Shown one piece after another: positions 1-64,000 of a DNA stretch of 64,000 nucleotides. How positions within the stretch are numbered: the stretch's first letter is position 1; each line of letters opens with the position of its first letter. The DNA comes from a bacterium SCSIO 12827 (lineage in GTDB: Bacteria; Pseudomonadota; Alphaproteobacteria; Rhodospirillales; Casp-alpha2). Location of the stretch: contig CP073746.1 in NCBI GenBank assembly GCA_024397995.1, forward strand, positions 992,001-1,056,000, read 5' to 3'. Both the position numbers and the translations under genes were made by a program. Below the pieces are notes generated by a model. That model searched no databases. It saw only the letters and a list, made by a program, of their open reading frames with translations, and was not told where the DNA came from.

Positions 1-1
1 G

Positions 2-853
2 GTCATCGGTGCCCTGTTCGCAGGATCGTCGACCCTGTTCGTGCGCCTGAACGAACTTGGCCCCATAACCTCGGCGTTCTACCGGGTGTTTCTGGCTTTG
101 CCGGTGTTGTGGTTCGCCATGGGCTGGGAAACGCGAACCGACGCCGCAGCGCCACGCGTCCTGGCGCGGCGCGATTACGGGATGCTCGCCCTGGCCGGAC
201 TGTTCTTCGCGGGCGATCTGTTTTTCTGGCACTTGGCGATCATGAACACGGCGGTCGCCAACGCGACCCTGCTGGCGACCCTGTCACCGGTCTATGTCAC
301 GGCGATCCTGTTCGTGCTGTTTCGTGAACGGGTGCGGCCCCTGTTCCTGGCCGGCACGGCCCTGGCGGTGGCGGGGGCGGCGTTGTTGATGGGTGACAGT
401 TTCGCGTTCCGGCCCGACCGCCTGTTGGGCGATGTCTATGGCCTGATCACGGGTCTGTTCCTGGCGGGCTACATGGTGACGGTGGGGCGGCTGCGGCGCA
501 CGGCCGGGATCGGCACAGGTACCTTGATGTTCTGGTCGACTCTGGCCACGGCGGCGGCGTTGCTGCCTCTTGCCCTGCTGTTGGAAGACCGCATGCTGGC
601 GGCCACGGTCTTCGGTTGGGTGATGCTGGTGGCTCTGGCGTTGATCAGCCATGTTGCAGGCCAAGGTCTGGTCGCCATGGCCATGGCTCATCTGCCGACG
701 GCCTTCGCCTCGGTCGGCCTGATCATGGAGGTCATCGCCGCCGCCGTGCTTGGCTGGGTGTTTCTGAATGAACCGCTCGCCCCCCTGCAATGGCTGGGGG
801 CGGCGGTGGTGGTTGCCGGGGTCGTCGTCGCCCGGGGCGGCAGCCGCAATTGA
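2..853 (+). CDS. EamA/DMT-family transporter, 5' truncated by the window edge
   Basis: Inner-membrane drug/metabolite-type transporter of the EamA (10-TMS) family; the substrate cannot be predicted. The open frame continues to the first base of the window: residues before the GTG at position 41 are already typical EamA sequence (small hydrophobic residues, then VRLNELGPITSAFYR), so the true start lies upstream. The visible ~283 residues are a run of hydrophobic helices. A late motif, LNEPLAPLQWLGAAVVVAGV, matches the end of the second EamA repeat, so the C-terminus is complete. A DUF1289 gene follows 60 bp downstream on the same strand. Confidence 0.85.
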   Translation, partial: VIGALFAGSSTLFVRLNELGPITSAFYRVFLALPVLWFAMGWETRTDAAAPRVLARRDYGMLALAGLFFAGDLFFWHLAIMNTAVANATLLATLSPVYVTAILFVLFRERVRPLFLAGTALAVAGAALLMGDSFAFRPDRLLGDVYGLITGLFLAGYMVTVGRLRRTAGIGTGTLMFWSTLATAAALLPLALLLEDRMLAATVFGWVMLVALALISHVAGQGLVAMAMAHLPTAFASVGLIMEVIAAAVLGWVFLNEPLAPLQWLGAAVVVAGVVVARGGSRN

Positions 854-913
854 CGGTGCCCTTGACGGTCCCCGGGGGCGATGTGCGAGAAAGGGGGCGC
901 AGGAGACAAAACC

Positions 914-1159
914 GTGACCGAAGCCCCCGTCGATAAAGCCCTATTGGAACAGTTGATCTGTTCCCCCTGTATCAGCGTCTGCGTGGTGGATGAACCCACG
1001 GGATTCTGCCAGGGCTGCTGGCGCACCGTGGACGAAATCGCCCAATGGCCCCGCCTGATGCGCCATCAGCGCCTGGAAATTCTCGCGCGATTGGCCGAGC
1101 GCCGCGGCGCCACGTCCCTGACCGACCGCGGCCGGGGGCCGATGCTGGCGGCGGACTGA
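914..1159 (+). CDS. DUF1289-family small cysteine-rich protein
   Basis: Small cytoplasmic protein of 81 residues with Cys at about 16, 19, 23, 32 and 35 (CSPCISVC and GFCQGCWRT), followed by the E-I-x-x-W segment typical of DUF1289. The Cys pattern suggests metal or Fe-S binding; the function of the family is unknown. I start it at GTG 914 because AGGAG sits eight bases upstream; an in-frame ATG at 881 has no such site and would add a poorly conserved extension. It may be co-transcribed with the EamA transporter ahead of it. Confidence 0.8.
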
Positions 1160-1241
1160 ACCGCCGGTCCGGCGTATCGGCCGTGTTCCGGTTTCACGCA
1201 AATCTCCGTCGCGAACCGGCTGGTTCGCTCGGGATTTGCGG

Positions 1242-1661
1242 CTACCAGCTTCCCGTATTCTCCATGGACGCCCAGGGTTCGGCCGGGGCCAGGGCTTCGC
1301 CTTCCTGCAGCAGCTCGATGGAGATGCCGTCCGGTGAGCGGACGAAGGCCATGCGCCCGTCGCGCGGCGGACGGTTGATGGTCACGCCGCCGTCCTGCAG
1401 GCGCTGGCAGGTCGCGTAGATGTCTTTCACGTTGAAGGCAAGGTGGCCGAAATTGCGTCCGCCCGAATATTCCTCGGGGTCGTAGTTGTAGGTCAGCTCG
1501 ATCTGGGAATCGGGGTTTTCTTCGGCCGCGACGAAGATCAGCATATAGCCGTGTTCGGGCCGGTCCGAGCGGCGCACTTCCTTGAGGCCCAGAAGGTCGC
1601 AGTAAAAGCGCAAGCTGGCGTCCACGTCGGATATCCGCACCATCGTATGCAGGTATCTCAT
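1242..1661 (-). CDS. gloA: VOC-superfamily (glyoxalase I-like) protein
   Basis: Lactoylglutathione lyase-like protein of 139 residues. The start MRYLHTMVRISDVDASLRFY and the end ISIELLQ are characteristic of glyoxalase I, which isomerises the glutathione hemithioacetal of methylglyoxal. Candidate metal ligands are His5 near the N-terminus, the Glu in QIELTYN, the His in NFGHLAFNV and the Glu in ISIELLQ, so all four GloA positions appear present. Length fits the bacterial Ni-type enzyme (~135 residues). It stands alone, divergent from the MFS gene at 1742. Other VOC activities, such as a dioxygenase or epimerase, cannot be excluded. Confidence 0.82.
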   Translation of the reverse strand: MRYLHTMVRISDVDASLRFYCDLLGLKEVRRSDRPEHGYMLIFVAAEENPDSQIELTYNYDPEEYSGGRNFGHLAFNVKDIYATCQRLQDGGVTINRPPRDGRMAFVRSPDGISIELLQEGEALAPAEPWASMENTGSW

Positions 1662-1741
1662 TTGCCTGTTTCTCCCTGAATGTCCTGGCGGTGTAGAGTT
1701 GGTCTAACAGATTCCAACACGCAAATCCAAGAGCCCCAGCC

Positions 1742-3028
1742 GTGACCCCGACGGATTCCGATCCCCCCCATCCGCTGCACCGTCTTCTGCCCTGGTTTAT
1801 CTGGGGTCTGGGCACCTTCCTGTTCAGCTTTGTGCATTTTCAGCGGGTCGCGCCCGGCGTCATGGTCGATACCCTGATGCGGGAATTCGCCGTGGGCGGC
1901 GCCCTGCTGGGCAACCTGTCGGCGATCTATTTCTATTCCTATGCCGTCTTTCAGGTGCCCGCGGGGCTGATCGTCGACGCCTACGGCTCGCGCCGGATCA
2001 TGGTGTTGTCGGCGTTGCTGATCGCCGCCGGATGTTTCGTGTTCTCCCAGGCCGAGACCGTGCCGGGTGCCTTCGCCGGAAGGCTGCTGATCGGCATCGG
2101 CGGCGGCGCGACCTTCGTCGTCGCGCTCAATCTCGCGGCCGTATGGTTTCCGCCAAGCCGGTTTGCCCTGCTTAGCGGCCTGACCGTGGGCGCGGGGGTC
2201 GCCGGCGCCGTCGTCGGTCAGGTGCCGCTGGCCTGGGCGGTCGAGGCCGCCGGATGGCGGCCCGCCATGCTGGTGACCGGGGCGGTGGCGCTGGCGGCGG
2301 GGATCGGCGCCATTCTGGCCTTGCGCCTGCCCCGGCCAAGGGCGCCGGGGCTGCGTCCGCTCAGCCCCGGCCGGGGCGGCCTGCTTGTCGGGTTTCGCGC
2401 CGTATTGGCGCAGCGCGATCTTTGGATCCTGACGGGCGCCGGGTCGGGCAACATGTCGGTGATGCTGGCGTTCGGCGGCCTGTGGGCCGTGCCCTGGCTG
2501 GTTCAGGTCCACGGCATGACCCGCGGACAGGCGGCGGTGGCGGTGTCCCTCAACGCCGTCGGCTGGGTTGTCGGCTCGCCGCTGCTCGGCTGGATCGGGC
2601 AACGCCTGGGCGGGCGGAAAGTGCCCTTCGTCTGCGCCAATCTGGTGTCACTCGCCTGTTTCGCCGTCCTCATCCTGGTGCCCGGCCATGGTTCGGCGGT
2701 GCTGCATGGACTGCTGTTTCTTCAGGGTCTTGCCACGGGGGCCGTGGTGCTGGTGTTCACCACCACCCACGAACGGTTCGCGGGCCAGGAAAGCGTGACC
2801 CTCGGCATCGTCAACACAGGGATCATGTTCGCCATCGCCGTGTTCCAGCCCCTGGTCGGCTGGGCCCTGGATCTGAATTGGCACGGCAACATGGTGGACG
2901 GGGCCCGGGTCTATGACGCCGCCGCCTATCAAAGCGGGCTCAGCCTGTTGTTGATCGGGGGCGTCGTCGCCGTGCTGTCGGGATTGATGCTGCCGGAGAC
3001 GGCGAAGGCATCCGGCGGGGCGGATTAG
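1742..3028 (+). CDS. MFS transporter
   Basis: Twelve-helix major facilitator of 428 residues. The N-terminal half has the segment FSFVHFQRVAPGVMVDTLM followed by a motif-A-like loop (DAYGSRRIM) between TM2 and TM3, as in the anion/organic-acid group of MFS proteins. Hydrophobic helices continue to residue ~415. The start codon is a GTG without a strong ribosome site. The gene converges on the YeeE gene with only 4 bp between stops. Substrate unknown; the position beside sulfur genes may be coincidental. Confidence 0.8.
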   Translation: MTPTDSDPPHPLHRLLPWFIWGLGTFLFSFVHFQRVAPGVMVDTLMREFAVGGALLGNLSAIYFYSYAVFQVPAGLIVDAYGSRRIMVLSALLIAAGCFVFSQAETVPGAFAGRLLIGIGGGATFVVALNLAAVWFPPSRFALLSGLTVGAGVAGAVVGQVPLAWAVEAAGWRPAMLVTGAVALAAGIGAILALRLPRPRAPGLRPLSPGRGGLLVGFRAVLAQRDLWILTGAGSGNMSVMLAFGGLWAVPWLVQVHGMTRGQAAVAVSLNAVGWVVGSPLLGWIGQRLGGRKVPFVCANLVSLACFAVLILVPGHGSAVLHGLLFLQGLATGAVVLVFTTTHERFAGQESVTLGIVNTGIMFAIAVFQPLVGWALDLNWHGNMVDGARVYDAAAYQSGLSLLLIGGVVAVLSGLMLPETAKASGGAD

Positions 3029-3032
3029 GCGC

Positions 3033-4118
3033 CTATTCGGCGGGAACGATCTTGGGCGCCCGGCCGCCGACGATGCGGGTCTTCACATGATGGCCGACGG
3101 CGCCGCCGGTGACGATCGACGCCAGGGCGATCAGGCTGCCGAGGGACAGGGTGCTCATGCCCGACAGGCCGGCGCCGATGGTGCAGCCCAGGGCCAGCAC
3201 GCCGCCGAAACCCATCATGGCGGCGCCCAGCACGTAGCGGCCCATATGGCCCGGAGAATCGAAACCCTCTGCCTTGAGCGACCGGGTCGCCGCGGCCCAG
3301 GCGAAGGCCCCGGCCAGGGTCCCCGCGATGGCGGTAATGCCGAAGTCGGCGGCCGTGCCCGTATAGGTCATGAGGAATTGCAGCGCGTCGCCCATGGGGG
3401 CGGTGAAGGTCAGGCTGACCGGGCGGGTCGGATTGAAGTCGTCGAAGCCGAGCACGCCCGAGACGTACCAGGATGCCGGAATCAGCAGGCCGACGACGAG
3501 ACCGGCGGCGATCCCGCCAAAGGCGCCCGGCTGATGGCGCAGGCGGAAGGCGGCGAACAGACCGGCGGCCATCAGGCCGGCGGCGATCACCAGGGCGGTC
3601 GCCCCCGCACCCTCCGCGCCCGAGATCAGCACCGGCAGGGCCTGCGGCGTGTCGCCCAGGCTGATCGTGCCCGCACCCTCGATCCAGGTGCGGGGCAGGG
3701 CCAGGATGCCGCGCAGGGTGGCATAGGCGGTCAGGCCCAGGACCGTGATGACGACCCAGGCCCGCAGGTTGCCGCCCGCCGCCAGAACCAGATGGCGGCC
3801 GCCGCAGCCCCGTGTGATGACCATGCCGAACCCGAACAAAAGGCCGCCGACGATCAGCGCCAGCCACGTCACCGAAGTGCCGAGATAGATGCTGTCCTTC
3901 AGGTCGATCACGCCGAAATGCGCCAGCACCTGCGTGCCCAGAATGGCCAGCGGCAGGGCGATGGCCCAGGCGGCGGCCTGACGGGCCGGGCGCCGGTCGA
4001 TGACCTCGATCACGGCCGAGCGCAGGCAGAACCCGGAGGCGCGCGCCACGGTGCCGTAGATGAAGCCGACCGCAAGCGCGCCGGCGAGAAGAAGAAACCT
4101 GGGTTCGAGCGAGTCCAT
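3033..4118 (-). CDS. YeeE/YedE-family (TsuA-like) thiosulfate/sulfur transporter
   Basis: Integral membrane protein of 361 residues with two YeeE repeats. Three conserved Cys sit in the motifs used by thiosulfate transporters of this family: GFCLRS (Cys31), RGCGG (Cys105) and GCTIGAGLSG (Cys312). In TsuA homologues such Cys pass thiosulfate through the membrane. Transcription runs leftward from an AT-rich intergenic region that carries an element (4214-4238) also found near other sulfur genes of the window. This makes thiosulfate or another sulfur compound the likely substrate, feeding or bypassing the periplasmic Sox system. Not joined to other genes in an operon. Confidence 0.83.
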   Translation of the reverse strand: MDSLEPRFLLLAGALAVGFIYGTVARASGFCLRSAVIEVIDRRPARQAAAWAIALPLAILGTQVLAHFGVIDLKDSIYLGTSVTWLALIVGGLLFGFGMVITRGCGGRHLVLAAGGNLRAWVVITVLGLTAYATLRGILALPRTWIEGAGTISLGDTPQALPVLISGAEGAGATALVIAAGLMAAGLFAAFRLRHQPGAFGGIAAGLVVGLLIPASWYVSGVLGFDDFNPTRPVSLTFTAPMGDALQFLMTYTGTAADFGITAIAGTLAGAFAWAAATRSLKAEGFDSPGHMGRYVLGAAMMGFGGVLALGCTIGAGLSGMSTLSLGSLIALASIVTGGAVGHHVKTRIVGGRAPKIVPAE

Positions 4119-4213
4119 ATCGTGCCGTTCCTGAGTGTTCCCGGCGAATATCGGTCCTTGGGCCGCGTCCGGTCCCTGTATTTAAACAGCGTTTAGGGGG
4201 GAATCAATAATTA

Positions 4214-4238
4214 TATTCACAAAAATATATGTGATTTA
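4214..4238. promoter_or_regulatory. AT-rich putative operator upstream of the yeeE-like gene
   Basis: The sequence begins TATTCA, continues through an A/T run and ends TGTGATTT. The same layout recurs at 6544-6567, 8429-8457 (other strand) and 14886-14911, each before a sulfur gene. Next to it, at 4248-4261, is a CACAATTTGTG palindrome. It lies ~95 bp before the yeeE start and ~135 bp before the divergent gene at 4375. Binding by SoxR is an inference. Confidence 0.4.
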
Positions 4239-4374
4239 ATTATATTTCACACAATTTGTGTACAATTGCTGGATCGTGCCGATCCCGGGAATCCGGGGTT
4301 TTCCCCTGGGCACATCATGGTACAACCGCGGGTCGCCGGATTTCAGGTTCGGCAGGCCGATCCAGGGGACGTCC

Positions 4375-5907
4375 ATGACCGCCTTCGCCTTTACCGCCGC
4401 CGTGTTTCTGACCGCCGCCGGGGCCCTGGTCCTGGAAATCGTGGCCGCGCGCCTGATCGCCCCCTATGTGGGCATGTCGCTATACACCTGGACCGCGATC
4501 ATCGCCATCGTTCTGGCCGGGCTTTCGATCGGGCATTGGCTGGGCGGGCGTCTGGCCGGGCCGGACGTCGGGCGGGCCGAGGGCGTGCGCCGCACGGCCC
4601 TGGCCCTGGCCGCCGCCGCCGTCACCACCCTGGCGTCGCTGCCGCTGCTGCGTCTCGTCTCGGGGCCGTTGTTGTCGGGCGGGTTGGGCGCCGTCACGGC
4701 GGTGGTCGTGCTGACGGCGGTTCTGTTCCTGCTGCCGTCCCTGTTCGTCGGCATCGTCTCGCCCCTGGCGACCAAGCTGGCCATCGATGCGGAACCGGAC
4801 CAGGCGGGGCGGGTGCTGGGCCGCATGTTCGCGGCCGGCGCCGGCGGCAGCATCTTCGGCACCCTGGCCGCCGGATATCTGTTCATTTCCTGGGTCGGGG
4901 CGACGGGGACGGTGATCGCCGTCGCCGTGCTGTATGCCACCCTGGCCGCGGCCTTCGGCCTGTGGTCGCGGCGCTGGGCGGCGGTTCTGGCGCTGCTTGT
5001 GCTGCCGGGGGGCGGGCTCGCGGCCTGGGGCAACGCGCTCGCGGCCTACCGCTCGCCCTGTCAGGTGGAAAGCGACTATTTCTGCATCCGCTTCGACGAC
5101 TTCTCCGCGATGAGCGGGCGGCCCAGCCGCCTGATGGTGCTCGACCATCTGGTCCATTCCATCAACGACCGCGACGACCCGACGTTGCTGTACAGCCCCT
5201 ATGTTCATTTCGTGGACGAGATCGCGGATCTGCGCCTGGCCGGGCACCGCGCGACGCGGGCCTATTTCATCGGCGGCGGCGGCTATACCCTGCCGCGCGC
5301 CTGGACTCGCCTGCACCCGGACATGAAGATGACGGTGGCCGAATTGGACCCGGCGGTGACACAGGCGGCGGCGGAGCAAATGTGGCTCAACCCGACCGAT
5401 CCCAACCTGCACATTCTGCATCAGGACGCGCGCCAAGCGCTCAACCGGCTGGACCCGGCGGAACGCTTTGACGTGGTGTTCGGCGATGCCTTTCACGATA
5501 TCGCCGTGCCGGCCCATCTGGTGACCCGGGAATTCCATGGTGAATTGGCGGCACGCCTGAGCGAAGGCGGGTTCTATGCGGTCAACGTGGTCGATTTGGG
5601 CAGCGATCCGCGATTTCTGTTCGCCCTGGTCAAGACGCTGCGCTTGGACTTTCCCGCCGTCGAGGTTTGGAAGACCCTGGATGAAATGGACGAGACCGGG
5701 CGTGTGACCTTCATCGTTCTTGCCTCGGCGCGGCCAACCCGGGAAACGCGCATCGCTTCCCTGCGCGGCTTGGCGCGGGCCTGGGCGCGTTGGCCTGAAA
5801 ACGACCTGGACCGCCGGCTTGCGGCGGTCGACCCTCCCGTGCTGACCGACGACCACGCGCCGGTTGAACGGTTGTTGTCACGGTTGTTGCGCGCGCCCGA
5901 CATTTGA
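4375..5907 (+). CDS. Fused membrane domain plus spermidine-synthase-like methyltransferase-fold protein
   Basis: 510-residue protein with an N-terminal block of about seven hydrophobic helices (residues ~1-215) and a C-terminal Rossmann domain of the spermidine synthase (SpeE) type. The SpeE region includes YFIGGGGYTLPRAW, then AELDPAVTQAA and QDARQALNRL, the nucleotide-side motifs of aminopropyltransferases. Such membrane-fused SpeE-like proteins are common but their reaction is mostly unproven. I start at ATG 4375, preceded by AGGGGAC; upstream in-frame sequence to 4258 lies in the promoter region. It ends at a bidirectional terminator shared with the converging DsrE gene. Confidence 0.8.
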   Translation: MTAFAFTAAVFLTAAGALVLEIVAARLIAPYVGMSLYTWTAIIAIVLAGLSIGHWLGGRLAGPDVGRAEGVRRTALALAAAAVTTLASLPLLRLVSGPLLSGGLGAVTAVVVLTAVLFLLPSLFVGIVSPLATKLAIDAEPDQAGRVLGRMFAAGAGGSIFGTLAAGYLFISWVGATGTVIAVAVLYATLAAAFGLWSRRWAAVLALLVLPGGGLAAWGNALAAYRSPCQVESDYFCIRFDDFSAMSGRPSRLMVLDHLVHSINDRDDPTLLYSPYVHFVDEIADLRLAGHRATRAYFIGGGGYTLPRAWTRLHPDMKMTVAELDPAVTQAAAEQMWLNPTDPNLHILHQDARQALNRLDPAERFDVVFGDAFHDIAVPAHLVTREFHGELAARLSEGGFYAVNVVDLGSDPRFLFALVKTLRLDFPAVEVWKTLDEMDETGRVTFIVLASARPTRETRIASLRGLARAWARWPENDLDRRLAAVDPPVLTDDHAPVERLLSRLLRAPDI

Positions 5908-5910
5908 CCA

Positions 5911-5972
5911 CCCCAAGAGACCTAAAAAAGGGGGCCACAGCTTTTTCTGCGGCCCCCGCTCAGGTCTTGGGG
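5911..5972. terminator. Bidirectional rho-independent-type hairpin
   Basis: Inner stem GGGGGCC (5930-5936) pairs with GGCCCCC (5951-5957); an outer stem of CCCCAAGAGACCT and AGGTCTTGGGG flanks it. A run of six A at 5924-5929 gives a U tract on the minus strand. It sits between converging genes ending at 5907 and 6001 and can serve both. Confidence 0.75.
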
Positions 5973-6000
5973 GAGGGAGAGTCTTCAGGAAGAATGTTGG

Positions 6001-6462
6001 TTACGGCTTGATATAGGTGTAGCCCATCTGCTGCAGATGGGAGAGTTCGGCCACGCCCGACGGGACGATGTCTTCCGGGAAGACTTCCAGAAGGTCGGTC
6101 TCGTAGTTGATCTTGCGGCCCTTCAGCGTGTTGTTGCAGACGTTGAATTTGACGTTCTGCGATTTCAGGCTGACGACCTGACCCTTCAGCTTGTCGTTGG
6201 ACTTGGCGTTCTTCAGCACGCCCAAACCGTTGCCGTGCAGGACGACCTTGATGTCCATGTTTTCCGCGCCGACCGCGTTGATGTGGTTCTGAATGTTGCG
6301 CAGGGCGCCGCGGTATTTCTTGTCTGCTTCGCCGCCTTCATAGTTGATGTGATAGACGACCTTCTGCTTGCCGTAAGGATCGGCGGCTTCAGCCTTGGTG
6401 AGCCCGACGAGAACGACCCCAAAGACGGCAAGCGCCGTCAACATACTGGTGAGTACCTTCAT
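6001..6462 (-). CDS. Exported DsrE/DsrF-like family protein
   Basis: Periplasmic 153-residue protein with a Sec signal peptide (MKVLTSMLTALAVFGVVLVG, cleavage near AEA-A). The mature part has the DsrE fold pattern: KVVYHINYEGG near the start, a VVLHGNG strand-loop and a single Cys109 in FNVCNNTL, the position used by DsrE/TusD-type proteins to carry persulfide sulfur. I start at ATG 6462, which has GGAGGA nine bases upstream; the ATG at 6474 overlaps that site. Exported DsrE proteins often accompany sox genes and may bind or shuttle sulfane sulfur. It lies downstream of soxF on the same strand. Confidence 0.82.
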   Translation of the reverse strand: MKVLTSMLTALAVFGVVLVGLTKAEAADPYGKQKVVYHINYEGGEADKKYRGALRNIQNHINAVGAENMDIKVVLHGNGLGVLKNAKSNDKLKGQVVSLKSQNVKFNVCNNTLKGRKINYETDLLEVFPEDIVPSGVAELSHLQQMGYTYIKP

Positions 6463-6536
6463 TATTTCCTCCATGTTTTTGTAGTTTAAGGCGCAACCCT
6501 ATTCTGGGCATCGACAATGATAGGATTCCACACCTT

Positions 6537-6568
6537 TCAAACATATTCAATAAATCTTATGTGTTTGA
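6537..6568. promoter_or_regulatory. AT-rich putative operator upstream of the dsrE-like gene
   Basis: TCAAACATA (6537-6545) faces TATGTGTTTGA (6558-6568), an imperfect inverted repeat. Inside it, 6544-6567 follows the TATTCA...TATGTG layout seen before other sulfur genes here. It lies between the soxF stop and the dsrE start, so dsrE probably has its own promoter. Confidence 0.42.
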
Positions 6569-6580
6569 GCGCGTGCTGCG

Positions 6581-7849
6581 TCAGCCCCAAACGCGACCCA
6601 TGATGCCGCGCAGCCAAAGCTCCGCCTTATCGGCGCCGGCTTGTAGGTCCTCGGCCGAGGCCCCCCCGGGCGTGCGCTGCATGGTCTTTCCGTCGACGAC
6701 GACATGCCCGTTTTCCAGGTGGAAATCGGTGCTGGCCTCGAACCCGTGGCCGGGGGCGGCCAGGGAATAACAGCCCGCGTGCCACTGGGGAGCGGCCATG
6801 TCGGCCTGGGTCAGGTCGCGAACGATCGCCTGAGCGCAGGTCTCCGCGACGCTGACTGCGGCGGCGGCGGCCTTTGGCAAGGGTGGGGCGAAGGCGGCGT
6901 CGCCGATGACATGGACATGGGGAACACGGGTTGAGGCGAAAGTCGCCGGATCGACCGGGCACCAGCCCGTTTCATCGGCGGCACCGGCGGCCAACGCGAT
7001 GTCGCCGGCACGTTGGCGGGGGATGAAGTTGATCACATCGGCGGGTACGTCGTCGAAGTCCGTGGCCACGGTGCGCGTTTCCGGGTCGATGGCGCGGACG
7101 ATGCCGTCGCTTTCCGCCAGCCGGTAATCGATCATGCCGGGATAAAGCGCGGCCCAAGCTTCCTCGAACAGGGGCTGCAGGGCGAACTTGGATTTGGCGT
7201 CGAATACGATGATCTTGGATTTCGGTTTGGCGGTCTTGAAGTAATGGGCGACCAGACTGACCCGCTCGCCGACCGCGGGCGGGCAGCGCAACGGCCCGAC
7301 AGGGGCGACCAGGGCGAACACACCGCCGTCGGGCATGGCCTCAAGCTGGCGGCGCAATAGGACCGTCTGCTCACCCGCCTGCCAGGCATGAGGAATCCGG
7401 CCCGCCGTGGCAGCGGAAACGCCCTCGACCTCATCCCAAAAAAATCCGATGCCGGGCGACAGCACCAGTTTGTCGTATGGCAGAACCGAGCCGTCGGCGA
7501 GGCGCAGAGTCCGCGCGTCCGTATCCACGGCATCGGCCCGGCCGGTGATGATTGTCACGCCGTCCTTGGCCAGGGCGTCATAGCCGACTGTCTGGTCCTC
7601 GATGCGACCGAACCCGCTGATCACGGTGTTGCTCCCTGGACAGCAGACAAAGGTCGTATCCCGCGCGACCAGGGTGACATCGATCCCTGGCGCCAACCGC
7701 TTGATCGTTCGGGCGGCGGCGCTGCCGCCGAACCCGCCGCCGACGACCACGACGCGCCCGCCCTTGGCCCGCGCAATCCCGGGCAGGGCCAGCGTTGGGG
7801 CTGTGGCGATCAGGCCGAGGACGGTGCGCCGGGACCAGCCGGGAGTCAT
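6581..7849 (-). CDS. soxF: SoxF/FccB-type flavoprotein (sulfide dehydrogenase flavocytochrome flavoprotein subunit)
   Basis: Exported FAD disulfide-oxidoreductase of 422 residues. After a Tat-like leader (SRRTVLGLIATAP) comes the dinucleotide motif VVVVGGGFGGSAAA (about 33-46). Redox-type Cys occur in FVCCPGSN (69-70) and GPLRCPPA, and HVIGDAA lies near the second FAD-contact region, as in FccB of flavocytochrome c sulfide dehydrogenase. It should oxidise sulfide or polysulfide in the periplasm, normally with a cytochrome partner; no fccA/soxE gene adjoins. ATG 7849 is chosen because AAAGGA lies eight bases upstream; a GTG at 7873 is an alternative. Divergent from the soxS-like gene. Confidence 0.85.
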   Translation of the reverse strand: MTPGWSRRTVLGLIATAPTLALPGIARAKGGRVVVVGGGFGGSAAARTIKRLAPGIDVTLVARDTTFVCCPGSNTVISGFGRIEDQTVGYDALAKDGVTIITGRADAVDTDARTLRLADGSVLPYDKLVLSPGIGFFWDEVEGVSAATAGRIPHAWQAGEQTVLLRRQLEAMPDGGVFALVAPVGPLRCPPAVGERVSLVAHYFKTAKPKSKIIVFDAKSKFALQPLFEEAWAALYPGMIDYRLAESDGIVRAIDPETRTVATDFDDVPADVINFIPRQRAGDIALAAGAADETGWCPVDPATFASTRVPHVHVIGDAAFAPPLPKAAAAAVSVAETCAQAIVRDLTQADMAAPQWHAGCYSLAAPGHGFEASTDFHLENGHVVVDGKTMQRTPGGASAEDLQAGADKAELWLRGIMGRVWG

Positions 7850-7918
7850 GGAGGATGTCCTTTCAATGCTCACCTCGGCTTGACGCCGGGCCCTGCATCA
7901 TGGCTCTAATCCCGGCCC

Positions 7919-8332
7919 ATGAAAAGCACCTCACCCGATGGCGCGCGCGCCCCGATTGTCAAATCCGTCGTCCTGGGCGTTCTGGCGACGTTGCTGTTGG
8001 CGGGTCTGTTTGCGGGCTCGAAGGCCGCGGCGGCGGAACTGGTGTTGTTCGAAAGCGACACCTGCGAGTGGTGCGAACGGTTCCACAAAGAGATCGGACC
8101 CGCCTATCCAAACACGGCCGAGTCCAAATGCGCGCCGTTGCGCCGTATCGACATCGACGACCCGCGGCCGGACGATCTCGCCCATATCAAGGGCATCGTC
8201 TTCACGCCGACCTTCGTGTTGATTGAGGACGGCGAGGAAGTCAGCCGCCTGACCGGCTATCCGGGCGAGGATTTTTTCTGGAGCCTGCTCGACCGCGACC
8301 TGAAGAAGCTGCGTCATCCCTGTCCTGGTTGA
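7919..8332 (+). CDS. soxS: Periplasmic thioredoxin-fold protein, SoxS-like
   Basis: 137-residue protein with an N-terminal membrane/signal segment (residues ~15-38), then a thioredoxin fold with active site CEWC (Cys49, Cys52) and a cis-proline segment FTPTFVLIEDG. Size and CxxC resemble SoxS of Paracoccus, which keeps the SoxY Cys arm in a productive reduced state. It probably receives electrons from the CcdA-type protein encoded at 12613. It is divergent from soxF with 69 bp between starts. SoxS is the best label by length and setting; a general periplasmic thioredoxin is the alternative. Confidence 0.75.
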   Translation: MKSTSPDGARAPIVKSVVLGVLATLLLAGLFAGSKAAAAELVLFESDTCEWCERFHKEIGPAYPNTAESKCAPLRRIDIDDPRPDDLAHIKGIVFTPTFVLIEDGEEVSRLTGYPGEDFFWSLLDRDLKKLRHPCPG

Positions 8333-8420
8333 GGGTAGGGTTGGAAATCGCAGATTCCCGCCATCTCTCAGGTGAAGCGTGACCGCCGGCCGATTTTTGG
8401 TATTTATAGAGGGCGGGCGG

Positions 8421-8457
8421 TATTCAAACTTGATACATATATTTTTTTATGAATATG
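8421..8457. promoter_or_regulatory. AT-rich putative operator upstream of soxXYZA
   Basis: TATTCA (8421-8426) and TGAATA (8450-8455) form an inverted repeat. Read on the minus strand, 8457-8429 gives TATTCATAAA, an A/T run and TGTATCAA, close to 14886-14911. It lies about 100 bp before soxX and is the best candidate control site for the soxXYZA operon. Confidence 0.45.
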
Positions 8458-8559
8458 ATTGCCGATGAAGAAGGCGAAAACGCCCGTAGAAAGCTAACAG
8501 CCGTGATCGGGGCGGCGCAAAACCGCCCCCTGAACCGGCGACAACGTTGGGGAACAGGT

Positions 8560-9033
8560 ATGTCCAAGAAATATACGACACCATTCGTGGCGGCGGTGGT
8601 CGGTGGCGCGGTTCTGTCACTGGCGGCGGTCTGTGCCCAGCCGGTATCTGCGGGCACGGTCGAAGTCGCGGCCATGACCGAAATGAAAGACCCGCTGACC
8701 AAACAACCCGGCGATGCGGCCAAGGGCAAAGGGATCTTCTCGAACCGCAAGCTCGGCAACTGCCTGGCCTGCCACAAGCTGGAAGCCATGAAGGAACAGC
8801 CGTTCCACGGCGAAGTCGGCCCGCCCCTTGATGGCGTCGCCTCGCGCTATTCCGTGGCCGAGCTGCGTCTGCGTTTGGTTGATCCCAAGGCAGTGAACCC
8901 GGAAACCATCATGCCCTCCTTCTATAAGTCCGAGGGGTTCCACCGGGTGCTCAAGAAATTTGCCGGCAAGTCGATCCTGGAAGCACAGCAGATCGAAGAT
9001 CTGCTCGCCTATCTGGCGACCCTTAAGGAATAG
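8560..9033 (+). CDS. soxX: SoxX, c-type cytochrome subunit of SoxXA
   Basis: Periplasmic monohaem cytochrome of 157 residues. A signal peptide (about 1-32) is followed by haem site CLACH (Cys68-His72) and a Met ligand in TIMPSFY (Met118); the C-terminal segment QIEDLLAYLATL is typical of SoxX. With SoxA it oxidatively joins thiosulfate to the SoxY carrier Cys and takes the electrons. The start is ATG 8560; an in-frame ATG at 8449 lies inside the AT-rich operator region and would add a non-signal extension. First gene of soxXYZA. Confidence 0.93.
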   Translation: MSKKYTTPFVAAVVGGAVLSLAAVCAQPVSAGTVEVAAMTEMKDPLTKQPGDAAKGKGIFSNRKLGNCLACHKLEAMKEQPFHGEVGPPLDGVASRYSVAELRLRLVDPKAVNPETIMPSFYKSEGFHRVLKKFAGKSILEAQQIEDLLAYLATLKE

Positions 9034-9092
9034 GCCGCGCTTGGCGGCACGGCGCCGATATCTTGGTTTTCTGTAACAAGGACTGAAGAAAA

Positions 9093-9563
9093 ATGACTGA
9101 AACGCAACTCACCCTCTCGCGGCGGCAGGCACTCAAGGGCGCGTCCGCCTTTGCGCTGACCCTGATGGCCGCGGGGCTTCTGGCCCCGGGCGCGCATGCC
9201 GATGCCGCGGCGGTCGACGAAGCCATCAAGAAACTGGTCAAGGGCACGCCGGAAGAAGGAAAGATCAAGCTCGATCTGCCGCAGATCGCCGAGAACGGCA
9301 ATACCGTTCCCGTCGCTTTCGAGGTCGAAAGCCCGATGACCAAGGACGACTACGTGAAGAACGTCCATCTGTTCGCCGAAGGCAATCCGACGCCGAGCGT
9401 GGCCAGCTTCCACTTCACGCCGCAGTCCGGCATCGCGCGGGCGTCCACCCGCATGCGCATGGCGGGCACGCAGAACGTGGTCGTGGTCGCGGAAATGAGC
9501 AACGGCAAGGTCTATATGGCCAAGCAGCAGGTCAAGGTCACCATCGGCGGCTGCGGCGGCTGA
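9093..9563 (+). CDS. soxY: SoxY, sulfur-carrier protein
   Basis: Exported carrier of 156 residues with a Tat signal (SRRQALKGASAFALT) and the diagnostic C-terminal swinging arm GGCGG (Cys154), to which sulfur intermediates are covalently attached. The arm visits SoxXA, SoxB and SoxCD during thiosulfate oxidation. It is 59 bp after soxX and 21 bp before soxZ, its obligate partner. Tat export as a folded SoxYZ complex fits SoxZ lacking a signal. Confidence 0.95.
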   Translation: MTETQLTLSRRQALKGASAFALTLMAAGLLAPGAHADAAAVDEAIKKLVKGTPEEGKIKLDLPQIAENGNTVPVAFEVESPMTKDDYVKNVHLFAEGNPTPSVASFHFTPQSGIARASTRMRMAGTQNVVVVAEMSNGKVYMAKQQVKVTIGGCGG

Positions 9564-9584
9564 TCAGAGCATCGGAGAAAGAAA

Positions 9585-9911
9585 ATGTCAGACGTTAAAC
9601 CGCGCGTGCGAATCCCGAAATCGGCCAAAAAGGGCGAGGTCGTGGAGATCAAGTCTCTGATTGAGCACAAGATGGAAACCGGCCAGCGCAAGGGCAAGGA
9701 CGGCAACAAGATTCCACGCAAGATCATCAATCGATTCGAATGCAAGTTCAACGGCGCGACGGTGTTCGCCTCGGACTGGCATCCGGCGGTTTCGGCCAAC
9801 CCCTACCTGGCGTTCCATTTCCGCGCCGAGGAAAGCGGTGAGTTCGAATTCAAATGGATTGAAGACGGCGGCGCCGAATACACGAAGAAGGCAAAGATCA
9901 CGGTCTCCTGA
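9585..9911 (+). CDS. soxZ: SoxZ, sulfur-carrier partner of SoxY
   Basis: 108-residue protein without a signal peptide, starting MSDVKPRVRIPKSAKKGEVV, with the SoxZ segments IKSLIEHKMETGQRK and ADWHPAVSANPYL-like (here SDWHPAVSANPYLAF). It forms the beta-sandwich partner of SoxY and is thought to ride out with it through the Tat system. ATG is preceded by GGAGAAAG. Co-transcribed with soxY and soxA. Confidence 0.95.
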   Translation: MSDVKPRVRIPKSAKKGEVVEIKSLIEHKMETGQRKGKDGNKIPRKIINRFECKFNGATVFASDWHPAVSANPYLAFHFRAEESGEFEFKWIEDGGAEYTKKAKITVS

Positions 9912-9959
9912 CGCATCAATAACAACAATGTCAGGAGCGCGGAGAAAGGGATCCGAGTA

Positions 9960-10772
9960 ATGGGAATCAATCTAAGCAGATACGCGCTCTTCGGTCTGGC
10001 GCTTGCCTTGACCGCCGGCGTGGCGGCGAATGCCGTTGCCGACGAGAAAAAGAACTGGGGGGCCTATCAGGTCGAGGACCGGCGGTCCGGCTATACCTAC
10101 GCGGCGCCGGAAACGCGCGCCATGCAGGACGACAACTTCCAGAACCCCGGTATGCTCTGGGCCGAAATCGGCGAGGAACTGTGGAACAAGGTTGACGGAG
10201 AGGCGGGCAAGTCCTGCGCGTCCTGCCACAAGGGCCCGGAAAGTATGAAGGGTGTTGCCGTCAGCTATCCGAAGTATGTGGCCGAGAAGAAGAATCTGGA
10301 AAACCTGGAGCAGCGCATCAACCGCTGCCGCACGGACAACATGAAGGCCAAGGAGTGGAAGTACGAATCCAAGGAACTCCTGGGCATGACCGTGTTCGTG
10401 CGCCATCAGTCCCTGGGCATGCCCATGAACGTCAAGGTCGACGGCGAAGCCGCCCCCTTCTTCAAGAAGGGTGAGGAGTTCTACAACCAGCGCCGCGGCC
10501 AGCTCGACATGGCCTGCAAGCACTGCCACGAGGACTTCCCCGGCGCCCAGCTGCGCGCCAACGTCCTCAGCGAAGGGCAGGGCAACGGGTTCCCCGTGTA
10601 TCGCCTGAAATGGAACGGCGTCGGCTCGCTGCACCGTCGTTTCCGCGGCTGTAACAAGCAGGTGCGCTCGTCTGCCTATGGTTATGGCAGCGATGAGTAT
10701 CTGGCACTCGAACTTTACGTCATGTGGCGGGGCCGGGGTTTGCCGGTCGAAACGCCCGCCGTGCGTAACTGA
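9960..10772 (+). CDS. soxA: SoxA, di-haem c-type cytochrome
   Basis: 270-residue exported cytochrome (signal peptide about 1-27). Two haem sites are present: CASCH (Cys86-His90) and CKHCH (Cys186-His190). Likely axial thiolates are Cys123 (NRCRTD) and Cys231 (FRGCNKQ), the latter being the Cys that becomes persulfidated in SoxAX. It is therefore the di-haem form, unlike the single-haem SoxA of some bacteria. It pairs with SoxX to start thiosulfate oxidation on SoxY. A strong terminator follows 16 bp after the stop. Confidence 0.94.
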   Translation: MGINLSRYALFGLALALTAGVAANAVADEKKNWGAYQVEDRRSGYTYAAPETRAMQDDNFQNPGMLWAEIGEELWNKVDGEAGKSCASCHKGPESMKGVAVSYPKYVAEKKNLENLEQRINRCRTDNMKAKEWKYESKELLGMTVFVRHQSLGMPMNVKVDGEAAPFFKKGEEFYNQRRGQLDMACKHCHEDFPGAQLRANVLSEGQGNGFPVYRLKWNGVGSLHRRFRGCNKQVRSSAYGYGSDEYLALELYVMWRGRGLPVETPAVRN

Positions 10773-10788
10773 TATCACGCAGGTTCAA

Positions 10789-10832
10789 CGTCCGGAGGAA
10801 CGGTGTCCCCCGATCCTCCGGGCGTTTTTTTT
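10789..10832 (+). terminator. Rho-independent terminator between soxA and soxB
   Basis: CGTCCGGAGGA (10789-10799) pairs with TCCTCCGGGCG (10814-10824) and is followed by eight T. It ends the soxXYZA transcript or lowers read-through into soxB, which starts 50 bp later. Confidence 0.85.
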
Positions 10833-10882
10833 CTTTAATCGATTTTCGACCCCTATCTGAACATCAGTAAGCGGAGACGAAC

Positions 10883-12571
10883 GTGTTAAGTCGGCGTGAA
10901 TTCTTTCATCTGGCCGCCGCGACGGCGGCCCTGCCCGCAACGGCGCTGAACTTCCGGTCGGCCATGGCCAAGCAGAAGGTCATGCAACAGGACCTGTTGC
11001 AGTTCGACAGCCTTGGCCAAGTTACTTTGCTGCATTTCACCGACATGCACGCGCAGCTCGTCCCCATCTATTTTCGCGAGCCGACCGTCAACCTGGGCGT
11101 CGGCGAGGTCCGTGGCCTGCCGCCGCACATCACGGGCAAGGATTTCCTGCACAAGTACGGCATCGGGCCCGGCACGCCGGAAGCCTATGCCCTGACCGAT
11201 CAGGACTTCACCTCGATGGCCAAGTCCTACGGCAAGGTCGGCGGGGTCGACCGCATGGCGACCCTGGTCAAGGCGATCCGCGCTGAACGCCCCGATAACA
11301 CCCTGTTGCTGGACGGCGGCGATACCTGGCAGGGCTCCTATACGTCGTTGAAGACCGGCGGCGCCGACATGGTCGACGTGCAGAACGCACTGGGCATCGA
11401 CGCGATGACCGCGCATTGGGAATTCACCTATGGCGTGGATCGGGTGAAGGAACTGCAGGACAGCCTGAATTTCCCGTTCCTGGCGTCCAACGTGCGCGAC
11501 ACGGAATGGCAGGAAGACGTGTTCGAGGCGATCAAGTATTTCGATAAGGGCGGGGTGAAAGTCGCCGTGATCGGCCAAGCCTTCCCCTATACGCCGATCG
11601 CCAACCCGCGGTACCTCATGCCCAATTGGTCCTTCGGCATTAACGAGGACAACATGAAAAAACGGGTCGCCGACGCCCAGGCGGCGGGGGCGGACCTGAT
11701 CGTTCTGCTGTCCCACAACGGTTTCGACGTGGACCGCAAGCTGGCATCCCGCGTGACCGGCATCGACGTGATCCTGACCGGTCATACCCACGATGCCCTG
11801 CCGGCGCCGGTGAAGGTCGGCAATACCCTGTTGATCGCCTCGGGCAGCCACGGCAAGTTCCTGTCGCGCCTGGACCTCAAGGTCGAGGGCAAGAAGGTGA
11901 CGGATTACAATTTCCGTCTGATCCCCGTGTTCTCCGACGTCATCGATCCGGACAAGGACATGGCGGCGTTGGTGCAGAAGATCCGCGAACCTCACATGGC
12001 GGAAATCAGCCGCGAACTGGGCCATACGGAAGACCTTCTGTACCGCCGCGGCAATTTCAACGGCACCTTCGACGACGTCATCTGTCAGGCGTTGTTGGCC
12101 GAACGGGACGCGGAAATCGCGTTGTCCCCGGGCTTCCGCTGGGGGGCTTCGTTGCTGCCGGGACAGGCGATCACGGTCGATGACGTGCATCACCACACGT
12201 CCATCACCTATCCCAATGTCTATCGCACGGAGATGACGGGCGAGTTCTTGAAGACGATCCTGGAAGATGTCGCCGACAACCTGTTCAATGCCGATCCCTA
12301 TTATCAGCAGGGTGGCGACATGGTGCGCGTTGGCGGCATGTCCTACACCATCGACATCAACAAGAAGATCGGCTCGCGCATTTCCAACATGACCTCGCTG
12401 AAAACCGCCACGGCCATTGATCCGTCGAAAAAGTACGTGGTCGCCGGCTGGGCCTCGGTCAACGAAGGCACGGAAGGCCCGCCTGCCTACGATCTGGTCG
12501 CGGGCTACATTCAGAACCAGAAGGTCGTCAAGGTGCCCGACAACCAGACGGTCAAGGTCGTCGGCGCCTGA
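10883..12571 (+). CDS. soxB: SoxB, S-sulfosulfanyl-SoxY sulfohydrolase
   Basis: 562-residue di-manganese enzyme of the 5'-nucleotidase superfamily that releases sulfate from thiosulfonate-loaded SoxY in the periplasm. It has a Tat leader (SRREFFHLAAATAALPAT), metal motifs LLHFTDMHAQL, LLDGGDTWQGS and ILTGHTHD, and the SoxB-specific MTAHWEFTYG in place of the GNHE motif. Length matches the family (~560). Start is GTG 10883 with GGAG seven bases upstream. It is separated from soxA by a terminator, so it may have its own promoter; ccdA follows 41 bp later. Confidence 0.95.
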   Translation: MLSRREFFHLAAATAALPATALNFRSAMAKQKVMQQDLLQFDSLGQVTLLHFTDMHAQLVPIYFREPTVNLGVGEVRGLPPHITGKDFLHKYGIGPGTPEAYALTDQDFTSMAKSYGKVGGVDRMATLVKAIRAERPDNTLLLDGGDTWQGSYTSLKTGGADMVDVQNALGIDAMTAHWEFTYGVDRVKELQDSLNFPFLASNVRDTEWQEDVFEAIKYFDKGGVKVAVIGQAFPYTPIANPRYLMPNWSFGINEDNMKKRVADAQAAGADLIVLLSHNGFDVDRKLASRVTGIDVILTGHTHDALPAPVKVGNTLLIASGSHGKFLSRLDLKVEGKKVTDYNFRLIPVFSDVIDPDKDMAALVQKIREPHMAEISRELGHTEDLLYRRGNFNGTFDDVICQALLAERDAEIALSPGFRWGASLLPGQAITVDDVHHHTSITYPNVYRTEMTGEFLKTILEDVADNLFNADPYYQQGGDMVRVGGMSYTIDINKKIGSRISNMTSLKTATAIDPSKKYVVAGWASVNEGTEGPPAYDLVAGYIQNQKVVKVPDNQTVKVVGA

Positions 12572-12612
12572 CCAGCGGCAGACGGATGACCAACAAGGAT
12601 TGAACGACGGCC

Positions 12613-13350
12613 ATGGACGTTTCCTACGGTGGCGCCTTTCTGGCGGGATTGCTGAGTTTCCTGTCGCCCTGCGTGTTGCCGCTGGTGCCGCCTTATCTGT
12701 GTTTCCTGGCCGGGACCACGTTCCAGGCTCTGGAGGCCCAGGGGGCGGGGGCCGACCGCGCGGCGCTGGCCCGCGTGCGTTGGACCGCGCTGGCTTTCGT
12801 TCTGGGGTTCTCGACCGTGTTCGTCGGCATGGGGGCGACGGCGTCTGCCGTCGGCCAACTGATCGCCGAGTATCACGCGACCTTTTCCAAGATCGCGGGC
12901 GGAATCATCATCCTTCTGGGGCTGCAGTTTCTGGGGGTGTTCCGCCTTGGTTTCCTGCAGCGCGACGCCAGGTTCGAAGGCCCCAAGAAACCCATGGGCG
13001 TGGTCGGCGCCTATCTGGTGGGGCTTGCCTTCGCCTTCGGCTGGACGCCCTGTGTCGGACCCGTTCTGGCGGCGATTTTGATGGTTGCTGCGGGCGGTGA
13101 CGGGCCGTGGTCGGGGGCATCGTTGCTGGCCATCTATTCGGCGGGCATCGGCCTGCCGTTCCTGGCGGCCGCCTTTGCGGTCGGGCCGTTCCTGGGTTTC
13201 ATGAAACGCTTCCGTCGCCATATGGGCATGGTGGAAAAGGCCATGGGCCTGTTCCTGGTGGTGACCGGGGTGCTGTTCCTGACGGGCAGTGTGTCGGAAA
13301 TCGCCAACTGGCTTCTCAACACCTTCCCCAGCCTGGGCAAGATCGGCTAG
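12613..13350 (+). CDS. soxV: CcdA/SoxV-type thiol electron transporter
   Basis: Six-helix membrane protein of 245 residues, DsbD-gamma/CcdA family. Conserved redox Cys sit in LLSFLSPCVLPLVPPY (Cys20) and FGWTPCVGPVLAA (about Cys143), the pair that moves electrons from cytoplasmic thioredoxin across the membrane. In sox loci this protein (SoxV) reduces periplasmic thioredoxins of the SoxW/SoxS kind, both encoded here. It follows soxB by 41 bp. A role in cytochrome c maturation is also possible. Confidence 0.88.
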   Translation: MDVSYGGAFLAGLLSFLSPCVLPLVPPYLCFLAGTTFQALEAQGAGADRAALARVRWTALAFVLGFSTVFVGMGATASAVGQLIAEYHATFSKIAGGIIILLGLQFLGVFRLGFLQRDARFEGPKKPMGVVGAYLVGLAFAFGWTPCVGPVLAAILMVAAGGDGPWSGASLLAIYSAGIGLPFLAAAFAVGPFLGFMKRFRRHMGMVEKAMGLFLVVTGVLFLTGSVSEIANWLLNTFPSLGKIG

Positions 13351-13368
13351 CCGCCATCGCCCGGCCGC

Positions 13369-14100
13369 TTACCCCAGCTTGAAGAACAGAATACGGTCGA
13401 AGGACCGCAGTTCGCGCAGGATGTTGACCACGCCGAGCGGGTCCTTCCTTTCGACCGCTGCCGGCATCGACGAGATTGAGGCGTCGGCGCCGTCGTAAAT
13501 GCGTTTGAAGTCGGCGGCTTTTTGGTAGTGGGCGGGGGCCATGGCGCGGCAGGTGCGCAGGATGTCGCGGTATTTCAGAGCGGCCTGCATGACGGTGTCG
13601 GCGGTCCCGGGAACCGTGAAGTCCGGCCGGTCGTGGCGCCATTTAAACAGAAAATCCATGTGCCGGTTCAGGTCGGTGACGCATTCGGAATAGCCCTTGC
13701 GCCCGGCCCGGTCCCGCAACCCATAGATCAGGTCGCGCACGGGGGCCAGTTCCTGGCGGGCTTCCTTGCCCTTTTCCTCATCCAGCAGATCGGCGCCTTT
13801 GGAAATGCGGGCTGTGATGTTCTTCAGATCGTCCGCGAACCGGCTGTCCTTGGCATAGGGCGGGGGCGGAGTGGTGCCGTATTTGGCGAAAATCTCATCC
13901 CACACGGCTTGGGCCTGGCGCAGTTCGATCCCGGCCAGGGCTGCGTTGCCGGTGCGGGCATAGAACAGCGCGGCGCGGTAGCCGCCTTGGGCTTCGTCGA
14001 TCAGGGAATCGAATTCCCCGGCATCCGCCGCCAGGGCCGGCCTGGGCGCGGCCAGCAACAGGCAGAACGCCGCGACGATAAAACTTATTCTTGAAATCAC
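13369..14100 (-). CDS. Exported protein of unknown function inside the sox cluster
   Basis: About 243 residues with a signal peptide (VISRISFIVAAFCLLLAAP, cleavage near ALA-A), then a mostly helical, charged mature protein with one Cys (SECVTDLN) and no haem motif. I do not recognise a family. Start is GTG 14100, preceded by AGGAAGGA at ten bases; a longer frame from 14160 lacks support. It is divergent from the soxW-like gene with an ATTC-N8-GAAT inverted repeat between them and converges on the ccdA-like gene. A periplasmic helical-bundle protein tied to sulfur oxidation is a guess from location. Confidence 0.7.
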   Translation of the reverse strand: MISRISFIVAAFCLLLAAPRPALAADAGEFDSLIDEAQGGYRAALFYARTGNAALAGIELRQAQAVWDEIFAKYGTTPPPPYAKDSRFADDLKNITARISKGADLLDEEKGKEARQELAPVRDLIYGLRDRAGRKGYSECVTDLNRHMDFLFKWRHDRPDFTVPGTADTVMQAALKYRDILRTCRAMAPAHYQKAADFKRIYDGADASISSMPAAVERKDPLGVVNILRELRSFDRILFFKLG

Positions 14101-14157
14101 GGTTATGGTTTCCTTCCTATAGCGTCTTGCCAGACCACGGCCCATGCGGTCAATATG

Positions 14158-14175
14158 CATTCAACAAAACGAATG
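14158..14175. promoter_or_regulatory. ATTC-N8-GAAT inverted repeat, putative SoxR operator
   Basis: CATTC (14158-14162) and GAATG (14171-14175) flank eight bases. This matches, as I recall it, the operator form of persulfide-sensing ArsR proteins (SqrR/BigR). SoxR encoded at 17422 has the matching Cys pair. It lies between divergent starts at 14100 and 14188. Confidence 0.5.
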
Positions 14176-14187
14176 TGAGGTGCCGCC

Positions 14188-14847
14188 TTGGCATCAAGAC
14201 AAGAGGACATCCGATCAGTGACTACCCGGCGACGTTTCAACGGATGGACCATGGGCGTTATCGGCGCCTTGGCCCTGACCTGTCTGACCTTGGGTGGGGC
14301 GCGTCCGGCCGCCGCCGCGACCATCGGCGCCGACGGCCTGATGACCGAGCCCTGGTTCCTCAATTCCTTCATGATCCTGAAGGAAGACCTGGAAGAAGCG
14401 GCCCAGGCGGGCAAGCGGTTCGCCGTCATCTTTTCTCTCGAAGGCTGTCCCTATTGCCGGGAAATGCACGAGGTCAATTTCGCCCGCAAGGACATCAGCG
14501 ATTTCGTGCGCGCCAATTTCAACATCCTGCAGATCAACATCATCGGCTCGCGCATGGTGACCGATTTCGACGGCGAGGAGTTGTCGGAAAAGAAACTGGC
14601 CGAGAAATGGGGCGTGCGTTTCACACCGACCACCATCTTTTTTCCTACGCTCGACAAATTGCCGGCGGGGGTGTCGGGCAAGAAGGCCGAGATCGCCCGC
14701 ATGCCCGGTTACATGAAACCGTTCCACTTTATGTCCATGTACCAGTTCGTCCAGGAACAGGCCTATCTGAACGGTAAGTTCGGGCCCTATGTGCGGAAAA
14801 AGATCAACGTCCTGAAAAGCGCCGGGAAATCGCCGGAAAATTGGTGA
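14188..14847 (+). CDS. soxW: SoxW-like periplasmic thioredoxin
   Basis: 219-residue exported thioredoxin-fold protein. A twin-arginine-like N-region (TTRRRFNGW) and hydrophobic stretch (to about residue 44) precede the fold; the active site is GCPYC (Cys87, Cys90), followed by the cis-Pro region FTPTTIFFP. SoxW-type proteins accept electrons from SoxV/CcdA and reduce Sox-cycle thiols. The TTG start at 14188 has GAGG eight bases upstream; GTG 14218 is an alternative that keeps the twin arginines. Divergent from the unknown exported protein. Confidence 0.78.
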   Translation: MASRQEDIRSVTTRRRFNGWTMGVIGALALTCLTLGGARPAAAATIGADGLMTEPWFLNSFMILKEDLEEAAQAGKRFAVIFSLEGCPYCREMHEVNFARKDISDFVRANFNILQINIIGSRMVTDFDGEELSEKKLAEKWGVRFTPTTIFFPTLDKLPAGVSGKKAEIARMPGYMKPFHFMSMYQFVQEQAYLNGKFGPYVRKKINVLKSAGKSPENW

Positions 14848-14885
14848 TTTTCCCAAAGTTTTTCACCGCCTCGCCCTGGACAACA

Positions 14886-14911
14886 TATTCATAAAATATA
14901 TAATGTGAATT
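14886..14911. promoter_or_regulatory. AT-rich putative operator upstream of soxCD
   Basis: ATTCA (14887-14891) faces TGAAT (14906-14910) around an A/T core. The layout resembles the elements at 4214, 6544 and 8429 (reverse). It lies ~65 bp before soxC, so soxCD probably has a separate promoter. Confidence 0.45.
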
Positions 14912-14977
14912 CCATCATTGAGCAGGTGACGCCGCCATTCGGGCGGGGCCGCCCCATAATTCTTGGAGCGCGCATTA

Positions 14978-16303
14978 ATGAACAAGACCAAACCGCCGGC
15001 AAAGCCGGGGAACATCCAAATCCCATCCATCGATCAGCCGACCGATACCGGCCGCCGCAGGGCGCTTCTGGCCGGGCTTGGGGCCGCCGGCGGGGCCGCT
15101 GCCGCGGGCCTGATGACGCCCAGCCGCGCGTTGGCCGACCCGGCCAACCTGCCGCCGAATGTGGCCGATTGGTCGAAGGTCCTGGGGCCGGGCGTCGATG
15201 TTGCGCCTTACGGCATGCCTTCCAAGTTCGAAAAGACCGTCATTCGCCGTTATGTCGACTGGCTGACCGCGACCCCGGAAAGTTCCATCAACTTCACGCC
15301 GCTTTACGCCCTGGACGGCATGGTCACACCGAATGGATTGTGTTTCGAACGCCACCACGGCGGCGTCGCCGAGGTCATCCCCGACGACTACCGCCTGATG
15401 ATCCACGGCATGGTCGACCGGCCCCTGGTCTTTACCTATCAGGATCTCAAGCGTTTCCCGCCGCAAAGCCGGTTCTATTTTCTGGAGTGCGCCGCCAACG
15501 GCGGTATGGAATGGCGCGGCGCGCAGTTGAACGGCGTGCAATTCACCCATGGCATGGTTCATTGCGTGCAATACACGGGCGTGCCGCTGCGCACTCTGCT
15601 GGAAGAAGCCGGCATCAAGCCCAAGGCCAAATGGCTGCTGGTCGAAGGCGGGGATTCGGCGGGGATGAACCGCTCCCTGCCGCTGGACAAGGCCTTGGAC
15701 GACTGCATGGTCGTCTATTCCATGAATGGCGAGCGCCTGCGCGCCGAACAGGGTTATCCCATCCGCCTTGTGGTGCCCGGGTTTGAAGGCAACATGTGGG
15801 TGAAATGGTTGCGCCGCATCGAAGTCGGTGACGGCGCCTGGATGGCCCGCGAGGAAACGTCGAAGTACACCGACCTCATGCCCGACGGCCGGGCGCGGCG
15901 GTTTACCTGGGAAATGGACGCCAAGTCGGTGATTACCAGCCCGTGTCCCGAACTGCCGTGCAAGCAGAAGGGCCCGCAGGTCATCAAGGGCATCGCCTGG
16001 TCGGGACGTGGCAAGATCGCCCGTGTCGACGTCACCGTGGACGGCGGTCGCAACTGGCATCAGGCACGTTTGGAAGACCCGATCCTGCCGAAATGCCTGA
16101 CCCGCTTTTACCTCGACGGTTGGTCGTGGGACGGGAACCCGGCCTACCTGCAAAGCCGCGCCATCGACGAAACCGGTTATGTGCAGCCGGAAATGGCGGC
16201 GCTTCAGGCCGTGCGCGGGGTGAATTCCATCTACCACAACAACGCCATCCAGACGTGGCGCATCAATCCGACCGGGGAGGTGGAAAATGTCCGCTTGGCG
16301 TAA
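14978..16303 (+). CDS. soxC: SoxC, molybdopterin sulfane dehydrogenase subunit
   Basis: 441-residue exported protein of the sulfite oxidase family. A Tat signal ([17 protein letters not shown], about 23-40) is followed by the Mo-binding domain with ligand Cys171 in FLECAANGG, and a C-terminal Mo-co dimerisation domain. With SoxD it oxidises the SoxY-bound sulfane sulfur by six electrons, so thiosulfate can go to sulfate without sulfur globules. ATG 14978 has GGAG nine bases upstream; an earlier GTG-like start at 14963 overlaps that site. The stop lies inside soxD (17-bp overlap). Confidence 0.94.
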
Positions 16304-17357
16304 CCTTACCCTCACCACCGTCGCAACGGCCGGGCTTCTCGCCCTGTCGACGGTCCCGGGCCATGCGGCCGACCGCAAGTTTCCCCAATTGGGCGCCCCC
16401 GCGACCCCGGAACAGATCCAGGCCTGGGACATCGACGTTCGTCCCGACGGGCTGGGGGCTCCTCCGGGATCGGGCACGGCGCCCCAGGGCGAAAAGGTCT
16501 ACATCGAAAAATGCGCCGCCTGTCACGGCGATTTCGGCGAAGCGCGGGGTCGCTACCCGGTGTTGGTCGGCGGCCATGGCACGATGAAGGACGACCGTCC
16601 GGAAAAGACCGTGGGCAGCTACTGGCCCTATGCCTCGACCATTTTCGATTACATCAAGCGGGCCATGCCTTTCGGTGAAGCCCAGACTCTGACCAATGAC
16701 GAGGTTTATGCCCTGACCGCGTTTCTGCTCAACATGAACGACGTGGTTGACTCATCGTTCGTGCTCGATGCCTCCAACATCGGCAAGATCGAGATGCCCA
16801 ACGCCAAGAACTTCTTTGACGACCCGCGCCCCGACGGCCAGACCGTCAAGGTGGCGGCTCTGTGCATGAAGGACTGCAAGCCCGAGGTGAAAGTCATCGG
16901 CCGCGCCAAGGTCATCGATGTGACGCCGGATAAGGGCGGTGTGGCGGCCATGGCCGCAGCCGCGCCGGCGGCGAAAACGGAAGCGACGCAGGTCGCGGCA
17001 TCTGCCCAACCTGCGGGCGATCCTGATGCCGGCAAGAAGGTGTTCCGCAAATGCGCCGCCTGCCATGTCATCGACAGTGCGGCGAACAAGATGGGCCCGT
17101 CGTTGAAGGGCATTCTGGGCCGCACGGCGGGTTCCGTCGACGGCTTCAAGTATTCCAAGGCGTTTCAGGCGGCCAACGACAAAGGCCTGAAATGGACCGA
17201 CGACGCCCTCAAGGCTTTCGTCGCGGACCCCAAGGACTTCGTGAAGGACCGGATCGGTGCTGACAAGGGCCGCACCCGCATGGCCTTCCCAGGCCTGCGC
17301 AAGGAACAGGATGTCGAAGACCTGCTGGCCTTCATGAAGGCCGCCGGCGGCGAATAA
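16287..17357 (+). CDS. soxD: SoxD, di-haem c-type cytochrome of sulfane dehydrogenase
   Basis: 356-residue exported cytochrome that takes electrons from SoxC. Signal peptide about 1-27; haem sites CAACH at Cys76-His80 and again at Cys256-His260, linked by an Ala/Pro-rich stretch (about 218-245). The second domain is a typical small class I cytochrome ([11 protein letters not shown], then a Met in RMAFPGL). It overlaps soxC by 17 bp, so the two are translationally coupled, fitting their 1:1 complex. A hairpin follows. Confidence 0.93.
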
Positions 17358-17370
17358 TCCGCATGGAAAA

Positions 17371-17396
17371 CCCCCGGGCGGTCCGCCGCTCGGGGG
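17371..17396. terminator. Hairpin between converging soxD and soxR
   Basis: CCCCCG (17371-17376) pairs with CGGGGG (17391-17396) with extra G-C pairing inside (GCGG/CCGC). No long T run follows, so it is a probable but not classical terminator for either gene. Confidence 0.5.
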
Positions 17397-17421
17397 CTTC
17401 ATCTTAATCGGGAATGGTCCG

Positions 17422-17769
17422 TCAGGCGGCGGAGCGGGATGCAGCCTTGATCAGGCGGCGGCGCTCCATGGCTTCATCCGAACAGAATAGGCCGTACATA
17501 AGTTCCAGCGTCTTGCCCGCTTCGTTGCTGGCCAGGCTGTAATAGATCGTTTTGCCCTCGCGCCGGGTCGCAACAAGGTCGTCGGCGCGCAGCCGCGCCA
17601 ACTGCTGTGACAAGGTCGGCTGACGCAGATCAAGCGCCTGCTCCAGTTCGGTGACTGATTTTTCGCCGTCGCCCAGCATGCAGAGGATGAGCAGGCGGTT
17701 TTCATTGGCCAGCGCCTTCAGAAACTGTGCCGCTTCCTTGGCGCCTTCAAGTACGTCTTCTTCTTTCAT
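17422..17769 (-). CDS. soxR: SoxR, ArsR-family sulfur-responsive repressor
   Basis: 115-residue winged-helix regulator. The recognition region is LRQPTLSQQLARL (about 48-60). Two Cys at the positions used by persulfide sensors BigR/SqrR are present: Cys30 (LILCML) and Cys96 (GLFCSD), which in that group form a di- or tetrasulfide link on contact with sulfane sulfur and release DNA. It should control the sox cluster. ATG 17769 matches family length; a longer frame from 17814 has no good support. It converges on soxD. Confidence 0.9.
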   Translation of the reverse strand: MKEEDVLEGAKEAAQFLKALANENRLLILCMLGDGEKSVTELEQALDLRQPTLSQQLARLRADDLVATRREGKTIYYSLASNEAGKTLELMYGLFCSDEAMERRRLIKAASRSAA

Positions 17770-18105
17770 GCGAGTCCGATCTCTCCAGGTTTGCCGCCGC
17801 AACACGGCGGGCATTCCTCCCTGGACCTTTTTTCGGCTTCGGCCTTCCGGCCAGGCCTTGAATTCTAAAACGCTGCCGATCTCCCCACCGACGATTGGCC
17901 AAGTTTACGCCAACTGACAACGGTTCTCAATAACCCTGCCCGCCAGCCAGTAAAATGACCTACGGCATCAATTTGGAAATACGGATTAAACTACAGCTTA
18001 CGAAGACAATTTAATTTAATCGAATATATCGCACAACGGGAAAGTGGCAGCCACCGATACGGGGCCGACACGGTCTTAATGGAATTATTTGGGGAATCTG
18101 AGAAA
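17770..18105. other. Gene-free stretch between soxR and tRNA-Thr
   Basis: 336 bases with no convincing gene. It becomes AT-rich at about 17985-18035 and probably holds the soxR promoter. I found no clear copy of the ATTC-N8-GAAT element here and no other structure. Confidence 0.5.
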
Positions 18106-18180
<75 letters not shown>

Positions 18181-18296
18181 ATCCGGGAGGTGAAGAGGGG
18201 CGGACAATAGTATAGGGTTTCCCCAATGACAAGTGTCCCTGAGCCCTTTATTTCATGGGCGGCAAAGACCCTGTTCAAGGCCGAATCGGAGGCAGC

Positions 18297-18467
18297 ATGA
18301 CCCCGTCTGACGATGCGAAGAAACGCCCGGGCCAAAGCGGCGCCGGGGCCGAGGCTGAAGCGGCGCGCAAAGCGCGCCAGGCCGAGCAACTGCGCGCCAA
18401 CCTGGCCAAACGCAAGGCCCAGCAACGCAAACGGGACACGGTCCCTTCCGGCAAAGAGGGCGCCTAG
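18297..18467 (+). CDS. Small basic Ala/Lys/Arg-rich protein upstream of murA
   Basis: 56-residue hydrophilic protein, MTPSDDAKKRPGQSG followed by an uninterrupted helical Ala/Arg/Gln/Lys stretch (ARQAEQLRANLAKRKAQQRK). It probably forms one long helix. ATG 18297 has GGAGG five bases upstream. Similar short ORFs often precede murA in alphaproteobacteria; function unknown. The murA start follows 89 bp later. Confidence 0.7.
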   Translation: MTPSDDAKKRPGQSGAGAEAEAARKARQAEQLRANLAKRKAQQRKRDTVPSGKEGA

Positions 18468-18556
18468 GGGCGCCGGCATGGCCAGGGCCGGCCGGGCCCG
18501 GAAATAATCCCATTCCCGCCATGACAGGGCCCCATTTCTTCTGTTAATCAACGGTG

Positions 18557-19837
18557 ATGGACAGTATTCGCATCCGGGGCAGCCGCCCCTTGAACGGCAC
18601 CATCGCCATCGGGGGGGCAAAGAACGCGGCCCTGCCCTTGATGGCCGTCTCCCTGTTGACCGAGGACCCGATCGAGTTCACCAACATGCCCACCCTCGCC
18701 GATCTGGCGACCATGGGCAGTCTGTTGGGTGAACTGGGCGTCGAATTGACGCGTACGGTCGACGACACCAGCAACGAACCCGTGGTGCGCCTGCAGGCGC
18801 GCAAGATCACCGCGACGGAAGCCCCCTACGACCTGGTGCGCAAGATGCGGGCTTCGGTCGTCGTCATGGGCCCGCTGCTGGCCCGCGCCGGAAAGGCCCG
18901 CGTGTCCATGCCGGGCGGTTGCGCCATCGGCACCCGGCCCGTGGACCTGCACCTGAAGGCGCTAGAGGCCCTGGGCGCCGAGATCGAGCTGAAGGAAGGC
19001 TACATCCAGGCGACCGCGCCGAACGGTCTGAGCGGCGGGCATATCCTGTTTCCCAAGGTTTCCGTCGGGGCGACGGAAAACGCCCTGATGGCCGCAACCC
19101 TGGCGAAGGGCGACACGGTGATTGCCAACGCGGCGCGCGAGCCCGAAATCACGGATTTGGCCAATTGCCTGACGGAAATGGGGGCGAAGATCACTGGTAT
19201 CGGTACGGACACCCTGCGGATCACCGGCGTGGACCAGCTGTCCGGGACCCGCCACCGGGTCCTGCCCGACCGGATCGAAACCGGCACCTATGCCGCCGCC
19301 GCCGCCATCACCGGGGGTGAGCTGACCCTGACCAACACCCGCGCCGACCTGATCGAAAGCGTGATCGACCTTCTGGAACGCGCCGGGGTCGAGGTGACGG
19401 AAACCAAGGATGGGCTCAAGGTCAATCGCGCCAATTGCGAACTGCGCGGCGTCGACAGCATGACCGAACCCTATCCCGGCTTTCCCACCGATATGCAGGC
19501 CCAGATCATGGCCATGATGACCGTGGCCACCGGGGCCGCCATGATCACGGAAACCATTTTCGAAAACCGCTTCATGCATGTGCCTGAACTGTGCCGCATG
19601 GGCGCCGACATCAACGTGCACGGAGCATCCGCCATCGTGCGGGGCGTCAAGAAATTGTCGGGGGCGCCCGTCATGGCGACGGACCTGCGGGCGTCGGTGT
19701 CGCTGGTCTTGGCGGGATTGGCGGCGGAGGGTGAAACCCAGGTCAACCGGGTCTATCACCTGGATCGCGGGTATGAGCGGCTGGAGGAAAAGCTGGCCGC
19801 CTGCGGCGCCGACATCGCCCGGGTGGCGGGGGTCTAA
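18557..19837 (+). CDS. murA: MurA, UDP-N-acetylglucosamine 1-carboxyvinyltransferase
   Basis: First committed enzyme of peptidoglycan synthesis; transfers enolpyruvate from PEP to UDP-GlcNAc in the cytoplasm. 426 residues, normal length. It has the [11 protein letters not shown] motif near residue 21 and the catalytic Cys in [15 protein letters not shown] (about Cys122), the residue alkylated by fosfomycin. The late motifs [11 protein letters not shown] and [12 protein letters not shown] are also MurA-specific. ATG 18557 and the adjacent GTG 18554 are both possible; neither has a strong ribosome site. Confidence 0.96.
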
Positions 19838-19877
19838 GGCTTTTAGTATCCTTCCCGGAAAATCGGGAGGATACGCC

Positions 19878-20714
19878 ATGGTGAAGGTCCTGAGTCCAGA
19901 GGCCCTGCGACAATTCAAGGATGACGGCTATTACACGCCCGTCGACGTGTTGTCGGCGGCGGAGGCACATGATCTGCGTGCGAGGATCGAAGCCTTCGAG
20001 GCGTCCCAAGGCGCGCCCCTCAACGGCCTGCAGCGCAACAAGACACATCTTCTGTTCAAATGGCTGGACGATCTGGTCCATGACGCGCGTATCGTCGACA
20101 TGATGGAGGACATCCTGGGGCCCGACATCCTGTGTTGGAACACCCTCAGCTGGACCAAGGAAGCCGGTTCCGGGCAATACGTTTCCTGGCATCAGGATTC
20201 CAACTACTGGGGTTTGGCCGGTGGTGAAGTGGTGACGGCCTGGCTGGCGCTGTCGGAAGCGAGCGAGCAAGCGGGCTGTATGCGCGTCCTGCCCGGCACC
20301 CATCTGGGCCCGCCTTTGAAGCACGAAGATCTCTACCACGAGAACAACATGCTGACCCGTGGCCAGGAGATCACCCAGGGCATCGACGAGAGCAAGGCGG
20401 TGGCCATGCCGCTCAGGCCCGGACAGATGTCTCTCCACAATATCCGCTTGGCTCATGCCTCCGGCCCGAACCTGTCCGGGGATCGGCGGATCGGCATTTC
20501 GTTCCATTACATGCCGGCCAAGGCCATGCAGAGTGTCGGGCAGTGGGATTCCGCCGCCCTGGTACGCGGCCGGGACAACTTCAACCATTTCGAACACACG
20601 CCCCGGGTCAAGGCGGACATGGACCCGGAAACCGTCGCCTATCACGCCCGCGCGGCCGAAGCCGTGCGCCAGGTGCTGTACCACGGCGCGGATCAGATGA
20701 CCGGCAAGCTGTAG
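19878..20714 (+). CDS. Phytanoyl-CoA dioxygenase (PhyH) family protein
   Basis: 278-residue Fe(II)/2-oxoglutarate oxygenase. The iron triad is visible as WHQDSNYWG (His105, Asp107) and a distal His193 in RLAHASGPN, followed by Arg203/204 for 2-oxoglutarate. The N-terminal LSPEALRQFKDDGYY is the usual PhyH opening. Start ATG 19878 has GGGAGG upstream; the frame also runs open far into murA, but that part is a shadow. The substrate is unknown; marine homologues act on small quaternary amines, fatty acyl or secondary-metabolite substrates. Confidence 0.82.
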   Translation: MVKVLSPEALRQFKDDGYYTPVDVLSAAEAHDLRARIEAFEASQGAPLNGLQRNKTHLLFKWLDDLVHDARIVDMMEDILGPDILCWNTLSWTKEAGSGQYVSWHQDSNYWGLAGGEVVTAWLALSEASEQAGCMRVLPGTHLGPPLKHEDLYHENNMLTRGQEITQGIDESKAVAMPLRPGQMSLHNIRLAHASGPNLSGDRRIGISFHYMPAKAMQSVGQWDSAALVRGRDNFNHFEHTPRVKADMDPETVAYHARAAEAVRQVLYHGADQMTGKL

Positions 20715-20749
20715 GGCAATCTGTCGGAATAAGGGGGAGCGGTCGGGGC

Positions 20750-21829
20750 TCAGCCGTCGTTGGGCGACAGGTCCTGCAACACCCAGGTGCCGGCCGCCGT
20801 GCGCGCCGCAGCCAGTTCGTACACCGGAATGGTGATCAGGAAAGTAACGCCCGCGTGCGGCAGGTTTTCAAAGCTGATCTTGCCTTTGTGGCGTTCCAGG
20901 ATGGATTGCGCCGCCTGCAGGGTGATGGCGGCACCTTCGCGGTCCGGATCGATGGCCGATGGGTCGATGCCGTAGGCATCGAACAGCCGTTTGCCGATGC
21001 GCGACGAGATATGCGGCCCGGCGTCGGTGATGCGCACGATCAGGCTCAGGCGGTCGCCCATGACCTCGACCAAGATGCGCCCGCCCTTGGGGCTGCGCGA
21101 AACGGCGTTCAGCAGAACTTCGACCAGGGCCTTGATCAGACGGTCGGACTGCCCCTTGACGATGCGCCGAGCGACCATGCCGGGGGCGAAGTGGATGCGG
21201 ATGCCGCGTGCGGTGCCCGGGGGGGAGATGCTTTCGATCACCGTTTCCAGCATGTCGATCAGGTTGATCGGCTCCCAATTGGTGATCAGCGCATTGCGCT
21301 GCATGGCGTTGGCCCGCTCCAGATCTGCGATCAGGGTATAAACGCCGTTCACGCTGCGGACCGCATCGTCGATCAGAAGCCGCGCCTCATTGTCATTCAG
21401 ATTGGCGATCTGCGAACGCAGGATGCCCAGCTTGTCCCGCATGTTGCCGGCGGTTTCCGTTAGGTCCTGGATGGTGCGCTGATACAGCTCGGTCTTGGCG
21501 TCGTTCGCCAGTTCGGCATTCTCCCGCGCCAGGGCGGCCTCGTCGCGGGCGATCTCCATGGCATGGGCATGGGCGCGCAAAACCCGCCGCGTGACCGTGC
21601 GTTGGCTGCGCAGGACCGTCTGCAATATCCACAAGGCATAAGCCATGCCGGCAAGGGCGCAGACCACGATGGCGGCCAGGATATTGCCCAGGCTCCATTC
21701 TTCGAACCGGTGCACGAAGGTGTGAATGCCGCCGAACAGGTCATAATGGATCGTGGCGCCTGCCAGGATGGCGGCCGCACAGCCGGTCAATACCGCGTTC
21801 CCCACGCGGCGGCGGATGGGCGTTCGCAT
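20750..21829 (-). CDS. Membrane histidine-kinase-like protein without a visible H-box
   Basis: 359 residues: TM helices at about 11-30 and 48-70, a long coiled coil (about 75-165) and a C-terminal HATPase fold with an N-box-like segment LVEVLLNAVSRSPKGG and a G-box-like GAAITLQAAQSILERHKG. The place where a phospho-accepting His is expected (DKLGILRSQIANLNDNE) has no His, and the D in VRITDAGPHIS stands for the G1 box. It may sense through protein contacts or act as a pseudokinase. No response regulator adjoins. Confidence 0.72.
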   Translation of the reverse strand: MRTPIRRRVGNAVLTGCAAAILAGATIHYDLFGGIHTFVHRFEEWSLGNILAAIVVCALAGMAYALWILQTVLRSQRTVTRRVLRAHAHAMEIARDEAALARENAELANDAKTELYQRTIQDLTETAGNMRDKLGILRSQIANLNDNEARLLIDDAVRSVNGVYTLIADLERANAMQRNALITNWEPINLIDMLETVIESISPPGTARGIRIHFAPGMVARRIVKGQSDRLIKALVEVLLNAVSRSPKGGRILVEVMGDRLSLIVRITDAGPHISSRIGKRLFDAYGIDPSAIDPDREGAAITLQAAQSILERHKGKISFENLPHAGVTFLITIPVYELAAARTAAGTWVLQDLSPNDG

Positions 21830-22041
21830 TGCTTTCCATCCATGTCCTCAGGGTCCCCGCGCTAGGCGCGTGAACCGTTTCCCCATGGTTAGAGTGTGCG
21901 GGGGCGGCCTGCCTGTAAGTGATATCCATCACAGGAAACCGGGCGGCTGCGGTAGCCTGTTGAAATTCCACCGCGAATCCCTGGAACGCCGGGAATACCT
22001 GGGTTAGGCTGACGGCCCGACCGTGATGCAGGCTGTCTCCC

Positions 22042-22821
22042 GTGACCGATAAAATCCGATACTTCGACGCCGCCGGTCAGCGCCTGGAGTATGCTTGGTG
22101 GGGCGGGCCGCCGGCGTCTGGGGAGATGGCGCTCGTGTTTCTGCACGAAGGCCTCGGCTGCGTCGACATGTGGCGCGATGTGCCCGAAACCCTTGCTGGT
22201 CTGACCGGATTGCCCGCCTTGGCATATTCGCGGGCGGGCTACGGACGGTCTGAGGGCATCACCTTGCCGCGGACCGTCGATTACCACGCGCCGGAGGCGT
22301 ATGAGGTTCTTCCTGCCGTGTTGGACGCCGCCGGTATTGAGGCGGCAGTGCTGATCGGCCATTCCGACGGCGGCACCATTGCCTTGATGGCGGCGGGCCG
22401 TGATGTGCGCATCCGCGGGGTGGTTACCATGGCGGCCCATGTGTTCAACGAGGATGTGACGATCCGTGGCATTCAGGATGCGCGTGCGTCCTGGCAGGAA
22501 ACAGATCTGCGGGATCGGCTTCGCCGCTATCACGGCGACAACGTGGATGGGGCCTTTTTCGGCTGGAACGACACCTGGCTGACCGACGGTTTCCGCGCCT
22601 GGAACGTGGAGGACTGTTTGCCGTCGGTAACCTGCCCCGTGCTGGTGGTTCAGGGTGCAAATGACCAATACGGAACGGAAGCACAGGTTTCCGCCATCAC
22701 CGACGGCATTTCCGGACCGGCCGAGCATCTGGTCATTACCGGCTGCGGCCACAGCCCGCACTTGGAAGCACCGGACATTCTGTTCCCGGAGGCCGCCCGT
22801 TTCATCGCCAATCTGACGTGA
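22042..22821 (+). CDS. Alpha/beta hydrolase
   Basis: 259-residue soluble hydrolase. The oxyanion segment is FLHEGLGCVDMWRD, the nucleophile elbow is GHSDGG (Ser108), the acid is probably the Asp of VQGANDQYGTE and the base the His of GCGHSPHLEAP. Domain order and length match esterase/C-C hydrolase-type members. Substrate unknown. It stands alone, divergent from the kinase-like gene. Confidence 0.82.
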   Translation: MTDKIRYFDAAGQRLEYAWWGGPPASGEMALVFLHEGLGCVDMWRDVPETLAGLTGLPALAYSRAGYGRSEGITLPRTVDYHAPEAYEVLPAVLDAAGIEAAVLIGHSDGGTIALMAAGRDVRIRGVVTMAAHVFNEDVTIRGIQDARASWQETDLRDRLRRYHGDNVDGAFFGWNDTWLTDGFRAWNVEDCLPSVTCPVLVVQGANDQYGTEAQVSAITDGISGPAEHLVITGCGHSPHLEAPDILFPEAARFIANLT

Positions 22822-22895
22822 AACGGGCAACCGGCCCGGTTCCGGGAATGGCCAAACGAAACGCCCCAAAATAAGGTGACGCCGTTGGCGGGAGG

Positions 22896-23288
22896 TTACC
22901 CCGCTTTCGGTTCTTGTGCCGGTGTCGGTACTTGCCGGGTGGTGTCGGTCAGGCGACCGAATGGTGAAATGCCTGCTTTGGCCATTTCCTGGCGCGCGCG
23001 GCAGTTGAAGGCGTGCCAGATGATTTTGGCGGCCACCGCGCAAACGACGGGCCCGGCCAAGACCGCCAATTCGTTGTTCATGCCGATCCGTATCAGACTG
23101 TCGACCTCCAGGCCGATGGCGACGAGGATGGCTGTCCCGACGGTGACGGCCAGCAAGGTGTCGATGTTATCGCGCTTCAACCAGGCGGCACGATTGGCGT
23201 ATTGCATGAGAAGGACGGTGGCTTGAACCAGAGCCAGTGATGCGATCATGGCGATGGTTTCCAGTGCAAATGAAAAGATCGGGGACAT
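22896..23288 (-). CDS. Small membrane protein of unknown function
   Basis: 130 residues starting MSPIFSFALETIAMIASL, with three hydrophobic helices (about 4-28, 45-65, 72-95) and a hydrophilic C-tail rich in Pro and charged residues. I start it at ATG 23288, which is preceded by GAGAGAAT; the frame also has ATG 23306. No recognisable motif; it may be a small inner-membrane anchor or sensor part. Confidence 0.6.
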   Translation of the reverse strand: MSPIFSFALETIAMIASLALVQATVLLMQYANRAAWLKRDNIDTLLAVTVGTAILVAIGLEVDSLIRIGMNNELAVLAGPVVCAVAAKIIWHAFNCRARQEMAKAGISPFGRLTDTTRQVPTPAQEPKAG

Positions 23289-23504
23289 GGTGATTCTCTC
23301 ATACATCGTGATCGCATGACGATGGGCGGACCGGCCACTGTTTAGGCGCGGCGCCGCGACTTAGCGCGGGCCGTTTCCGGATGATTGCGCTGGACCATCG
23401 CCACAGGCGATGACCCATGACACGGTCGCTTCTCGTCATGCTGAGGGCGGCCTAAGCGGCCGCCGGCTGTAAGGGGGCGTTATGCGGCGTATGCCGCAGG
23501 AAGG

Positions 23505-23906
23505 TCAGACGCCTTGCGGCGGCGCGCGTGACTGAAACCCGTCTGTCGGCGAACGCCGGTGTGTTCGCCGGCTGATGGCCGCTACCACAGGGGCGCGGCT
23601 GTCCGTCAGCGCAATGGCCGGCACTGTGGCGGAAAGCGCTTGGGGGCCATCCAGATCGGCCAGTGATTGCGGGGGCTGGGCGGTTGTTGCGAGGTTACCC
23701 AGCGCACGGCGAAGCAGGGCCTCGCGTTTTTCCCTGACGTTCAGGTCCGGGGTTCCCGGCAGGGACAGGGGGGCGCTGGTCTGGACGGTCCCGCCGTTCC
23801 AGGGTGCGGCATTTGCAACCGCCGACAACCATAAAATAACCGCCGCGAAACAAAGGCCCGCCACTAGGAAGTCCTGTGTGGCCCGGAATGTCGATGACCT
23901 GGACAT
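23505..23906 (-). CDS. Putative exported hypothetical protein
   Basis: 133 residues with a likely signal segment (residues ~12-33, ending ANA-A), then a Pro/Ala/Arg-rich mature part without Cys or known motif. No clear ribosome site precedes ATG 23906, and GC-rich DNA here also keeps the opposite strand open, so the gene is plausible but not certain. Confidence 0.4.
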   Translation of the reverse strand: MSRSSTFRATQDFLVAGLCFAAVILWLSAVANAAPWNGGTVQTSAPLSLPGTPDLNVREKREALLRRALGNLATTAQPPQSLADLDGPQALSATVPAIALTDSRAPVVAAISRRTHRRSPTDGFQSRAPPQGV

Positions 23907-24103
23907 GACGGTAATCTACCATGTCTTTGTTCCCGCGGGGAACGGCGCTTTTCGTGCCGCTGGCGGCGGAGGGTGATCGTCCGTCCTGATGGGTTCGAAC
24001 AAGCGAGAACCGGGGATTTCCGGGGTTTGTTTCCTGGCATCCTGGCGCGAATGGCATTATGTATGCGCCGCAACAACCCGATTGACCGCGACGGAAAACG
24101 ATC

Positions 24104-24772
24104 ATGAACGCCAATGAAAAGCTCGTCCTGGCCCTGCCCAAAGGGCGCATCCTTGAAGAAGTGATGCCGCTGGTCCGTCATGCGGGGATTGAGCCGGAAC
24201 CAGCCTTTGATGACAGCAAAAGCCGCCAACTCCGCTTCACCACCAATGTGCCGGAATTGGACATCATCCGGGTGCGCTCATTCGACGTCGCGACCTTCGT
24301 CGCCTTTGGCGCCGCCCACCTGGGCGTTGCCGGTAATGATGTGCTGATGGAATTCGATTATTCGGAAATCTACGCGCCCGTGGATCTGGGCATCGGGTAT
24401 TGCCGCTTAGCCGTGGCGGAACCGGCGGAAATGGTTAAAAGCGACGATCCCCAGCAGTGGTCGTCGATCCGCGTCGCCACCAAATATCCTACCCTGACGC
24501 GCCGTCACTTTGCCCGGCGCGGCGTCCATGCCGAATGCATCAAATTGAACGGCGCCATGGAACTGGCACCGACCCTGGGCCTGTGCCGGCGTATCGTCGA
24601 CTTGGTCTCGACCGGGGCGACGATGAAGGCCAACGGCTTGGTCGAAGTTGAAACCATCGCCGAAATCACCTCGCGGCTGGCGGTCAATCGTGCCGCTTGG
24701 AAAACCCGGCCCAAGGAAATCGGCGGCTGGGTCACCAAGTTCAAGGAGGCCGTCGATGCCCTTGCGGCTTGA
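24104..24772 (+). CDS. hisG: HisG, ATP phosphoribosyltransferase, short form
   Basis: First enzyme of histidine synthesis, joining ATP and PRPP. At 222 residues it is the short form without the C-terminal regulatory domain and so needs HisZ as activator; hisZ is not in this window. Motifs: [15 protein letters not shown] at the start and the PRPP region ending [14 protein letters not shown] (about 167-180). Its end overlaps hisD by 17 bp, so the two are translated together. Confidence 0.94.
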
Positions 24773-26060
24773 TTCCCGAGATCCCGGTTTCGAAGACGCG
24801 TTCAAGGACCTTCTGGGCGCCAAGCGCGAGAGCGAAGCCGATGTGAACGACGTCGTCACGGCCATCCTGGCCGACGTGCGGGCGCGCGGTGATGCGGCTG
24901 TTCTGGACTATACCAAGCGGTTCGACCGCTTCGATCTGACCGTCGGAACCATGGCGATCACGCCCGAAGAAGTGGACGCCGCGCGCGGCCAGTGCACCCC
25001 GGAAACGCTGTCGGCCCTGGCCACGGCGGCCGGGCGCATCCGCGCGTTCCATGAAAAGCAATTGCCCGAAGACCTGGACTTCACGGATGCCGCGGGTCTT
25101 CGCCTGGGCTACCGCTGGCAGGCGGTCGAAGCGGCGGGCCTTTACGTGCCCGGCGGCACCGCAGCCTATCCGTCGTCCGTGCTGATGAACGCGATCCCGG
25201 CCAAGGTCGCGGGCGTGGATCGACTGGTTATGGTCGTACCGACGCCGGATGGTGTGCTCAACCCCTTGGTCCTGGCGGCGGCGGCGATCGCCGGCGTCGA
25301 TGAAATCTACCGCATCGGCGGGGCACAGGCCGTGGGGGCGCTGGCCTACGGCACCGAGACGATCCGCCCGGTCGACAAGATCGTCGGCCCCGGCAACGCC
25401 TATGTGGCGGCGGCCAAGCGCCTGGTGTTCGGAACCGTCGGCATCGATATGATCGCGGGGCCGTCGGAAATTTTGGTGTTGGCCGACGGGGCCAACGATC
25501 CTACCTGGATCGCTGCCGATTTGTTGAGCCAGGCCGAACACGACACCGCCGCCCAGGCCATCCTGATCACTGATGATGCGTCCTTCGCCGACGCCGTCGA
25601 GCACGCCGTCGAAGGCCATCTGAAAACCCTGCCGCGCACGGGCACGGCCGGGGAAAGCTGGGCGACTTACGGCGCCATCATCACCGTGCCGGACCTGGCG
25701 GGCGCCATTCCCCTGGTCGACCGCATCGCGCCGGAACATCTGGAAATCGCCACCGATAACGCCGATGCCCTGGGCCGCAAGGTGCGCAACGCGGGCGCCA
25801 TCTTCATGGGCCGTTACGTGCCGGAAGCCATCGGTGATTATATCGCCGGGCCCAACCATGTGCTGCCGACGTCGCGCAGTGCGCGGTTTTCGTCGGGCCT
25901 TGGGGTGCTGGATTTCATGAAGCGATCGTCCTTGATCGAATGCGATGCCGAGGGCCTGCGCGCTATCGGTCCCGAAGCCGTGGCCTTGGCCCGGGCCGAA
26001 GGCCTGGACGCCCACGCGCTTTCCATTTCCATCCGCCTGAACACGCCGGCGGGGGACTAG
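24756..26060 (+). CDS. hisD: HisD, histidinol dehydrogenase
   Basis: Zinc enzyme for the last two oxidations of histidine synthesis; 434 residues. Signature segments: [31 protein letters not shown] and [11 protein letters not shown] with the Glu/His involved in catalysis and Zn binding, then [11 protein letters not shown] 24756 is preceded by AAGGAGG; the longer open frame from 24648 is inside hisG. It is followed 16 bp later by the UPF0262 gene. Confidence 0.95.
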
Positions 26061-26076
26061 GCCGGAGCAGCCGATC

Positions 26077-26556
26077 ATGAGTGGCGACACGCATCGCATT
26101 GTCCACATCGAACTGGATGAAAAAAGCGTCGTCAGCCGCAGTCCGCAGGTCGACCATGAACGCAAGGTCGCGATCTACGACCTGCTTGAAGAAAACAACT
26201 TCCACCCGCTAGAGATCGATCACGACGGACCTTATGCCCTGCGCCTGTCGATCCAGGACAACCGCCTTGTCTTCGATGTGGATGATGAGGGTGGTACCCA
26301 TCTGGTCAAGATCTCCCTGCCGATCAGCGTCATGAAGCGCATCGTGCGTGACTATTTCATGATCTGTGACAGCTATTTCAAGGCAATCAAGACCATGTCG
26401 CCGAACCAGATCGAAGCCATCGACATGGGCCGCCGGGGGTTGCACAACGAAGGGGCTGAAATTCTGCGCATGCGGCTTGAAGACCGAGTCGAAATGAACC
26501 TGCGCACGGCCCGACGGCTGTTCACGCTGGTCTGCGTGCTTCATATCAAGGCTTAG
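26077..26556 (+). CDS. UPF0262 family protein
   Basis: 159-residue cytoplasmic protein matching the alphaproteobacterial UPF0262 family: IVHIELDEKSVVSRSPQVDH near the start, then YDLLEENNFHPL, the YFMICDSYFKAIK helix and IDMGRRGLHNEGAEILRMRL. Function unknown. It regularly sits between hisD and a low-molecular-weight phosphatase, as here. Confidence 0.88.
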   Translation: MSGDTHRIVHIELDEKSVVSRSPQVDHERKVAIYDLLEENNFHPLEIDHDGPYALRLSIQDNRLVFDVDDEGGTHLVKISLPISVMKRIVRDYFMICDSYFKAIKTMSPNQIEAIDMGRRGLHNEGAEILRMRLEDRVEMNLRTARRLFTLVCVLHIKA

Positions 26557-26569
26557 GGGGACGGCGAAT

Positions 26570-27016
26570 TTGGCTGACCTTCCCTCTGCGGTCCTGTTCT
26601 CCTGCACCATGAATTCCATCCGCTCTCCCATGGCGGAGGGCATCCTGAAGTTTCTCCACGGTCATCGGATTTATGTCGACAGTGCAGGGGCCCGCGAAGG
26701 ACAGATCGATGGCTTCACCATCGCGGTTATGGACGAGATCGGCATCGACATGTCGAAACACAGGTCGAAGACCTTCGACGACCTGGAAGACGACTTCTTC
26801 GATCTGGTCATCACCCTGTCGCCCGAAGCCCAACACAAAGCCATGGAACTGACGCGAATCATGGCTTGCGACGTTGAGTTCTGGAACACCTTCGACCCGT
26901 CGATTATCGAGACCGACAATCGTGAGGAAAAGTTGCAGGCCTACCGCATGGTGCGCGACCAACTGATGGATCGTATCAAGGCACGGTTTCCCGTACATGC
27001 GGTCGTCGATACGTAA
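26570..27016 (+). CDS. Low-molecular-weight protein tyrosine phosphatase-like protein
   Basis: 148 residues. The phosphate-binding loop CTMNSIRSP (Cys12-x5-Arg18) lies at the N-terminus as in LMW phosphatases and ArsC-type arsenate reductases. The usual DPY loop of phosphatases is replaced (NTFDPS), so activity on phosphotyrosine is uncertain. Start is TTG 26570 with a GGGGGA site upstream. In related genomes this gene leads straight into infA; here infA lies 3.3 kb further on. Confidence 0.8.
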   Translation: MADLPSAVLFSCTMNSIRSPMAEGILKFLHGHRIYVDSAGAREGQIDGFTIAVMDEIGIDMSKHRSKTFDDLEDDFFDLVITLSPEAQHKAMELTRIMACDVEFWNTFDPSIIETDNREEKLQAYRMVRDQLMDRIKARFPVHAVVDT

Positions 27017-27041
27017 GGAATCAGGCCGGGAAGGGCGGGTT

Positions 27042-27596
27042 TCAAATGGCCCCAAGGCCCGCCGCCGGGTCGGACAGGGTGTCGAACATTTCCGTCCAAT
27101 GTCCGGCGTTGGAGCGCCAGTCGGCGAAGGAAATGACGCCCGATACGGTCCGCCCGTCGTTGGCAAGCGGTAAGCGCAAGGTTTCCTGAAATTTGGAAGT
27201 CTGGGCAAAACCCGGGCGGATATCGTGAACGAAGGCCTTGGGTTTCGCGGTGTCGGCGACGGTCCGGTATTCGTCGTTGATCATGCGCCCGTAATCAGCC
27301 GGTGCGTGATCTCGGGGGGAGCGGCCGGTGTAATCGTAACCCTTCACATCGATATGGCCTGTGCCCCAATATCGGTAACGGAATTCCCCATCCTTGGTCA
27401 GATCGACGACGCTGATGAACGGGATGGCCGCGTGCGGGTAGCGCAGCATGTCGGTAACCCGCCAGGGCGGCCCCATGGCGTCGCCGCGTAGCGCGTCCCA
27501 TACGGCGAGGACGTCCGCGAACAAGGGGTTACGCAGATCCTCAATGGTGACCTCGCGCTGAAAAAAGCGGTATGCCGACTCGGATGCGGTATTCAT
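27042..27596 (-). CDS. PAS-domain protein (PAS_5 type)
   Basis: 184 residues, single-domain protein of the alphaproteobacterial PAS_5 kind. Recognisable parts: NPLFADVLAVWDALRG, IPFISVVDLTKDGEFRYRYWGTGHI and YTGRSPRDHAP, then LRLPLANDGRTVSGVISFADW. No output domain, so it may be a small sensor module. ATG 27596 has a GGGGAGG site upstream. It is transcribed against the neighbouring operons and belongs to the accessory insert between the his and infA blocks. Confidence 0.78.
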   Translation of the reverse strand: MNTASESAYRFFQREVTIEDLRNPLFADVLAVWDALRGDAMGPPWRVTDMLRYPHAAIPFISVVDLTKDGEFRYRYWGTGHIDVKGYDYTGRSPRDHAPADYGRMINDEYRTVADTAKPKAFVHDIRPGFAQTSKFQETLRLPLANDGRTVSGVISFADWRSNAGHWTEMFDTLSDPAAGLGAI

Positions 27597-27853
27597 GACC
27601 CCTCCCCCAAGGCATCCCAAAAACACACAAATTCACCTCGGCGCGTGTCGTATATCACCGCGCCGATCCATGAATCAGCATGCACTTTAATGGTTAAAAG
27701 TGATTTGATTGTATGCACTGTTGCCGCAGGAGAATGTGACGGTTGTCACGCGGGTGGTGAAATACGGACTCCAGGCTCGCTCTGGCGGGTTGCTACGGTA
27801 AAATGGCCTGAAGAGGGCCGATCGGCACTCGGAGAATGAAATAAGGAGACTGG

Positions 27854-28435
27854 ATGTCGCGCTCATACCGGGCCTTTCGGTCCAAAACCGTGCTCATGGC
27901 GAGCGTGTTCTTGCCCCTAGCGGTTGGAGGGGCTCCCGTGGCGGCCCTGGCGCAGGCCGGGGATCTGTTCGACGGCTTGGCGGCGCAGCCGGTGACGCTG
28001 ATGGACGCCGGGATCAAGCGCGTACGCGCCGGCGCGCAGACGGCGGCAGCCCGTCTGACGACGGCGGTCGGACCACCGGCCCAGTACAGGGTTACTTTTG
28101 ATAACGCCTTGCGCCGTCTCAATGTCCGGTTCGACGTCGCGGTCGCGCCGGAAAAGGTCAACGAGGGGTTCTGCTGGGCGCGGCGCGGTATCGCGATCCG
28201 CGAGATGTTCGGCGTCGGCGCAATCCGCTATTCCCTGAAACTGTCCGACGAAGAACGGGTCAAGCGCCGACTGGGCGTGATGTTTTCGCGCGAACCTGAA
28301 ACCACGGAGCGCGAAATCGTGGCCCTGGGGCAACGCCTGGCGGAATCCACTTACGTCGAGTTGAACCTGCTGACGCCGGCCAGTGATGCGTCCACGGCCT
28401 GCCGCGCCGTCGTCCACCGCCTGGAATGGCGGTAG
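27854..28435 (+). CDS. Exported hypothetical protein
   Basis: 193 residues with an N-terminal signal (residues ~10-34, ending ALAQA), then a mature domain with two Cys (GFCWARRG and STACRAV) that could form a disulfide. ATG 27854 follows AAGGAGACT nine bases upstream. No family recognised. Part of the accessory insert. Confidence 0.65.
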   Translation: MSRSYRAFRSKTVLMASVFLPLAVGGAPVAALAQAGDLFDGLAAQPVTLMDAGIKRVRAGAQTAAARLTTAVGPPAQYRVTFDNALRRLNVRFDVAVAPEKVNEGFCWARRGIAIREMFGVGAIRYSLKLSDEERVKRRLGVMFSREPETTEREIVALGQRLAESTYVELNLLTPASDASTACRAVVHRLEWR

Positions 28436-28479
28436 CCGGCGGACGCGTCAAACCCAGGCCGAAGCGGCAGATTCCGGGA

Positions 28480-28668
28480 TTAGCGGAACAGCAGCCCGTA
28501 GAGATACAGGGCGAACGGTGACACGACACCACCGACCACGATGACCATGAACAGGGCAAATCCCGTAATGTCATCGGCGCGTTGCCAGAACGACCGGGCG
28601 TCGGGGGCAGGGACGTTCTGCGGCATGCCGGAAGGGGCCGGAGATGGGATGGAGGGCTGCGTCAACAT
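28480..28668 (-). CDS. Small single-pass membrane protein
   Basis: 62 residues: a Pro-rich cytoplasmic N-part (PSIPSPAPSGMPQNVP), then DDITGFALFMVIVVGGVVSPFALYLYGLLFR-like hydrophobic tail forming one TM helix. It vaguely recalls NapE-type small proteins, but no nap or tor genes are near, so I leave it unnamed. Confidence 0.5.
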   Translation of the reverse strand: MLTQPSIPSPAPSGMPQNVPAPDARSFWQRADDITGFALFMVIVVGGVVSPFALYLYGLLFR

Positions 28669-28956
28669 GGCGTTTGCCTTTCTGAAAAGGGGCCATACGT
28701 GGGAGGGCGGTTTGGCCGATTGATTGCGATAGAACGAATTCGGTAGACCTAGGCGCAGGCTGGAAAGTTCAAGAAACGCTGCCTGGAGAGGCGTTTTGCC
28801 GATGGTGCGGCGCTCGGGAACGGGGGGTGCGTCAGTGCCGGCCTTATGCGAGGGGCAGGGCTTTTAAGCCTGTCGTCGACCGCTCCCGGTCCCGATGACG
28901 CCCTCCCAGGCGCGTTCCTGCAGGGGCGGGCAGACGCCCGTCCCCGCATTCCTCGA

Positions 28957-29229
28957 TCAGTTGGTGCGGATGGAAATCTTGCCGCCGCGGATCACGGCGA
29001 CCTGGTCGCCCTGCACGCTGACGGCTTCGTCACCCAGCACGAGTTTGCATTTTTCGCAGAGGTTCGGGATGGTTTCGCCGGCGGCGATGTTGACCATTTC
29101 GGAGCCTTCGGAATCGGAAACCGTGAGCTGAATTTCGGTTTCCTGTTCATTGGTCACGTCCACGGCCTTGGCCGGTGCCGCAAGAGCAAGCGCGATCGCG
29201 GCGGCGCCAATGAAGGGCAGAACTTTCAT
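28957..29229 (-). CDS. Small exported CxxC protein
   Basis: 90 residues with a clear signal peptide (MKVLPFIGAAAIALALAAPAKA) and a short beta-rich mature part holding CEKC (Cys58, Cys61) in PNLCEKCKLVLGD. A GGAGGA site sits eight bases before ATG 29229. The CxxC could bind metal or act as a redox pair; no family recognised. It is divergent from a LysR gene, a layout typical of regulator and target. Confidence 0.68.
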   Translation of the reverse strand: MKVLPFIGAAAIALALAAPAKAVDVTNEQETEIQLTVSDSEGSEMVNIAAGETIPNLCEKCKLVLGDEAVSVQGDQVAVIRGGKISIRTN

Positions 29230-29307
29230 GTATTCCTCCAAAAAGGGGTATCTGTCCATGATTGGACGAGGCAACTTTCGGAGAAAATCAGCCATTTCTC
29301 AAACGAA

Positions 29308-29324
29308 ATAAAATTATGGTTTAT
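29308..29324. promoter_or_regulatory. Putative LysR operator between divergent genes
   Basis: ATAAA (29308-29312) and TTTAT (29320-29324) flank seven bases in an AT-rich intergenic region shared by the CxxC protein and the LysR gene. LysR sites are often T-N11-A within such dyads. Confidence 0.3.
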
Positions 29325-29386
29325 ATCAAAATTATCGATGTATAATTCATGCAGGATCACCCCCGGATTTCCTTCGGAAACGCCCC

Positions 29387-30253
29387 ATGGACATCAATCT
29401 TGCGCGTACCTTTCTTGCCATTTGCGAGGTCGGAAATTTCGTCAAGGCGTCGGAACGCCTCTATGTCACGCAGTCGACCGTAAGTACCCGGGTCAAGCTG
29501 CTGGAAGACCTGTTGGGGCAGCCGCTGTTCGTGCGCACCAAGGCGGGGGCGTCGTTGACGGCGGCGGGCGCGCAGTTCCGCCCGTTCGCGGAAAAGCTGC
29601 TGCAGACCTGGGAGCAGGCACGCCACAATGTCGGTCTGCCGACGGAATATTCCGCCCTTCTGACCGTCGGTGCCGAATTCACCCTGTGGGAACGCATGAT
29701 GGTGAGTTGGATGTCCTGGGTCCGCCAGGCCCTGCCCGAGGTCGCCCTGCGCGCCGAGGTCGGCACCTCCGACACCTTGATGAGTCAAGTCGTCGAAGGC
29801 TTCATCGATCTCGCGGTCAGCTATACGCCGCAGCACCGTTCGGGCTTGGTGGTCGAGAAACTGGCCCAGGACAGCCTGGTTCTGGTCTCGACGGAGCCGA
29901 CGACCCGCGGTCCCTGGGACGCCAGTTACGTGTTCGTCGACTGGGGTGCGGAATTCCGCATGGAACATTTGGATGCTTTCCCTGATCTGGCGGCCCCGGC
30001 GCTGGCGGTCAGCTACGGGCCGCTTGCCCAACAGCACATCCTGCGCGCCGGTGGGTCGGCCTACTTGCCGCTGCGCGCCGTGCGTCCGCGCCTGGAGGAA
30101 GGTGTGTTTCACCTGGTCGAAGAGGCCCCCGTTTTCCGCCGGCCGATCTTCATTGTGCATTTGGAAGGGGTCGATAATCCGCTGTTTCAGACGGCTGTCG
30201 AGGGCCTGCGCAGCGCCGCCCGCGACGAAGCCGGCGACGATGGCGACATCTGA
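29387..30253 (+). CDS. LysR-family transcriptional regulator
   Basis: 288 residues. N-terminal helix-turn-helix: [22 protein letters not shown], then [21 protein letters not shown] (about 3-45), and a periplasmic-binding-like effector domain to the end. Start ATG 29387. It probably controls the divergent CxxC-protein gene and itself. Effector unknown. It is the last gene of the accessory insert before infA. Confidence 0.85.
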
Positions 30254-30360
30254 TTGGGCACCCGGATTGGGGTGATATCGGCAAATCCCCGCAATCCCTT
30301 GATTTTTACCCGGCTAGACGTCATGTTCTGGGGCGTTTCGGCCAAATTATTGGAGTGCTA

Positions 30361-30579
30361 ATGGCGAAAGAAGACGTTTTGGAGTTTACGGGCACGGTGA
30401 CGGAACTGCTGCCCAACGCCATGTTCCGGGTCAAACTGGACAACGAACACGAAATCCTCGCCCATACGGCGGGCAAAATGCGCAAGCACCGGATCCGGGT
30501 GCTTGCTGGCGATCGCGTCAATGTTGAGATGACGCCATACGATCTGACCAAGGGCCGGATCACCTTTCGTTTCAAATAA
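30361..30579 (+). CDS. infA: Translation initiation factor IF-1
   Basis: 72 residues, exactly the family length, an S1/OB-fold protein that binds the ribosomal A site. Starts [19 protein letters not shown] and ends [12 protein letters not shown]. It is followed 12 bp later by maf and by rng and yacG, the usual alphaproteobacterial order. Confidence 0.97.
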
Positions 30580-30591
30580 AGTTTGGCGGAC

Positions 30592-31188
30592 ATGCCCATG
30601 GCTGGCCGCTTGATTCTCGCCTCGGCGTCGCCCAGGCGGCTGGATCTGCTGTCCCAGGTCGGGATCGCGCCCGCCGCTGTGGTGCCCGCCGACATCGACG
30701 AGACGCCGCGCGCGGGCGAGGCGCCGCGTGCGTTGGCGCGCCGTCTGGCCGGGGAAAAGGCCGCCGCCGTGGCGCGCGCCCATCCGGGCGATTTCGTCCT
30801 GGGCGCGGACACGGTCGTCGCCTGTGGCCGTCGCTCGCTGCCCAAGCCCGCCGACGAAGCGGAAGCCCGGCGCTGCCTGGACCTGTTGTCCGGGCGCCGG
30901 CATCGGGTCATCGGCGGCGTCGCCCTGGTTTGCCCCGGGGGGCGGGTTGTGGTCCGCGATTCGGTGACGGCCGTGCAGTTCAAGCGCCTCAGCCGGGCCG
31001 AGGTGGATATGTATCTCGCCTCCGGCGAATGGCGGGACAAGGCCGGCGGCTACGCCATTCAGGGACTTGCCGCGCTGTTCGTCACGGCGATCAACGGTGA
31101 TTACAACAATGTGGTCGGCTTGCCGCTCGCCCTTACGGCGGCGCTGCTGACCGGCGCCGGGGCATGGTCCCCGGCGGGGAAAGGATAG
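30592..31188 (+). CDS. maf: Maf-family nucleotide pyrophosphatase
   Basis: House-cleaning nucleoside triphosphate pyrophosphatase of about 198 residues. Signature motifs: [14 protein letters not shown] at the start, ADIDETP, and [10 protein letters not shown] with the catalytic Asp; the later [10 protein letters not shown] is also typical. Start choice is uncertain: TTG 30583, ATG 30592 and ATG 30598 are in frame, and all leave the SASPRR motif intact. The stop is 2 bp before rng. Confidence 0.9.
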
Positions 31189-31190
31189 CC

Positions 31191-32591
31191 ATGCGCGCCG
31201 ACACGATCCTGATCAATGCCGGGCCGGGCGAGATGCGCGTGGCGCTACTCGCCAAGGGCACGGTGGTCCAGGTTCTGTTCGAACGGGACAGCGACGAAGG
31301 CGTCGAAGGGGCGGTGTTCGTCGGTCGCGTGACCGCCATCAACCGCGACCTCAACGCCGCCTTCGTCGATATCGACGGCGACGATCCCGGGTTCCTCGCC
31401 GCCGGTGACGCCCGGCAGTCGGGCGACCAGCGCATCAAATCCATCACCGAAGCCGTTGGCGAAGGGGACAAGGTCCTGGTCCAGGCCGACCGCGAAGCCA
31501 TGGACGGCAAGGGCCCACGCCTGACCTGCCGTTTGGCGCTGACCGGCCGCTTCGTGACCCTGCACCTGGGCGGCGAGGGCATGAAGTTTTCCCGCTTTCT
31601 CGCCCCGGCCGAACGCAAGGAACTGGAAATACTTGAGGAAATCCTACCCGGCGATTGCGGACTGACCTTCACCCCCGCCGCCGGCGGGGCCGATATTTCC
31701 CAAATCTCCGCCGACCTGGACCGCTTGCTGGCCCTGCGCGACGACGTCGATGCCGCCTTCGAGGATACGGTCAAGGCGCCGGAAGCCCTGTTGGCGCCGC
31801 CCGATGCCATCGAACGCGCCCTGACCCTGGCCGGGCCGCGCTGCCGCGTTATTTCCGACGATCCGGAGGCCCTGCGCCTGGTCCGGGAACTGGCCCCCGG
31901 CGTAAAGGCCGAGGCCTGGTCCGGCACGGCGCCGCTGTTCGAGGAATTCGGTGTCGAGGAAGCCCTCGACGGTGTGCTGTCGCCGGTGGTGCCCCTGCCC
32001 TCAGGCGGCCGGGTGATCATCAGCGAAACCCCGGCGCTCACGGCCATTGACGTCGACACCGGCCAGACCAAGGGCGGGCCGCTTGGTTCCGGCTCGCCTC
32101 AGCGCCTGGCGGCCAAGGCCAACCGCGAGGCCGTGACCGCCATCGCCCGCGAACTGCGCCTGCGCAACCTGGCGGGACAGATCGTCATCGATTTCCTGGC
32201 CATGAAGGGCAAGAAGGAACGCCTGGAAGTGCTCGCCCAATTGCGCAGCGCGCTTGCCGGCGATCCGGTCGAATGCCATGTCCTGGGCTACACGGGGTTG
32301 GGTTTGGTGGAATTGACGCGCCGCCGCCGCGGCCCGTCCCTGACCCGCCTGCTGGCCCGCCCGGGGGGGCTGACGGCCGACCCCACGGCGGCGGGTCTCG
32401 CGGCGCTGCGCCGCGCCATCGCGGTGCGGGGGGCGGTGATCCGCATCGCCTGCGCCGCCGACGTGGCCGATGCGCTGGCCGGGCCGCTCAAGGATGCGCT
32501 GGACGATGCCAATGCCCGGACCGGCGGGGCAATCCGGGTGGAACGCGACGGCGCTCTCGGCCCCGGCCGGTTCGAGGTTACGGAGGGCTAA
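31191..32591 (+). CDS. rng: Ribonuclease E/G family protein
   Basis: 466-residue endoribonuclease for rRNA/mRNA processing. An S1-like domain (about 30-110, with VGRVTAINRDLNAAFVDI) is followed by the RNase H-like and catalytic part with TAIDVDTG (the catalytic metal Asp) and IVIDFLAMK. The Zn-link CPxC motif of classical RNase E/G is not visible after LVELTRRRRG, so it belongs to the shorter, Zn-link-lacking group common in this operon. It is 2 bp after maf and 4 bp before yacG. Confidence 0.88.
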   Translation: MRADTILINAGPGEMRVALLAKGTVVQVLFERDSDEGVEGAVFVGRVTAINRDLNAAFVDIDGDDPGFLAAGDARQSGDQRIKSITEAVGEGDKVLVQADREAMDGKGPRLTCRLALTGRFVTLHLGGEGMKFSRFLAPAERKELEILEEILPGDCGLTFTPAAGGADISQISADLDRLLALRDDVDAAFEDTVKAPEALLAPPDAIERALTLAGPRCRVISDDPEALRLVRELAPGVKAEAWSGTAPLFEEFGVEEALDGVLSPVVPLPSGGRVIISETPALTAIDVDTGQTKGGPLGSGSPQRLAAKANREAVTAIARELRLRNLAGQIVIDFLAMKGKKERLEVLAQLRSALAGDPVECHVLGYTGLGLVELTRRRRGPSLTRLLARPGGLTADPTAAGLAALRRAIAVRGAVIRIACAADVADALAGPLKDALDDANARTGGAIRVERDGALGPGRFEVTEG

Positions 32592-32595
32592 CGCC

Positions 32596-32805
32596 ATGAG
32601 CGAGACGACGGGCGCCAAGGTCGTGCCCCTGAAGCGCAAACCCTGCCCGATCTGCAAGAAGCCGCCAGTCACCGAATTCCTGCCGTTCTGCTCCAAACGC
32701 TGTGCCGATATCGACCTCGGCCAATGGCTCGGCGGCGGCTACCGCATTCCGACCAACGAAGGGCCCGAGGATCTGGATGCCGAAGGCGAGTATACCGAGG
32801 ATTAA
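32596..32805 (+). CDS. yacG: DNA gyrase inhibitor YacG
   Basis: 69-residue zinc-ribbon protein that binds GyrB. Four Cys ligands: Cys17 and Cys20 (CPIC), Cys32 and Cys36 (FCSKRC), followed by DLGQWLGGGYRIP, the YacG signature. GGAGG lies nine bases before ATG 32596. Last protein gene of the infA-maf-rng-yacG operon. Confidence 0.93.
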   Translation: MSETTGAKVVPLKRKPCPICKKPPVTEFLPFCSKRCADIDLGQWLGGGYRIPTNEGPEDLDAEGEYTED

Positions 32806-32971
32806 ACCCTGCGCCCGGCGGCCTGGCGGCGGGGACGCAAGGCCGGAAATACTTGGAAATCCGCGTGAAAATTCCCCACGCACCCGCGCTGGACAGGGCC
32901 TCTGATTTCTTCTATAAGCCACGTCTTGCCAACGGGCGGTGGCCTTTCAGGCCGTCGCCGACGCACGGTTT

Positions 32972-33047
32972 GCCCAGGTAGCTCAGTTGGTAGAGCATCG
33001 CACTGAAAATGCGGGTGTCGGTGGTTCAAATCCGCCCCTGGGCACCA
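32972..33047 (+). tRNA. tRNA-Phe (anticodon GAA)
   Basis: 76-nt tRNA starting GCCCAGGTAGCTCAGTTGG, with anticodon loop CTGAAAA (anticodon GAA), T-loop GTTCAAATC, acceptor end CTGGGC and encoded ACCA. It follows yacG, the common alphaproteobacterial arrangement. Confidence 0.97.
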
Positions 33048-33207
33048 TTCCCCCCTCAATATATTGATTTATCATTGCGTTTTCGGCGCAGGGCCTCTCC
33101 GCGTGCCGCCCGTTATGGGCGCGGGACACGGATAGAACGCCACCTCTGCGCGGTCCGCTAAGGTTAGCGGATCACGCGAGGCGTCATCGTTGGCAAGGTG
33201 GTGAGGT

Positions 33208-33453
33208 TCAGGCCGCCTTGGCCAAGTCGTCGAACAGCTGCGCGTTCGGGCAGAACCAATGATAGTCCTGCGCCCCGTCCAGGCCGGCCAGCCAGGAAAA
33301 GCAGGCGTCGGCGTTTTCGCAGGTTCGGCAGCGCGCATTGGCCAGCCGCATGCGTTCTTGCGGCACATGGGCGTCGTTGATGTTGAGGGTTTTCAACGCT
33401 TCCACCAGAAGGGGGGATCGGGCGGCCGCGTCGCTTTCAAGAAGATGAACCAT
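33208..33453 (-). CDS. DUF6455-family cysteine protein
   Basis: 81 residues with four conserved Cys: Cys42 and Cys45 (RCRTC), Cys51 (ACFSWLAG) and Cys68 (WFCPNAQLF). The RC-x2-C-x5-C-x-W-L and FCPNA pattern is that of DUF6455, suggesting metal binding; function unknown. ATG 33453 is preceded by GAGGAG at seven bases. It stands alone. Confidence 0.72.
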   Translation of the reverse strand: MVHLLESDAAARSPLLVEALKTLNINDAHVPQERMRLANARCRTCENADACFSWLAGLDGAQDYHWFCPNAQLFDDLAKAA

Positions 33454-33581
33454 GATGATGCTCCTCATCGTTCAGGGTGGTCACTGGGGCCACCCTAGCG
33501 ACTTGGCATCGGCCCGCATTGATCCAGGTCATCCGCGCCGCCGGTCCGCGCGGCGGGATGAGCTGGGATCGGATGATCGCG

Positions 33582-34208
33582 TCAGGCGGTGGGCAGCGTC
33601 GCCCGCACGGTCGCCGAACGGTCCCACAGGTTCGGCACGCTGGTCGAGGAATAGCCCGAGACGAAGGGTTTGATCTCATTCGTTTCCGGCTTGAACACAT
33701 GGCGTGAGACCGCGCCGATGTTGGCGCCGTAGACGTGGATGCTGATCGACGGCTTGTCGGCGAAGGAGTTTTCGACGACGTGGATATCGCCGATGGTCGG
33801 CGACACGGCCTCGACCTGACCGGGGGTCAGTTCGGCCCAGCCCCCCACTTGGTGCAGTTTGCCTTGGGCGTCCTGTTCGAAGCGGACTTCCTTTTCCGCC
33901 CCTCGCAGCATGCCGATCAGGCCCCAGACCATATGGTCGTGGACGGGCGTCTTCTGCCCCGGGCCCCAGACGAAGCTGACGACGGAAAACCGTTCCAGCG
34001 GGTCGGCGTGCAAAAGGTACTGCTGATAAAACTCGGGATGGGGCTGGGCAAATGCCTCGGGCAGCCAGTCGTCGCGGGACACCAGCGTGCTCAGCAGCTT
34101 GCGGCCTTCGGCGAGCAGGGTTTCTTCGGCGTCGGTCTTGGAAACAAGGTTCGTCATGGCGATGACGAAATCGCGCAGCGGCGCGATGGAGTCGGGGGAA
34201 GAGGTCAT
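33582..34208 (-). CDS. Cysteine dioxygenase-family thiol dioxygenase
   Basis: 208-residue cupin that would add O2 to a thiol to make a sulfinate. Iron ligands are His90 and His92 (PVHDHMVWG) and His143 (GDIHVV); SIHVYG (about 156-161) carries the conserved His/Tyr of the active site. The substrate may be cysteine, 3-mercaptopropionate or another small thiol; the sequence alone does not decide. Its start overlaps the IclR gene by 4 bp (ATGA), making it the last gene of a four-gene coupled operon. Confidence 0.8.
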   Translation of the reverse strand: MTSSPDSIAPLRDFVIAMTNLVSKTDAEETLLAEGRKLLSTLVSRDDWLPEAFAQPHPEFYQQYLLHADPLERFSVVSFVWGPGQKTPVHDHMVWGLIGMLRGAEKEVRFEQDAQGKLHQVGGWAELTPGQVEAVSPTIGDIHVVENSFADKPSISIHVYGANIGAVSRHVFKPETNEIKPFVSGYSSTSVPNLWDRSATVRATLPTA

Positions 34209-35062
34209 TCGGATGCCTTCCGTTTTTCTTTCTCTTGGTGGATGGGGCGGCCGGGGGCCAGGGGAATGGATGAAGCGGTGGCACCGATGGCGCAGGGATC
34301 GATCGGTGCCGGCGGCGACGGATCGCCGGCCAGGGCGCGTTCGACGGCCTCCGCGGCCTTGGTGACCTCAACACCCAACGCTTTGAAGCGGCCGGGGCGC
34401 AGGCGTTCCGCCGGGCCCGAAACACCAATGGCGGCGATCACGCCGCCGGCCGGATCGTGGATCGGGGCGGCCACGCCGCAGACCGTTTCCTGCCACTCAC
34501 CGGTGTTGACGGCGTAGCCGCGCGTGCGGATGCCCGCCATTTCCTGAAGGAAGGCATCGGCGTCGGTGATGCTTTTCGGCGTGTGGGCGTGCAAGTTCTC
34601 GGCCAGCGCGCCGAGCGCCGCCTCACCCAAGGCGGCCAGCATAGCCTTGCCCGTGGCGACGCAGCGCGCGGGGGCGCGGCCGCCGATCGCGGAATAGGCG
34701 CGGACCGGCTCGGGGCTTTCCAATTTGTGCAGATAGACCACCTCGTCCCCGTCGAGGACCGAGAGATGGACGCTTTCCCGAGTCCGCGCGAGCAGGGCCT
34801 CCATGGCCGGCAGGGCCAGTTGGCGGAGGTCCAGATGATTGAGCATGGCCGTGCCCAGTTCCCACAGGCGGATCGCCGCCGCGTAGGTGCCGGTGGCGGC
34901 GTCGCGGCGGACGTAGCCCAGTTCCGTCAGGGTCTGCAACAGGCGGTGGGCGTTGCTTTTTCCCAGATCGACCCGCGCCGCCAGTTCCGACACGCCGAGC
35001 GCGCGGTCGCTATGGGCCAGCACCTCCAACAGCGCCATGCCGTTGACCAGGGTGTTGTTCAT
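34205..35062 (-). CDS. IclR-family transcriptional regulator
   Basis: 285 residues. Winged-helix domain with ALLEVLAHSDRALGVSELAARV and LGKSNAHRLLQTLTELGYV (about 10-55), then the IclR effector domain with TGKAMLAALGE and a conserved GYAVNTGEWQETVCGVAAP stretch. Start ATG 35062 overlaps the upstream CoA-transferase stop by 4 bp. Being inside the operon, it likely senses a pathway intermediate and acts on the operon promoter, where a perfect palindrome lies at 37295-37311. Confidence 0.88.
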   Translation of the reverse strand: MNNTLVNGMALLEVLAHSDRALGVSELAARVDLGKSNAHRLLQTLTELGYVRRDAATGTYAAAIRLWELGTAMLNHLDLRQLALPAMEALLARTRESVHLSVLDGDEVVYLHKLESPEPVRAYSAIGGRAPARCVATGKAMLAALGEAALGALAENLHAHTPKSITDADAFLQEMAGIRTRGYAVNTGEWQETVCGVAAPIHDPAGGVIAAIGVSGPAERLRPGRFKALGVEVTKAAEAVERALAGDPSPPAPIDPCAIGATASSIPLAPGRPIHQEKEKRKASE

Positions 35063-36267
35063 GCGACCACCCCGCCGGCGCGCCATTCGGCGATGTCTTC
35101 GGCGCTGAACCCGGCTTCGGCCAGGATCTCGTCGGAATGTTCGCCGACATGGGGCGGTGCGTGGTCGACGGCGCCGCTGCCGTGGGCCAGCTTGAACCCC
35201 GGCCCGACCAGGCGCAGGGGACCGTAGGGCGAGTCCACTTCCTGCAAAAGGCCGCGTTCCACGACCTGGGGATGGTCGGCGATTTCGTCGATGCCCTTCA
35301 CCGTGGCGCAGGGCACGTCGGCTTCGGTCAGACGCTGTTCCCAGGAATCAGGATCCCCTTCGCGCATCGCGCCTTCGATCACGTCGCGCAGGGCGCCTGC
35401 GTTTTCCGTCCGCGCCGCCCAATCGACGAAGCGCGGATCGGTGAGCGCGTCTTCCCGGCCCAGCGCCTTCATCAGATTGACGAACTGCTTTTCCAACAGG
35501 ATCGCCAGGATGATGTAGCCGTTGCCGCAGCGGAAGCGGTCGGCGGTCACCTTGCGGGTGACCGACAGGTTGCCGTACTGGCGCTGCACGAAACCGGCGA
35601 CGGTGTATTCGGTCACGTGCTGGGCCAGGAAATTGAGGGTCGAATCCAGCATGGCGACGTCGACGAACTGGCCCTTTCCGGTCTGCGTGCGCTGGTGCAG
35701 GGCGGCGGAAACGGCGAAGGCGCCGGTCATCCCGCCGATCAGGTCGCAGGCGGCGAAGCCCGCGCGCATGGGGCCGCCCTCGGCCTCGCCGGTGATCGAC
35801 ATGATGCCGGACATCGCCTGAATCTTGCCGTCGAAGGCCGCCTTGGCGCTTTCCGGCCCGCTGTGGCCGAACCCGGACACCGCGCAATAGATCAGTTTCG
35901 GATTGATCGCCTTGAGCGTTTCGTAGCCCAGGCCGAAGCGGTCCATCACGCCGGGGCGGAAATTTTCCCAGACGATGTCGGCGTCCTGAACCAGGCGTTT
36001 GACGATCTCCTGGGCCTCCGGCTTTTTCAGGTCGAGGGTCAGACTGCGTTTGTTGGCGTTGATCGCCATGAAGGCCGGCGCCATGTTGCGGTCGACCCAT
36101 TCCTGGCTGAGCTGGGCGCGTCGGTTGTCCTCGCCACCGATGGGCTCGATCTTGACCACGTCGGCGCCCAGCAGGGCGAACTGATAGGTCCCGAAGGGGC
36201 CTGCGAAGAACCGGGTGAAGTCGAGAACCTTGATCCCATCGAAGGGGCGGGGGCCCGGCGCGGTCAT
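35059..36267 (-). CDS. CaiB/BaiF (class III) CoA-transferase
   Basis: 402 residues. Moves CoA between carboxylic acids through an aspartyl-CoA. N-terminal KVLDFTRFFAGPFGTYQFALLGADVVKIEP is the family signature; the nucleophile is probably Asp175 in FAACDLIGGMTG. Later segments GQFVDVAMLDS and VPCATVKGIDEI also match. GGGGGG before ATG 36267 and a 4-bp overlap with the upstream gene set this start; sequence out to 36408 is shadow. Its partner acid is unknown; the operon suggests a sulfur-containing carboxylate. Confidence 0.88.
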   Translation of the reverse strand: MTAPGPRPFDGIKVLDFTRFFAGPFGTYQFALLGADVVKIEPIGGEDNRRAQLSQEWVDRNMAPAFMAINANKRSLTLDLKKPEAQEIVKRLVQDADIVWENFRPGVMDRFGLGYETLKAINPKLIYCAVSGFGHSGPESAKAAFDGKIQAMSGIMSITGEAEGGPMRAGFAACDLIGGMTGAFAVSAALHQRTQTGKGQFVDVAMLDSTLNFLAQHVTEYTVAGFVQRQYGNLSVTRKVTADRFRCGNGYIILAILLEKQFVNLMKALGREDALTDPRFVDWAARTENAGALRDVIEGAMREGDPDSWEQRLTEADVPCATVKGIDEIADHPQVVERGLLQEVDSPYGPLRLVGPGFKLAHGSGAVDHAPPHVGEHSDEILAEAGFSAEDIAEWRAGGVVA

Positions 36268-37241
36268 GCCGTCCCCCCGGCTGTGGCCTTCTTCAATTCC
36301 TTTTCCCGCAGTTCCTTGGCGACGATGCGGGCGTTTTCCGCCTCGGCGCGCAGCGCCGCGACCTCTTCGGGCGAGCGGCGGGCGATGTTGCAATAGTCGC
36401 CCTTCCAATCCGGATCGTCTGACCAGCGCAGCGGCGATTGCACCGTGGTGCGCGGGCCGGTGGCGCTTTCCAATACCCGCAGGCCCAGCTCCAGCGTCTC
36501 CGCCTGGGATTTCGGGTCGTGCGGCCGGCCGGCGGCGTTGCCCAGGGGAAAGTCACTGAACAGAAAACGCGGCACGCCGCAATATTCGACGATGTCCTTG
36601 GCGCAGCCCATGACCACCGTGGGGATGCCGTTGGCTTCCAGATGGCGGGCGATCAGGCAGAGGGTCTGGTGACAGATCGGGCAGTTGGGGATCAGGATCA
36701 CCACGTCTGCGCCGTCTTCTTGGCAACGGTTGAGGATTTCCGGGCAGTCGAAATTGAGAGTGTGCTGCTGACTGCGGTTGGTCGGCGCACCGTGGAAGCG
36801 TTTCGTCAGGCCGCCGATCCGCCCGGTCGTCTGGGCGTCCCGCAATGCCGCCAAGGGGAACCAGGCGCGGGCGTCTTCCATGCTGGTATGGATCCGGTCG
36901 ATGCCGACATGGGAAATGCGCAGGTCGTGTTCCGCCGCCGTGTCGCCGGAATAGACCTGATAGAACTTGGCGGCGGAGTTGTAGGGTGCTCCCGGTCCCT
37001 GCGGGCCCTTGTCCGGCTGATAGGGGGCCGCCGTGGTGATGAAGGTCACCTGCGATTGCGCCAGGGGCTTGGTCAGCGGCGTGAACGGCACGTCGATGTA
37101 GTGGGCCCAGACATAGGGGTTGTCGTAGCCCAGCGCGAGATACCATTCCCGCGTCCGCCGCATATAGGGGACGGGTTGATCCAGTTCCGGCGCGAAGGCC
37201 AATCCGCTGTCGCTCTTCGGCGCGGTCTTACTCGATGTCAT
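36264..37241 (-). CDS. Glycine/sarcosine/betaine reductase selenoprotein B-like protein (Cys form)
   Basis: 325-residue relative of GrdB/PrdB reductase subunits. Early segment LGYDNPYVWAHYIDVPFTPL and ITTAAPYQPDKGPQG match that group, as does GADVVILIPNCPICHQTL followed by IARHLEANGIPTVVMGC. At the selenocysteine region it has Cys187-x-x-Cys190-His, and no in-frame UGA interrupts the gene. GrdB-type proteins cleave C-N bonds of amines by thiol chemistry; an aerobic role here is not known. I start at ATG 37241, which has GAGG seven bases upstream; ATG 37247 is possible. First gene of the coupled operon. Confidence 0.72.
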   Translation of the reverse strand: MTSSKTAPKSDSGLAFAPELDQPVPYMRRTREWYLALGYDNPYVWAHYIDVPFTPLTKPLAQSQVTFITTAAPYQPDKGPQGPGAPYNSAAKFYQVYSGDTAAEHDLRISHVGIDRIHTSMEDARAWFPLAALRDAQTTGRIGGLTKRFHGAPTNRSQQHTLNFDCPEILNRCQEDGADVVILIPNCPICHQTLCLIARHLEANGIPTVVMGCAKDIVEYCGVPRFLFSDFPLGNAAGRPHDPKSQAETLELGLRVLESATGPRTTVQSPLRWSDDPDWKGDYCNIARRSPEEVAALRAEAENARIVAKELREKELKKATAGGTA

Positions 37242-37294
37242 CCTCATGCCTCGTGTCTTGGTCTCACGGGTCGGTCGGATCGCATGATCCGTTT

Positions 37295-37311
37295 GTTCTA
37301 TTATATAGAAC
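37295..37311. promoter_or_regulatory. Perfect palindrome in the promoter of the reductase-CoA-transferase operon
   Basis: GTTCTAT (37295-37301) and ATAGAAC (37305-37311) are exact inverted repeats around TAT, 54 bp before the first start codon. It is a likely operator for the IclR regulator encoded third in the operon. Confidence 0.55.
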
Positions 37312-37383
37312 ATCAATTCCATTAATCGGAAAGAATTTTATCGTCACCGCCGCACGCTTGCCCCGGCGTGTCCGCGATATACC

Positions 37384-40326
37384 CTACGGCGCCTTGGCCG
37401 AAACCCGGCACATGTAGCCCTTGAGGTTGGCGTGGTCCGACAGCGGGTCGCGCTGGGTCTCGTCGGTCAGATGGTTGACCGACGGCCAGGGGTGGAACGG
37501 CTGGGCCCGGTCCCAGCCGATGGGGATGAACACCGTGTCCAGGCGGATGCCCGCATGCAGCCAGGCCCGTGCCCGGATTTGGCCGTGGTCGGTTTCGACC
37601 GTGACCTCCCGACCGTCCTCGATACCCAGCGCCGCCGCCTTGGTCGGGTGGATCTGGACATACAGGTCCGGCCACATTTCCTGAGCCTGCCAGGAATAAT
37701 GGGTCCAGGAATGGAAATGCGGGGCCGCCGGGCGGCCGGTGATCAGCTGCGTGTCGAAGCCCCGGGCCTTGAGGGCGCGGGCTGGGGAATCGGCCCCCGG
37801 CTGCACGATGCGGGACGTCACCGTATCGACCTGGCCTTTGGCGAAGGGGCTGCGGACGGTCGGGCCGGTGCCGTCGCCGCGCACCGCATAGGGCAGGTCG
37901 ATGAGCTGCTCGCGGTCCGTATAGAATTCGGGCAGGGCGGAAAAGCCGAGAGCCTGGAACTTGGCTTCCTGCGCCTCGGTCCAGAATTCCAGTTTGCCGC
38001 TTTTGGTCGGGAAGCGGTGGCCTTCGGGGGAACCGAGCGCGGTCGTGCCTTCCAGGTGCAGGGTCTCGATTTCCTCGGCGTCTTCGTCGACCACGGGGAC
38101 ACGGACCCAGCGCCAGGGAACGGAATGCAGGCGTTTTTGCGTGCAGCCCTTCATCCAGGGATCGTTGATGCACATCTCGTCCCAGAACAGGGCGCTATCC
38201 TTGTACTTGTCCTGCAGCACGTCGTCGAAGCCGAACCGCTTGCCCAACTCGATCCAGATCCAGCCGTCGGCCTTGGCCTCGCCCGGCGGGTCGATCACCT
38301 TGTCGATCCAGACCACCCGGCGGTCCTCGCTGGCGCGGCTGATCTCGCCTTTCTCCACGCCTGTGGCGGCGGGCAGGACATAGTCCGCATAGGCGCTGGT
38401 TTCATTGGCGAACAGTTCGATGTGAACCAGCAGGTCGAGGGACTTGAAGGCTTCCCGCACCCGGTCCTGATGGGGCCAGGCCGACAGCGGATTGTTGCAG
38501 GTGATGAAGGCGCGGATCGGATAAGGGTCGGCGGTCTGCATGGCGTCGAGCCAGCGCGCCGGGTTGACCCCGGCCATGGGCTTTTCCGGATGGCGGATGC
38601 GGTCCGGCGGCGCGTTGGCGACCACCGGCGACGGCGTGCCGAAGTTGAAGAAAGCGCCGCCACGGCGCCCGATATTGGCGGTGATGGCGGCCAGGAACAT
38701 CAGGGCGCGGTTGGTCTGTGTGCCGTTGGCGTGCTGGTTGACGCCACGCGCTGCGAAGATCACGCAGCCGTCGGCCCGGGCAATGTCCTCGGCCAATGCC
38801 CGGATCTGCGCCGCCTCGATGCCGGTGATCCCGGCGGCCCAGTCCGGCGAATAGCCCTTGGCCATCAGATAATCGCGCCAGGCGTCCCAGCCTTCGACCC
38901 AATTGTCGCAGAACCGCTGGTCCTGCAGATTGCGGTCGAACACGTGATGGGCGAGGGCCAGAGCCAGCGCCAGGTCCGTGCCGGGGCGGATGCCGAGCCA
39001 TTGATCGGCCTTACTTGCCGTCACGGTCAGGCGCGGGTCGACCACCACCATGCGGGCCCCGTTCTTCAGCCGCCAGTCGTTGATCATGCCGAAATGGACG
39101 GGCCGGGATTCCGCCTGGTTGTCGCCGAAATAAACGTAGAGCGCGGCACTGCCCAGATCGCTCGGGGTATAGCTGTTGCCGCTGCCGAGCATGCCGATGG
39201 TCTGATCATAGGCGACGGCCTTGGCCTCGGAACAGAAGGGCTCCGTATCGGTGAAATTGGGCGTGCCCCACATCTGGGTGAACAGGCGGATGTATCCCTT
39301 GCGGGTCAGGGTGCCCGTGCGGGTGCCGGCGAACAGGGCCAGCGCTTCCGGCCCGTGTTTGGCGCGCACGACTTCCAGCTTGGCTGCGATCTCGTCGAGC
39401 GCCTGGTCCCAGCTGATGGGCTCGAACTTGCCTTCGCCCCGTTCGCCGACGCGCTTCAGCGGCTGGGTCAGGCGGTCCGGGCTGTTGTGAAGCTGCAGCA
39501 GAAACTGGGACTTGGGGCAGACCTTGCCCTTCCATTGCGGATCGTCCTCGTTGCCCGTCACGCGGATCACCTTGCCGTCCTTCAGGTGATACTGCGTCGG
39601 GCAGCAGTTGAAACAGATGGTGCAGCCGCCCGATACGATCTTGTCCGGGGCCCGTTCTTCGCGGGTCGAACGATAAGGAAAGGCCACGTCGTCCGGGCTC
39701 AGCGCCGGGCGCCGCTTCGGGTCGTCGATCACGGCCGGGCGGTGGCGGCCCGCCATCGTAAATCCCTCGGTGGCGGGGGCGCTGGCCTTGATGCGCTCGA
39801 GGAAGATGTTGGACGGGTCCAGAAGGAAGGCGTCGTGGTCGACGGCGCGGCGGCCGTCGGTTTCGATTTTTGCCAGGTGGTCGGCGCGGTCGCCGAAGGT
39901 GATGGCCTCGCCGGGGCAGACCGTGGCGCAGGCGGGGCGCAGGCCGACCGCGCGGCGGTCGTGGCACAGGTCGCATTTCACGGCGTGATGGTCGATGGCG
40001 TCATAGCCCATGGCGCCGTAGGGGCAGGCGATGACGCATTCGCCGCAGCCCGTGCAGCGGTCTTCGTTGATGCGCACGACGCCGGTGTCCGGGTCTTTGA
40101 AGATCGCCTTGGGTGCCACCGGGCAGGCACGCAGGCAGGCGGGCCGCTCACAGTGCTGGCAGGACAGGGTCAGGAAATCCAGGGCCGGTTGCGTGGTATC
40201 GCCGAGCCAGACCACGCGGTTGCGGTTTTCACCCGGGCCCAGGCCGTGTTCCGCCTTGCACGCTGCCTCGCAGCTTTTGCAGCCGATGCAGCGTTCCATG
40301 TCGATCATCAGGGACAGGCGGGACAT
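37384..40326 (-). CDS. Fused 4x[4Fe-4S] ferredoxin and molybdopterin oxidoreductase
   Basis: 980 residues combining subunits that are usually separate. Residues 1-145 are a DmsB-like ferredoxin with 16 Cys (13/16/19/23, 56/59/64/68, 91/94/97/101, 118/121/133/137). From ~230 a DMSO-reductase-family catalytic domain follows, with its own [4Fe-4S] Cys set (235, 238, 241/242, 270) and a probable Mo ligand Cys365 in TEPFCSEAKAV. No Tat signal, so it faces the cytoplasm, as SoeA/SoeB sulfite dehydrogenase does. The membrane partner is encoded just upstream (12 bp). The substrate is not determinable; sulfite is one candidate. Confidence 0.85.
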   Translation of the reverse strand: MSRLSLMIDMERCIGCKSCEAACKAEHGLGPGENRNRVVWLGDTTQPALDFLTLSCQHCERPACLRACPVAPKAIFKDPDTGVVRINEDRCTGCGECVIACPYGAMGYDAIDHHAVKCDLCHDRRAVGLRPACATVCPGEAITFGDRADHLAKIETDGRRAVDHDAFLLDPSNIFLERIKASAPATEGFTMAGRHRPAVIDDPKRRPALSPDDVAFPYRSTREERAPDKIVSGGCTICFNCCPTQYHLKDGKVIRVTGNEDDPQWKGKVCPKSQFLLQLHNSPDRLTQPLKRVGERGEGKFEPISWDQALDEIAAKLEVVRAKHGPEALALFAGTRTGTLTRKGYIRLFTQMWGTPNFTDTEPFCSEAKAVAYDQTIGMLGSGNSYTPSDLGSAALYVYFGDNQAESRPVHFGMINDWRLKNGARMVVVDPRLTVTASKADQWLGIRPGTDLALALALAHHVFDRNLQDQRFCDNWVEGWDAWRDYLMAKGYSPDWAAGITGIEAAQIRALAEDIARADGCVIFAARGVNQHANGTQTNRALMFLAAITANIGRRGGAFFNFGTPSPVVANAPPDRIRHPEKPMAGVNPARWLDAMQTADPYPIRAFITCNNPLSAWPHQDRVREAFKSLDLLVHIELFANETSAYADYVLPAATGVEKGEISRASEDRRVVWIDKVIDPPGEAKADGWIWIELGKRFGFDDVLQDKYKDSALFWDEMCINDPWMKGCTQKRLHSVPWRWVRVPVVDEDAEEIETLHLEGTTALGSPEGHRFPTKSGKLEFWTEAQEAKFQALGFSALPEFYTDREQLIDLPYAVRGDGTGPTVRSPFAKGQVDTVTSRIVQPGADSPARALKARGFDTQLITGRPAAPHFHSWTHYSWQAQEMWPDLYVQIHPTKAAALGIEDGREVTVETDHGQIRARAWLHAGIRLDTVFIPIGWDRAQPFHPWPSVNHLTDETQRDPLSDHANLKGYMCRVSAKAP

Positions 40327-40338
40327 CTCTGCGTTCTC

Positions 40339-41172
40339 CTACCAGGCCGCCAGATGCCACCAGTAAATGTCGCGCCCGTCGGCGACATATCCGGCGAAGA
40401 AGGTAACCAGGACGACGTGCAGGATCAGGCCCGCAAGGAACAGCCAGGCCAGCGCCATGTGGACCGGCCGCCACCAAGCCTGCAGCCAGGATACCGATCG
40501 ACGGGCGCCGATCAGCCGTGCCTCTTCCCGGGCCAGTCGGGCATAGGCAAGTGATTTGACGGGGGCCCGCAGGAAATGCCGCAGGGTGGGTGAGAACAGG
40601 GCCTCGCTGGCCTGAGCATCAAGGTGCCGGAGCAGCGCTGCCTTCCTGTCGATAAGAGCCCGCAGCTTGGCCTTCAGACCCGGATCGGCGGCCTGGAACG
40701 GCGCCGATTTGCGCCCGAAGGTCGATGCCATGCGGGACGACACATGGACCCGCGCGACCACGCCGGTCAGGACCAACAGGACCAGGCACGCGACCAGGAC
40801 GAGCGGCGGACCGGAAAATGCCGCGGCGGCATGGAGGGAGACCAGGAACATGCCGAGCAGGCTGGCCCCCACATGCAGGATGAACAGGCGGTTGGGAATT
40901 TGGCTGTGCCCGGCCCGTTTACCAAGGGAGAACAGGAAGGGTGCGAGCAGCAGGACCGCGCCGATCGCCGCCACGGGCTGCAGAATTTCCGTGCCCGGGC
41001 GCTGCCAGGGGGCCGGCAGGAACGGCTTGGCGATGAGAAAGCCGGCGATCGCCAGCACCAAGCTGGCGACCCAGATCAGCAGGCGCCGGTTCGACAGGTC
41101 GGGCCGCTTGGGCGATTTCGCCGGCGCGGGTGCGGCGGGGCTGGTGTGGAGATCCTGCGTGTTCGTGGTCAT
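40339..41172 (-). CDS. Cytochrome-b-like membrane anchor subunit
   Basis: 277 residues with five hydrophobic helices (about 28-49, 64-86, 95-118, 123-143, 236-258) and a long cytoplasmic loop (about 144-230). His in FILHVGASLL, SLHAAAAF, RPVHMALAW and LILHVVLV are candidate haem ligands. It sits 12 bp upstream of the fused molybdoenzyme gene on the same strand, so it probably links that enzyme to the quinone pool. It is shorter than NrfD-type anchors and closer to cytochrome b561-type folds. Confidence 0.75.
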   Translation of the reverse strand: MTTNTQDLHTSPAAPAPAKSPKRPDLSNRRLLIWVASLVLAIAGFLIAKPFLPAPWQRPGTEILQPVAAIGAVLLLAPFLFSLGKRAGHSQIPNRLFILHVGASLLGMFLVSLHAAAAFSGPPLVLVACLVLLVLTGVVARVHVSSRMASTFGRKSAPFQAADPGLKAKLRALIDRKAALLRHLDAQASEALFSPTLRHFLRAPVKSLAYARLAREEARLIGARRSVSWLQAWWRPVHMALAWLFLAGLILHVVLVTFFAGYVADGRDIYWWHLAAW

Positions 41173-41197
41173 GTCCCCCAGGGTACGGCATCGTTCT

Positions 41198-42082
41198 TTA
41201 TTGGGGAATATCCCCGGCGACGCTGCAGCGGATCATATGGCGATTTTCCGCCATGTCATAATCGGCGACCGCGCGGTGGCAGGTCGACCGATTGTCCCAG
41301 ATCACCAGATCGCCGACCCCCCACATGTGGCGGTAGATGTATTGCGGCTGGTAGCAATGCTCGAACAGAAAATCGAGAACGCGGCGGCTTTCGCTAAAGG
41401 AAAGCTCGTTGATCCGACGGGTGAAACCGGGATTGACGTAGACCGTCTTCTTGCCCGTTTCCGGATGGGTTCGGATCACGGGATGGGTCACCGCCGGCAC
41501 CTTGGCCCGTTCTTCCGCCGTCAAGGGCGGGCGGTCGGGCATATGGGCGAAGAAGGTGTCATAGGCGTTGGTGTAATCATGGATCGCGGTCAGGTCGCCG
41601 AGGAACGCCTGCATGGGTTCGGACAGATCGTCATAGGCCTGCGTCATGCTGCAGAACATGGTGTCACCGCCGTAGCTGGGAATTTCCTTGGAATGCAGGA
41701 ATGACCCCTGGGTCGGGCGCGGCATGTAGGACAGGTCCGAATGCCAATACTGCCCGGCATAGATGGCGCCGATCGGCTTGCCGGCCTTCTTGACGTTGGA
41801 GATCAGAAGAACTTCCGGGTTTTCCTCCATGTTGAACTGCGTCAGCACGTGGGCTTCCAGCTGCCCGAATTTCTTCGACAACTCGACAAGCTGATCCGGT
41901 GTCAGGTTCTGGCCGCGCAGCACGATCACCTGATGATCGAGAAAAGCCTGGTACAGGGCCGGGAACAGGTTGTCGTAATTGTCGTCGGCAAGATTCAGGC
42001 CCTTGATTTCGGCCCCCCGGGCACCCGCCAGGCGTTTCACCTCGAGCCCGGATTGCATCGTGGTCATGGTTCCTTCCGGCAT
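41198..42082 (-). CDS. TauD/TfdA-family Fe(II)/2-oxoglutarate dioxygenase
   Basis: 294 residues. Iron triad: YWHSDLSY (His114, Asp116) and CHRAV (His269); the 2-oxoglutarate Arg is in ENRHMIRC. TauD-type enzymes hydroxylate next to a heteroatom and release sulfite from sulfonates, among other reactions. Start ATG 42082 has AAGGA eight bases upstream; ATG 42067 is an alternative. It ends 25 bp before the cytochrome-b gene, so it may be in one transcript with the molybdoenzyme genes. A LysR gene is divergent. Confidence 0.86.
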   Translation of the reverse strand: MPEGTMTTMQSGLEVKRLAGARGAEIKGLNLADDNYDNLFPALYQAFLDHQVIVLRGQNLTPDQLVELSKKFGQLEAHVLTQFNMEENPEVLLISNVKKAGKPIGAIYAGQYWHSDLSYMPRPTQGSFLHSKEIPSYGGDTMFCSMTQAYDDLSEPMQAFLGDLTAIHDYTNAYDTFFAHMPDRPPLTAEERAKVPAVTHPVIRTHPETGKKTVYVNPGFTRRINELSFSESRRVLDFLFEHCYQPQYIYRHMWGVGDLVIWDNRSTCHRAVADYDMAENRHMIRCSVAGDIPQ

Positions 42083-42160
42083 TGTTTGTTCCTTCGGCTC
42101 GTGCGTGTGTTTGAATTGCGGGGGAGTGTAGGGGCACCAGACTATGCCTGAGAAATACCT

Positions 42161-42207
42161 TTGATCGACCAAGATATGCTTAAATGATATATCAAGGTCT
42201 TCGATCA
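42161..42207. promoter_or_regulatory. Imperfect inverted repeat between the dioxygenase and LysR genes
   Basis: TTGATCGACC...GATAT (42161-42177) faces ATATATCAAGG...CGATCA (42187-42207). It is a candidate binding region for the LysR protein, 80-120 bp before the dioxygenase start and just before the LysR start. Confidence 0.4.
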
Positions 42208-42224
42208 TCGCCGGAGTGCATTTC

Positions 42225-43148
42225 TTGAACCTGAAGGCCCTGCAATACTTCCATGCCGCCGCCCGCTACGGCAGCATCGCCCAGGCGGCGGCCCATCTGC
42301 ATGTCGCCCAGCCGGCCGTCAGCCGCCTGATCCGCAAATTGGAACAGGATCTGGGCGTGCGCCTTTTGACCCGCACGGCGCAGGGCGTATCCCTGACAGG
42401 AGAGGGCGATCATCTTCTCGCCCGCACGGCCCCGATCCTGAAACTGTTGGACCAGACACGGAACGAGGTCCGCAATTGGGGTCAGGAGCCGGCCGGGCCG
42501 GTGTCGCTGGCGCTGATGCCTGCCGTCGCCCCCCTGGTCGCGCCCTTATTGGTTCGCCGCGTGCGGGATCAGTATCCCAAGGTTCTGCTCAGCCTGTCGG
42601 AAGGGCTGGGCACCGTCATTTCCGATGGCGTGCTGACCGGCCAGTTCGACTTGGGCCTGTTCCATGCGGACCGGGAGGTGCCGTCGCTCGCGATCACCCA
42701 TCTGTTGGATGAGCCCATGTTCCTGATCGGCCCGGAGGACGGAGCCGGCGGTGACCGGGAAGTGATCGACCTTGGCGAGCTTCCGAATTTCCCCCTGCTG
42801 CTGCCCGAAGCCCCCAACCCCATGCGCCGGATGATCGACGGGCTGACGGCGGACAGGGGGCTTGCCCTCGACATCCGCGAGACCGTTAATTCGACAGCCA
42901 TGATCAAGGCCATGGTTGCGGCGGGGCTGGGCTATACGATCCAGAGCTACAGTTTTTTTCACGAGGAAACGCCGCAAGGCAGTCCCCGGTTTCGGGTCCG
43001 GAAGATCAAGGGGATGTCGCGCAACTGGTCGTTGGTCCGGCTTGAAGGCCGGCCCGCGGGCGGCGCCGTGCTTGCTGTCGCCGGGGTGCTGACCGGCATT
43101 GCCCGGGATTTCGCCGATGCCCATTACCGGCAGGCGCCGGCGGGGTGA
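42225..43148 (+). CDS. LysR-family transcriptional regulator
   Basis: 307 residues. Helix-turn-helix region NLKALQYFHAAARYGSIAQAA and HVAQPAVSRLIRKLEQDLGVRLL (about 2-47), then an effector-binding domain. TTG 42225 fits because CGGAG lies eight bases upstream and LysR proteins usually start at the NLKALQYF segment; GTG 42216 is in frame but overlaps that site. It is divergent from the TauD-type gene, its probable target, and converges on the GntR gene (3 bp apart). Confidence 0.87.
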   Translation: MNLKALQYFHAAARYGSIAQAAAHLHVAQPAVSRLIRKLEQDLGVRLLTRTAQGVSLTGEGDHLLARTAPILKLLDQTRNEVRNWGQEPAGPVSLALMPAVAPLVAPLLVRRVRDQYPKVLLSLSEGLGTVISDGVLTGQFDLGLFHADREVPSLAITHLLDEPMFLIGPEDGAGGDREVIDLGELPNFPLLLPEAPNPMRRMIDGLTADRGLALDIRETVNSTAMIKAMVAAGLGYTIQSYSFFHEETPQGSPRFRVRKIKGMSRNWSLVRLEGRPAGGAVLAVAGVLTGIARDFADAHYRQAPAG

Positions 43149-43151
43149 CGT

Positions 43152-43985
43152 TCAGGACTTGATGCGCGTGCCCAGGTCGAGAATGTAGGGCGAAGGCGGG
43201 ATAAAGAAATCCTGATAATAGATCGGCCGGGTGTCGACGGAATAGGCCGTGACGTTGACCGTCGAGGCAAGGGCGCCGTCGGGCCAGGCACAGCCTTCGG
43301 TGACATAGGCCGGCGGCATTTCCACGCGCAGCCGCTGACGGATGTGGTGCACCGGCATGTGATGGTGTTCGGCCATGACTTCGTGGAAATTTGCGCCGTC
43401 GAGAGCGGAAAGCGGCGGGGTGACCAGTTCGGGATGACGGTCGGCCAGGGCGTAGAACACCGCGTAGATTTCCATCGCTGTGTCGATGGTGACGATGCGG
43501 TCGATCCGCACGACCTTGTCCCGGCCCTGTTCGAGGGCGGCGGACCAGGGTCCCTTGTCGCGGCTGACGCGGCGGTCGATCACGCGGGTATAGACGGGCA
43601 GCAGGTCATCGGGCCCGCCGTCTGCGGTGCGGAACAGAAAATGCCAGGGTTCCGCCACCTGATTTTGCAGCGAGGCGACAGTGGTGCCGCTGCCGCGCCG
43701 GCGGTGGATCAAGCCGTCGTCGACAAGGCTGCGCAGCGCCCGCTGCACGGTGCCGAGGGAACAGGGGGTTACTGCCGCCCATTCGCTTTCCGTCGGCAGG
43801 CGCGCCCCCGGAGTCCAGAAACCGTCGGCGATGGAGGCGGTGATCGCCTGGCGCAGGCGTTCGTGCTTCGGCATGTCGTCCTGCGCCGGCCAATACCGCC
43901 GGAGAAATTCTCCATATCCACCGGGCACGTCCGTCAGCATTCGCGCGAAATCTCCAAAATCATAACGGGTGTGATCGTGCCACAT
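43152..43985 (-). CDS. GntR-family regulator, HutC/UTRA type
   Basis: 277 residues. After a ~38-residue N-extension comes the winged helix (LRQAITASIADGFWTPGARLPTE, then LGTVQRALRSLVDDGLIHRR) and a C-terminal UTRA ligand domain (about 130-270). The extension before the GntR domain (WHDHTRYDFGDFARML) is longer than usual. It is divergent from the sulfatase gene and probably controls it; palindromes at 44033 and 46490 are candidate sites. Confidence 0.85.
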   Translation of the reverse strand: MWHDHTRYDFGDFARMLTDVPGGYGEFLRRYWPAQDDMPKHERLRQAITASIADGFWTPGARLPTESEWAAVTPCSLGTVQRALRSLVDDGLIHRRRGSGTTVASLQNQVAEPWHFLFRTADGGPDDLLPVYTRVIDRRVSRDKGPWSAALEQGRDKVVRIDRIVTIDTAMEIYAVFYALADRHPELVTPPLSALDGANFHEVMAEHHHMPVHHIRQRLRVEMPPAYVTEGCAWPDGALASTVNVTAYSVDTRPIYYQDFFIPPSPYILDLGTRIKS

Positions 43986-44019
43986 TTTTACGACGAGACG
44001 ACCATCATGACCATCCCGC

Positions 44020-44046
44020 TTGACAATGCAATTAACTATATAGTTA
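44020..44046. promoter_or_regulatory. Promoter-like element with a 14-bp perfect palindrome before the sulfatase gene
   Basis: TTGACA at 44020-44025 could be a -35 box; the palindrome TAACTATATAGTTA (44033-44046) overlaps the place where a -10 box would be. Located between the divergent GntR and sulfatase genes. Confidence 0.5.
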
Positions 44047-44133
44047 TTCGATTATCTCATCTCCAGCGCGCTTGCGCCAAGAAACCGGCGGGCTGATCGG
44101 ATATCGGCCGCCAACACAGGAAACACTGCTTAG

Positions 44134-45594
44134 ATGGAACCCAAAAATCTCATCATCCTGATGTCGGACGAGCATACCAAGGCGGTCACCGGCTGTTACG
44201 GGCATCCGTTCATTTCGACCCCCAATATCGACGCCCTGGCGGCCGGCGGCACGCGATTCGACGCGGCCTATACGGTTTGTCCGGTCTGCGTTCCGGCGCG
44301 GGCCAGCTTCGCCACGGGCAAATACGTTCATCAGATCGGCGCCTGGGACAACGCGACGCCCTTCGACGGTACGCAGGCCAACTGGCATGCGTTGTTGCGC
44401 GACCGGGGCCATCAGACGGTTTCCATCGGCAAGCTGCATTTCCGGTCGGGCGAGGACGACAACGGCTTCGCCGACGAGGAACTGGCCATGCACGTCATCG
44501 ACGGCAAGGGCGACCTTTTGGGCCTGATCCGTGACGAAGACACGCCCAAGCGGGGGGCGTCATGGAAGATGGCCAAGCTGGCCGGCCCGGGCGAGAGCAT
44601 GTACACGCGCTATGACCGCGACATCACGTCCCGTGCGCAATCCTGGCTGTACGAGGAAGCGCCCAAGCATACGGACAAGCCTTGGGTGCTGTTCGTGTCC
44701 TTCGTGGCCCCGCATTTCCCGCTGACGGCGCCCTCGGAACATTTCTACCGCTATTACAACCAGGATCTGGCGCCGCCCAAGCTTTATGACAAGCGCAATG
44801 CGCCGATCCATCCTTACATCGACGATTATCGGTCGATCTTCACCTATGACGAACATTTCACCACCATGGACATGGTAAAGCGCGCGCAGGCGGGCTATCT
44901 CGGCCTGATTTCCTTCATGGACGAACAGATCGGCCTGATCCTGTCCGCCATGGAAGACGCCGGCCTGTCTGCCGACACCAGGGTGCTCTACACCACCGAC
45001 CACGGCGACAACATGGGCAATCGCGGCGCCTGGGGAAAATCGGTGATGTACGAGGAAGCGGCCGCCGTGCCGCTGATCCTCAGCGGGCCGGACATCCCGG
45101 CGGGCAAGGTCGTCAAGACGCCGGCGACCCATTGCGACATCTATCCCTTCATCATGGACTGCGTGGGCGCCGCCGATGGCGACACGCTGCCCGCGGACCT
45201 GCCGGGGACCAACCTGATGGACCTGACGGCGGGGGCGGAGCCCGATCGCGTCGCCTTTTCCGAATACCACGGCATGGGGTCCAAAACGGCGGCCTTCCTG
45301 GTCCGTAAGGGCGATTGGAAACTGGTCCATTACGAGGACTATCCGGACCAGTTGTTCAACCTGGCCAATGACCCCGAGGAACTTGAAGATCTGGCGGGTG
45401 ATCCCGCCCACGCCACGGTGATGGCGGATCTTGCGGCCGAACTGCGGAAAATCTGCGATCCCGCCGCCGTGGACAGGGCCGCGCGCAAGACCCAGGCCCG
45501 TATGATCGTGGAAAACGGTGGCAAGGAAGCCATCATCAAGCGGGGCGACCTGGGCTTTTCCGTCCCGCCCGGCGTCCAGCCGATGTTTGATTAA
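44134..45594 (+). CDS. Sulfatase (Cys-type, formylglycine-dependent)
   Basis: 486-residue hydrolase of the alkaline phosphatase superfamily without signal peptide, so cytoplasmic. The sulfatase signature is CVPARASFATGKY: Cys52 would become formylglycine and Pro-Ala-Arg replaces the usual Pro-Ser-Arg. Metal motifs MSDEHTKA near the start and TTDHGDNMGNRG later. Overall it resembles choline-sulfatase/arylsulfatase types. A sulfate ester or a phosphonate/phosphodiester are possible substrates. A ComA-family gene follows 77 bp later. Confidence 0.83.
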   Translation: MEPKNLIILMSDEHTKAVTGCYGHPFISTPNIDALAAGGTRFDAAYTVCPVCVPARASFATGKYVHQIGAWDNATPFDGTQANWHALLRDRGHQTVSIGKLHFRSGEDDNGFADEELAMHVIDGKGDLLGLIRDEDTPKRGASWKMAKLAGPGESMYTRYDRDITSRAQSWLYEEAPKHTDKPWVLFVSFVAPHFPLTAPSEHFYRYYNQDLAPPKLYDKRNAPIHPYIDDYRSIFTYDEHFTTMDMVKRAQAGYLGLISFMDEQIGLILSAMEDAGLSADTRVLYTTDHGDNMGNRGAWGKSVMYEEAAAVPLILSGPDIPAGKVVKTPATHCDIYPFIMDCVGAADGDTLPADLPGTNLMDLTAGAEPDRVAFSEYHGMGSKTAAFLVRKGDWKLVHYEDYPDQLFNLANDPEELEDLAGDPAHATVMADLAAELRKICDPAAVDRAARKTQARMIVENGGKEAIIKRGDLGFSVPPGVQPMFD

Positions 45595-45671
45595 CACAGA
45601 CGTGCCATCGTGGGTGCGGGTGCGCCCGCCCGAAGCTTTCGGGCAATATTTGACCAACCAGGAGACCGGAA

Positions 45672-46481
45672 ATGACTGCCAATACCCCCTTCGCCATGGT
45701 GCCGCTGCCCGGCGTGCGATCCCAGAAACCCCGCAAGACCGGTCTGACTATGATGATGGACTGGGGGCTGCCCATGAACCGGGTGGCCGATTACATGGAC
45801 CTGCTGGCCCCCTATGTGGATTTGGCGAAGATCGTGGTCGGCACGGCGCGGCTTTATCCCGAGGACTACCTGGTCAAGAAGCTCGCCCTTTATAAATCCT
45901 ACGACGTGACGCCGTTCCTGGGTGGGCAGTTTTCCGAATATGTCTTCGCGACCCAGGGCTGGTCGGCCATGCAGGGATTCTTCGCCGAGGCCAAGCGCCT
46001 GGGCTTCGACGCGCTTGAGATTTCCGACAACTGCGTGCCGCTGGACGACAAAGAACGCGCCAAGATGATCAAGATGGCCATCGCCGAGGGCCTGGAAGTC
46101 CACGGCGAGGTCGGATCGAAGGTCGTCAACCAGACGCCCCAGGACCTGATCGATCAGACTCAGGTCTGTTTCGACGCGGGCTGCGAGATCGTCCTGGTCG
46201 AAGGGGCCGAACTGGTCACCGACGGTAAGGTCAACGAGGCCATGATGTCGGCCCTGAAGGACGGCCTGGATCTGAATCGCACGCTGCTGGAACTCACCGG
46301 TCCCTGGATCAAGGGCGTGACCCTTAACGACGTGTTCGAGTTGAAGAAGTTCCTGCTGGGCGAATTCGGGCCGGAGGTGAACTTGGCCAACGTCCAGCCC
46401 GATGATGTGATGGAGACCGAGGCCCAACGCTGCGGCCTGTCCGTGGTCGGACCCAAAACGCGGGCCGAAGCGGCGGAGTAG
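45672..46481 (+). CDS. ComA (phosphosulfolactate synthase) family protein
   Basis: 269-residue TIM-barrel protein. Family motifs: GLPMNRVADYMDLLAPYVDLAKIVVGT-like opening, FLGGQFSEYVFA, FDALEISDNCVPL, LEVHGEVGSK and IVLVEGAELV. ComA joins sulfite to PEP in coenzyme M and sulfolactate synthesis. No comB, comC or comDE partner is present, so either it makes phosphosulfolactate for another use, or it works on a related substrate. It lies between a sulfatase and a molybdoenzyme gene. ATG 45672 is preceded by AGGAG. Confidence 0.78.
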   Translation: MTANTPFAMVPLPGVRSQKPRKTGLTMMMDWGLPMNRVADYMDLLAPYVDLAKIVVGTARLYPEDYLVKKLALYKSYDVTPFLGGQFSEYVFATQGWSAMQGFFAEAKRLGFDALEISDNCVPLDDKERAKMIKMAIAEGLEVHGEVGSKVVNQTPQDLIDQTQVCFDAGCEIVLVEGAELVTDGKVNEAMMSALKDGLDLNRTLLELTGPWIKGVTLNDVFELKKFLLGEFGPEVNLANVQPDDVMETEAQRCGLSVVGPKTRAEAAE

Positions 46482-46489
46482 CCGCTTTT

Positions 46490-46503
46490 AATTGTATACA
46501 ATT
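46490..46503. promoter_or_regulatory. 14-bp perfect palindrome before the BisC-like gene
   Basis: AATTGTATACAATT fits the TNGT...ACNA form of GntR-family operators. It lies 8 bp after the ComA-like stop and 63 bp before the molybdoenzyme start; the GntR protein encoded at 43152 is the nearest candidate. Confidence 0.55.
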
Positions 46504-46565
46504 TACAGGCAGGGCATCTGCGCGGTATCGTCCTGTTCCAAGCACGAGTCCACGGACGATCTCCC

Positions 46566-48866
46566 ATGTACAAAATCCACGGTTCCCACTGGGGAGCGTT
46601 CGAAGCCCGGGCCGAAGACAACCGCATCGTTGATGTCCGGCCCCTTGCCGGCGATCCCGACCCGTCGCCGATCCTGGGCGGTATGGCCGAAGGCGTACAC
46701 CACGACTGCCGCGTCAAGGCGCCGGCCATCCGCGAAGGCTGGCTGAAGCATCGTGACCGGGCGCGGGGCGGCGGCCGCTTTGTCGAGGTGCCTTGGAACG
46801 AAGCGCTCGATATCGTCGCCGAAGAACTGCGGCGGGTGAAGGACGCCCACGGCAACGACGCGATCTTCGCCGGGTCCTACGGCTGGTCCAGCGCCGGGCG
46901 CTTCCATCACGCCAAAACCCAAATGCAGCGCTTCATGAACTGCTTCGGCGGCTATACGGCGCAGAAGCACAGCTATTCCCTGGCTGCCGGGTTGGCCATC
47001 CTGCCGCATATCGTGGGCGACCTGGCCCCGCTTCGCGGGCTGACGTCCTGGGCGTCGATCGCCGAGGCAACGGACACCCTGGTCGCCTTCGGCGGTATTC
47101 CTATCCGCAACACCCAGGTGGAGCCGGGCGGCACCGCATCCCATACAACCGTGCCCTGGCTGAAGAAACTCGCCGCGCGCGGCACGCATGTCGTCAGCAT
47201 CACGCCCCTGCGGAACGACACGCCCGACTTCTTGAATCCCCAATGGATCGCCCCCCGGCCCAATACGGACGTGGCCCTGATGCTGGGCCTTGCCCATACC
47301 CTGATCGCGGAAGATCTCCACAATCCCCATTTCCTCGCGACCTATGCCGTCGGTGCCGACCAATTCCTGGCATATGTGATGGGCGATGGCGATGGTCAGG
47401 TGAAATCGGCCGATTGGGCATCGGAAATTTGCGACGTGCCGGCGGATACGATCCGCACGCTCGCCCGCCGCATGGCGGCCGGGCGCACCATGATCGCCAC
47501 CAGCTATTCCCTGCAACGCGGCGACCATGGCGAACAGACCTTCTGGATGACCATGGCCCTGGCCTGCCTGCTGGGCCAGATCGGCCTGCCCGGCGGCGGC
47601 TTCGGCTTCGGTTACGGCAGCATGCACGGCCAGGGCAATCCCGTGCCCAAGATGCCGTCGCTGACCCATTCCGCCGGCACCAACCCGACGGGCAGCTTCA
47701 TCCCCGTTGCGCGGGTCACGGACCTTTTGCTCAACCCCGGTGGGGAATACGATTTCGACGGCGAACGGCGGACCTATCCCGATACCAAACTGATCTACTG
47801 GTGTGGCGGCAATCCGTTCCACCATCATCAGGACCTGAACCGCCTGCTCGACGGCTGGCGGCGGCCGGATACGGTGATCGTCAATGAGCCCTGGTGGACG
47901 CCCACGGCCAAGCTGGCCGACATCGTGCTGCCTGCCACGACGACGCTGGAACGCAACGACATCGGCCATTCGTCCCGCGACCGCTTTCTGGTCGCCATGA
48001 AGCAGATCGTCCCGCCGCAGTTCGGCGCGCGCAACGACTTCGACATCTTCCGGGGCCTGGCCCAGCGCCTGAGCATTGAAGCGGCCTTTACCGAGGGCCG
48101 CGACGAGGACGCCTGGCTGCGCCACCTATACGACCAGGCCCGCGAGGGGGCCGGCCCGCTGGCCAACCGCATGCCCGATTTCGATGCGTTCTGGGAAGAG
48201 GGCATGCTGGAGCTGGAAGCACCCGAGAAGCCGCATGTGGTCTACGAGGCGTTTCGCGCCGACCCCGCCGCCAATCCCCTGCCGACGCCGTCGGGCAAGT
48301 TCGAAATCTTTTCCGAGGAAATTGCCGGCTTTGGCTATGACGACTGCCCGGGCCATCCCGTGTGGCGGGAACCGGCGGAATGGCTGGGCGGGACATCGGC
48401 AAAGACTTGGCCGCTGCACCTGATTTCCAACCAGCCCAGGCACAAGCTGCACTCCCAGCTTGATTTCGTCGGGCCGAGCCGCGCCGCCAAGCAGGACGGG
48501 CGGGAGCCCGTGTTCCTGTCGCCCGGCGACGCCCAGGCGCGGGGTATTCAGGATGGCGATTTGGTGCGGCTCTATAACGGCCGGGGGGAAACCCTGGCCG
48601 TGGCCGTGATCAGCGACGACGTGCGGGACGGCGTGGCGCAGCTGCCGACCGGGGCTTGGTTCGACCCGGTCGACTGGGCGGCGGCGGGTGCCCTGGAACG
48701 CCACGGCAACCCCAACGTCCTGACCCTGGACAAGGGCACGTCCAAGCTGGGCCAGGGGCCGATTTCGCATACCACGCTGGTCGAGGTCGAGAAATTCGAG
48801 GGCCTGGCGGAAGCGCCGGAGCCCTTCCGGTTGCCGGAAGTGCTGGTCCTGCCCGCCGCCGAATAG
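46566..48866 (+). CDS. BisC/TMAO-reductase-type molybdopterin oxidoreductase
   Basis: 766-residue enzyme of the DMSO reductase family. It lacks a signal peptide and the N-terminal [4Fe-4S] Cys motif, as in biotin sulfoxide reductase BisC. Active-site segments: GSYGWSSAGRFHH (Trp107 region) and HSYSLAAGLAI, whose Ser138 should be the Mo ligand corresponding to the YSTGAA Ser of DMSO reductase. It could reduce a sulfoxide or N-oxide in the cytoplasm, or run oxidatively. It follows the sulfatase and ComA-like genes, with its own palindromic control site. Confidence 0.85.
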   Translation: MYKIHGSHWGAFEARAEDNRIVDVRPLAGDPDPSPILGGMAEGVHHDCRVKAPAIREGWLKHRDRARGGGRFVEVPWNEALDIVAEELRRVKDAHGNDAIFAGSYGWSSAGRFHHAKTQMQRFMNCFGGYTAQKHSYSLAAGLAILPHIVGDLAPLRGLTSWASIAEATDTLVAFGGIPIRNTQVEPGGTASHTTVPWLKKLAARGTHVVSITPLRNDTPDFLNPQWIAPRPNTDVALMLGLAHTLIAEDLHNPHFLATYAVGADQFLAYVMGDGDGQVKSADWASEICDVPADTIRTLARRMAAGRTMIATSYSLQRGDHGEQTFWMTMALACLLGQIGLPGGGFGFGYGSMHGQGNPVPKMPSLTHSAGTNPTGSFIPVARVTDLLLNPGGEYDFDGERRTYPDTKLIYWCGGNPFHHHQDLNRLLDGWRRPDTVIVNEPWWTPTAKLADIVLPATTTLERNDIGHSSRDRFLVAMKQIVPPQFGARNDFDIFRGLAQRLSIEAAFTEGRDEDAWLRHLYDQAREGAGPLANRMPDFDAFWEEGMLELEAPEKPHVVYEAFRADPAANPLPTPSGKFEIFSEEIAGFGYDDCPGHPVWREPAEWLGGTSAKTWPLHLISNQPRHKLHSQLDFVGPSRAAKQDGREPVFLSPGDAQARGIQDGDLVRLYNGRGETLAVAVISDDVRDGVAQLPTGAWFDPVDWAAAGALERHGNPNVLTLDKGTSKLGQGPISHTTLVEVEKFEGLAEAPEPFRLPEVLVLPAAE

Positions 48867-48873
48867 ACGGAAC

Positions 48874-49557
48874 TTAGAGCAGCTTCAGAACGCCCTTCAA
48901 ATCCTTACCCTGGAAGGTCGGCCCCAGGGCCGGGTCCATGGGCAGGTCGCCCGTGCGGTTGGACCAGTAGCAGGTCATGCCGTAGGCGATGGCCCCGACC
49001 ACGTCGCCCGCCCCGCCCGCGACATGCAGGATGTCCCGTGAACCGATGCCGAGCACGCGGGTCGGCAGTTCGTAGACCGAGGGATGGGGCTTGTAGAAAC
49101 CCGCCGTTTCCGACGACAGCACATGGTCGAAGGCACCGGGGCCGAACACGCCGGCGACGCTGTCCAACTGATCCTGGTCGCCGTTGGACAGGATCGCCGT
49201 GGCGTAGCCCTTTTTCTTGATCGCCTGCATCACCGCCGGGGCCTCGGGCCAGGGCGACAGGGTGCCCCAGCCGGCGACCAGTTTCCGCTTCGTCGCTGCA
49301 TCCACCTTCTTGCCGGACTTGCCGAGCGCATAGTCGAGACCGATGGACGTGCAGTCCTTGAACGGCATGCGGCCCTTGCCGAGGGAGTTGCTGGCTGCCG
49401 CGCGGCTCATCTGGACCTGGCGCCAGGTGCGGGAAAAGGCGGCCGCCTTGTCCTTCCGCATGCCCAGGGTCTGCTGCACGATGGCGGTCAGGCTCGATTG
49501 GATGTCGAGCAAGGCCGAAAAGACGTCGAAGGTGACGAGTTTGTAGGGCTGGGTCAT
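48874..49557 (-). CDS. HAD-superfamily hydrolase, haloacid dehalogenase type II-like
   Basis: 227 residues. Nucleophile Asp11 in VTFDVFSALLD; the second motif is AILSNGD, and the third is SSETAGFYKPHPSVYEL with Lys, as in type II 2-haloacid dehalogenases; HVAGGAGDVVGA is the last. Substrate could be a haloacid or a phosphate ester. It converges on the BisC-like gene with 7 bp between stops and ends its own short unit downstream of the TauD/ABC operon. Confidence 0.78.
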   Translation of the reverse strand: MTQPYKLVTFDVFSALLDIQSSLTAIVQQTLGMRKDKAAAFSRTWRQVQMSRAAASNSLGKGRMPFKDCTSIGLDYALGKSGKKVDAATKRKLVAGWGTLSPWPEAPAVMQAIKKKGYATAILSNGDQDQLDSVAGVFGPGAFDHVLSSETAGFYKPHPSVYELPTRVLGIGSRDILHVAGGAGDVVGAIAYGMTCYWSNRTGDLPMDPALGPTFQGKDLKGVLKLL

Positions 49558-49595
49558 GGCGGTCTCCTTAGTGTTCTTGCGGGGGCGTTGCGGGC

Positions 49596-49630
49596 AAAAA
49601 GATACCCTCTCCTCGGGCCGAGGAGAGGGT
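49596..49630 (-). terminator. Rho-independent terminator after the TauD/ABC operon
   Basis: A perfect 12-bp stem, ACCCTCTCCTCG (49604-49615) with CGAGGAGAGGGT (49619-49630) around GGC, is followed on the minus strand by ATCTTTTT (A run at 49596-49600). It lies 39 bp after the dioxygenase stop. Confidence 0.85.
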
Positions 49631-49668
49631 TTGAATGTTCACATATTCGCTATTGGGCTCGGTTGCTC

Positions 49669-50529
49669 TTAGACCGGGCGCGTGCCGCGGACGGTGGTCC
49701 GGTGCATGGAGCGTTCCTGGCTGAGGTCGTAATCCGTGGCCCGATGCATGGTGCAGCGGTTGTCCCACATCACGACGTCGCCTTGCTGCCATTTGTGGCG
49801 GTAGACGAACTGGTCCTGGGTCGAATGCTCGAACAGGTGTTCCAGAAGGTCGCGGCTTTCGTTGTCGCCCATGCCCTCAACGCGTGAGGTGAAGCCTTCG
49901 TTGACGAAGATGGCCTTCTTGCCCGTTTCCGGATGGGTGCGGGCGATCGGGTGGATGACATCCACCCACTGGGACAGTTCTTCCTCGGTCTTCACCGGAC
50001 GCACGCCGGCGTTCATCATGGCTTCGTACCGGGTGCGGTAGGTATGAATGGCCTTGAGGCCCTCGATCTTCGCCTTGGTGGCGTCGTCGAGGGCATCATA
50101 GGCGGCCGTCATGTCAGCGTAGAGGGTGTCACCACCCTCCGGCGGGGTGATCAGGCCATGCAGGATGGAGCCCATGGGCGGGACGTCTTCGTAGGTGATG
50201 TCCGAATGCCAATAGGCGCCGCCGTTGTTGATGGGCTGCGCCCCGCCCCGGCCCCGGTTCGATAGAACCAGGATCTCGGGGAACTCGGGATGCAGGATTT
50301 CCTTCACCGTGTGGCGCTGCAGGTCCCCGAAACGGCGGGAATACTCCAGGTGCCGTTCCATGGTCAGGTTCTCCTGACCCCGGACCACGAGGACCGGATA
50401 GGCCATCCACGCCTTGTGCAGGTCGGCGATGGTTTGGTCGTCCAGGTCCATGTTGAGGTCGAGGCCCACAACTTCCGCCGCCAATGGATTGTCGAGCGGC
50501 TTCACGGGGATTTGGATGGTGATGGTCAC
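49669..50529 (-). CDS. TauD/TfdA-family dioxygenase (second copy)
   Basis: 286 residues. Iron ligands His108 and Asp110 (YWHSDITYE) and His262 (TMHRAT); Arg273/Arg277 region for 2-oxoglutarate. About the same architecture as the protein at 41198 but clearly different in sequence. GTG 50529 is the likely start: GGAGA is eight bases upstream, and sequence beyond it to 50985 is a shadow of the permease gene. Its place beside a taurine-type ABC transporter suggests it attacks the imported compound, possibly releasing sulfite. Confidence 0.86.
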   Translation of the reverse strand: MTITIQIPVKPLDNPLAAEVVGLDLNMDLDDQTIADLHKAWMAYPVLVVRGQENLTMERHLEYSRRFGDLQRHTVKEILHPEFPEILVLSNRGRGGAQPINNGGAYWHSDITYEDVPPMGSILHGLITPPEGGDTLYADMTAAYDALDDATKAKIEGLKAIHTYRTRYEAMMNAGVRPVKTEEELSQWVDVIHPIARTHPETGKKAIFVNEGFTSRVEGMGDNESRDLLEHLFEHSTQDQFVYRHKWQQGDVVMWDNRCTMHRATDYDLSQERSMHRTTVRGTRPV

Positions 50530-50549
50530 GGGATGGTCTCCGAGGCTTG

Positions 50550-51437
50550 TTAGCGCTGCATACCCCAGCGGTTGATGGTCTTCAGCTCGATGTTGCGGAA
50601 GATCAGGTTTTCCACGGTGATCCCGATAAGGATGACCATGAACAAGCCGGCGAACACACCTTCGGTCTCGATGTTCTGCGAGGATTCGAAGATGTACCAG
50701 CCCAGCCCGCCGCCGCCCGACGAAGCACCGAACACAAGCTCGGCACCGATCAGGGTGCGCCAGGCAAAAGCCCAACCGACCTTCATCCCGGTCATGATCG
50801 CCGGCAAGGCGGCCGGAACCAGAATCTTGACCACGAAGGGCACGCCCTTGAGGCCATAGTTCTCGCCGATCATGCGCAGGGTCGAGGACACGTTCTTGAA
50901 CCCAGAATGGGTATTCAGTGCCACGGCCCAAAGCACGGCGTGAACCAACACGAAGACCAGGCTGCCCGTACCGAGCCCGAACCACAGCATGGCCAAGGGC
51001 AGCATGGCGATGGAGGGCAGCGGGTTGAACATGGCGGTGGCCATGGAGATGAAATCACCACCGAGCCGGCTTGATGTGCCCCATAGGACCAGGATCGCGG
51101 CAATGGCCATGCCGGTGGCATAGCCGATCACCAGAACCTTGACCGAGAACCACACTTTGGCCAACAGCTCACCATCAACAAGATCGCTGACAAGCCGGTC
51201 CAGAGCGGACAGAAAGGTCGGGAACATCAGGGGCTCGACGTCCAGGAGGACCGTATAGGCCTGCCAGATCGCAACAAGGCTCAGCAGAATGAAGGCCTTG
51301 CGGACGCCGTTGATGTTCCAGACCTTTTCAAACACCGACAGTTTGACGGCAACGTCGCCCGTATGGGCAAGGGCGATGTTCTCGTTGATGAACTCGGGCC
51401 GGATGATGGGTTCGGGAAGCGTTTTTTGCGTGCTCAT
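50550..51437 (-). CDS. Taurine/sulfonate-type ABC transporter permease (copy 2)
   Basis: 295 residues, about six TM helices after a ~45-residue cytoplasmic N-extension. The EAA-type loop is YGLKGVPFVVKILVPAALPAIMTGMK (about 195-220), which docks the ATPase. It is 4 bp overlapped with the other permease (51434-51437) and clearly paralogous to it, including the N-extension (RPEF...GDVA.KLS.FEK). Together they probably form a heterodimeric channel. TauD gene follows 20 bp later. Confidence 0.87.
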   Translation of the reverse strand: MSTQKTLPEPIIRPEFINENIALAHTGDVAVKLSVFEKVWNINGVRKAFILLSLVAIWQAYTVLLDVEPLMFPTFLSALDRLVSDLVDGELLAKVWFSVKVLVIGYATGMAIAAILVLWGTSSRLGGDFISMATAMFNPLPSIAMLPLAMLWFGLGTGSLVFVLVHAVLWAVALNTHSGFKNVSSTLRMIGENYGLKGVPFVVKILVPAALPAIMTGMKVGWAFAWRTLIGAELVFGASSGGGGLGWYIFESSQNIETEGVFAGLFMVILIGITVENLIFRNIELKTINRWGMQR

Positions 51438-52333
51438 GATGACTGCATCCCCCAGCGCCGAACGGTGCGTGATTCGATTGTGGAGAAGATCAGGCTCTCG
51501 ACCAGGACACCGACCAGGATGACGGTGAACAGACCCGCGAAGACGTAAGGAATTCGCAGATCCATCTGGTTTGCGAACACGAACCAGCCGAGTCCGCCGG
51601 ACTGGGTGCCGGAGGTATCGGCAATCGCCCCGCCGAACACCAGTTCAGCCGCGATCAGCGTGCGCCAAGCATAGGCCCAGCCGACCTTCAGGCCCATCAG
51701 GATGGACGGGAAGGCTGCCGGGATCAGCAGTTTGGTCACATAGCTTACGCCCTTGAGGCCGTAGTTACGGCCGACCATGCGCTGGGTTTCGGAAACCCCC
51801 ATGAAGCCCGTATGGGCGTTCAGCGCGACCGGCCAGATGACCGAATGCAACAGCGTGAACACCACGGAACTGGACCCCAGCCCAAACCACAGCAACGCCA
51901 GCGGCAACAGCGCGATGGCGGGCAGCGGGTTGAGCATGGCCGTCAGCGTCGACAGCACGTCGCTGCCGAACCGGGTCATGATGGCGGCCGTCGTCAGCAG
52001 CGTCGCGATGACCAGCCCGATGGCGTAACCGGTGAGCAGCACCGTCATCGAGTTTTTGATCATGAGCAGCAACTGATCGTTGAGCACGGCATCATAAAGT
52101 GCGACGGCCGTGTCCGAGAACTTGGGCAGGATGTATTCGGATACGCCCGAAAGCTGCGTGTAGAGTTCCCAAGCCAGCATGAGTGCGATGAGGATGGTCA
52201 GCTTGCGCACACCATCCATGTCGACGAGCTTTTCCCAAAGCGACAGCTTGCGGGCGACGTCGCCGTGGGAAGCTGCGGACAGGTCGCCGGCGTCGAATTC
52301 TGGCCGCACGACCGTTTGCGGAAGGGTACTCAT
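51434..52333 (-). CDS. Taurine/sulfonate-type ABC transporter permease (copy 1)
   Basis: 299 residues with the same plan as its neighbour: N-extension VVRPEFDAGDLSAASHGDVARKLS, then six TM helices and an EAA loop (YGLKGVSYVTKLLIPAAFPSILMGLK). It has a small insert GGAIADTSGTQSGGLGW near the last helices. The ATG at 52333 overlaps the ATPase stop by one base (TGATG), so the two are coupled; the preceding TTG is less likely. Confidence 0.87.
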   Translation of the reverse strand: MSTLPQTVVRPEFDAGDLSAASHGDVARKLSLWEKLVDMDGVRKLTILIALMLAWELYTQLSGVSEYILPKFSDTAVALYDAVLNDQLLLMIKNSMTVLLTGYAIGLVIATLLTTAAIMTRFGSDVLSTLTAMLNPLPAIALLPLALLWFGLGSSSVVFTLLHSVIWPVALNAHTGFMGVSETQRMVGRNYGLKGVSYVTKLLIPAAFPSILMGLKVGWAYAWRTLIAAELVFGGAIADTSGTQSGGLGWFVFANQMDLRIPYVFAGLFTVILVGVLVESLIFSTIESRTVRRWGMQSS

Positions 52334-53187
52334 CAACTTTCGGCCTCTGCCGCCGCCGCCAGTTCGTCTTCGAGAATACGGTCGGCGAACAGCATGTTGT
52401 GGATTTTGGTCTTCAGTTCCCCGAATTCGGGGTCACCGGTGCTGGCATGGGTCAGGTGGTGGGCGTTCAGTTCCGCCTTAACCTGGCCCGGATGCGGCGA
52501 CAGCACCAGAATGCGGGAGCCGACGATCAGCGCTTCCTCGATGGAGTGGGTGACGAAAAGCACCGTGAAGTGGGTGTCCTCCCACAGCTGAAGCAACTCT
52601 TCCTGCATCTGCAGACGCGTCAGTGCGTCAAGCGCGGCGAAGGGTTCGTCCATCAACAGAATGTCCGGTTCCATGGCCATGCCACGGGCAATGGACACGC
52701 GCTGCTTCATGCCGCCGGACAGCATGTGCGGATAGGTGTCCTCGAACCGGTCGAGCTTCACCTTCTTGATGTACTCCATGGCGATGTCATTCGCCTCGGA
52801 TTGGGTCTTGCAACGGCCGCCGTTCATAAGCGCGAAGGTGATGTTTTCCTTCACCGTCTTCCAGGGCAGAAGCTGATCGAATTCCTGGAACACCATGACC
52901 CGGTCAGGGCCCGGTTCCTTGATGTCGACCCCCTTCAGCCGCATGTTGCCTTCGACCGGCTTGAGATAGCCGGCGACCCCTTTCAGCAGGGTCGACTTGC
53001 CGCAGCCCGAAGGGCCGAGCAGGACAAAACGGTCAGCGGGATAAACCTTGAAGCCGACCCGGTAGGTCGCCGTGATCAAGTGTTCCTTGGTTTTATACTG
53101 AAGGGTGACGCCGTCGACATCCAAGAGGGGGTCAACGGCGGCCGCGGCGGGGGAGTTCCCCGCCGCGGTGTGGGCGCCTTGAGTCAT
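52333..53187 (-). CDS. ABC transporter ATPase, TauB/SsuB type
   Basis: 284-residue nucleotide-binding subunit. Walker A LLGPSGCGKSTLLKGV (about 56-71), Q-loop VFQEFDQLLPWKTV, signature LSGGMKQRVSIARG, Walker B DILLMDEPFAALDAL, and the switch His in FVTHSIEEAL. A short Ala-rich N-part precedes the domain. It lies between the binding-protein gene (3 bp upstream) and the permeases in one operon. Confidence 0.9.
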   Translation of the reverse strand: MTQGAHTAAGNSPAAAAVDPLLDVDGVTLQYKTKEHLITATYRVGFKVYPADRFVLLGPSGCGKSTLLKGVAGYLKPVEGNMRLKGVDIKEPGPDRVMVFQEFDQLLPWKTVKENITFALMNGGRCKTQSEANDIAMEYIKKVKLDRFEDTYPHMLSGGMKQRVSIARGMAMEPDILLMDEPFAALDALTRLQMQEELLQLWEDTHFTVLFVTHSIEEALIVGSRILVLSPHPGQVKAELNAHHLTHASTGDPEFGELKTKIHNMLFADRILEDELAAAAEAES

Positions 53188-53190
53188 GTT

Positions 53191-54234
53191 CTAGCTACCG
53201 CTCAGATCGTGGTTGTTTTCCCAGAAGTATTCTTTCCAGTCGGCAGGCATGTTCTTGATCGAGCCGATGGAATGCATGAACTTGGCAAATTCCATGGTCC
53301 GGCTGGGCGAGATGGAATAGTGCATTTCGCTCTTGTCTTTGATCATCGCCTTGACGTCTTCCAGCGGCAGCTTGGATTTGGTGAACCGATGGAACAGCGC
53401 AGCGGCGCGGTCAGTGTCTTCGTTGATCCACTTGGCGGCGGCGCGGTAAGAGTCGCTGACGCATTTAAACAGTTTGGGGTTGTCGTTCTTCCACTTCTCG
53501 GTGTTGTAAAGCAGAACCGTGGAATGCTCACCGCCCAAAACGTCATAAGAGGTCATGACCGTGCGGACCTTGCCGCTTTTCACTTCCTGATAGGACGTCG
53601 GCAGGGTGGCGAAATGGCTTTTCACAGCCTGTCCACCGGCCAAAAGGGCGGCGGCGGCGGACGGATGCTTCATGGACACGGTGATGTCATCCAGTTTGAA
53701 TGCCTCTTCCGGGCCCCACTTCTTGGCTGCGGCCATCTGCAGGACCACCGCCTGGATCGACACCTTCACCGACGGCGTGGCGATCTTGTGATCGGTCAGG
53801 CCGACATAGTCTTCAAGCTTGTTGATCTTGGGATCGTTGGTGTTCAGCTTCAGCGGCATGGCCGACAAGGTCGCGATGGCCTTGACGTTGATGCGGCCTT
53901 TGGTCTTGTCCCACAGTTTGAGCAGCGGGCCGATGCCGCCGGCGGCGAAGTCGACGTTGTTGGACAGCAGCGCCTGGTTGACGGCGGCACCGCCCGAGAA
54001 GCGGTTCATGGTGACTTTGACGTCGCCCAGGCCGGCATCCTTGGCACAGGTTTCGATCATCTTGTGATCAAATACGACGTGCTGGGGCAGATACAGCAGG
54101 CCGAACTGCTGTGCGAAACGGATGGTGTCCGTTTCGGCCTTGGCCGAAGTGGCGCTGCCGGCCGTAAAGGCCAGTGCGACAGCGCCGCAGACGGCCGCGG
54201 TCGCGGCCTTGCGTGTAAAGCTTCTGTTAGTCAT
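53191..54234 (-). CDS. ABC transporter substrate-binding protein, TauA/SsuA/NMT1-like
   Basis: 347-residue periplasmic protein. Signal peptide about 1-33 (TRKAATAAVCGAVALAFTAG, cleavage near AKA-E). The mature part starts with a TIRFAQQFGLLYLPQHVV strand pattern and has the NMT1-type segments RFSGGAAVNQALLSNNVDFA and LLKLWDKTKG. Binds the ligand; sulfonate, or another small organic compound. ATG 54234 has GGAGG nine bases upstream. First gene of the ABC-TauD operon. Confidence 0.88.
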   Translation of the reverse strand: MTNRSFTRKAATAAVCGAVALAFTAGSATSAKAETDTIRFAQQFGLLYLPQHVVFDHKMIETCAKDAGLGDVKVTMNRFSGGAAVNQALLSNNVDFAAGGIGPLLKLWDKTKGRINVKAIATLSAMPLKLNTNDPKINKLEDYVGLTDHKIATPSVKVSIQAVVLQMAAAKKWGPEEAFKLDDITVSMKHPSAAAALLAGGQAVKSHFATLPTSYQEVKSGKVRTVMTSYDVLGGEHSTVLLYNTEKWKNDNPKLFKCVSDSYRAAAKWINEDTDRAAALFHRFTKSKLPLEDVKAMIKDKSEMHYSISPSRTMEFAKFMHSIGSIKNMPADWKEYFWENNHDLSGS

Positions 54235-54614
54235 GGTATTCGTCCTCCCTAATGACGATGCGTGGTCTGTCATGAAACGGGTTTCGATGCCGCGTTATGC
54301 CCGCCGAACCTCGTTGTCCGGTCGGTAGGGACGTTCACTACCGTGCCTGATCGCGCATCCCAACCACCTGGGATTTGCGACGCAGAAGGGCGGAGTGTCT
54401 TGTTGTCTATTCGTCCCTAGCATCACAGGTATGAAGACTATCGGGAAAAAACCGATATTCCTATATAGTTTTTCGAAATTTCCCCCGATATAGTGCCTTC
54501 TCGAATTACGATATAGTTTTCATGGGTAGGTTGGCAATCACTTGCCGTGGCTCGTTTCACCAAACGACGCTAATTAAGACAAAACAATGGGACATAGGTC
54601 CAGGAGAGGACAAA
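54235..54614. promoter_or_regulatory. Control region between the ABC operon and the DUF3604 gene, with three ATATAG repeats
   Basis: 380 bases without a gene. Its AT-rich right part has three near copies of YRATATAGT: at 54461-54469 (CTATATAGT), 54486-54494 (CGATATAGT) and 54509-54517 (CGATATAGT). They are spaced 25 and 23 bases apart, about two helical turns. They probably bind a regulator of one or both divergent units. The left part shows nothing else I can name. Confidence 0.5.
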
Positions 54615-56945
54615 ATGCTCGACCAGCAGGATGACGGCGGACAGGGTGCGCTCAATTCAAGTTCAACCATCGAGGCGCCGATCGCGCCCGATGAACTCGG
54701 CCACGCGGTGCTGACGCCGTCCGGTGCATTTGAGGCCGGATCTTGGCAAACCTTCACGCTGGTTTATACCTGCGGCAAGTACGGGATGGATGACAGCGCC
54801 TCCATGCGCGTCTGTTTCCGTTTTGCCTCGGACCAGAGCCGCCCGCAGTTCGACGACCCCAAGTGGCGCAACTACACCACGGTCGTGGCTTCCAACAACG
54901 CCGTGCTGGAAACCCGCTACGATCCCAAGGGCAACGTGCGCCCGTGGGACCGGGCACTTTATATTAAGGTGGTTAAGGGCTTCATGAAGGAAGGTGACAC
55001 CATCACCATTACCTTCGGCGAAACCTCGGGCGGGTCGCAGGGCATGCGCCTGCAAACCTTCTGCGAGGACAGCCTTGAATTCCGCGTCCTGGTCGATCCC
55101 ATCGCCACCGCCAACTATCAGGCGCTGCCGGTTCAGCCGGTCATCCGCATTGTTCCGGGCAAGCCCGTGACCTTTGCCGCCGTGGTGCCGACCGCGCGTT
55201 GCCCCGGCGAGACCTTTGACCTGAAGATCAAGGGCGAGGACATCTGGGGCAATCCGTCGGATCTGTGCGATGTGACCTATAAGGTCAAAAGTTCCCGCCC
55301 GGTCAACGGCCTGCCTGACAGCGTGACTTTGGCGCCCGGCGCCTTCGCCACCATCGTCGAGGGATTGAGCGTCGATGCCCCGGGCCCGGTCGATATCTGG
55401 TTCGAGGATGCCTCTGGCACGGAAGTGTTCCGCGCCAACCCGCTGTGCATTCAAAAGGACCTGGAACTCAAACCCTATTGGGTCGATCTCCACGGCCAGT
55501 CCGAGGAAACCATCGGCACCGGTTCGGCGCGGGCTTTCTTCGAATTCGCCCGTGACCGCGCCTTCGTCGATGCCGCCGGCCACCAAGGCAACGATTTTCA
55601 GATCACTAAGGGTTTTTGGTCCCATCTGGACAAGCTGTGCGAGGAATTCGACGAACCCGGCAAGTTCCTGACGCCGCTTGGATATGAATGGTCGGGCAAC
55701 ACGGCCTTGGGCGGTGACCGCAATATGTTCTATCCGTCGAAGGACCGGGTCATTCGCCGCTCGTCCCATGCCCTGATCGAGGACAAGTCGGACCTGTCCA
55801 CGGATTGCAACACGGCGGGCGAACTCTTTGAAGCCCTGGCCCGTGACGAGGAATGGGACGTCGTATCCTATGCTCATTGCGGCGGGCGCTATGCCGACGT
55901 GAAAATGGCCCATGACGGCCGGTTCGAAAAATCCATGGAGATCCATTCCTCCTGGGGGACGTTCGAATGGCTGGTCGAGGATGCCCTCGACATGGGCTAT
56001 CGCACGGGCATTGTCGCCAATTCGGACGGTCACAAGGGCCGGCCGGGAGCCAGTTATCCCGGCGCGTCGCTGTTCGGCGCCGTCGGTGGCCTGACCTGCA
56101 TGCTGATGCCTGACCTTTCGCGGGATTCCCTGTTCGATTGCATCCGCAAACGTCATCATTACGCCACCACCGGCGGCCACGGCGGGCGCATGGTGATCGA
56201 CGTGAAGGCGCGGTTCGATGCGCCGGCGACGCTCTATCATGACGATCCGGCGCTTGATTATCCGACGCCGCCCAAGGGTCATGAAACCAGCGAGGCCATG
56301 ATGGGCGACATCGTCCACCTGCCGGACGGTGGTGTGCGGCTGGATGTCGATATCCAGGGCGCCAGCCCGATTGAGCGGGTCGATATCTTCAACGGCCGAG
56401 AATTGATCGAAACCGTCCGGCCATACGGCCAGGAAGACTTGGGTGGTCGCATCCGCGTCCATTGGGAAGGGGCCGAATACCGCGGCCGCTTCCGCCAGGT
56501 TATCTGGGACGGCACGGCCCACGTCCAGGATAACGAGATCGTCCGCGCCCAGGCCTTCAACTTCTTCAACCCGGAAAAGGTGCTGGAGCAAACATCGGAT
56601 ACGGCGCTCAAATGGATGTCCTTGACCACGGGCAACTTCGCCGGTTTCGATGTTTGGCTGAAGGACGCCTGGGGCGGCACGCTCCAGATCGAGACGCCGC
56701 TGGTGCAATGCGGCGTGCCGCTGGAGGAAATCGGCCTGGAGGACGAGATGTTCGACAAGTCGGGCATCCTGCCCCGGTTCCTCAAGATCTTCCGCCTGCC
56801 GGAAGAGAACCCGCATCGCAAGATGTCGTTCTCGCGCAAGATCGACCTCAAGGACGATCGGGACAACGCCCTCTTTATCCGCCTGACGCAGGAAGACGGC
56901 ACGCGGGCCTGGACATCGCCGATCTACGTCTGTCGCAAGCTGTAA
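54615..56945 (+). CDS. DUF3604-family protein
   Basis: 776-residue protein. An N-terminal beta-rich part (about 1-285) is followed by a PHP-like metal-binding domain: VDLHGQSEETIGTG (about 290-303), AGHQGNDFQITKGFW, SYAHCGG and IVANSDGHKGRPGAS, the conserved His/Asp set of DUF3604. This family is predicted to hydrolyse an unknown substrate with metal ions. It has no signal peptide, unlike many relatives. ATG 54615 follows AGGAGAGGA; the longer frame to 54522 is in the promoter region. A flavoprotein gene follows 115 bp later. Confidence 0.83.
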   Translation: MLDQQDDGGQGALNSSSTIEAPIAPDELGHAVLTPSGAFEAGSWQTFTLVYTCGKYGMDDSASMRVCFRFASDQSRPQFDDPKWRNYTTVVASNNAVLETRYDPKGNVRPWDRALYIKVVKGFMKEGDTITITFGETSGGSQGMRLQTFCEDSLEFRVLVDPIATANYQALPVQPVIRIVPGKPVTFAAVVPTARCPGETFDLKIKGEDIWGNPSDLCDVTYKVKSSRPVNGLPDSVTLAPGAFATIVEGLSVDAPGPVDIWFEDASGTEVFRANPLCIQKDLELKPYWVDLHGQSEETIGTGSARAFFEFARDRAFVDAAGHQGNDFQITKGFWSHLDKLCEEFDEPGKFLTPLGYEWSGNTALGGDRNMFYPSKDRVIRRSSHALIEDKSDLSTDCNTAGELFEALARDEEWDVVSYAHCGGRYADVKMAHDGRFEKSMEIHSSWGTFEWLVEDALDMGYRTGIVANSDGHKGRPGASYPGASLFGAVGGLTCMLMPDLSRDSLFDCIRKRHHYATTGGHGGRMVIDVKARFDAPATLYHDDPALDYPTPPKGHETSEAMMGDIVHLPDGGVRLDVDIQGASPIERVDIFNGRELIETVRPYGQEDLGGRIRVHWEGAEYRGRFRQVIWDGTAHVQDNEIVRAQAFNFFNPEKVLEQTSDTALKWMSLTTGNFAGFDVWLKDAWGGTLQIETPLVQCGVPLEEIGLEDEMFDKSGILPRFLKIFRLPEENPHRKMSFSRKIDLKDDRDNALFIRLTQEDGTRAWTSPIYVCRKL

Positions 56946-57060
56946 ATTCGGCGCAAGGTCTTGTAGCCTAGAGCCGCGGGCGGGAAGCCGTCCGCGGCGA
57001 GGCGTGTCTGCGTCCCGTCGATCCATCCAAGACCATCAATCAGAAATTTGAGGACCAATC

Positions 57061-58527
57061 TTGAAACCTTATAAATGGGATAGGGAAACGGACGTCATTG
57101 TCCTGGGCTTCGGCGGCGCCGGCGTGGCGGCGGCAGTGACGGCGCATGATCTGGGGGCGGAGGTCCTGATCCTGGAAAAGGCGCCGGAAGGACTTCACGG
57201 CGGCAACACGCGCATCGCGGCTCAGGGTTATCTGAATACGTCGGATGCGGACAAGGCCGCGACTTATCTGGAAGCCCTTTGCGGGCCTTATCCAGTGCCG
57301 GATGCAATGATCCGCACCTGGGCGCAGGAAATGTGCCTGAACAACGATTGGGTTCGTGACCTGGGCGGCGATCCCCAGGAACACCAGCATCAGCCGGAAG
57401 GCATCGAATACCCGGAGCTGCCGGGCGCCACCTGCGTCCACAAGTTCCACGATGGCCCGACCTACGGCTATTCCTTCACCTGGAAGCGGTTCGAAAGCTT
57501 CGTTGCGGAACGGGACATTCCGGTCCTTTACGAAACGCCGGGCCGGGAATTGATCCAGGACGGCGATACCCGGGAAATTCTGGGCGTGCGCGCGGAGAAA
57601 GACGGCAAGTCCGTGCTCATCAAGGCGCGGCGCGGCGTGGTTCTGACCTGCGGCGGGTTCGAGAACAATCAGGAAATGATCCGCAACTACTTGCCGGGCG
57701 TGTCCCATTGCTATCCGTCGGGGACCCCCTACAACGAAGGTGACGGCATCTCCATGGCACTCTCGGTCGGTGCCGACCTGTGGCATATGAACAACTTCGC
57801 GGGTCCGTCCATGGCCCTCAAGGTGCCGGAGTATCCCGCCACCTTCTCAATCCAGGCCCTGCATTTCGCCAAGGAATATCCCGGCGGCATGATCATCGTC
57901 GGTCCGGACGGTCGGCGGTTCTACGACGAGAAATTCAAGCATCGCCACGGCAAGGTGCCGATCAACGGCGTGTGGTCGCCGATGCATGTGCCGACACCCA
58001 TGTTCATGGTGTTCGATCAGGACATGATGTCGGCCGCACCCCTCTACAACAAGAACCCCAACCGAGGCTGGACGCCGATCATCTCCCGCTATGACTGGAG
58101 CGACGATAACTCCGCCGAACTGGCAAAGGGCTGGATCAAGAAGGGCGAGACCATTGAGGAGCTTGCCCGGGTAATCGGTTTGGACACGGAGGCACTCGCC
58201 GCCACGGTGGCACGCTGGAACACACAGGTGGCGGCCGGGGAGGATGCGGATTTCGGGCGCAATCTGATGTTGTCACCGCTGGCCAAGGGACCCTTTTACG
58301 CAATGGAGTTGTCGCCTTCGATGATCAACACCCAGGGCGGCCCCCGGCGCAACGAGGAAGCCAAGATCCTGCGCCCGGACGGCACGCCCATTCCCCGGCT
58401 CTATAGCGCGGGCGAGTTGGGGTCGATCTACAGCTATCGATATCAGGGCACGGGTAATATCGGCGAATGCCTGGCCTTCGGGCGGATCGCCGGACGCAAC
58501 GTCGCCGCCGAAACACCCCTGTCGTGA
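57061..58527 (+). CDS. FAD-dependent oxidoreductase, fumarate reductase/ketosteroid dehydrogenase-like
   Basis: 488 residues of the FAD_binding_2 family. FAD motif VIVLGFGGAGVAAAVTA (about 12-28), LEKAPEGLHGGNTR, and a late GELGSIYSYRYQGTGNIGECLAFGRIA that closes the FAD fold. The central part has the capping domain of succinate/fumarate/tricarballylate-type enzymes. It may desaturate or reduce a C-C bond in the substrate handled by the DUF3604 partner. TTG 57061 is the start, with GAGGA seven bases upstream. Confidence 0.83.
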   Translation: MKPYKWDRETDVIVLGFGGAGVAAAVTAHDLGAEVLILEKAPEGLHGGNTRIAAQGYLNTSDADKAATYLEALCGPYPVPDAMIRTWAQEMCLNNDWVRDLGGDPQEHQHQPEGIEYPELPGATCVHKFHDGPTYGYSFTWKRFESFVAERDIPVLYETPGRELIQDGDTREILGVRAEKDGKSVLIKARRGVVLTCGGFENNQEMIRNYLPGVSHCYPSGTPYNEGDGISMALSVGADLWHMNNFAGPSMALKVPEYPATFSIQALHFAKEYPGGMIIVGPDGRRFYDEKFKHRHGKVPINGVWSPMHVPTPMFMVFDQDMMSAAPLYNKNPNRGWTPIISRYDWSDDNSAELAKGWIKKGETIEELARVIGLDTEALAATVARWNTQVAAGEDADFGRNLMLSPLAKGPFYAMELSPSMINTQGGPRRNEEAKILRPDGTPIPRLYSAGELGSIYSYRYQGTGNIGECLAFGRIAGRNVAAETPLS

Positions 58528-58533
58528 CGGGCG

Positions 58534-59421
58534 TCAGGCGTCGGCCGGTTCGCTGACCGGCGCCACGTCCACGGCGACGGCGACCTTGTGTTCGCCACCG
58601 CCCAGCACCATGCCGTTGATCGGGCTGACGTCGCCGTAATCGCGGCCCCAGGCGACGGTGATGTGTTCGTCCTCCGGCATCAGGTTGTTGGTCGGGTCCA
58701 GGTCGACCCAGCCGTGTTCCGGCACCCAGACGGCCAGCCAGGCGTGCGACGCGTCGGCGCCGATCTTGCGTTCCTGGCCTTCCGGCGGATGGGTGCGCAG
58801 GTACCCTGAGACATACCGCGCCGGCAGGCCCATGGCCCGCAGGCAGGCGATCTGCAGATGGGCGAAGTCCTGGCACACGCCGCGCTTGTCGGCGAGCACC
58901 CGGTCGATCGGGGTCGAAATGTCGGTCACGCCACCTTCGTATTTGAAGCCCGTGAAGATGCGCGCCATCAGGTCCAGCGCCCCTTCCAGCACCGGGCGCC
59001 CCGGCGGAAAGGACCCCTGGGCAAAGGCTTCGGCCTGGGCCGACACGGTGAACGGGCTTTCGAACACATATTGGCTGGCGTCCAGGCAGACCGGATCCGA
59101 TTGCTTGGTCAGGTATCCAGCGACGTCTTCCCAAGGCGGGGTATTGGCCGGGGCGGGGGCGGGCAGGGCATGGATTTCGACCTGGCAGGTCGACGTGATC
59201 GAAAGCTTGCGATGGGGCTCCTCGATCGTCAGATAGGTCGTCGGATTGCCGAAGAAATCCATATCGTTCTTGGACAGGGTCGGTGCCGGTTCGATGATCA
59301 GGGCGTGATGGTGAGTGACCTGATGGGGGCAGGGGCGCGGTGCCAGATGAAGCAGGTGCTGGGACAGCGCCACATCGAAAGCGTAGGTGATCGTCGTCTG
59401 ATGGCTGATGTCGTAGATCAC
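58534..59421 (-). CDS. Transglutaminase-like protein
   Basis: 295 residues. N-terminal beta domain (YDISHQTTITYAFDVALSQHLLHLAPR-like) then transglutaminase core with Cys183 in KRGVCQDFAHLQ, His226 in DASHAWLAVWVP and Asp242 in WVDLDPTNN. GTG 59421 is the likely start; the frame extends upstream into the neighbour but without a site. It starts 11 bp after the ATP-grasp gene. Members of this group occur with ATP-grasp/alpha-E proteins and are thought to hydrolyse or form peptide or isopeptide bonds. Confidence 0.85.
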   Translation of the reverse strand: MIYDISHQTTITYAFDVALSQHLLHLAPRPCPHQVTHHHALIIEPAPTLSKNDMDFFGNPTTYLTIEEPHRKLSITSTCQVEIHALPAPAPANTPPWEDVAGYLTKQSDPVCLDASQYVFESPFTVSAQAEAFAQGSFPPGRPVLEGALDLMARIFTGFKYEGGVTDISTPIDRVLADKRGVCQDFAHLQIACLRAMGLPARYVSGYLRTHPPEGQERKIGADASHAWLAVWVPEHGWVDLDPTNNLMPEDEHITVAWGRDYGDVSPINGMVLGGGEHKVAVAVDVAPVSEPADA

Positions 59422-59431
59422 GGCCTGACAC

Positions 59432-62011
59432 TCATGGCAGCATCCCCCCGGCGGAGGTGCTGCGGGTTGGCAGAACATGGCTGAAGTATTTGCGGGCAAT
59501 CGCGTTTGACATTTCCAGAGTCTGATTGGCGATCTGGTCCAGGAACTGGGCCAGGTCGTTGCGCTGACCGCGTTTGTTACGCTGATTGCAGAGTTCCATC
59601 ACGTCGGCCAAGCGAATCTGGCTGTACATGGACTGAACCAGATATTCCTCGCGCGGCAAGGTGGCGCTTTCCTCGTCATGGGGGAAATGCCGGATGTGTT
59701 CGCCCAGGGTCGCGACCTGGAAGGCGAGGGACCGGGGATTGGTATCGTCGGCCAACAGCAGGTCAACCACCGCCGGCAACTGCACGGTCGAAAGATAGCG
59801 TGTGCGGTAAGTCATGGAACTGTCGCCCAATTCGAGCAGCAGGTCCAGGCGGCCCTCCTCGGCCGGGTTGCCGTCGACCACCAGTTCGCGGATCAGCTTC
59901 GCCGTATGGGTCGTGCGGTCGACCCGCCGTCCTGTGTCCAGCAGCCGCCAGCCGAGCGAGCGCGTCATGTTTTCCATCTGCATGCCGCTGAAGGCCGAAA
60001 GCTCTTCCAGAATATGGTTGAGCAGTTCCAACGCCGCCGACACGTCGAGACGGATCATCGCGGCCTGACCCACGGCGCGCTGATGCAGGCCGTTCAGCAC
60101 GCGCCAGGAATCCGTGGACAGCCGCTCGCGCACCAGCGACGCGGTGCGCTGCAGATTGCCCAGCAGATTCAACAGGCCGTTGGCCCGCCCCCGGTCGAAC
60201 AGGATCATCGCCATCTCGCGCTCGACCGCGCGGATGCCGCCGGCCGCGGCTTTCTGCGCCGTGCGCCGATTCAGATAATCCAAATCGACCAAAATATTGG
60301 TCAGGCGCGTCAGGGTTTGTGGATCATCACCGGCGCCGGCTTCACCGGCGAAGCGCAGGATCAGGGCCCGCATCAGGCGGACCGAGCTTTCCGTGCGTTC
60401 CGCATAACGGCCGAGCCAGAACAGGTTGTCGGCCACCCGCGACGGCAGGTCCGAGCCCGAACGCCGGAGCGTCACCGCCTGGTCGGGCGCGGTCAATCGC
60501 GTGAAGGTCGAGACCGGGCCGTCGGACAGCACCCAGGTATCCTTCGACGCGTCGCCTTGCTGCATGGTCACGGCCTGGGCGGCGACACTGTCGGCTGTCC
60601 GCGTCAGGCCGCCGGGCATGACCCGGTAACTGTCGCCGTCGGCGCAGACGTAGACACGCAGCACGACCGGCCGGGGCTCGATCCCGGCATCGGACCAACC
60701 GGGGGTGGTCGAGAGCGTCAGGGTTTCCTGCCCGAAGTATTGATACCCACGGCGACCGAGCAGGTTGATGATCTCCTGCCGCCGCTCGCCCGAGGCCTGA
60801 CCGGGCAGCAACGCGCCGTTGCGGTTGTTGAGGATCGAGGAATTGGAGAACGTCGGGCGCAACACCAGGTCATCCAGGTGTTGGCTGACGTATTCACGCT
60901 CTTGCTCCTGGCCGCACCACCATGTCGCCAGGGACGGGACCTTCAATTCCTCGCCCAGGAGTTCACGGCAGAGGCCCGGATAGAAGCTCATCAAGGCTTC
61001 GCATTCGACAACGCCTGACCCCAACGAGTTGGCCACGACCACGTTGCCGGCGCGCACGGCGGCAACCAAGCCGGCAACGCCGAGAAGGGAATCGTTGCGC
61101 AACTCCAGCGGGTCGCAGAAATCACTGTCGACGCGGCGCAGGATCAGGTCGACTCGCTTCAGGCCGTTCAGGGTCTTGAGAAAGACATGGTTGTCGCGCA
61201 CGGTCAGGTCGGCGCCCTCGACCAGGGGAAAGCCCAGGTAACGCGCAAGATAGGCGTGTTCGAAATAGGTTTCGTTGTGCGGCCCCGGCGTCAATAGCAC
61301 GGCAAGCGGGTCGTCCCGGCCCGACAGGTTGATCAGGTTGTCGCTCAATGCCTGGAAGAACCCGGCCAGGCGATGGACCTGTGCGGAGCGGAAGATGTCC
61401 GGCAGGGTGCGTGCCAGAACGATACGGTTTTCAAGGGCGTAGCCGGCGCCCGACGGGGCCTGGGTGCGGTCGCTTAAGACCCACCAGCGTTGATCGGCGG
61501 CGCGCGCCAGGTCGAAGGCCATGAAATGAAGATGCACGCCGCCCGGCGGATTGATGCCGCGCATGGGGCGCATGAACGCCGGGTTGCCGTAGACCAGCGA
61601 CGACGGCAACAAATTGCGTTGCAACAGGGTCTGGTCGCCGTAGATGTCGTGGACGATGGCGTTCAGCAGTTTGGCGCGCTGGATCAGGCCGGCTTCCAAG
61701 GCCTTCCATTCCTCGGCTCCGATCAGGAAGGGGATCGGGTCCATGCGCCAGGGCCGGGTCGATTCCCCGGTGTCGTCGTAGATGTTGTAGGTGGTGCCGT
61801 TTTCCCGGACCAGGCGCTGCGCCGTGTCCCAGCGATCCTGCAGTTCCTGATCGCTAAACCGCCCCAGGCTTTCCAGGAAATTGCGCCAATGGGGGCGCAC
61901 GCCCGCCTGGGCGTCCATCATCTCGTCATAGACGCCCGAAAGGGGGGCATAGTCGTCGGCCAGGAAAACGCCTGGCGAGGTGCCGTTCTTTGCCGGATTG
62001 CTGCCGCTCAC
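59432..62011 (-). CDS. Circularly permuted ATP-grasp fused to alpha-E domain
   Basis: 859 residues. Residues ~1-480 are a circularly permuted ATP-grasp type 2 domain (segments PDIFRSAQVHRLAGFFQALSD, LLTPGPHNETYFEHAYLARYLG, VDLILRRVD and ANSLGSGVVECEALM), and ~530-850 form an all-helical alpha-E domain beginning LPSRVADNLFWLGRYAERTE. Usually these are two adjacent genes, here one. Predicted to ligate amino groups in peptide synthesis. GTG 62011 has GGAG eight bases upstream. Confidence 0.87.
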   Translation of the reverse strand: MSGSNPAKNGTSPGVFLADDYAPLSGVYDEMMDAQAGVRPHWRNFLESLGRFSDQELQDRWDTAQRLVRENGTTYNIYDDTGESTRPWRMDPIPFLIGAEEWKALEAGLIQRAKLLNAIVHDIYGDQTLLQRNLLPSSLVYGNPAFMRPMRGINPPGGVHLHFMAFDLARAADQRWWVLSDRTQAPSGAGYALENRIVLARTLPDIFRSAQVHRLAGFFQALSDNLINLSGRDDPLAVLLTPGPHNETYFEHAYLARYLGFPLVEGADLTVRDNHVFLKTLNGLKRVDLILRRVDSDFCDPLELRNDSLLGVAGLVAAVRAGNVVVANSLGSGVVECEALMSFYPGLCRELLGEELKVPSLATWWCGQEQEREYVSQHLDDLVLRPTFSNSSILNNRNGALLPGQASGERRQEIINLLGRRGYQYFGQETLTLSTTPGWSDAGIEPRPVVLRVYVCADGDSYRVMPGGLTRTADSVAAQAVTMQQGDASKDTWVLSDGPVSTFTRLTAPDQAVTLRRSGSDLPSRVADNLFWLGRYAERTESSVRLMRALILRFAGEAGAGDDPQTLTRLTNILVDLDYLNRRTAQKAAAGGIRAVEREMAMILFDRGRANGLLNLLGNLQRTASLVRERLSTDSWRVLNGLHQRAVGQAAMIRLDVSAALELLNHILEELSAFSGMQMENMTRSLGWRLLDTGRRVDRTTHTAKLIRELVVDGNPAEEGRLDLLLELGDSSMTYRTRYLSTVQLPAVVDLLLADDTNPRSLAFQVATLGEHIRHFPHDEESATLPREEYLVQSMYSQIRLADVMELCNQRNKRGQRNDLAQFLDQIANQTLEMSNAIARKYFSHVLPTRSTSAGGMLP

Positions 62012-62136
62012 GCGATGCTCCACGCCCGACCGGGCCCATACCCATATAGGAGGGGGGAGGATAGGAGATCGCCGCGCCCACCGCTAGTGCGTTGTTTGAT
62101 CAAGATGAATCCAGTCTGAAAGGGAGGATTCCCGGT

Positions 62137-64000
62137 CTAGTGCACCGTTTTCGCGCGGCGCAGGTCGAGGGTCATGGGAAATTCATTATTGTCGCAGCGC
62201 TTTGGCGCGTGGGAAGGCCCGGCAGTATGGCCGATTTCCTCGAACCGGGCCAGGCGCCGGCTTTCCGCCTCATAGGCGTTGACCGGGAAATGTTCGAAGT
62301 TGCGCCCGCCGGGGTGCGCCACATGATAGGTGCAGCCGGCCACGGCGCGGCCGGTCCAGGTGTCGTAAAGGTCGAACACCAGGGGCGCGTCGACGTCCAC
62401 GCCCGGATGCAGGGCCGATGCGGGTTTCCAGGCGCGGAACCGGACGCCGGCAAAGAACTCGCCCGCCTTGCCGGTGGATGTCAGGGGAACTTCATAGCCG
62501 TTGCAGGCGATGCGGTAACGCCCGCCGGTCATGCCGGTGATCCGCACCTGCAGGCGTTCGACCGATGAATCGACGAAGCGCACGGTGCCGCCGGCGGCCC
62601 CTTCCTCGCCCATCACGTGCCAGGGTTCCAGCGCCTGGCGCAGTTCGATCTCCATCTGCTCGTACTGCACGGCGCCGTAGCGCGGGAAACGGAATTCGAA
62701 ATGGGGCGCGAACCAGGCGGCGTCGAACGCATAACCCTGGGTGTTCATGTCGGCGATGACGTTTTCGAAATCGGCCCAGACGGAATGGGGCAGCATGAAG
62801 CGGTCGTGCAACTGCGTGCCCCAACGCACCAGCGGCCCCGAATAGGGCGTGTCCCAGAACCGCGCGATCAGGGCGCGGAGCAAGAGTTGCTGGGTCAGGC
62901 TCATGCGCGCATGGGGCGGCATTTCGAAGGCGCGGAATTCAACTAGGCCCAGGCGGCCCGTGGGGCCGTCCGGGGAATACAGCTTGTCGATGCAGATTTC
63001 CGTGCGGTGGGTGTTGCCGGACACGTCGATCAAAAGGTTACGCAGGGTGCGGTCGATCAGCCAGGGCGGACATTCCGTGCCCTTTTCCGGAATTTGGGCG
63101 AGGGCGATCTCCAACTCGTACAGGCTGTCGTGGCGGGCTTCGTCGATGCGGGGCGCCTGGCTGGTCGGGCCGACGAACATGCCGGAAAACAGGTAACTGA
63201 GGCTGGGATGGTGCTGCCAGTAGGTGACCAGGCTTTTGAGCAGGTCGGGGCGGCGCAGGAACGGGCTGTCCTCGGCCGTCGGCCCGCCGGCGACCACGTG
63301 ATTGCCGCCGCCGGTGCCCGTGTGGCGGCCGTCCAGCATGAATTTTTCCGTGCCCAGGCGGCTCAGGCGCGCTTCCTCGTAAAGCGTTTCCGTGCTCTCG
63401 ACCATCTCGCGCCAGGTCTCGGCCGGCTTGATGTTGATTTCCAGGACCCCGGGGTCCGGCGTCACCTTGATGACGTTGAGGCGCGGATCGTTGGGCGGGG
63501 CATAGCCTTCGATATGCACGGGCATGCCGGTTTCCGCGGTCGCATCCTCGATGGCGGCGATCAGGTCCAGGTAATCCTCCAGCGTTTCCGTCGGCGGCAT
63601 GAACACGCAAAGCCGGCCGTCGCGGGGTTCGATGGTCATGGCCGCGCGGACCCGGCCCTTGGCGCCGGTCACGGATTGTTCGGAAATGGTCTGGCGGCCG
63701 GTGCCCGGATGTTCCGATCCTTGCAGATAAGGCTGGCGCGCGGCGTCAGGTTCTGGCAATTCGCCGCGTTCGTCGAACGGGTCGGCGGGCACGATATAGG
63801 GGTAATCCACGGACCGGACATGGGGCAGGGAATCCAGCGGCAGGCGGTAGCCCACGGGAGAATCGCCCGGGATCAGCACCAGACGGTCCGTGCGTGTCGA
63901 CCAGGGCTCACTGTACCAGCGCCGGTTGCTGGCCCGCGCGTTCCAGCGCTGCACCGGCAGGACATAGCCCGTCGGCTTCGACAGCCCGCGCGAGAACACC
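62137..64000 (-). CDS. DUF2126 transglutaminase-associated protein, 5' part outside the window
   Basis: The last ~620 residues of a protein that is normally ~1,100 long: an N-terminal transglutaminase domain (not visible here) followed by DUF2126. Visible family segments: [43 protein letters not shown] and [20 protein letters not shown]. The frame is open to the right edge, so the start is missing. It is 126 bp upstream of the ATP-grasp/alpha-E gene on the same strand, the normal order for this module. Confidence 0.9.

What the first reader, a model, noticed from the sequence alone, without database searches (positions are those of the whole stretch)
33582..37311. Four-gene coupled operon pairing a GrdB-like reductase with CoA transferase and thiol dioxygenase
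Seen: four consecutive minus-strand genes overlap by 4 bp each (selenoprotein-B-like, CaiB, IclR, cysteine-dioxygenase-like), with a perfect GTTCTAT-TAT-ATAGAAC palindrome before the first gene. Known: GrdB-type enzymes are best described from anaerobic amino-acid reduction with selenocysteine, while thiol dioxygenases need O2. Inference: an aerobic pathway, with Cys replacing Sec, that releases a thiol acid from an amine or thioether, activates it with CoA and oxidises the thiol to a sulfinate. I know of no described pathway with this gene set.
Basis: partly seen in the sequence, partly recalled or inferred. Interest (0 to 1): 0.75.

Follow-up and report, generated by a model that had tools for sequence, protein, structure and literature searches.

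The report
Selenoprotein-family gene in organosulfur operon
Four overlapping genes form a small, probably regulated operon that likely breaks down a short sulfur-containing acid, and its lead gene belongs to a selenium-protein family whose job in oxygen-using bacteria is not known.

Summary
Four minus-strand genes (33582-37241) are joined by three ATGA overlaps; a 17-bp palindrome (37295-37311) lies upstream. The dioxygenase is of the 3-mercaptopropionate type (3MDO). The lead protein is nearest PrdB of D-proline reductase, but below that family's curated cut-off. In 19 of 29 classable same-class genomes the best relative has an in-frame UGA exactly where this protein has the first Cys of CPIC, usually before a SECIS-like hairpin, so "Cys for Sec" is well supported. 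The full quartet recurs in four Rhodospirillales-titled MAGs, operator included. A GrdB-like/CoA-transferase/3MDO trio recurs in four MAGs (three titled Burkholderiales/-aceae) with a different CoA-transferase subfamily. Elsewhere the host genome encodes a CoA-transferase beside a 3-sulfinopropanoyl-CoA desulfinase, which completes the described route 3-mercaptopropionate to 3-sulfinopropionate to propionyl-CoA plus sulfite. So "no described pathway" is half right: that half is known, the GrdB-like step is not. The GrdB-like protein's most conserved partner is the CoA-transferase; a thiol dioxygenase was found in only 6 of 18 close-relative genomes, so its substrate stays open. My commitment: CoA-transferase plus GrdB-like protein do an upstream bond cleavage that feeds a thiol acid to 3MDO (inferred, about 0.35).

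The parts
37295..37311 (.). 17-bp operator-like palindrome GTTCTAT-TAT-ATAGAAC, 53 bp upstream of the first start codon; probable IclR operator
   Evidence: Perfect palindrome. Kept upstream of L002, L003, L004, L011; not seen upstream of L005, L006, L018, L020, where no IclR match lies in the stretch held. Binding is inferred.
36264..37241 (-). GrdB/PrdB-like protein, 325 aa, CPIC motif (Cys where many relatives carry UGA/Sec)
   Evidence: PF07355 23 bits; TIGR04483 E 4e-24, below cut-off. Start set by comparison. UGA at the first Cys in relatives, hairpin after it. AlphaFold2 model pLDDT 79, pTM 0.82.
35059..36267 (-). CaiB/Frc-type class III CoA-transferase, 402 aa
   Evidence: PF02515 389 bits; phmmer to solved formyl-CoA and succinate-HMG CoA-transferases. 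All 11 of 289 class genomes with a close homologue (E <= 1e-100, this genome included) also carry the GrdB-like gene.
34205..35062 (-). IclR-family transcriptional regulator, 285 aa
   Evidence: PF01614 152 bits, PF09339 65 bits. A 59%-identical copy lies 132 bp downstream of the GrdB-like gene in L017.
33582..34208 (-). 3-mercaptopropionate-dioxygenase-type thiol dioxygenase, 208 aa
   Evidence: phmmer to PDB 6xb9 E 3e-77, 4qma 8e-76, 3uss/4tlf 4e-71, 4wvz 7e-70; 8vni mercaptosuccinate dioxygenase 1e-7; cysteine dioxygenases type 1 at 1e-5 or weaker.

Best explanation
A probably IclR-controlled catabolic operon for a short-chain organosulfur acid. 3MDO oxidises a thiol acid, most likely 3-mercaptopropionate, to its sulfinate. 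A CoA-transferase/desulfinase pair encoded elsewhere in the same genome converts the sulfinate to propionyl-CoA and sulfite. In the operon, the CaiB-type enzyme makes the CoA thioester of a precursor acid, and the GrdB/PrdB-like protein, with its CxxC pair (UxxC in many relatives), attacks and cleaves a carbon-heteroatom bond (most likely C-S) of that precursor, so that a thiol acid reaches 3MDO. Shown by sequence and comparison: gene identities, coupling, conservation of operon and operator in near relatives, the Sec/Cys position, and presence of genes for the whole 3-mercaptopropionate-to-propionyl-CoA route. Inferred: the substrate, that a CoA thioester is the GrdB-like protein's substrate, the bond cleaved, and IclR binding at the palindrome.
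For: 3MDO identity. Desulfinase NF042439 at 675 bits (cut-off 600) in this genome (0 of 14 control genomes over the cut-off), 18 bp after a second CaiB-type gene, which leaves the operon CaiB free for another acid; the two CaiB proteins are 34% identical. Across 289 class genomes the desulfinase is in 14 of the 18 with a close GrdB-like gene (E <= 1e-90) against 23 of 271 others (Fisher p 5.7e-11; about 5e-5 counted roughly by family). An acyl-CoA-forming gene lies within 7.5 kb of the GrdB-like gene in 30 of 49 non-Polynucleobacter-type loci: CaiB-type in 25 (22 within 300 bp, same strand), PaaK-like ligase in 6. The combination with 3MDO occurs with two CaiB subfamilies (32% identical), each with ATGA overlaps. 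GrdB-like and CaiB distances mirror each other (r 0.91, 0 of 2000 permutations, 17 loci plus the window). The Azomonas-type cluster holds a TctA transporter, CoA ligase, enoyl-CoA hydratase and SsuD-like monooxygenase.
Confidence: 0.35

Rival explanations
1. The operon only degrades 3-mercaptopropionate and its disulfide: the operon CaiB is the 3-sulfinopropionate CoA-transferase (an Act equivalent), and the GrdB-like CxxC protein is a disulfide reductase that regenerates the thiol from oxidised dimers.
For: 3MDO plus class III CoA-transferase is the described Mdo/Act pairing (PMC6370202, passages); CxxC/UxxC is a thiol-redox motif; a desulfinase is in the genome.
Against: A second CaiB-type gene already ends 18 bp before the desulfinase. 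The adjacent GrdB-like/CaiB pair occurs in five class genomes (G093, G186, G187, G205, G281) in which I found no thiol dioxygenase. The family match is to PrdB/GrdB, whose described reactions are reductive deamination and ring cleavage (PMC13188914, passages).
Confidence: 0.25
2. The GrdB-like/CaiB pair is an independent module unrelated to sulfur, for example reductive removal of an amine or another leaving group from a CoA-activated acid; the 3MDO joined the operon by chance or for detoxification in a few lineages.
For: The close pair is more widespread than the quartet (22 of 49 non-Polynucleobacter-type loci against 4). Most genomes with a close GrdB-like gene showed no thiol dioxygenase (12 of 18). 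Described GrdB/PrdB substrates are glycine and D-proline (PMC13188914, passages); sarcosine and betaine by family name.
Against: 3MDO is associated in three gene arrangements: Rhodospirillales-type, the L009/L010/L012/L038 type and Azoarcus/Pseudothauera-type. Desulfinase co-occurrence 14 of 18 against 23 of 271.
Confidence: 0.25
3. A true aerobic D-proline or glycine reductase with the classical mechanism (pyruvoyl partner subunit, GrdA-type acceptor).
For: Best family hit is PrdB; UxxC in relatives.
Against: Below the PrdB, GrdB, GrdF and GrdH curated cut-offs; no PrdA/GrdE, GrdA or GrdC among the operon's proteins; the recurrent partners are CoA-transferases or CoA ligases.
Confidence: 0.05

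Closest known systems
3-mercaptopropionate / 3,3'-thiodipropionate catabolism of Variovorax paradoxus TBEA6 (Mdo, Act, AcdA)
   Same: 3MDO-type dioxygenase, class III CoA-transferase, and a 3-sulfinopropanoyl-CoA desulfinase over the curated cut-off in the genome.
   Different: The terms 'selenoprotein' and 'IclR' have no occurrence in the main text of PMC6370202. Here the 3MDO is coupled to a GrdB-like gene and a second CoA-transferase, while the desulfinase lies about 0.64 Mb away.
PrdB (D-proline reductase) and GrdB (glycine reductase) selenoproteins
   Same: Homologous domain, UxxC or CxxC redox motif.
   Different: Scores under the family cut-offs; no pyruvoyl-subunit, GrdA or GrdC gene in the operon; an O2-dependent enzyme is coupled to it.
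'PrdB' selenoproteins of the Sargasso Sea and GOS surveys
   Same: UxxC motif and PrdB name; 42 sequences in PMC1088965, 235 in PMC2398784, there under pfam07355.
   Different: Those were named after proline reductase. I did not test whether they fall in this HQ-motif clade or in the more distant TR-motif clade.
NCBI 'glycine/sarcosine/betaine reductase selenoprotein B family protein'
   Same: The name given to the two plasmid-borne homologues found (65-66% identity, Roseomonas and Haematobacter).
   Different: A name by domain only; those two loci show no 3MDO or CaiB match in 7 kb on either side.

Membership tests
PrdB / GrdB reductases | Profile match over the curated family cut-off | tested here: not met
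   TIGR04483 85 of 300 bits; TIGR01917 42 of 602; TIGR01918 39 of 65; GrdF 41 of 800; GrdH 35 of 775. The general Pfam domain PF07355 is just met, 23 against 22 bits.
PrdB / GrdB reductases | UxxC (or CxxC) redox motif | tested here: met
   CPIC here; U-P-x-C by in-frame UGA in the best copy of 19 of 29 genomes that I could class.
PrdB / GrdB reductases | Pyruvoyl partner (PrdA/GrdE) encoded with it | tested here: not met
   None among the nine window proteins scanned, the operon's four included. Not searched genome-wide.
3-mercaptopropionate dioxygenase | Closest to solved 3MDOs, not to cysteine dioxygenases | tested here: met
   E 4e-71 and 7e-70 to the two sequences labelled 3-mercaptopropionate dioxygenase, 3e-77 and 8e-76 to 6xb9 and 4qma (labelled cysteine dioxygenase type I; 3MDO identity recalled), against 1e-5 or weaker for cysteine dioxygenases type 1.
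3-mercaptopropionate dioxygenase | Activity on 3-mercaptopropionate | not testable with these tools
   Needs an assay.
Class III CoA-transferase | PF02515 over cut-off | tested here: met
   389 bits, cut-off 23.3.
[quoted passage not shown]
   No NCBIfam hit named for it; the seven subfamily scores are all under their cut-offs; the Act sequence was not at hand.
3MP to propionyl-CoA pathway | 3-sulfinopropanoyl-CoA desulfinase in the genome | tested here: met
   NF042439, 675 bits, cut-off 600, at G000:C1:387725-388861.
IclR-family regulator with its own operator | IclR domains and a conserved upstream palindrome | tested here: met
   Domains; palindrome kept in L002, L003, L004 and L011. Binding itself is not testable here.
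Selenoprotein (this copy) | UGA at the active site and a Sec system in the genome | tested here: not met
   TGC codon; no SelB over cut-off; the one hit over the tRNA-Sec cut-off is read as tRNA-Ser by ARAGORN.

The most novel reading that the evidence does not exclude
The GrdB-like protein and its CoA-transferase form a new enzyme system: a Sec- or Cys-dependent reductase/lyase that acts on CoA thioesters and carries glycine-reductase-like bond cleavage into aerobic organosulfur metabolism. It would give a first function to part of the 'PrdB' selenoproteins that are abundant in the oxygenated surface ocean.
Probability: 0.3. Interest if true: 0.82.

Novelty: new variant of a known kind. Interest (0 to 1): 0.62.

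Why it matters
PrdB-named selenoproteins are among the most abundant selenoprotein families in ocean surveys (third in the Sargasso Sea with 42 sequences, PMC1088965, passages; 235 in GOS, PMC2398784, passages), yet the name comes from D-proline reduction in anaerobes. In the passages I saw of four selenoprotein papers none gave a role in aerobes. Here a Cys form sits in a compact operon with an operator, a CoA-transferase and a thiol dioxygenase of a structurally solved type, in a genome that encodes the remaining steps of a described route. This makes the question testable with four genes and a short list of substrates.

Tried and rejected
Upstream Mo/Fe-S oxidoreductase, cytochrome-b-like protein and TauD (37384-42208): attractive as sulfite disposal, but the same run stands upstream only in L002. 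L003 and L011 show no match to them, and L004 only a 28%-identical Mo-enzyme stretch over 4 kb away. Left out of the system.

GrdB-like/CaiB fusion in L009 and L012: my gene caller drew one long ORF over both; translation and start/stop positions showed two genes with an ATGA overlap. The same home-made caller also drew antisense ORFs, so the neighbourhood counts that I use come from tblastn.

ACAD L150 as the desulfinase: second-best PDB match 5af7, but no better than ordinary acyl-CoA dehydrogenases; the curated model NF042439 picks another gene (675 against 309 bits). The c29 ACAD of L139 scores only 114 bits for that model.

Sigma-70 promoter scan of 33300-37500: none found. Searches on 3-mercaptopropionic acid in marine sediment and on demethylation of DMSP products: listings only, nothing used. 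Searches for 'reductase selenoprotein B' (3 papers), selenoprotein B with thiol dioxygenase/CoA transferase (2 papers) and related terms listed no paper that by title or start of abstract describes this gene set; some searches listed only 10-15 of 21 to 8,311 papers, and most subscription papers are not held.

Rows dropped or limits: L108 gave no tblastn hit in my script. Six of 35 GrdB-like genomes could not be classed Sec or Cys: G261 (L108), and G034, G053, G102, G178 and G196, which had no locus. L103 has CPLD, not CxxC; it is counted with the genomes without UGA but is in no group on the tree. The search for related loci kept the best 80 of 128, which favours close relatives. The 20 wider stretches were chosen by me from the 67 matches; G095 gives three of them, G066, G186 and G187 two each. 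The set of 51 Polynucleobacter-type loci was named by me by eye from record titles. L012 is titled Actinomycetes but its genes are near copies of L009's (probably misbinned). The count by family used rough totals that I entered by hand. PF05995 missed the dioxygenases of G066 and G280 that P0003 found, so absence of a thiol dioxygenase means 'not found'. The class of the unnamed G genomes is taken to be Alphaproteobacteria from the titles of the nearest named relatives.
Full report
WHAT IS THERE. On the minus strand four genes run without gaps: a GrdB/PrdB-like protein (36264-37241), a class III CoA-transferase (35059-36267), an IclR regulator (34205-35062) and a thiol dioxygenase (33582-34208). 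Each junction is an ATGA overlap. The ORF list offers a start at 37322 for the first gene, but in the relatives L003 and L004 the only start found aligns with the ATG at 37241, so the palindrome at 37295-37311 is upstream of the gene and not in it. Twenty-five perfect 7+3+7 palindromes exist in the window, so the palindrome alone means little. Its conservation means more: L002 has the same 17 bases, and L003, L004 and L011 read GTTCTATATANYRGAAC, in upstream DNA that by eye differs from the window's. It was not seen upstream of L005, L006, L018 and L020, which have GrdB-like and CaiB genes but no IclR match in the stretch held.

THE DIOXYGENASE. phmmer against solved structures gives E 3e-77 (6xb9), 8e-76 (4qma), 4e-71 (3uss/4tlf) and 7e-70 (4wvz). 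The last two sequences carry the label 3-mercaptopropionate dioxygenase; 6xb9 and 4qma are labelled cysteine dioxygenase type I (that they are 3-mercaptopropionate enzymes is recalled). Mercaptosuccinate dioxygenase (8vni) follows at 1e-7 and cysteine dioxygenases type 1 at 1e-5 or weaker. The TP[VI]HDH and SISIHVYGANIG stretches are kept in the four printed alignments.

THE LEAD PROTEIN IS A CYS FORM OF A SELENOPROTEIN FAMILY. Its best families are PrdB (E 4e-24) and GrdB (E 8e-11), both under the curated cut-offs; Pfam GRDB is just met over its last part. Among 289 genomes of the same class 35 have a relative at E 1e-10 or better. In 19 of the 29 genomes whose best copy I could class, an in-frame TGA stands exactly at the first Cys of the C-P-x-C motif. 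Of those 19, 17 have SelB over the cut-off; of the 10 without UGA there, 2 do (G095, G091), and G095 also carries a UGA copy that is on the tree as L134 (SelB control: over the cut-off in 2 of 14 genomes, E. coli and M. jannaschii). The exceptions among the 19 are G011 (77% complete) and G264. Just after the UGA, 11 of 14 distinct Sec genes share CAGACCGUGAGUCUG, a hairpin with loop CGUGA, as expected of a bacterial SECIS: mean z -1.56 for the 14 against +0.29 for 31 Cys sequences, with two of the 14 (L099, L109) positive. Shared amino acids at this place explain part of the sequence likeness, but the Cys genes, which encode much the same residues, show on average no such fold. The window genome has no SelB over the cut-off; its one match over the tRNA-Sec cut-off is a serine tRNA, and that model also matches all 14 control genomes at E 0.001 or better (over its cut-off in 5). 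On a tree of 56 rows the Sec/Cys state changes at least four times on well-supported branches (seven by parsimony), and the window lies in a 25-row all-Cys clade with 98/95 support.

WHO TRAVELS WITH IT. Of 49 loci outside the Polynucleobacter-type set, a CaiB-type gene lies within 300 bp on the same strand in 22 and within 7.5 kb in 25. A PaaK-like CoA ligase is near in 6, either kind in 30, 3MDO in 11 and the IclR in 5. In 51 Polynucleobacter-type loci none of these is near. Within the class sample all 11 of 289 genomes with a close homologue of the CaiB (this one included) are among the 35 GrdB-like genomes (Fisher p 1.7e-11), and the 8 with at least 55% identity, this one included, sit beside the GrdB-like gene. 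Pairwise distances of the two proteins correlate at 0.91 over 17 loci plus the window, as expected of long co-inheritance. The quartet occurs in L002, L003, L004 and L011 with the same overlaps. L009, L010 and L012 have GrdB-like/CaiB/3MDO in that order with ATGA overlaps, and L038 has the same order with a shortened CaiB, but their CaiB is about 32% identical to this one. These four are MAGs, partly near copies of each other, and L012 is titled Actinomycetes. Azoarcus/Pseudothauera loci (L027, L031, L035) have 3MDO 3.7-6.5 kb away in a cluster with an enoyl-CoA hydratase, and L013 (Azomonas) has a CoA ligase, enoyl-CoA hydratase and an SsuD-like monooxygenase. The recurrent theme beside the GrdB-like gene is making a CoA thioester; 3MDO is a recurrent but optional addition.

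THE REST OF THE PATHWAY. In Variovorax paradoxus TBEA6, 3-mercaptopropionate is oxidised by Mdo to 3-sulfinopropionate, which is activated by the CoA-transferase Act (or by SucCD) and cleaved by the desulfinase AcdA to propionyl-CoA and sulfite (PMC6370202, passages read). This genome encodes a protein at 675 bits for the curated desulfinase model (cut-off 600) at G000:C1:387725-388861, and a 412-aa CaiB-type gene ends 18 bp before it. Hence genes for the known half-pathway are all present, and the operon's own CaiB (34% identical to that one) need not be the sulfinate transferase. In the stretches held around the desulfinase of four other genomes (L166-L168, L170-L172) no such CaiB matched. 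Over the class sample 37 of 289 genomes have the desulfinase over the cut-off (0 of 14 control genomes): 19 of the 35 GrdB-like genomes, and 14 of the 18 with a close copy (E 1e-90 or better) against 23 of 271 others (p 5.7e-11; about 5e-5 counted roughly by family). Large generalist genomes could inflate this.

AGAINST. 3MDO homologues are in 12 of 289 genomes and only 5 of these have a GrdB-like gene (p 0.008). Counting any thiol dioxygenase found, 6 of the 18 close GrdB-like genomes have one (G000, G066, G080, G091, G095, G280). Therefore the GrdB-like/CaiB pair probably does not depend on 3MDO everywhere, and its substrate could lie outside the 3-mercaptopropionate family.

NOVELTY. The 3-mercaptopropionate half is known chemistry. 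The GrdB/PrdB-like family is known by name and as 'PrdB' in ocean surveys (PMC1088965 and PMC2398784, passages), but the lists returned by my searches showed no paper describing its association with a CoA-transferase or thiol dioxygenase. I rate this a new variant of a known kind, with a bold reading (a CoA-thioester-acting Sec/Cys lyase in aerobes) that the evidence does not exclude.

Noticed in passing
37384-42208: Directly upstream, same strand: a fused 4Fe-4S/molybdopterin oxidoreductase (980 aa), a small cytochrome-b-like membrane protein and a TauD-type dioxygenase, with a divergent LysR gene at 42216-43148; it looks like a taurine/sulfite unit. The same run was seen only in L002.
   Followed up: partly
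L169:6472-9892 (own genome, G000:C1 about 385471-388891): Phytanoyl-CoA-dioxygenase-like gene (by eye), CaiB-type CoA-transferase and 3-sulfinopropanoyl-CoA desulfinase in a row; stretches around the desulfinase in four other genomes (L166-L168, L170-L172) show no match to that CaiB.
   Followed up: partly
L104, L105, L107, L109, L111: A second, distant clade with U-P-x-C-T-R in place of U-P-x-C-H-Q (Cys members L106, L110); the five UGA members sit in genomes with SelB except G264.
   Followed up: no
L136:9787-10821; L172:11059-12063: Luciferase-like monooxygenases lie close to the GrdB-like gene (L136, MsnO8 family) and beside the desulfinase gene (L172, judged by eye), a possible further link to organosulfur use.
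   Followed up: no
51 of the loci L022-L081 (Polynucleobacter-type): A stand-alone Cys-type GrdB-like gene, about 60-66% identical to the window's, with no CaiB, PaaK-like ligase, IclR or 3MDO match in the stretch held; its role there is unexplained.
   Followed up: no
L176:4086-8198: In Paraburkholderia the 3MDO gene sits in a row with an LLM oxidoreductase, a class II aldolase and a rhodanese, a different 3MDO context.
   Followed up: no
33208-33468: Small DUF6455 protein downstream of the operon, at the same place in L002; in L004 a 53%-identical copy lies some 4 kb further off, and none matched in L003 or L011.
   Followed up: no
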